The notes under the pieces were generated by a model that ran no database searches, was not told where the DNA came from, and saw only the letters and a program-made list of their open reading frames with translations. The position numbers and the translations under genes are program-made. Positions 1 to 23,100 of a stretch of DNA of 23,100 nucleotides are shown here, one piece after another (the first letter of the stretch is position 1; the number at the start of each line of letters is the position of its first letter). The stretch is from a virus: positions 1-23,100 of IMG/VR virus record IMGVR_UViG_3300030104_004528, one strand, 5' to 3'.

Positions 1-1
1 T

Positions 2-79
2 AAAGACTTAAAAGACGGAACAGAACCAGCATACTATCCCGAATGGGATGAATCTACACACGACTCGGAGGGTTGTTAA
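2..79 (+). CDS. C-terminal fragment of an unidentified protein (partial, starts upstream)
   Basis: An open frame enters from the left edge and ends at a TAA at 77-79. It gives 25 residues that are acidic and aromatic, ending in DESTHDSEGC. The next ATG follows the stop codon with no gap, which is the tight spacing of co-transcribed phage genes and supports this being a real gene end. By position it belongs to the late structural operon upstream of the baseplate wedge genes. The fragment is too short to assign to a family. Confidence 0.6.
   Translation, partial: KDLKDGTEPAYYPEWDESTHDSEGC
67..72 (+). promoter_or_regulatory. Shine-Dalgarno site for the 46-aa gene
   Basis: GGAGGG ends 7 bases before the ATG at 80 and lies inside the end of the preceding gene. 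It is one of only two strong Shine-Dalgarno sequences at good spacing in the window, and it fixes the start of the small gene. Confidence 0.75.
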
Positions 80-220
80 ATGGCAAAGATGTACACTGCT
101 TCAGGTAAAGAAGAAATACTAACAAGACCGAAAAAATCTCGACAAGGGTATGGAAAGCATACCAAATATGCAGCGACCTCTCGTAATGGGGCAAAGAAAA
201 GAAAAAGAGGACAAGGATAG
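80..220 (+). CDS. Small very basic 46-aa protein, unknown function
   Basis: ATG at 80 follows the upstream stop directly and is preceded by a strong GGAGGG Shine-Dalgarno; the stop is TAG at 218-220. The product is 46 residues with a high share of Lys and Arg. It has an RPKKSRQGYGKHTKYAATSR-type centre and a KKRKRGQG end, and no membrane segment or cysteine. From memory, small proteins of this kind occur next to the structural genes of T4-like cyanophages, but I know of no assigned function. The charge suggests binding to nucleic acid or to an acidic partner; that is inference. It is followed 3 bases later by the 224-aa gene, whose Shine-Dalgarno overlaps its last codons, so the two are probably translationally coupled. 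Confidence 0.8.
   Translation: MAKMYTASGKEEILTRPKKSRQGYGKHTKYAATSRNGAKKRKRGQG
213..217 (+). promoter_or_regulatory. Shine-Dalgarno site for the 224-aa gene
   Basis: AAGGA lies 6 bases before the ATG at 224, inside the final codons of the 46-aa gene. It supports the ATG at 224 as the start and suggests coupled translation with the upstream gene. Confidence 0.7.
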
Positions 221-223
221 ATC

Positions 224-898
224 ATGCCAGCATTGATTTGTAACCTACCTTCTTATGAGGTATGGGTAAGGAAAGAATACCTTACAGATCATACTAGCGG
301 CCATGGTGAATATGTAAAGGGCGTTTGGGTATCATGTAAATCGATACCTGGACGTGCTTTTTATTTTGAGACGTATTTACCCGAATATGGTGCAATGTAT
401 GACAAACTTCCTATAAGTGCTTTTGTATCTTCTCCAGAGATACCAACACCCGATATGGAATTACATAACCTACAGTTTTGGAATTGTATGGACTATGGTG
501 TTGTATGCGTTCAAAAACAGTTTGTAGGGTCTATGCACTATGAACTTTATACAAGGGATTATGGAACCCAATCAGGGACGTATATTTGTACAATAGACAA
601 CTACCATCAAGATGTTGATGCAATTGACTACTCTACAAGTGAAAATCCAAGTGAACATAAGTCACATAACCTTATAGAGCTTGATAATGGGCAGTTTGCA
701 CTCTATCCAAATAATAGAATGCGTATCTATGACAATAGTTTGACACCCGAACCACCAAAAGTACCTGACTTTAAGGTATCAACGGTATATTATCAGGTAG
801 AAAACGGTCATGATAGGGATGGATTGGGTTCTGAAGAGAATTATTTCTGGAAAACGACTAAAGAAAGAAAAGATAAAGACGATGGTTCAATGGGCTGA
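224..898 (+). CDS. Conserved phage protein of unknown function, 224 aa
   Basis: The start is supported by AAGGA six bases upstream. The protein is rich in Tyr, Trp and Phe, including YEVWVRKEYLTDH near residues 11-23, a GRAFYFETYLPEYGAMYDKL stretch near 43-62 and NLQFWNCMDYGVV near 82-94. The C-terminal roughly 30 residues are charged and probably flexible (KTTKERKDKDDGSMG). There is no signal peptide or obvious membrane segment, so it is likely cytoplasmic or a virion component. I recall very similar proteins upstream of gp25 in T4-like marine cyanophages, annotated only as hypothetical. It does not resemble T4 gp53, which one might expect near gp25. The conserved position beside wedge genes suggests a role in baseplate assembly or a minor baseplate part, but no motif proves it. 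Confidence 0.88.
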   Translation: MPALICNLPSYEVWVRKEYLTDHTSGHGEYVKGVWVSCKSIPGRAFYFETYLPEYGAMYDKLPISAFVSSPEIPTPDMELHNLQFWNCMDYGVVCVQKQFVGSMHYELYTRDYGTQSGTYICTIDNYHQDVDAIDYSTSENPSEHKSHNLIELDNGQFALYPNNRMRIYDNSLTPEPPKVPDFKVSTVYYQVENGHDRDGLGSEENYFWKTTKERKDKDDGSMG

Positions 899-904
899 TA
901 AATA
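897..904 (+). promoter_or_regulatory. Candidate T4-type late promoter before gp25
   Basis: GATAAATA overlaps the stop codon of the 224-aa gene, 23 bases before the gp25 ATG. It matches the late-promoter core of T4 (TATAAATA) and the NATAAATA form reported for T4-like cyanophages, read by the phage sigma factor gp55. In AT-rich DNA single hits are weak, but this one lies in a 29-base intergenic gap at the same kind of spacing as three other candidates in the window. Confidence 0.5.
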
Positions 905-927
905 AAATATAATATAAGTGTATTTTA

Positions 928-1329
928 ATGCCGTTAGAGAGGATAAGCCAAGGTTTTAAGGACGTTTCTATGTCGTTTCAGACTAATCCTCTGAATAATG
1001 ACCTTATTGCCCTCAAAAATGAGACTGCGATTAGTAGATCATTACGAAATATCGTATTAACTACACCTGGTGAAAAGTTTTTTAATGAACGTTTTGGGTC
1101 AAGGGTATCTGAATCACTATTTGAGAATGTTGATTCGATAACTGCGAATATAATTGAAGGTGAAATTAGAACATCTATTATTAATTATGAACCAAGAGTT
1201 AAATTATTGCGTGTTCAAGCAATAGCTGATCAAGATAATAACAGTTTTGATGTTATTATTCAATTTCAAATTATAGGGGCAGACGTTCCACCACAGTCAT
1301 TACAGTTTGTTTTGCAACCGACTAGATAA
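928..1329 (+). CDS. 25: gp25-like baseplate wedge subunit
   Basis: The 133-residue protein belongs to the GPW/gp25 family, which includes T4 gp25 (132 aa), phage P2 gpW and the type VI secretion protein TssE. gp25 sits in the inner baseplate, where it is thought to nucleate sheath polymerisation. Landmarks are the ALKNETAISRSLRNIVLTTP segment (residues 28-47), the PGEKFFNERFGSR block (47-59) and the family EPR signature at 88-90, followed by beta strands to the C-terminus. Its length matches the family, so it looks intact. There is no good Shine-Dalgarno; a late-promoter-like GATAAATA lies 23 bases upstream. The gene ends two bases before gp6. In T4 gp25 contacts the gp6-gp7 core of the wedge, so this neighbourhood is functional as well as positional. 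Confidence 0.95.
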   Translation: MPLERISQGFKDVSMSFQTNPLNNDLIALKNETAISRSLRNIVLTTPGEKFFNERFGSRVSESLFENVDSITANIIEGEIRTSIINYEPRVKLLRVQAIADQDNNSFDVIIQFQIIGADVPPQSLQFVLQPTR

Positions 1330-1331
1330 AA

Positions 1332-3380
1332 ATGCCATTAGTTAATTTTTCAAACCTTGATTTTGATCAAGTTAAGACTACTCTTAAGAATTATTTAAAG
1401 TCTAACTCCAATTTTACGGATTATGACTTTGAGGGGTCTAACTTATCAACAATTATAGACGTTTTAGCATATAATACCTACATCACTTCATACAATGCCA
1501 ACATGGTAGCGAATGAAGTATTCATTGATAGTGCAACATTAAGAGAAAATGTGGTTGCACTTGCAAGAAATATTGGATATTTACCAAAATCACGCAAATC
1601 ATCAACTGCATTTGTTACTTTTTTTGTAAATACATCAGATCTTACCCCAAAACCCTCCACACTTACTATTAAAAAGGGCCCAATTGCATCAAGTTCAGGT
1701 AATTTTGGTAATTCTTCGTATATTTTCTCGATTGCAGAAGATATAACTGTTCCTGTTGTTGATAATACCGCAGAATTTAGAAATATTAAGATAAATGAAG
1801 GGTCATTATTGACTACTAACTTCACTTATAGCTCTAGAAATCCAAATCAGAAGTTTATTTTACCAAATATTGGTATTGATACTGATTTAATTAACGTTTC
1901 TGTTAAAACTGACAACTCAGAATTTGCTCCATCGACAAAATATAGTAAACAAGACAGTCTTTTTGACATTACTAAGGATTCTAACGTATTTTTCCTTCAA
2001 GAATCTGAAGATGAGCAGTACGAAATCTTTTTTGGGGACAATGTTTTTGGAAAAGCACTAGAAGATGGTAATTTTATCACTGCAAACTATATTGTATCAA
2101 ATGGAGATGCTGCAAATAACATAAATCAGTTCCAATTTGCAGGTAGACTCACTTATAATATGGGTGGAGGTGAATATGTTGTTACATCTGGCATATCACT
2201 ACTTTCAGCAGGTACAGCATCTTCTGGAGGTGCTACAATAGAATCTGTAGATTCAATTAAAAAGTATGCTCCACGCATTTATGCGTCTCAAAATCGTGCT
2301 TTGACCGCAAATGATTATGAATCTTTAGTTCCTGCTAAAATTTATCCCGATACAGAGTCAATTTCTGTTTTTGGAGGTGAAGAATTGGTTCCTCCTCAGT
2401 ACGGAAAAGTCTTTATTAGTATAAAACCAAGATTTGGTGATTTTTTGCCTAATTTAATCAAACAAAATATCAAAAATAAACTTAAAAAGTATTCTGTAGC
2501 AGGAATTGTTCCAGAAATACTTGATTTGAAGTATCTTTATATTGAAATACACTCTTCTGTATATTATAATACAAATTTAGCACCTTCTGCAGAGGATGTT
2601 GGTACTATTGTTAGTAGTAATGCACAAAAATATGCAGATTCTAGTGAGTTAAACAAATATGGAGCTAGATTTAAGTATAGTAAGTTCCTAAAAATTATCG
2701 ATGATAGTAGTGATGCTATTACCTCTAACATTACAACAGTTTATATGCGACGTGATTTAAGGGTTGCTCTTAATTCTTTTGCAGAATATGCAATTGGTTT
2801 TGGTAATGCATTCCATGTTAAGAGAGCTTCTGGATATAATATAAAATCCACTTCCTTTAAAATTAATGGATTGAGTCAAGCAGTATATCTTAGTGATTTA
2901 CCTAATAATGATTTAAGGACAGGGACACTATTTTTCTTCTCTTTACCATCAGTAAATTCACAAACTCCGACTATTATAAAGAGAAATGTTGGTACAATTG
3001 ATTATGAAACAGGTATTGTCATTATAAATCCAGTAAATATTACTGATGGTAAGCAAAAAGATGGTCAAACCATCATTGAGATATCTACATGCCCACTTTC
3101 TAATGATGTTATTGGTTTACAAGACCTTTATTTACAACTAGATGTGACTCATAGTACTTTTAATATGGTTATAGACGAAATTTCTTCAGGATTAGATCCA
3201 TCAGCATCTAATTATATCGTGACTTCAAGTTATGATAGGGGAAATTTGGTTCGTTCAGGTGGACCTGTTGGTGGTAATATAGATAGTGGTGCAACTGGTA
3301 CAACTTCTAATGCAACTGGCACTTTTAGTGGTACAACAATGGGCAATACAGGATCTACATCAGCATCTACAGGATACTAA
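1332..3380 (+). CDS. 6: gp6-like baseplate wedge subunit
   Basis: At 682 residues it is close to T4 gp6 (660 aa). Typical N-terminal features are the start MPLVNFSNLDFDQVKTTLKN, FEGSNLSTIIDVLAYNTYIT (about residues 34-53) and the ANEVFIDSATLRENVVALAR helix (60-80) followed by GYLPKS. The J-like core with EIFFGDNVFGKALEDGN is at about 230-250, and YAPRIYASQNRALTANDYES at about 311-330, both characteristic of the gp6/gpJ baseplate fold. gp6 dimers form the iris-like ring that holds the wedges together and triggers contraction. The last 41 or so residues are a Gly/Ser/Thr/Asn-rich tail that I would not expect in T4 gp6. The start is two bases after gp25 with no Shine-Dalgarno, suggesting translation coupled to gp25. 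Confidence 0.95.
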   Translation: MPLVNFSNLDFDQVKTTLKNYLKSNSNFTDYDFEGSNLSTIIDVLAYNTYITSYNANMVANEVFIDSATLRENVVALARNIGYLPKSRKSSTAFVTFFVNTSDLTPKPSTLTIKKGPIASSSGNFGNSSYIFSIAEDITVPVVDNTAEFRNIKINEGSLLTTNFTYSSRNPNQKFILPNIGIDTDLINVSVKTDNSEFAPSTKYSKQDSLFDITKDSNVFFLQESEDEQYEIFFGDNVFGKALEDGNFITANYIVSNGDAANNINQFQFAGRLTYNMGGGEYVVTSGISLLSAGTASSGGATIESVDSIKKYAPRIYASQNRALTANDYESLVPAKIYPDTESISVFGGEELVPPQYGKVFISIKPRFGDFLPNLIKQNIKNKLKKYSVAGIVPEILDLKYLYIEIHSSVYYNTNLAPSAEDVGTIVSSNAQKYADSSELNKYGARFKYSKFLKIIDDSSDAITSNITTVYMRRDLRVALNSFAEYAIGFGNAFHVKRASGYNIKSTSFKINGLSQAVYLSDLPNNDLRTGTLFFFSLPSVNSQTPTIIKRNVGTIDYETGIVIINPVNITDGKQKDGQTIIEISTCPLSNDVIGLQDLYLQLDVTHSTFNMVIDEISSGLDPSASNYIVTSSYDRGNLVRSGGPVGGNIDSGATGTTSNATGTFSGTTMGNTGSTSASTGY

Positions 3381-3393
3381 TTAATACAAATAA

Positions 3394-4160
3394 ATGTCAG
3401 AGAAAAGAGTAAAGCTTACTAACGTATTAGAAAGTCAGTTTCCCGATTATGCAAGATCGGAGTATCCTTTAGTCATTGATTTTATAAAACAGTATTATGA
3501 ATCTCAAGAGGCTCAATCAGCACCGATTGATCTGCTGAATAATATTGATCAATACATTAAATTAGACGAAAATACAAATACTTCTTATTCTGCAATTCTT
3601 GGTAGTAATATATCCATTGATGCTGATATAATTTCTATTGATATGCGTCAATCTCCTACAGGAACGATTGGATTTCCAGATACTTATGGTATTATAAAGA
3701 TTGATGATGAAATTATTACATATACTAGCAAAACAGACACTTCTTTTGAAGGTTGTGTAAGAGGATTTTGTGGTATTACATCATATAAAGATTCAACACA
3801 AGAAGATACATTAGTTTTTAATAATACATCAGCAGTAGAACATACAGGTAGTGTTTATGCAGATAATAATTCACTTACTTCTATTGGATCTACTGTACAA
3901 AACTTAAGCACTTTATTTTTAAAGGAATTTTTAAGAAAAATAAAGTATCAAGTTTTACCAGGATTAGAAGAGAGGAAATTAACACCTAATTTAGACCAAA
4001 ATACTTTTATAAAGCAATCAAAAGATTTTTATTCAACAAAGGGTACTGATCAATCATTTGAAATACTTTTTAGAGCTTTATATGATTCTGATGTAAAAAT
4101 TGTAAAACCACAAGATTTTCTTCTTACACCATCTAATGCTCAATATCAAGTTACTAAGGA
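3394..4160 (+). other. Conserved N-terminal region of the giant protein
   Basis: Residues 1-255 are distinct from the repeat-filled remainder. They are mainly helical-looking, with YPLVIDFIKQYYES, FLKEFLRKIKYQVLPG and STKGTDQSFEILFRALYDSD. A GFPDTYGIIKIDDEIITYTS unit followed by FEGCVRGFCGI (residues 93-127) interrupts them. I infer that this is the part that docks to the wedge core next to gp6 and gp25, with the repeated modules projecting outwards. Confidence 0.6.
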
Positions 4161-7100
4161 TTTGGTTGTTGAACCTATAGAAGGAAACCCTTCAGATCTT
4201 ATTAATTCTACTCTTTTTCAAAAAACAACTAGCGGCGAAGATCAAGGATATTCACCTATAGCATCAGTTGAAGAAGTATATAGTGGTGTTGGTCAAACTT
4301 ATTATAAATTAAGTCTTGATGGTGGTTATAATAAAGATATTAGAGTTGATGGTTCAATTTATGGTAAATTTACTGTTCAACCTACAACAAAGGCAATTGG
4401 AAATGTTGCTGTAGGTGCAACATGCATTACTGTTGATTCTACTATCGGTTTTCCAGAATCTGGGGATCTTTATGTCTCTTACGGATCAACTGTAGGTATA
4501 GTTTCTTATACTTCAAAATCAGATAACCAATTTTATAATGTTACTGGTCTTGTAGGAGTTGTAACCGATACTTATTCTGTAGGAATAGCAACTTATGCGT
4601 TCGGTACATCTTCAGTTGATGGTTCAGACATAAAAGTACGAATTGGTTCTGTATTATCTGATTTTGAGTTTGAAAGCACTTCATTTGAGTACTCAGTAAA
4701 TGACATTGCAAAAATAAAAACTTTAGGTATATCTGATACCTCAGATAAAGCTGAAAATTGGTTTTATAATATAGCACCAGTTTATAACGTTAATAAGTTA
4801 ACTTTAATTGACTCTGCTGAACCTAGAACTTATCAAGTTGATTTTAATGTTGATCATTATTTCGATATTGGTGATAGTGCATCACTTATTGGTAATGATG
4901 GTGTAGCTTTAATATCTGCAGTTACGAAAATTAAAAATGAGAAGTCTATTATTATTCGTAGAGAAGGTTTTATTGATACTACAAAGTTATTTACATTAAG
5001 AAAAAATATTTTAAATGTAAATACAACTAATTTCCCTAATGCAAATAAGTTTATATCTAATATTCAAAATCTTTATAAAAATGATAGTGATTTAATAGTT
5101 GCATCTCCATCTATCCCATCTTATGATTCACAGGCACTTGAAGTTACTGATAGATCTGTAACATTCTCTGGTACTTTTAGTGGAACTACATTTGAAATAA
5201 CCCCTGATAGGGATCATGGATTCTATAGTGGTGATCCTGTTTATTATACTCCAGAAAAAATAACAACTAGCTCTTATAATGCTATTACTGGTCAAACAGA
5301 CACTTCAGATGTTACAAATCTATTTTTACCTAAAGAAGGTTTGTATTTTATCAAAAGAATAGATTCTAATAATGTAAAATTTGCATATAGTAGATCAGAC
5401 ATTCATAATGACATCTTTATTAACTTTACTAATGCAGTTACTGTTAATAATCAAAGAATTGAACCATATACTTTTAAAGGAAAAACTTTAGAATCTCAAA
5501 AACTTTATAGAAAGTTATCTGATCCAACTAATGATGGTATTAAAACCCCAACTCCTTCTGGATTTACAGGTATTTTAATAAATGGTGTTGAAGTATTAAA
5601 TTACAAGTCTAATGATTTTTGTTATTATGGCCAACTAGAAAATATTAATGTTATCACTAATGGTGATGAATATGATGTTATAAATCCACCAGATTTGTTA
5701 ATTGAAGATGCTGTTGGAACAGGAGCAACAGGTAAGGTATCATTATCAGGATCTCTTAGGGAAATTAAAATAACTGATCCTGGATTTGACTATATTGAAC
5801 CACCAATAGTTTCAATTACTGGTGGTAATGGAGAAGGTGCTTTGGCTTCTGTAAGTTTGAAGTCTATTCAACATTTTGCCGAATTTAATTCAGAAAATTC
5901 AGTAGATGTTGGTATAGGAACGACTGTATCTACACTACATTTCCCATCAGCACATAAATTTAGAAATATTGAAAAAGTAACATATAATCCACAAGCACAA
6001 ACAGCAATTTCTGGATTAAGCACTAATTCAGTATATTATGCTCGTGTAATAGATACACAAACTGTTAAATTGCATCATAGCGAAGCAGATGCTCTTGTAG
6101 GAATTGGTACAGTAACATTATTGGCACTTGGAGAAGGTACGCAGAGATTAGTTTCTTATAATCCTAAAAATATCATTGAATCCATTAATGTAGTTAATGG
6201 TGGTCGGAATTATCAAAATAAAGAGAAAGTAGCAAATCCAACAGGTATAAGTACATTCTTAAATTGTATTAATATTGAGAATCATCATTATGAAACTGGT
6301 GAAATTGTAAAATATGTTTCTATGGGTTCTTCTGTTGGTGGATTAACTAGTGGTAGTGAATATTATATTAGTAAGAAGGATGATAATAGTTTCTATCTAT
6401 CTGAAGTTGGTATTGGAACTGATAATAAAGATTATTATTATAGAACTAATCAGTATGTTGATATAACCTCTGTTGGTGTAGGAACTCATACATTTAATTA
6501 TCCCGATATTGCTGTAAATATAACAGGAAAAACAGGAGTATCTTTAGCATCTTATCAAGCTAAAGCAGAACCAATATTTAAGGGAGGTATTACATCTGTT
6601 CAAGTAACTTCTAATGGTTCCCAATATGGTTCGTCTGAAGTTTTAAATTTCAATAGACAACCTATTATTAATCTTTCTAGAGGTAGTGGAGCACAATTAA
6701 AACCCATTATAAGTCAGGGTAAGTTAGTTGAGGTCATTGTTTTAGCAACTGGTAGTGGATATAAGGGTTTACCAAATATTGCTATTAATGGTATAGGACA
6801 AGGTGCATTTTTAACTCCAGTTTTAGATAATGGTGAAGTTAAGTCAATAAAAGTAATTGAACCTGGAAATGGTTATATTGAAGCAGATACAACTGTTACT
6901 GTAGAATCAACTGGTGCTGGTGCTCTTTTTGAATCCAAAATACAGAGTTGGAGAGTTAATCTATTTCATAAGCAAGGTGGATCTGAAGGAATATCAAATA
7001 TACCACTTGATGATGGATATCTTACAAATCCATTAAATCCAAAGTCTGGTTTACAATATTCTCATATATACACACCAAGAAAATTAAGAGAAAGTGTTTT

Positions 7101-10100
7101 TGGTGTTGATCAAATTGGAAGAAAATTATATGGAGAAACTGATCTAAGAAAGGAAAATGGTCAAGAAGTTTCATCTGTTAGTCATTCTCCTATAATTGGA
7201 TGGGCTTATGATGGAAATCCAATATATGGACCATATGGTTATAGTTCAATTCAAGGTGGTGTTGTAAATCAGATGAAGTCTGGATATTCTATTTCATTGA
7301 AAGAGAATAGGCCATCAACGGATTTATTCCCTAATGGATTCTTTATTGAAGACTATACTTATACTAAAGTAAATGATGAAACAGTACTAGATGAGAACAA
7401 TGGTAGGTTCTGTGTGACCCCAGATTATCCAAATGGTACTTATGCATACTTTACAACAATTGACCCCAATGTAGTCGATTCTGCAGGGGTTTTCGCTGGA
7501 TATAGAAGACCTATTTTCCCTTATATTATAGGTGATAAATTTAATTCTATTATTAATACTTTCAACTATGAGGTAAATTCAGTTCAAAATAGTTATGATT
7601 TAGTATCTAACAAATATTATAGAAATACTGCACCTTATAATCTTATAGAGAATAATCTTAACTATCAGTATATTGATATTCCAAATAATTTAAACCAATC
7701 GGTTAAAATAAAAGCAACAACTCCAGGCAATATTCAATCTATTGGAATAGAAACTGGTGGTAGGGATTATCAAACTGTAGATAATATTGTTTTAGATGAT
7801 TCTCAAACTAAAGGTTATGGTGGTGATATTAGTATTACTAAAGTTGGTGGTAAGATTGTAAGTTCGATTAGCGTTGCTACTACTAGTATTTCTGATCTAG
7901 AAATCTATAATTCCAATGAACAAAATAAATTTGATATAGTATCATCTACTCCACATCCATTTAAGAAAGATGATACTATTACTATATCAGGATTATCCAC
8001 AAATGGATTAAAATTAGATGGTTCATATGTTGTTGGGTTATCAACTAATGTATTATCATTAGTTGGACTTGGTACAACATCAGCAGGTATTAGCTCAGTT
8101 AGTACAACTGGAATAGTTACCTTTGTTAATGTTGGTGGAGATTTATCAAATACATCTCCAAATGATATTTTATCAATCGGTTTAGAGCAAGTTAAAGTAT
8201 TAAATGTTGATAGAGAACAATCTAGACTTAGAATTTTACGTTCTGTTAATGGTATAGGTACTGCACATGCAGTAAATTCATTGTTTAGTGAAAATGATAG
8301 ACAGTTTAGTATCAAATCTAATGAAAATATAAAGGAAATAGTAAAAAGGAATAAAGAATTCTACTTTAATCCTTTAGATTCTGTAGCTCTTGGATCAACT
8401 TCTGGTGTTGGTATAGGAACTACTCTTACTTTCTCCAATCCAGGAGCAGGTGTAACACAATTATTTGTTCCTACAAAAACAATTTACATTAAAGACCATA
8501 ATTTACAAACAGGTGATTTATTAACATATTCTACAAATACTGGAACTGCTTTAAAAGTTAATAATGGTACAACTACTTTTGATCTAACAAATCAACAACA
8601 ACTATTTGTTGGAAGGGTGAGTAATGATCTAATTGGTGTATCTACAGTTCGTGTAGGGTTAGGAACTACTGCAACATTTGTAGGTATAGCCAATACCCAA
8701 AGAGGTCAATCTACATTAATGTTTGCTGGATTGGGAACAGGTGCATATCATAGTTTTAAAACCAATTATGATGCAATAACTGGAAATGCATCAAGAAATC
8801 TTGTTACAGTATCTACTTCAAGCACTCATGGATTAATTACTAATGATTTTGTCAATATTGATGTTAATCCTTCAGTAGAAGTAACCTATACAATTAAATA
8901 TGATGATTTAAATAGAAGAACTGTTATAAATCCAAGAGATTTTGCTGATGCTGATGTTGATATTAATGCAAATTCGATTGAAATATTAAATCATGGTTTT
9001 GTAACTGGTCAAAAGGTCATTCATACTGCAGCAAGTCCAGCTGGAGGACTTATTGAGGGTGGAATGTACTATGTTGTTAAAATTGGCGATAATAACATCA
9101 AGTTAGCAACATCAGATTATAATGCTAAGTTAGAAAATCCTATTGTAGTTGATATTACAGGAACAGCAACAGGTACAATTTCACCTATCAATCCTCCATT
9201 AAAATTATATAAAGATTCTACAATAACATTTAATTTAGCGGATTCTTCATTATCATTTGTTAAACAATCTACAAGATATCCTGCATTTACATTAGATTTC
9301 TATACTGATGAGAATTTTACTGATATTTGGGAAAAAAATGCTTCAGTAAAAGAATTTGCCGTTAATACCATAGGTGAAATAGGAATTACAGCAAATGCTG
9401 CAGTGACATTGAAGGTAGATAAAAATACACCTGAAAAATTATTTTATAAATTAAATCCTGTTTTTGAAAGTAGTCCTCCTTTAGAGAAAACACAAGCAAT
9501 TTGTGATTATGATGTTATATCAAATAATCAACTTGAAATTAAAACAAGTGTTTATAATGGAGAATATAAAGTATCTGTAGGAACAACTAGTACCTTTACA
9601 TATACTATAGCAGATGTTCCTGAAAGACCTTCATATTCATCTCCATCAGTAATATCATATAGAACATCATCTGCAACTGCATTTGGTCCTATTAGTGATT
9701 TACTTATCAAAAATGCTGGAAATAATTATTACACATTCCCAACTATATCTTCAATTACATCTACTTTTGGTTCTAATGCAATATTAAGTGTTGAGAGTAA
9801 AAATATTGGTCAAATCAAGAAAGGAACTATTCAAGATATTGGATTTAATTTCCCTACGGACAAAACATTACAACCAAGTGTTGGATTGCCTCAAATTATA
9901 GAAATTGATGATTTTTCTACCATTAAGTCTATTGGTATCACATCTGTTGGTAGAGGTTATACTATAGCACCATTACCAGTTATAGTTGATGGAAAAACTA
10001 ATAAGAAAGTAAACGAAGTTGAATTACATTATCAACTTGGTGATACTGATGTAACTATTATTAAAAATACATCAGGAATGAGTAATCTTCCTCCAGTTAT

Positions 10101-13100
10101 TGTTCCAACTCGAAATAGTAATGGTGTTGCTATTAGTACTGTTGGATTTAATACAATAACCAAAGATGTAACTCTTGGATTAGGAACAGTTTATAGTGAT
10201 GCTGCAGATTTCCCATTTGCTCTTGGTGATAAGGTATTAATTGAAAATGTTAGTGTTGGTGTAGGATCTACTGGTCTTGGATACAATTCTTCTGCATATG
10301 ATTACAAATTATTCAGTATAAAATCAATCACACCAACTATTGGTGGATTTGGTACTGTTTCGTATAATATGAGTGATGAGATAAGTGATAGTATAGTAAC
10401 TCCAGGTAAATTTGATAAAGTTAATTCTGATGGGCAAATAATTGCAGAAAAAACTTTCCCATTATTTAATGTTACTTTTGATAGTAAGAACTTCTTTCCT
10501 GGCGAAACTGTTACATCTAATTCATCTTCTGGTATTGTTGAAAGTTGGGATCAGAGAGTTGGTACATTAAGAGTTTCATCAAGTGATTCTTTTGTTGTTG
10601 GAGTTGCAATTCAAGGCCAATCTTCTAAAACAAGTGGAACCCCAACAAGTATTACTACATATGATGCTTTCTTGGGATATGATGCAACTTCTAGAGTTGA
10701 AAAGGGATGGCAAACTAATTCAGGAGTTATAAATGATAATCAGCAAAAAATTCAAGATAGTTTCTATTATCAGAATTTCTCATATTCATTAAAATCAAAA
10801 GTTGACTTTGATACTTGGAATAATCTTGTTTCTAGTTTGAATCATACATTAGGATTTAAAAAATTCTCTGATTATCAATTAGAATCATCTATAGGTTTGG
10901 ATAATCAAGAATTGGTAGTTGGACTTACTACTGATACAACTGCGTATGAAATTGTATCCGATTTACAGAATACTGCTGATGTTAACTGTAGATATGGTTA
11001 TGCATCTGTTAAAGAAAATGCATTATCTATTGATGGTCAATTAGCTTCTAATGAAGTTATATTTGATAGGGGTGAGTTAACTGATTACTTTGAATCATTT
11101 GGTAATAGGGTTCTTTCTATTGATGATTTACAACCATTATTTAATAGTGTACCAAGAGCAACTAAGTTTAGTGTTATCAGTACTTTCCCAATAGCTAAAT
11201 CAAGATCAATGAAATTCTTTACTTATGTAAAGGATAGAAGATATGTTGGAGAAAGACAAATGATGGTTGTGGATATTGCCCATGACACTACATTTGCTTA
11301 TGTTAACCAGTACGGTAGATTAGACACCGTATATGATATGGGAACATTTGATTTTGTTATATCAGGTTCTGAGGGACAATTATTATTCTATCCAACTAAA
11401 ACTGAGATTAATGATTTTGATGTTGCAGCTTTAACTTATAGATTGGATGATAATTTATTAGGTGTTTCTAATAAGAGTTTAGGTAGTTCAGTATTAGTTA
11501 ATTCAAGTAGCCACAAGGTTGCTGTAGGGGTCACAGAAACAGTTGTAGGGTTTGCTAGTACATATAGGTCAGCCAAGATTTTAGTGGGTGTTACGAAGGA
11601 TGCTGGTGGGGATGGAACTACTATAATTGGTAATGAATTTGAGTTTGATGAACTCAACATATGTCATGATGGTACTGATGTAAGTATTGTTGAATATCCA
11701 CAAGTTTCTACAGATTTAGATCCATTTGAAACTCCAGGATTAGGAACATATAGAGCATATATTGATGGTTCTCAAGTAAAAGTTGATTTTGCACCTGCTG
11801 TTGGTATTGGAACAACATCTATTGTTAATACCATTCAAGTTTTAATGTGTGATGATAATTCTTCTGGAGTAGGAACTGAAGATTTAAGACATGCAAGATT
11901 AGAAGGAAAAACTACTAATATTGCATCTTCTGCAACTCCTACAGAAAATGTTATTGCTAGATTTGAATCTCAAACAAATGAGGTAACTGATGAATTCGAT
12001 GCTGCATATTTTATAGTTCAAATTACTGATAAGACTACTAATCAGTATCAGATGTCTGAAGTTATGCTTGTTGATACTTATAATGAATCAATAGGTACTG
12101 GTGATGTTTATGACTTAGAGTATGGTATTGTTCGTACTAACTCTGGATTAGGAACTATTGGATCAAGACTTGATGTAAACAATGGTAGTGTTACTTACAC
12201 GGAACTAGTATTTACACCAAATCCAAATATTAATGTTCATGTTAATGTTTACATGAATGCTATTAAATTTGATAATGGCCAAAAAGATGAGATAGATTTA
12301 ACTAACTCAGCAATTCAATCAGAATATGGAACATATAAAGGAACTCATAGTGATGTTAAGAGATCCTTTGAAGTAAATCATGATAATAATCCAGTATTTG
12401 AAAAAGAATTCCTTGGTAATAGTGTTGGTGTTGTTTCAGTTACTAGTAGTACCGTTAAGATACCAAATCATTTCTTTGTTAGTGGTGAGAAAATAAACTA
12501 TAGACATGCTGGGGCTGCATCAACTCAAGCAATAGGAATTACTTCCACTAATTTTGTTGGCATAGGAACTACTGACAAGATGCCAGGTGATTTGTATGTT
12601 ATTAAAATTGATGACAATTATATTAAATTAGCAGCAAGTGCGGAAAATGCATTAAAACCTTCACCACAGTTCTTAAATATAACTCATGTGGGTATTGGTA
12701 CATCTCATAGATTTGTAGCTACAAATTCAAATTCTAAGGTACTTGTTGCTATTGATAATGCAATTCAATCCCCAGTTGTTGCATCTGCAGTTACAACTAC
12801 TCTTGCAGCTAGTGTTGATTTTACCAATGATTTACTACCGTTTACAGGGATTACTTCATTCTTTAGTGCTGATCTTATAAAGATTGGTGATGAAATAATG
12901 AAGATAGAAGGTGTTGGTATAGGAAGCACTAACTTTATTAGAGTCAAGAGACCTTGGTTAGGAACACAGAGTGTTGGTTATACGACTGGTGCTTTAGTAA
13001 CCAAAGTAACTGGTGATTATAATATTATTGGTAACAAAATTAACTTTGTAACTGCACCTCATGGAAATCTTCCAATGAGTTCTATTACCAATCCTCCTGA

Positions 13101-16100
13101 TAGTAGGGATTGGATAGGTATATCTACAAGTTCTAGTTTCCAAGGAAGATCCTTCATAAGATCGGGAGCATTAGGAGGAGTAAATGACACATATGCCAGC
13201 AATTATATTTTTGATGATATTTCTTCAGAGTTTAATTCTATTAAGCAAAACTTTACTTTAAAATCTGGTGGATCTAATATAAGCGGAATTAAAGATGATA
13301 ATGCTATCATTTTAATTAATGATGTATTCCAAGATCCTGGTGCAACAAATAATTATGTTTTAGATGAACCAGGAAGTGTAGGTGTTACTACATTAGCATT
13401 TGTTGGATCAACTCGTACTATTACGAATGATGTTGGTATTTCCTCATTCCCTAAAGGTGGAATAATTTTATCAGTTGGATCTACCAATGGTCTTGGATAT
13501 CAACCATTAGTAGCTGCTGGCGGAACTGCCGTTGTATCTACTGCAGGAACAATAAGTTCTATTTCCATAGGAAACACTGGTTCTGGTTATAGGTCAGGTG
13601 TTCAGACAGTATCTGTTGGTGTTGCTACCAATAGTGGTGCAAAATTAATTAAGATAGGAACTGCTACTGTATCTAATGGACATGTAACTGGAGTTGCAGT
13701 AACTAATCCTCATATATTCTATAAACAGAAGACAGTTAATAATGTTGTATATGACAATACTACTGGTATAACAACTGTTACTACTCGTGAGAAACATGGT
13801 TTGATTGTAGGAGATCAAGCAAAATTATCTGGTATTGCATTTACTTGCACATATTCTCCACGATTAGGAATTACAACTGCTGTTTATAATAATGTAGTTG
13901 GTATTATGACCGTTACTACTAATGGTGGTCATGGATTAGTTGTTAATAAGGATGTTATATTTACTGGATTGGCATTTACATGTGGTTTGGATAATGGTGC
14001 TACAACTCACTTCTATCCAAGAGGAGAAGATCCTACTTATAATACCTCAGTTGCTATTGTAGGGGACGGAACTAAGAGTACAGTAACAAATGCTTCATAC
14101 AACCCAACAACAGGTGTTATGACGCTTACAGTGCCTTCTCATGGTTTATCTAACGGTGATAAGGTTAAACTTGAACTCAATTCATTAACATTTACTTGTG
14201 CTAAAGATGATCATGCTACAGGACATTCATACCCAAGAGCGACTGATCCAATTGCTGGACAATGGGTAGCAATTTCTAATAAGACTACTAATACTTTTAG
14301 AATTCAAGTTCTAAGTTCAACACCATCAACCAATACAAGTGCTCATACCTTTGTTGGAGCAACTACAAATGGTATTACTCTAAATGATGGAAAGATTACA
14401 ATAGATGTTGGTTTTGGTTCTCCGAATGATCAATATGCACATACTTTTGTTTCAGCAACTGCTGGTGCTGTTAAGAGTGGTGGTAATTATCAACATCAGT
14501 TTGTAGAGGCTGTTTCTGGATGTATCAGTATAACTGGATCTACAAATACTCTAACACCAATTGCTGCTGATTATAATCCTGCTGCTGGAATTATAACATT
14601 CACATCTACAGCACATGGATTAACAACATCTGACACTGTTAGGATTTCAACTGACGGAATAGTTCTTAGATGTTCAATGGACAATTATGCATCATTGCAT
14701 TCATATCCACGTATAACCGATCCTATTCATAATACTGCAGTTAGTGTTGCTTCTACAACTGCTGATACATTTAGTCTTAATGTTGGTGCATCTCCTATTG
14801 TAAGTCATAACGTATCTGCTGCTGATTATGATGCAGTATCTGGTATCATGACTATGACAATTGGTACTCATACATTAAAGACTGGAACTAGCATCAAATT
14901 AGAGACTGAATCATTAACATTTAAGTGTGCAAAAGATGGTAATGCAACTAACCACAGATATCCAAGAAAACCTGATCCTTATTATAATGGAACTCCAGTA
15001 ACTAACGTTATTAGTGCTACGAAGTTTGAAGTTAATATTGGTATTTCTACAGTTCCATCATTCTATGTTGGATTAGGTTCTGTTCAGGGATCTATAATTG
15101 CACCAAGAGCAAAGAATAATTCTGCAAGTAAGAGTGATCCAGCTCTTGATGGTGCTGATGTAATTAATGTATTAAGTGATAATAGTTTTGAAGTTAATAC
15201 TGGTATTTCTACTTGTCCTCACTTCTATGCTAGAGGTGGTAAGGTTGATAAACCATTTGAAGTTCTTATTGATGAACCATTATCTTATAGCAACATTCCT
15301 TTAGTGTATTCATCCAATTCTGTTACGGGTGTAGGAACAAGTGCAACTGCTGATATAGTTGTTGGTCAAGGATCTAGTGTTATTTCCTTTGTTATAAGGG
15401 ATGAAGGTTATGGATATGGTGTTAATGAAATACTTACTGTTCCTATTGGTGGCCCACTTGGTATTCCAACAACTTCTGCATATGAAGAATTCCAATTAAC
15501 AATACAAGAGGAAGTTACTGATAAATTTACTGGTTGGTCTATTGGAATGCTCCAATCTTTGGACAGACTTGATTCATTATTTGATAATGAGAAAAAGGTA
15601 TTTACTATGACCCTTAGTGGTGAACCACTTGCTATTAAAGCACAAGAAGGATCACCTATTAACGTTCAAGATACACTTTTAGTATTTGTTAATGATATTC
15701 TACAAGTTCCTGGTCAAGGTTACATATTTGAAGGTGGTAGTATTATCACATTTACAGAAGCACCTAAAGAAGGTGATACATGTAAGATTATTTTCTATAA
15801 AGGAAGTGGTGATGCTGATGTTGTCTTCAGGGATGTTATTGATACGGTAAAACCTGGTGATAATGTAGATATTGGTTATGATCCTGAACTTGGACAAAAA
15901 CATTGGCAAGATGAAGATAAGAGGATTGTAACTAAAATCAATTCCATCGATAATGCAGGAACCAATATTTACTATGGTCCAGGTAATACTAATGATGAAA
16001 ATCTATTGAGACCAGTTGATTGGTGTAAGCAAACTGAAGATACTGTTATTAACCAAAAGAGAGTATCTAAAGCTAGAGAACTTTATGAACCAGTAATTCA

Positions 16101-17142
16101 ACCTACTGCATATATGATCAAGAGTGCTGGTATTGGTTCTACATCAATCTATGTTGATACTATTCGACCATTCTTCAATCCTGTTAATGAAACTTCTGGT
16201 AGCAAAACTTTCCAAGATAAAGTTACCATTACTTCTCAAAATGCAAAAGTAGGTTCAACTGCTACTGCAAGTGTTGATTCTTCAGGAATTGTTGATGCAA
16301 TTACCGTTACAAATGCTGGTGTAGGATATACGGGAGTTCCTCTTGTTACTATTCAAAGTTCAACTGGAACACAAGCTACAGCAACTGCATTAGTATCTGC
16401 AGGGATTGTTACTGGTATTACTATTACAAATTCTGGAACAGAATACTCAGAAACCACTCCACCAATTATCTTAATTGAACCACCAACTCTTATTACTGAA
16501 ACTAACAATGTAAGTTCTTATCATGGTGATAATGGTGTTATTGTTGGATTTGGTACAACTACAATTGGTACTGAAAATAAGATGATTTTTGACTTCCATA
16601 TACCATCAGATTCTTATTTAAGAGATACTTCTGTTGCAGGAACTGCTACTACTTTAAGTAATATAGCAGTTGGTGATATCTTCAGTATATTTGATAGTAA
16701 TGTAGGTGTTGGTCAAACTGTAACAACTTATGATGATTCTGGAAATATACTTGGTATAACAACAGTATTCTCAGATTCAATTTACAGAGCAGATACAGTA
16801 ACTAATGAAACAGTCACAATAGTTGGTTTAGGAACAACTGTTGTTAAGAGAGTAATGGCAAAAATTAGTGGAATTTCTACTGTTAATTGGGACTCTAGTG
16901 CAGGTGATGATAAATTTGATTCTACTATATTCACCTTTGATAATACTGCAGAAACAGTTAGTTACACTGGTATAATTACCTCTGGTTTATTCTTTGGAAA
17001 TTATACTTGGGGTAGGATTGATTTACACTCAAGATCTGCAGACAATTACTTTGATGCATATGGTCGTAACGGCTATGTGGGTATTAAAACTTCTACTGTT
17101 ATTCAAAGAACAAGCAGATTGAGATTCCAAGATTATACTTAA
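3394..17142 (+). CDS. Giant 4582-aa baseplate/virion structural protein in the gp7 position
   Basis: This single uninterrupted frame encodes a protein of roughly half a megadalton. The N-terminal 250 residues carry a YPLVIDFIKQYYES block (about 25-38), then LFLKEFLRKIKYQVLPG (174-190) and FYSTKGTDQSFEILFRALYD (212-231). I recall this pattern from the first part of large structural proteins of marine T4-like phages. The rest is a mosaic of repeated beta-rich modules. It has GFP...IDDEIITYT units, about a dozen GxGY units, and HGL/TGD...YYV units. There is a YHYH-like domain (about 1200-1370), three tandem beta-sandwich units (about 2585-2965), four CxxD...HxYPRxxDP units (about 3510-3870) and two INDVFQDPG-type units. 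The C-terminus contains GNYTWGRIDL. No signal peptide or transmembrane segment is evident. In T4 the gene after gp6 is gp7 (1032 aa), the wedge scaffold, so I infer a positional counterpart with large additions. Sequence alone does not prove homology to gp7. Confidence 0.9.
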   Translation: MSEKRVKLTNVLESQFPDYARSEYPLVIDFIKQYYESQEAQSAPIDLLNNIDQYIKLDENTNTSYSAILGSNISIDADIISIDMRQSPTGTIGFPDTYGIIKIDDEIITYTSKTDTSFEGCVRGFCGITSYKDSTQEDTLVFNNTSAVEHTGSVYADNNSLTSIGSTVQNLSTLFLKEFLRKIKYQVLPGLEERKLTPNLDQNTFIKQSKDFYSTKGTDQSFEILFRALYDSDVKIVKPQDFLLTPSNAQYQVTKDLVVEPIEGNPSDLINSTLFQKTTSGEDQGYSPIASVEEVYSGVGQTYYKLSLDGGYNKDIRVDGSIYGKFTVQPTTKAIGNVAVGATCITVDSTIGFPESGDLYVSYGSTVGIVSYTSKSDNQFYNVTGLVGVVTDTYSVGIATYAFGTSSVDGSDIKVRIGSVLSDFEFESTSFEYSVNDIAKIKTLGISDTSDKAENWFYNIAPVYNVNKLTLIDSAEPRTYQVDFNVDHYFDIGDSASLIGNDGVALISAVTKIKNEKSIIIRREGFIDTTKLFTLRKNILNVNTTNFPNANKFISNIQNLYKNDSDLIVASPSIPSYDSQALEVTDRSVTFSGTFSGTTFEITPDRDHGFYSGDPVYYTPEKITTSSYNAITGQTDTSDVTNLFLPKEGLYFIKRIDSNNVKFAYSRSDIHNDIFINFTNAVTVNNQRIEPYTFKGKTLESQKLYRKLSDPTNDGIKTPTPSGFTGILINGVEVLNYKSNDFCYYGQLENINVITNGDEYDVINPPDLLIEDAVGTGATGKVSLSGSLREIKITDPGFDYIEPPIVSITGGNGEGALASVSLKSIQHFAEFNSENSVDVGIGTTVSTLHFPSAHKFRNIEKVTYNPQAQTAISGLSTNSVYYARVIDTQTVKLHHSEADALVGIGTVTLLALGEGTQRLVSYNPKNIIESINVVNGGRNYQNKEKVANPTGISTFLNCINIENHHYETGEIVKYVSMGSSVGGLTSGSEYYISKKDDNSFYLSEVGIGTDNKDYYYRTNQYVDITSVGVGTHTFNYPDIAVNITGKTGVSLASYQAKAEPIFKGGITSVQVTSNGSQYGSSEVLNFNRQPIINLSRGSGAQLKPIISQGKLVEVIVLATGSGYKGLPNIAINGIGQGAFLTPVLDNGEVKSIKVIEPGNGYIEADTTVTVESTGAGALFESKIQSWRVNLFHKQGGSEGISNIPLDDGYLTNPLNPKSGLQYSHIYTPRKLRESVFGVDQIGRKLYGETDLRKENGQEVSSVSHSPIIGWAYDGNPIYGPYGYSSIQGGVVNQMKSGYSISLKENRPSTDLFPNGFFIEDYTYTKVNDETVLDENNGRFCVTPDYPNGTYAYFTTIDPNVVDSAGVFAGYRRPIFPYIIGDKFNSIINTFNYEVNSVQNSYDLVSNKYYRNTAPYNLIENNLNYQYIDIPNNLNQSVKIKATTPGNIQSIGIETGGRDYQTVDNIVLDDSQTKGYGGDISITKVGGKIVSSISVATTSISDLEIYNSNEQNKFDIVSSTPHPFKKDDTITISGLSTNGLKLDGSYVVGLSTNVLSLVGLGTTSAGISSVSTTGIVTFVNVGGDLSNTSPNDILSIGLEQVKVLNVDREQSRLRILRSVNGIGTAHAVNSLFSENDRQFSIKSNENIKEIVKRNKEFYFNPLDSVALGSTSGVGIGTTLTFSNPGAGVTQLFVPTKTIYIKDHNLQTGDLLTYSTNTGTALKVNNGTTTFDLTNQQQLFVGRVSNDLIGVSTVRVGLGTTATFVGIANTQRGQSTLMFAGLGTGAYHSFKTNYDAITGNASRNLVTVSTSSTHGLITNDFVNIDVNPSVEVTYTIKYDDLNRRTVINPRDFADADVDINANSIEILNHGFVTGQKVIHTAASPAGGLIEGGMYYVVKIGDNNIKLATSDYNAKLENPIVVDITGTATGTISPINPPLKLYKDSTITFNLADSSLSFVKQSTRYPAFTLDFYTDENFTDIWEKNASVKEFAVNTIGEIGITANAAVTLKVDKNTPEKLFYKLNPVFESSPPLEKTQAICDYDVISNNQLEIKTSVYNGEYKVSVGTTSTFTYTIADVPERPSYSSPSVISYRTSSATAFGPISDLLIKNAGNNYYTFPTISSITSTFGSNAILSVESKNIGQIKKGTIQDIGFNFPTDKTLQPSVGLPQIIEIDDFSTIKSIGITSVGRGYTIAPLPVIVDGKTNKKVNEVELHYQLGDTDVTIIKNTSGMSNLPPVIVPTRNSNGVAISTVGFNTITKDVTLGLGTVYSDAADFPFALGDKVLIENVSVGVGSTGLGYNSSAYDYKLFSIKSITPTIGGFGTVSYNMSDEISDSIVTPGKFDKVNSDGQIIAEKTFPLFNVTFDSKNFFPGETVTSNSSSGIVESWDQRVGTLRVSSSDSFVVGVAIQGQSSKTSGTPTSITTYDAFLGYDATSRVEKGWQTNSGVINDNQQKIQDSFYYQNFSYSLKSKVDFDTWNNLVSSLNHTLGFKKFSDYQLESSIGLDNQELVVGLTTDTTAYEIVSDLQNTADVNCRYGYASVKENALSIDGQLASNEVIFDRGELTDYFESFGNRVLSIDDLQPLFNSVPRATKFSVISTFPIAKSRSMKFFTYVKDRRYVGERQMMVVDIAHDTTFAYVNQYGRLDTVYDMGTFDFVISGSEGQLLFYPTKTEINDFDVAALTYRLDDNLLGVSNKSLGSSVLVNSSSHKVAVGVTETVVGFASTYRSAKILVGVTKDAGGDGTTIIGNEFEFDELNICHDGTDVSIVEYPQVSTDLDPFETPGLGTYRAYIDGSQVKVDFAPAVGIGTTSIVNTIQVLMCDDNSSGVGTEDLRHARLEGKTTNIASSATPTENVIARFESQTNEVTDEFDAAYFIVQITDKTTNQYQMSEVMLVDTYNESIGTGDVYDLEYGIVRTNSGLGTIGSRLDVNNGSVTYTELVFTPNPNINVHVNVYMNAIKFDNGQKDEIDLTNSAIQSEYGTYKGTHSDVKRSFEVNHDNNPVFEKEFLGNSVGVVSVTSSTVKIPNHFFVSGEKINYRHAGAASTQAIGITSTNFVGIGTTDKMPGDLYVIKIDDNYIKLAASAENALKPSPQFLNITHVGIGTSHRFVATNSNSKVLVAIDNAIQSPVVASAVTTTLAASVDFTNDLLPFTGITSFFSADLIKIGDEIMKIEGVGIGSTNFIRVKRPWLGTQSVGYTTGALVTKVTGDYNIIGNKINFVTAPHGNLPMSSITNPPDSRDWIGISTSSSFQGRSFIRSGALGGVNDTYASNYIFDDISSEFNSIKQNFTLKSGGSNISGIKDDNAIILINDVFQDPGATNNYVLDEPGSVGVTTLAFVGSTRTITNDVGISSFPKGGIILSVGSTNGLGYQPLVAAGGTAVVSTAGTISSISIGNTGSGYRSGVQTVSVGVATNSGAKLIKIGTATVSNGHVTGVAVTNPHIFYKQKTVNNVVYDNTTGITTVTTREKHGLIVGDQAKLSGIAFTCTYSPRLGITTAVYNNVVGIMTVTTNGGHGLVVNKDVIFTGLAFTCGLDNGATTHFYPRGEDPTYNTSVAIVGDGTKSTVTNASYNPTTGVMTLTVPSHGLSNGDKVKLELNSLTFTCAKDDHATGHSYPRATDPIAGQWVAISNKTTNTFRIQVLSSTPSTNTSAHTFVGATTNGITLNDGKITIDVGFGSPNDQYAHTFVSATAGAVKSGGNYQHQFVEAVSGCISITGSTNTLTPIAADYNPAAGIITFTSTAHGLTTSDTVRISTDGIVLRCSMDNYASLHSYPRITDPIHNTAVSVASTTADTFSLNVGASPIVSHNVSAADYDAVSGIMTMTIGTHTLKTGTSIKLETESLTFKCAKDGNATNHRYPRKPDPYYNGTPVTNVISATKFEVNIGISTVPSFYVGLGSVQGSIIAPRAKNNSASKSDPALDGADVINVLSDNSFEVNTGISTCPHFYARGGKVDKPFEVLIDEPLSYSNIPLVYSSNSVTGVGTSATADIVVGQGSSVISFVIRDEGYGYGVNEILTVPIGGPLGIPTTSAYEEFQLTIQEEVTDKFTGWSIGMLQSLDRLDSLFDNEKKVFTMTLSGEPLAIKAQEGSPINVQDTLLVFVNDILQVPGQGYIFEGGSIITFTEAPKEGDTCKIIFYKGSGDADVVFRDVIDTVKPGDNVDIGYDPELGQKHWQDEDKRIVTKINSIDNAGTNIYYGPGNTNDENLLRPVDWCKQTEDTVINQKRVSKARELYEPVIQPTAYMIKSAGIGSTSIYVDTIRPFFNPVNETSGSKTFQDKVTITSQNAKVGSTATASVDSSGIVDAITVTNAGVGYTGVPLVTIQSSTGTQATATALVSAGIVTGITITNSGTEYSETTPPIILIEPPTLITETNNVSSYHGDNGVIVGFGTTTIGTENKMIFDFHIPSDSYLRDTSVAGTATTLSNIAVGDIFSIFDSNVGVGQTVTTYDDSGNILGITTVFSDSIYRADTVTNETVTIVGLGTTVVKRVMAKISGISTVNWDSSAGDDKFDSTIFTFDNTAETVSYTGIITSGLFFGNYTWGRIDLHSRSADNYFDAYGRNGYVGIKTSTVIQRTSRLRFQDYT
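6990..7500 (+). other. YHYH-like domain inside the giant protein
   Basis: Residues about 1200-1370 contain HSPIIGWAYDGNPIYGPYGY (1264-1283), then FFIEDYTYT, LDENNGRFCVTPDYPNGTYA and YF (about 1332-1353). This order matches the YHYH protein family pattern of a G-x-A-x-D-G-x-P-I-Y-G-P block followed by LDE-NGR and a NGTYHY-type end. Here the eponymous YHYH is YAYF, so the second histidine position is lost. The family's biochemical role is unclear to me; as a phage virion module it may bind carbohydrate or metal, which is speculation. Confidence 0.65.
11146..12285 (+). repeat. Three tandem beta-sandwich-like modules in the giant protein
   Basis: Three consecutive units of about 105-120 residues cover roughly residues 2585-2690, 2705-2820 and 2850-2965. 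Each follows the same plan. It starts with a strand such as MKFFTYVKD, SAKILVGVTKD or AAYFIVQITD. An exchange motif follows (ERQMMVVDIAHD, FDELNICHDGTDV, MSEVMLVDTYNES), then NQYGRLDT, VEYPQVST or LEYGIVRT, and a closing strand rich in FTP or FYP. The C-terminus of the 578-aa fibre protein (residues about 498-578) has a fourth version. Divergence between copies is high, so the duplication is old or the copies were acquired separately. Confidence 0.6.
13771..15250 (+). repeat. Tandem CxxD...HxYPRxxDP modules in the giant protein
   Basis: Four units share the pattern HGL-like turn, about 14-20 residues, then C-x2-D-x2-A-[ST]-x-H-x-YPR-x2-DP. The YPR tyrosines are at residues 3541, 3613, 3771 and 3856. 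A shortened copy (FTCTYSPRL, about 3483-3491) precedes them, and a decayed copy (APRAKNNSASKSDP) follows. Each is led by a (V)GIMTVT or GVMTLT strand. The units differ in spacing (72, 158 and 85 residues), so the array contains insertions. Conserved Cys, Asp and His in each unit hint at a shared structural or metal site. Confidence 0.7.
15571..15827 (+). other. VNDILQVPG module in the C-terminal part of the giant protein
   Basis: Residues about 4060-4145 read as a compact beta domain: KKVFTMTLSG, a linker, then TLLVFVNDILQVPGQGYIFE, SIITFTEAPKEGD and CKIIFYKGSG. A related but more divergent copy is at residues about 3279-3326 (NSIKQNFTLKSGG ... AIILINDVFQDPG). I recall the same LLVFVNDILQ-type strand from other marine myovirus structural proteins. 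It is followed by a conserved-looking stretch with RPVDWCKQ and PTAYMI. Confidence 0.55.
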
Positions 17143-17150
17143 TTAACAAT

Positions 17151-17158
17151 ACTAAATA
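17151..17158 (+). promoter_or_regulatory. Candidate late promoter before the fibre gene
   Basis: ACTAAATA lies in the 35-base gap after the giant gene, 19 bases before the ATG at 17178. It differs from the NATAAATA core at one position. The nearby TCTAAATA before gp8 has the same CTAAATA core, and I recall CTAAATA-type elements upstream of late genes in marine T4-like phages. Weak on its own, stronger as one of a set. Confidence 0.4.
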
Positions 17159-17177
17159 ACTTAAAACTAGAGAAATA

Positions 17178-18914
17178 ATGGCTAAACAAGGCATTACTAC
17201 TGGAACAACACCGAACGACGGTACTGGAGATACCTTGTTAGCTGGTGCTGTTAAAATTAACAGTAACTTTGATGAACTTTATGATTATTTTGGTAATGGA
17301 AATGTTTTAAATTTCACTTCTGCGGTTTGGCCACAGAATGACACTGGTATTCATACCACAAGAAACGTAGGTATTGGAACCACAACAGCAACTGAAAAAC
17401 TTACGGTAGATGGTAATATAAGTCTTCCTGATGATAAATCTGCATATTATGGATCAAGTAATGATTTTGAGATTACACATAATACTTCACTTGGAAATGA
17501 AATAAGTAATTTTAACAATAATGCTCTTTATATTAATGATGGAAATGTAGTTAATACATGGTTCAAAGTTGATTCATCTGGTGCTGTATTTTCACCTGCA
17601 GGTATTACTTCAGTTGGAGCTGCGGTTACTTTCAAAGGCACTGATGGAAGTGTTTTAGCAAGAAATTTAAAAATAACTGGAGTTACTACTTCTGGCAGTT
17701 TTGTTGCAGGATCTAATATAACTGCAGGTGGTGCAATTACGGGTGTTGGATCTATTACTGGTGCTACTATTCATGGTAGTGGTGCTGCTTTATCAAATAT
17801 TGTTACCTCAGTTACTGCTGGTGCTGGACTTACTATTAGTGGTTCAACTGGGACTATAACTATAAGTTCTGCATCTGGTGGAGCACAAGGATATTTTCAA
17901 AAGAATGTTACTGGTATAAACACAACATCAAATGTTGGAGTTGGAACAACCACATCAACAAGTGCTTTAACGGTTACTGGAGATGGTAAATTTACTGGTA
18001 TTGTGACGGCTACTACTTTTATTGGTAACGTTACTGGTAATCTTACAGGAACAGCAAGTACAGCAGGTGCAGCAACTACTGCTTATAGTTTAATTGGTAC
18101 TGCATCTACAGCAACTGCTGCTGCAACTGCTTATGGATTAAGTGGTACTCCCAATATCAGTGTTGCGGTTGTATCTGCCTCATCTACTATAACTGCTGCT
18201 AAATTTGTAGGAGATGGAGCAGGACTTACAGGTGTAACGGCATCTGGTACTGGAATTGTTATTAAGGATGCTGGAAGTCTAGTTGGTACTGCAGGAACAA
18301 TTGATTTTGGTGATAGTTTATCGGTTAGTGCTATTTCTGGTGCTGCTGTTACTGTAACAGGAACTACTCCTAATAACTTAACTCCTGCCACAATGGTGGT
18401 TTCTGGTGTTACGACTGCAACTGGTGGAGTAATTGGTGATCTTACTGGTAATGTTACTGGTAATGTTTCAGGAACTTCTGGTGGATTGACTGGTACTCCA
18501 AATATTACTGTTGGGTTTGCTAATGGTACAGGTGTTTCTGTTTCAGGTGTTACTAGTACAACTACTTTAGAAGTTAATTCTAGATATGGTGTTTCGACAG
18601 GATTTGGAACCTTTATTGCATCTGCTGGTATAGCACATACGGTAGATACTTTCACTATAGCATCTAATAATTTCAAAACTGCTGAGTATACATTACATCT
18701 TGAAGAAACTACAAATAGTCAGACAGAAAAAGTTCTTGTAATGCAAAATGGCACTACTGCATTCTCAAATGAATATGCAGTGATGTACAATGGCAATCTT
18801 TTAGTTTCGATTGGTGCAACAATTACTGGTGGAGCAGTTCTATTAGAGGTTACTCCAAGAGCTGGAATTAGTGGACTGACCACATATAGATTCACTAGGG
18901 AGACGATGAAGTAA
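17178..18914 (+). CDS. Tail fibre / baseplate appendage protein, 578 aa
   Basis: The N-terminus (GITTGTTPNDGTGDTLLAGA, then VKINSNFDELY, residues 5-35) matches the NDGTGD...KIN.NF.E.Y motif of virion-attachment ends of T4-like fibre and baseplate proteins. The middle is a low-complexity Gly/Ser/Thr/Ala/Val beta-repeat region typical of trimeric fibres, with NVGIGTTTATEKLTVDG (63-79), a second NVGVGTTT unit (252-259) and GNVTGNLTG-type repeats (283-291, 424-432). Residues about 498-578 form a compact domain (AEYTLHLEE, EKVLVMQNGTTA, EYAV, LLEVTPRAG) related to three modules in the giant protein. The position after the gp7 slot suggests a gp9/gp10/gp11-like appendage, but no clear T4 orthologue is visible. 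A weak AGAG precedes the ATG. The gene ends exactly where the protease begins, so the two are probably coupled. Confidence 0.85.
   Translation: MAKQGITTGTTPNDGTGDTLLAGAVKINSNFDELYDYFGNGNVLNFTSAVWPQNDTGIHTTRNVGIGTTTATEKLTVDGNISLPDDKSAYYGSSNDFEITHNTSLGNEISNFNNNALYINDGNVVNTWFKVDSSGAVFSPAGITSVGAAVTFKGTDGSVLARNLKITGVTTSGSFVAGSNITAGGAITGVGSITGATIHGSGAALSNIVTSVTAGAGLTISGSTGTITISSASGGAQGYFQKNVTGINTTSNVGVGTTTSTSALTVTGDGKFTGIVTATTFIGNVTGNLTGTASTAGAATTAYSLIGTASTATAAATAYGLSGTPNISVAVVSASSTITAAKFVGDGAGLTGVTASGTGIVIKDAGSLVGTAGTIDFGDSLSVSAISGAAVTVTGTTPNNLTPATMVVSGVTTATGGVIGDLTGNVTGNVSGTSGGLTGTPNITVGFANGTGVSVSGVTSTTTLEVNSRYGVSTGFGTFIASAGIAHTVDTFTIASNNFKTAEYTLHLEETTNSQTEKVLVMQNGTTAFSNEYAVMYNGNLLVSIGATITGGAVLLEVTPRAGISGLTTYRFTRETMK
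17322..17957 (+). repeat. Internal duplication in the fibre protein
   Basis: Residues 49-70 (AVWPQNDTGIHTTRNVGIGT onward) and 238-259 (GYFQKNVTGINTTSNVGVGT onward) are two copies of one unit, each followed by a LTVxG strand. The pattern aromatic-xQNxTGIxTTxNVGxGTTT is shared. It marks the start of successive beta-repeat blocks in the shaft. Confidence 0.6.
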
Positions 18915-20960
18915 ATGGATTTTGCGGATTATAAGGATACTCTTCCTAAAGAGCCTTCATCTGGTAAGAAGGCTTACTCTGTTGGTTGTGCAAATGCTGC
19001 AGATTGGCAATTTATTGATAATTTACTAAAACAAAGCGGTACTTCTGAAACTAATGTTCCTGATGATGCTGTCACAGTAACTGACGAAAAAGTACATAGT
19101 CAAACTAGAGCAGTATACGAATTAACTGATGCAGAAGCAGTTGATCTTAGAAATCATGCTAAAGTTTCATATGTAACTATTGATGTTACCAGATATGCAG
19201 GTACGTATAAACCAGATCCTATTGAAATATTAGATGCTGTAAAAAACTACAGATATGATTCTACTGTAAAAAATTATAGAAATATAAATCCTGACTTACC
19301 TGCATCTCCAGATTCTTCTGATAAAAATAGGGCTGGATATCAATTATTAAGACTTAACACCAAAGAAGATCCTTGGGAATATTCAACAATTAATGATGCT
19401 TTAAATAATAGACTTCAATATTATGGTGATGGATCAGATGTTGATGTTGTAGTTGCTGATACTAGAGCATGGTTTGGTCATATTGAATTTCAAGGTAATT
19501 TGGGTGGTCCTGAAAAGTATAGAGGTACTAATGCATTAAAAGCTGGATATTCACAATATACAACTACTGGTTCTTGTGATGTTTTAGATCTAGTATTAGA
19601 TGCTCCTTATTATATTGATCCTGATTGGTTTAATGCAAATCCTGGTAGTAGATTAACATTACGTTGGGATGGTACTAGGGTTCCTGTAGAATCTGTAGCA
19701 AGACTATGGTGGTCTAATTCTTCTCAAAGATCTGCTGCATTTTCTAGTATAGGAACAGTTAGTACGATTACTACAAGTTATACAAGAGCAAATTGTAATG
19801 GATCTAATACTAATGACCCTGCAGGTACATCATCCGATTACCATGCAACACCATGTATGTCACAAACATATGGAAGACAATACGGTTGGGCTTTTAATTC
19901 CAATAAATGGTTTGCAAATGTAATTGGAACAAGTTCAATTGATACAGAAGAATTTTTTGATATATTAAAATTATTCCATCAGAATAAACCAACTAATTCA
20001 AAGTATGGAACTAAAGATCCAACAGTAACATCTAATAGTTGGGGTTATCGTAAATCAATTAATAGTAGTGGTTACTATTATTATCGTACAGGAACTGATG
20101 GTACAGGTGGAGTATCATATAGTACTAAACCTGCATTTATGAACAATTTTTATCAATCAGCTATTAGAGGAGAATATCAATCTAATAGTATGGTAACTGC
20201 TGGTGATGAAATGGTCGAAGCAGGTGTTATATTTGTATGCTCTGCAGGAAATACTAGACAGAAATTAGTTGAAGCTGATCACTTAGATTATGATAATTAT
20301 TGGTCTGCTAGTAATAATACTGCTTTAGCAAGTGCAACTGCGACTGTATATGGATTTGCAATGTCCAATACTATCAATCGTCAAGGTTTTCCTGGTCAAA
20401 TTGGAAAGAAAACTGAGAATGGTGTTACTAGATATCGTACAATACCAGTGGGTGCATTAGATGAAGACTATACAGGAGTTCCTAATAAAGAAAGAAGAGC
20501 AGTTTATAGTAATATGGGTAATCTTATTCGTTTTTATTCTCCAGGTAAAAATACATTAGCAGCGTCTACTAATTATGGTACTAGATATAATCGTTTTGAT
20601 TCAACATATGTTATAGATTCTACAACATCTTCAACATCTGAAGATGCTTTATTTGGTGGAACTAGTTCTGCATGTCCAACGGCTGCAGGTATAATTGCCA
20701 CGAAACTTCAATTTATGAGACATTGGACTGGGGACGATGTACTGGGTTGGATAAACAATATTGTTGGTCAACTACCAGATGCTGATATTTACTATGGTTC
20801 AGAGGATAATTCAGCAACTAGTGGGTGGACTGATTCATATTCTTTACAAGGTGGTCCAGGATCTATAATATGGGATGCTGAAACTGGTGGCGAAGATCCT
20901 ACCACAATAGAAACTAGCAATGTTTCCGTTGCTGGTAATATAACTATATCATTACAATAA
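18915..20960 (+). CDS. Subtilisin-like serine protease (family S8), probably virion-associated
   Basis: The 681-residue protein has the four S8 landmarks in order. Asp182 is in VDVVVADTRAWFGHIEF. His310 is in SSDYHATPCMSQTYG, followed by an NKWFANVI strand. The oxyanion Asn446 is in GVIFVCSAGNT, and Ser584 is in FGGTSSACPTAAGIIA. NSWG at 374-377 fits the substrate-binding strand. Residues about 18-93 resemble an I9-type propeptide, ending YELTDAEAVDLRNHAKVSYV then TIDV, which suggests a zymogen that folds and then self-cleaves. Both motif glycines after Asp and His are changed (DTG to DTR, HGT to HAT), so activity is likely but not certain. There is no signal peptide. The last 20 residues (ETSNVSVAGNITISLQ) look like fibre strands and may tether it to the virion. 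Its start overlaps no gene; AGGGAG 12 bases upstream may serve as a distant Shine-Dalgarno. It is unrelated to T4 gp21, the prohead protease. Target unknown. Confidence 0.9.
   Translation: MDFADYKDTLPKEPSSGKKAYSVGCANAADWQFIDNLLKQSGTSETNVPDDAVTVTDEKVHSQTRAVYELTDAEAVDLRNHAKVSYVTIDVTRYAGTYKPDPIEILDAVKNYRYDSTVKNYRNINPDLPASPDSSDKNRAGYQLLRLNTKEDPWEYSTINDALNNRLQYYGDGSDVDVVVADTRAWFGHIEFQGNLGGPEKYRGTNALKAGYSQYTTTGSCDVLDLVLDAPYYIDPDWFNANPGSRLTLRWDGTRVPVESVARLWWSNSSQRSAAFSSIGTVSTITTSYTRANCNGSNTNDPAGTSSDYHATPCMSQTYGRQYGWAFNSNKWFANVIGTSSIDTEEFFDILKLFHQNKPTNSKYGTKDPTVTSNSWGYRKSINSSGYYYYRTGTDGTGGVSYSTKPAFMNNFYQSAIRGEYQSNSMVTAGDEMVEAGVIFVCSAGNTRQKLVEADHLDYDNYWSASNNTALASATATVYGFAMSNTINRQGFPGQIGKKTENGVTRYRTIPVGALDEDYTGVPNKERRAVYSNMGNLIRFYSPGKNTLAASTNYGTRYNRFDSTYVIDSTTSSTSEDALFGGTSSACPTAAGIIATKLQFMRHWTGDDVLGWINNIVGQLPDADIYYGSEDNSATSGWTDSYSLQGGPGSIIWDAETGGEDPTTIETSNVSVAGNITISLQ
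18966..19193 (+). other. I9-like propeptide region of the protease
   Basis: Residues about 18-93 start with a strand (KKAYSVGCA), then a helix (DWQFIDNLLKQS), a variable loop, and VYELTDAEAVDLRNHAKVSY with VTID. The last part follows the subtilisin propeptide pattern of LTxEEAxxLRxHPxVxxVEx. In S8 proteases this domain chaperones folding and inhibits the enzyme until cleaved. The roughly 75 residues between it and the catalytic core are a Pro/Asp/Asn-rich linker where cleavage could occur. Confidence 0.65.
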
Positions 20961-20963
20961 ATA
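20956..20963 (+). promoter_or_regulatory. Candidate late promoter before the cupredoxin gene
   Basis: AATAAATA overlaps the protease stop codon and ends 17 bases before the ATG at 20981. It matches the NATAAATA late-promoter core exactly and has the overlap-with-stop arrangement seen also before gp25. Confidence 0.5.
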
Positions 20964-20980
20964 CCTAAAAACAACGAACA

Positions 20981-21493
20981 ATGGCAGATAAAAGCTTTGG
21001 CGTAAACGAGTTAAATGTAATCAGCAACAGTGCTAGTGCTGCTGGCATAGTTTCTTGTACCAACAGTATGACAGTCAATGCTGCTCAAGTTGGTGTCACT
21101 ACTAATGTAAGTGTTACTGGAGTTACTACTTCTGGTAGTTTCCATAGTAACGATACAACAGGCGATGGAACTGATGTTGGATTTGCTATTAAATATAATA
21201 TTACTGCAGACGGTTCATCTAATTATCGTTTTGCTGGACCTGGTGTATTAAATACAACTAATGATCCAACTCTTTACTTACAAAGAGGATTTACCTATAT
21301 CTTTAATAATACATCGGGTGGCCATCCGTTTAGGATTCAATTTCAAGGAACATCAATAGGTGTTGGTACATATGTAAGTGGATCTCAAACGGGTGAACAG
21401 GTATTTACAATACCTCATGATGCACCTGGTACTTATGAATACCAGTGTACTTCCCATGCTTCCATGAAAGGCGATATTATTATACCTTCATAA
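20981..21493 (+). CDS. Short fibre-type virion protein with C-terminal cupredoxin domain
   Basis: Of 170 residues, the first about 60 resemble the start of marine myovirus fibre proteins (MADKSFGVNELNVISNS, then NVSVTGVTTSGSF). Residues about 66-170 form a cupredoxin-like beta barrel: DPTLYLQRGFTYIFNNTSGG, HPFRIQF, GEQVFTIPHDAPGTYEYQC and a closing GDIIIPS strand. All four type-1 copper ligands are in place: His115 (GGHPF), Cys156, His159 and Met162 (CTSHASM). The C-x2-H-x2-M spacing is that of amicyanin, shorter than in plastocyanin. There is no signal peptide, so it is not an exported electron carrier. I recall GHPFxIQ...CTxHxxM modules at the ends of other cyanophage fibre proteins, so a structural or receptor-binding use, with or without copper, is most likely. 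No Shine-Dalgarno is visible. Confidence 0.82.
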   Translation: MADKSFGVNELNVISNSASAAGIVSCTNSMTVNAAQVGVTTNVSVTGVTTSGSFHSNDTTGDGTDVGFAIKYNITADGSSNYRFAGPGVLNTTNDPTLYLQRGFTYIFNNTSGGHPFRIQFQGTSIGVGTYVSGSQTGEQVFTIPHDAPGTYEYQCTSHASMKGDIIIPS

Positions 21494-21498
21494 ACTAC

Positions 21499-21510
21499 TC
21501 TAAATAAATA
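21499..21510 (+). promoter_or_regulatory. Candidate late promoter before gp8
   Basis: Two overlapping cores are present in the 30-base gap: TCTAAATA (21499-21506, 17 bases before the gp8 ATG) and AATAAATA (21503-21510, 13 bases before it). The first keeps the 17-23 base spacing of the other candidates. I cannot tell from sequence which is used. Confidence 0.5.
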
Positions 21511-21523
21511 AAAACTTTTCACA

Positions 21524-23080
21524 ATGTCTGCTATCATAACAGATCAAATTAGAATATTAAATGCGAAGAATTTTGTAGCAGGTATTGGTGCTACAACTAA
21601 TTCCTATTATTCTTTTATTGGTTTACCAAATCCATCAGATGTTCAGAGTGATTGGAATGAATCTCCTCCTGCACCAAAGGATAACTTTGAAGAAGAAGAT
21701 TCTTATTGGGATACTATGATTGCATTGAAGAAAATCAATGCAGCTGATGTTAGGCAGGTGGTAAGGAAAAGAATTTGGACTTCTGGTACAATTTATGATA
21801 TGTATCGGAGTGATTATAGTAGTTCTAATAGAGCAAAAATCTCTGGAGCAACTAATTTATATTCTGCATCTTATTATGTTTTGAATAGTGATTTCAGAGT
21901 ATATGAGTGTTTACAGAATGGTACTGATCCTGATAATCCAAATGGTAAACCATCTTTAGATGAACCCACTTTTACTGATCTAGAACCTCGTTCTGCAGGT
22001 AGTAGTGGTGATGGTTATATTTGGAAATATCTTTATACAATTAAACCAGCTGATATTGTAAAGTTTGAATCAACTGATTTTTTACCAGTCCCTCAAGATT
22101 GGGCAATTTCTACTGATGCATCTTCTGTTAGGAATAGTGCTGTTGATGGTTCTATTAAAATAGTAACTGTTACAGATAGAGGAACTGCAATAGGTAACAC
22201 TGCAACATCATATACTAATGTTCCTATCAAAGGAAATGGTAGTGGTGCTCAGTGTACTGTTGTTGTAAATAATGAGTATAAAATTGATTCTGTGACTGTA
22301 ACTAGTCAAGGATCAGGATATACCTATGGTTCTGTTGATTTACTTGCAGGTGGAGTTCCTACAGGAACTCAAATTCCTACTTTTGATGTTATTATTCCTC
22401 CAGAAGGTGGTCATGGTGCAGACATTTATAGGGAACTTGGTGCATTTAATGTACTTTTATATTCTCGCATTGAAAATGATAATGAAAACCCAGACTTTAT
22501 TACTGGAAACCAAATTGCAAGAGTTGGTATAGTTGAAAATCCAAAAGTAACTACTAATACATTATTAACTTCTGATAAAGCAAGTGCTGTACCAGCTTTA
22601 AGACTTACTGGTGTTGGTTATAGTTCTGCTACCTTTACTGCAGATACTTTAATTAGACAAACTATAGGAACAGGTAAAACTGCGGTTGGTAAAGTTATTA
22701 GTTATGATGCTAATACTGGAGTTTTGAAATATTGGCAAGATAAGTCACTTGCTGGATTTACTACTGTAGGTGCTGCAATTACAAACCCTACATATGGGTA
22801 TGAATTGCTTCAATTTACAAGTACTCCCTCTGGTGTTGGTAATTTAACTATCGTTCCAGACTCTGGAACAAACTCGAATTTAGGTATTGATACTGTGTTT
22901 AGCGGTATTTCGACTGTAATAAATAATAGGACATATAACCTTGGGCAATCTTTCGTGAGTGGGATTGCTGGTCCTGAGGCTAAGAAGTATTCAGGAAACA
23001 TTATATATGTCGATAACCGTCCATCAATAACTAGGTCGGTGAATCAAAAAGAAGATATCAAGATCATTTTGCAGTTCTAA
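21524..23080 (+). CDS. 8: gp8-like baseplate wedge subunit
   Basis: The N-terminal half matches the gp8 proteins of T4-like marine phages as I recall them. Landmarks are the start MSAIITDQIRILNAKNFV, SYYSFIGLPNP (about residues 28-38), YWDTMIALKKI, RQVVRKRIWTSGTIYDMYRS (about 77-96), YYVLNSDFRVYECLQNG (about 116-132), DEPTFTDLEP and GDGYIWKYLYTIKPADIVKF (about 161-181). gp8 is a dimer in each T4 wedge and links the gp6-gp7 core to the peripheral gp10. At 518 residues it is well above T4 gp8 (334 aa). The extra length follows residue about 215 and includes a GSGY module (VTVTSQGSGYTYGSVDLLAG, about 258-277) of the same type as in the giant protein. There is no Shine-Dalgarno; late-promoter-like elements lie just upstream. 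Confidence 0.9.
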   Translation: MSAIITDQIRILNAKNFVAGIGATTNSYYSFIGLPNPSDVQSDWNESPPAPKDNFEEEDSYWDTMIALKKINAADVRQVVRKRIWTSGTIYDMYRSDYSSSNRAKISGATNLYSASYYVLNSDFRVYECLQNGTDPDNPNGKPSLDEPTFTDLEPRSAGSSGDGYIWKYLYTIKPADIVKFESTDFLPVPQDWAISTDASSVRNSAVDGSIKIVTVTDRGTAIGNTATSYTNVPIKGNGSGAQCTVVVNNEYKIDSVTVTSQGSGYTYGSVDLLAGGVPTGTQIPTFDVIIPPEGGHGADIYRELGAFNVLLYSRIENDNENPDFITGNQIARVGIVENPKVTTNTLLTSDKASAVPALRLTGVGYSSATFTADTLIRQTIGTGKTAVGKVISYDANTGVLKYWQDKSLAGFTTVGAAITNPTYGYELLQFTSTPSGVGNLTIVPDSGTNSNLGIDTVFSGISTVINNRTYNLGQSFVSGIAGPEAKKYSGNIIYVDNRPSITRSVNQKEDIKIILQF

Positions 23081-23086
23081 GAAATC

Positions 23087-23100
23087 ATGCCACAGCAAAC
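23087..23100 (+). CDS. Start of the next gene (partial, runs off the window)
   Basis: An ATG six bases after the gp8 stop begins MPQQ and remains open to the window edge. In T4-like marine phages I recall a structural protein starting MPQQTNLN with a DUF4815-type domain near this place. Four residues fit that but cannot establish it. Spacing and orientation are consistent with continued co-transcription. Confidence 0.5.

Follow-up and report, generated by a model that had tools for sequence, protein, structure and literature searches.

The phage protease described here resembles proteinase K-like enzymes (PF00082, MEROPS S8), e.g. aqualysin I (PDB 4dzt), a keratinase (5wsl) and proteinase K (2prk), with which it has in common the D-H-N-S order of the catalytic residues, the predicted fold (Z about 31) and a putative I9-like prodomain. 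Unlike them, it has 128 instead of about 30 residues between Asp and His, no obvious signal peptide, a C-terminal tail and a phage fibre context. Members of a homologous cyanophage family are annotated in public records as 'subtilisin-like serine protease' or peptidase S8 (S-WAM2, S-H38, S-SCSM2R, S-SSM7 T4-GC292, phrog_9158), i.e. the family as such is already known. Where checked, these genes lie among fibre or virion genes elsewhere in the genome, whereas the module analysed here is located between gp7 and gp8. An S8 peptidase, T4-GC518, is also mentioned for P-HM1 and P-HM2 (PMC3037559). The two mentions of 'subtilisin' that turned up in papers on marine phages refer to the name of a tail sheath domain. 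Our literature search found no paper on the protease as a fibre component, on a connector-protease-fibre syntax or on filled and unsplit sites.

In T4, the long-tail-fibre connector gp9 (1qex) is followed by gp10, and the claim of an initial reading of the sequence alone (the sequence-only reading) that T4 has no such protease gene at the corresponding place was borne out. The ORF upstream of our protease shares with T4 gp9 the gp9/10 N-terminus and the C-terminal fold, but it has a long repeat region between these two domains and is followed by the protease and a cupredoxin-tipped protein. The T4 prohead protease gp21 is likewise a phage-encoded protease serving virion biology, but its fold is unrelated to that of subtilases and its gene belongs to the head cluster.

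The window, i.e. the whole stretch of 23,100 nucleotides that was analysed (positions 1 to 23,100 of IMG/VR record IMGVR_UViG_3300030104_004528), comes from a marine cyanophage. The sequence-only reading had placed the protease between a 'gp7 slot' and gp8 in a late structural baseplate region; the region stands, as gp6, gp25 and gp8 are confirmed (Pfam, PHROG), but the protease lies after gp7 and not in its slot, since the 4582-aa ORF, whose counterpart by position in S-SM2 is annotated as gp7, is itself gp7 and a gp9-type connector ORF lies in between. Three ORFs are thus found between gp7 and gp8, the connector, the protease and an F/cupredoxin-like ORF, and the features are as follows:

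3394..17142, plus strand: gp7 baseplate wedge initiator, 4582 aa (phrog_2885, aa 1-4578; synteny with S-SM2 and Bellamy)
17178..18914, plus strand: upstream partner ORF of 578 aa, a gp9-type connector of baseplate and fibre (PF07880 T4_gp9_10_N, aa 3-59, E 5e-8)
18579..18911, plus strand: 'Y' domain, the last ~111 aa of the connector (predicted fold as in the C-terminal domain of T4 gp9)
18915..20960, plus strand: S8 (subtilisin/proteinase-K-like) protease gene, 681 aa, ATG start
18969..19184, plus strand: putative I9-like prodomain, aa ~19-90 (predicted beta-alpha-beta-beta-alpha-beta unit, AF2 DSSP)
19245..20894, plus strand: catalytic domain, aa 111-660 (Pfam, alignment, fold match, aqualysin I alignment)
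19458-19460, 19842-19844, 20250-20252 and 20664-20666, plus strand: codons of D182, H310, N446 and S584
20901..20957, plus strand: C-terminal tail, aa 663-681 (hydrophobic-x-G-x-hydrophobic pattern, G674)
20981..21493, plus strand: downstream partner ORF, 170 aa, N-terminal 'F' domain and C-terminal cupredoxin-like domain
20981..21130, plus strand: 'F' domain (MADKSFGV... type), extent approximate
18579..21130, plus strand: inserted module of Y domain, protease and F domain, judged against the single connector ORF of AG-345-O18, extent approximate
21524..23080, plus strand: gp8 baseplate wedge (PF09215, phrog_438)

The protease ORF directly abuts the stop codon of the preceding ORF (TAA/ATG). 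Its assignment to the S8 family, first made from motifs, is confirmed by a match of PF00082 (Peptidase_S8) to aa 176-614 well above the Pfam cutoff (E 1.6e-11, 44.5 bits versus 21.8), by the proteinase-K-type fold match described below and by the invariance of D182, H310, N446 and S584, all of which had been numbered correctly. The four residues are unchanged in about 76 homologues with readable columns and with identities down to about 30% (alignment of the window sequence with IMG/VR homologues, columns counted where present), likewise in a 35-sequence alignment and, by eye, in the distant forms from P-SSM2, S-SCSM1, S-WAM2 and S-RSM4. As they are invariant in every distinct readable homologue, chance can be excluded as source of the S8 motifs. 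The residues after the catalytic D and H vary freely (DTR, DES, DQD, DDG; HGT, HAT, HST), so that DTR and HAT, which had been suspected to tune or abolish activity, are ordinary family variation, and an inactive protease on these grounds is ruled out. phrog_9158, whose function is listed as unknown, matches aa 17-666 (E 6e-90; PHROG). dN/dS is about 0.3 relative to two close relatives (dN 0.075/dS 0.261; dN 0.106/dS 0.327), indicating purifying selection on the protease that is weaker than that on gp8. The ORF starts with MDFADYKDT, and as no signal peptide is obvious by eye we do not expect the host to export the protein. A scan of genome contigs for bacterial relatives gave just 12 weak matches, which with few exceptions covered the C-terminal catalytic part alone, so that no candidate donor emerged.

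The AlphaFold2 model of the protease (pLDDT 88, pTM 0.81) bears out the subtilisin alpha/beta fold: aa 111-663 superpose on proteinase K-type subtilases with Z 31.2 over 276 residues (2.4 Å, 24% identity). The triad was placed by profile, as the family profile aligns D182, H310, N446 and S584 with the corresponding four residues in aqualysin I, whereas phmmer with the single protease sequence gave nothing useful against the PDB. Aa 19-90 are best read as an I9-like prodomain; PF05922 (Inhibitor_I9) matches 7 of 18 N-termini of the family (best E 4.7e-4), although not that of the window, and the C-terminal half of the N-terminal profile aligns weakly with the subtilisin prosegments 3bgo_P, 1spb_P and 1scj_B (E 0.1-0.4). 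A short stretch of low confidence in the model, residues 104-106, falls at the expected start of the mature enzyme, given that residue 111 aligns with the first residue of solved mature forms. For the final 19 residues the monomer model shows no structure (pLDDT below 50), but their pattern is conserved (G674 in 87% of the family), which suggests that the tail is a putative partner-binding element.

The partners of the protease were analysed likewise. The Y domain of the connector is modelled with a pLDDT of 94.7 and superposes on aa 169-283 of T4 gp9 (1qex) with Z 13.1 (1.9 Å, 104 residues), a likeness that concerns the predicted fold and not binding. The downstream ORF gives weak matches to PF13473/PF00127 and matches positions 259-409 of phrog_677. 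In its cupredoxin-like domain H, C, H and M appear to be placed as in a type 1 copper site, with a C-x2-H-x2-M spacing that differs from plastocyanin, and a similar domain is found inside the S8 domain of AG-345-F15. The frequency of a late-promoter-like motif (CTAAATAA) found before the connector and gp8 is not above chance. Prodomain, conserved tail, gp9-type partner, cupredoxin-domain partner and the comparison with the empty site all go beyond the sequence-only reading.

Among 98 protease ORFs with a length of 500 aa or more, Y lies just upstream in 70 and F just downstream in 68, with both present in 62, figures that are lowered by contigs ending nearby. The F domain is present in 60 of 75 downstream ORFs, the protease immediately precedes it in all 17 F-bearing phage records, and protease ORFs without Y and F fall largely into one clade. 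In many relatives the reading frames of protease and connector overlap. In some contigs (L006, L007, L010, L016, L077) the unit is repeated two or three times, the middle ORFs starting with F and ending with Y; one of these contigs (L010:7317-18858) carries three protease paralogues with their fibre partners, the catalytic residues of all three being intact. In most phages the protease sits away from gp7-gp8, among fibre genes, e.g. in the tail-fibre cluster of S-SCSM1, where about 46 kb of the circular record separate it from gp7. Judged by its genomic positions, it travels with fibre genes rather than with gp7.

The closely related locus of AG-345-O18 (gp8 93% identical) contains a single 512-aa ORF between gp7 and gp8 and no protease. 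Phrog_677 (baseplate wedge tail fiber connector) covers this ORF over its full length, its N-terminus matching the connector of the window and its C-terminus the third ORF; with one unsplit connector in AG-345-O18, the window looks like the version filled by module insertion. The survey of gp8 loci that had been proposed found the protease between gp7 and gp8 in few cases: in 56 of the 64 loci with gp7 in view gp7 directly abuts gp8 without protease, three have the single unsplit ORF and two the Y-connector plus protease, while L136 combines a connector with a different S8 form. In S-SM2 and Bellamy a 12-kb gp7 gene immediately precedes gp8. At this site the protease thus behaves as a variable module, and as it is rare here and present at other sites, insertion would be the more probable direction than loss.

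As to a place in the virion, S-SCSM1 ORF 228, which combines an S8 domain with two Laminin_G_3 lectin-type stretches, is tagged 'virion protein' in its record, as are its Y and F neighbours, ORFs 227 and 229; this homologue is distant from the protease of the window (about 24-28% identity). Mass spectrometry identified 45 proteins in the S-SCSM1 virion, and according to its authors some members of the virion fraction may have co-purified (PMC9602691); we counted 48 virion tags in the record, so that the tag set nearly, but not exactly, matches the published list. In S-TIM54 (L088:11998-18420) the S8 domain is part of a protein of 2140 aa with a virion structural annotation; its other parts are an I9-like segment, an inserted BD-FAE/carboxylesterase-like domain, several Ig domains and one that is cupredoxin-like. 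The protease goes unmentioned in the main texts of the proteome papers on S-CREM1 and S-CREM2. By analogy with the data of others on one homologue, the tagged S-SCSM1 protein, the protease of the window is plausibly virion-borne, and the earlier proposal of a virion enzyme acting at adsorption gains plausibility from this phage.

The analysis shows the gene, its intact and conserved active-site residues, its fold, the prodomain signature, the cassette and the filled versus unsplit site; that the prodomain is removed, that the enzyme docks on the gp9-type connector and that its substrate lies on the surface, as well as the timing, we infer. The protease would be made as a zymogen, in which the I9-like prodomain precedes a proteinase-K-like catalytic domain, much enlarged between Asp and His, and the conserved C-terminal tail, together with the upstream gp9-type connector and the downstream short cupredoxin-tipped fibre protein. 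It would then join the baseplate-attached fibre apparatus, where its tail probably docks it to the connector or close by, and may be active outside the cell, where a host surface protein would be cleaved at adsorption. We give an even chance to this reading, i.e. to a functional S8 protease of a mobile fibre module that is carried on the baseplate-attached fibre apparatus and cleaves host surface protein as the phage adsorbs.

The main rival is a fibre-maturation enzyme that cuts the neighbouring Y-domain connector and F-domain fibre protein during assembly and is then retained in the particle or lost, which we regard as possible, though rather unlikely. The Y-protease-F gene layout is equally compatible with such a processing role, the pairing with Y and F is one-to-one even in tandem arrays (L006, L007, L010, L016), and S8 divergence correlates with that of the partners (r 0.67 for Y, 0 of 5000 permutations; r 0.48, i.e. 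lower, for F), the correlation with Y suiting the adsorption reading as well. However, linkage alone explains this correlation, so that no contact is needed, and Y/F junctions also exist without protease (S-SCSM1 ORFs 229/230), which argues that it is not required for these joints, while the extra lectin, Ig and esterase-like domains of some homologues point outward. Processing of the giant neighbour, which had been suggested earlier and would now mean gp7, or of another baseplate wedge protein is very improbable: the genes are near each other in the window, but synteny disfavours the idea, since gp7 directly precedes gp8 in so many loci lacking the protease, which in phages is mostly found elsewhere among fibre genes.

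A subtilase fold recruited as a structural fibre joint after loss of activity would suit a gene that mostly sits between fibre parts and has unusual DTR and HAT motifs, but conservation of the catalytic residues disfavours inactivation; with these residues invariant at ~30% identity, tandem paralogues included, and the prodomain kept, we consider a pseudoenzyme quite improbable. Cyanophages carry many metabolic genes, and together with the lack of an obvious signal peptide this could speak for an enzyme digesting host proteins inside the infected cell or for an effector injected with the DNA. The late structural position, a layout suited to co-expression with fibre genes and the virion tag in S-SCSM1 stand against it, making this option improbable. 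If, as in the adsorption reading, the protease is virion-borne, the family would represent phage particles carrying a proteinase-K-type protease at the fibre connector, a likely role could be offered for phrog_9158, and the passage of T4-like cyanophages through the picocyanobacterial protein coat as well as the modular exchange of fibre parts would become testable.

We further speculate that gp9-type C-terminal domain, subtilase and F form a recurrent and mobile module that enters cyanophage fibre connector genes and splits them into socket, protease and plug, sometimes serially, so that fibres would be built from segments in series, linked by joints that hold a protease. We deem this wider scheme unlikely; if true, the protease at the fibre joint could, once the host is contacted, release a segment or set off the baseplate.

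Elsewhere in the window, ORF 224-898 matches phrog_3704, labelled ferredoxin (E 6e-115), without an Fe-S domain being found by Pfam, and gp7 contains a YHYH domain at aa 1259-1361 (PF14240, E 6e-23). Outside the cyanophages, a BFVD match identified a 1251-aa protein with S8 fold (A0A2L0UZX3) in the Agrobacterium jumbo phage Atu_ph07.
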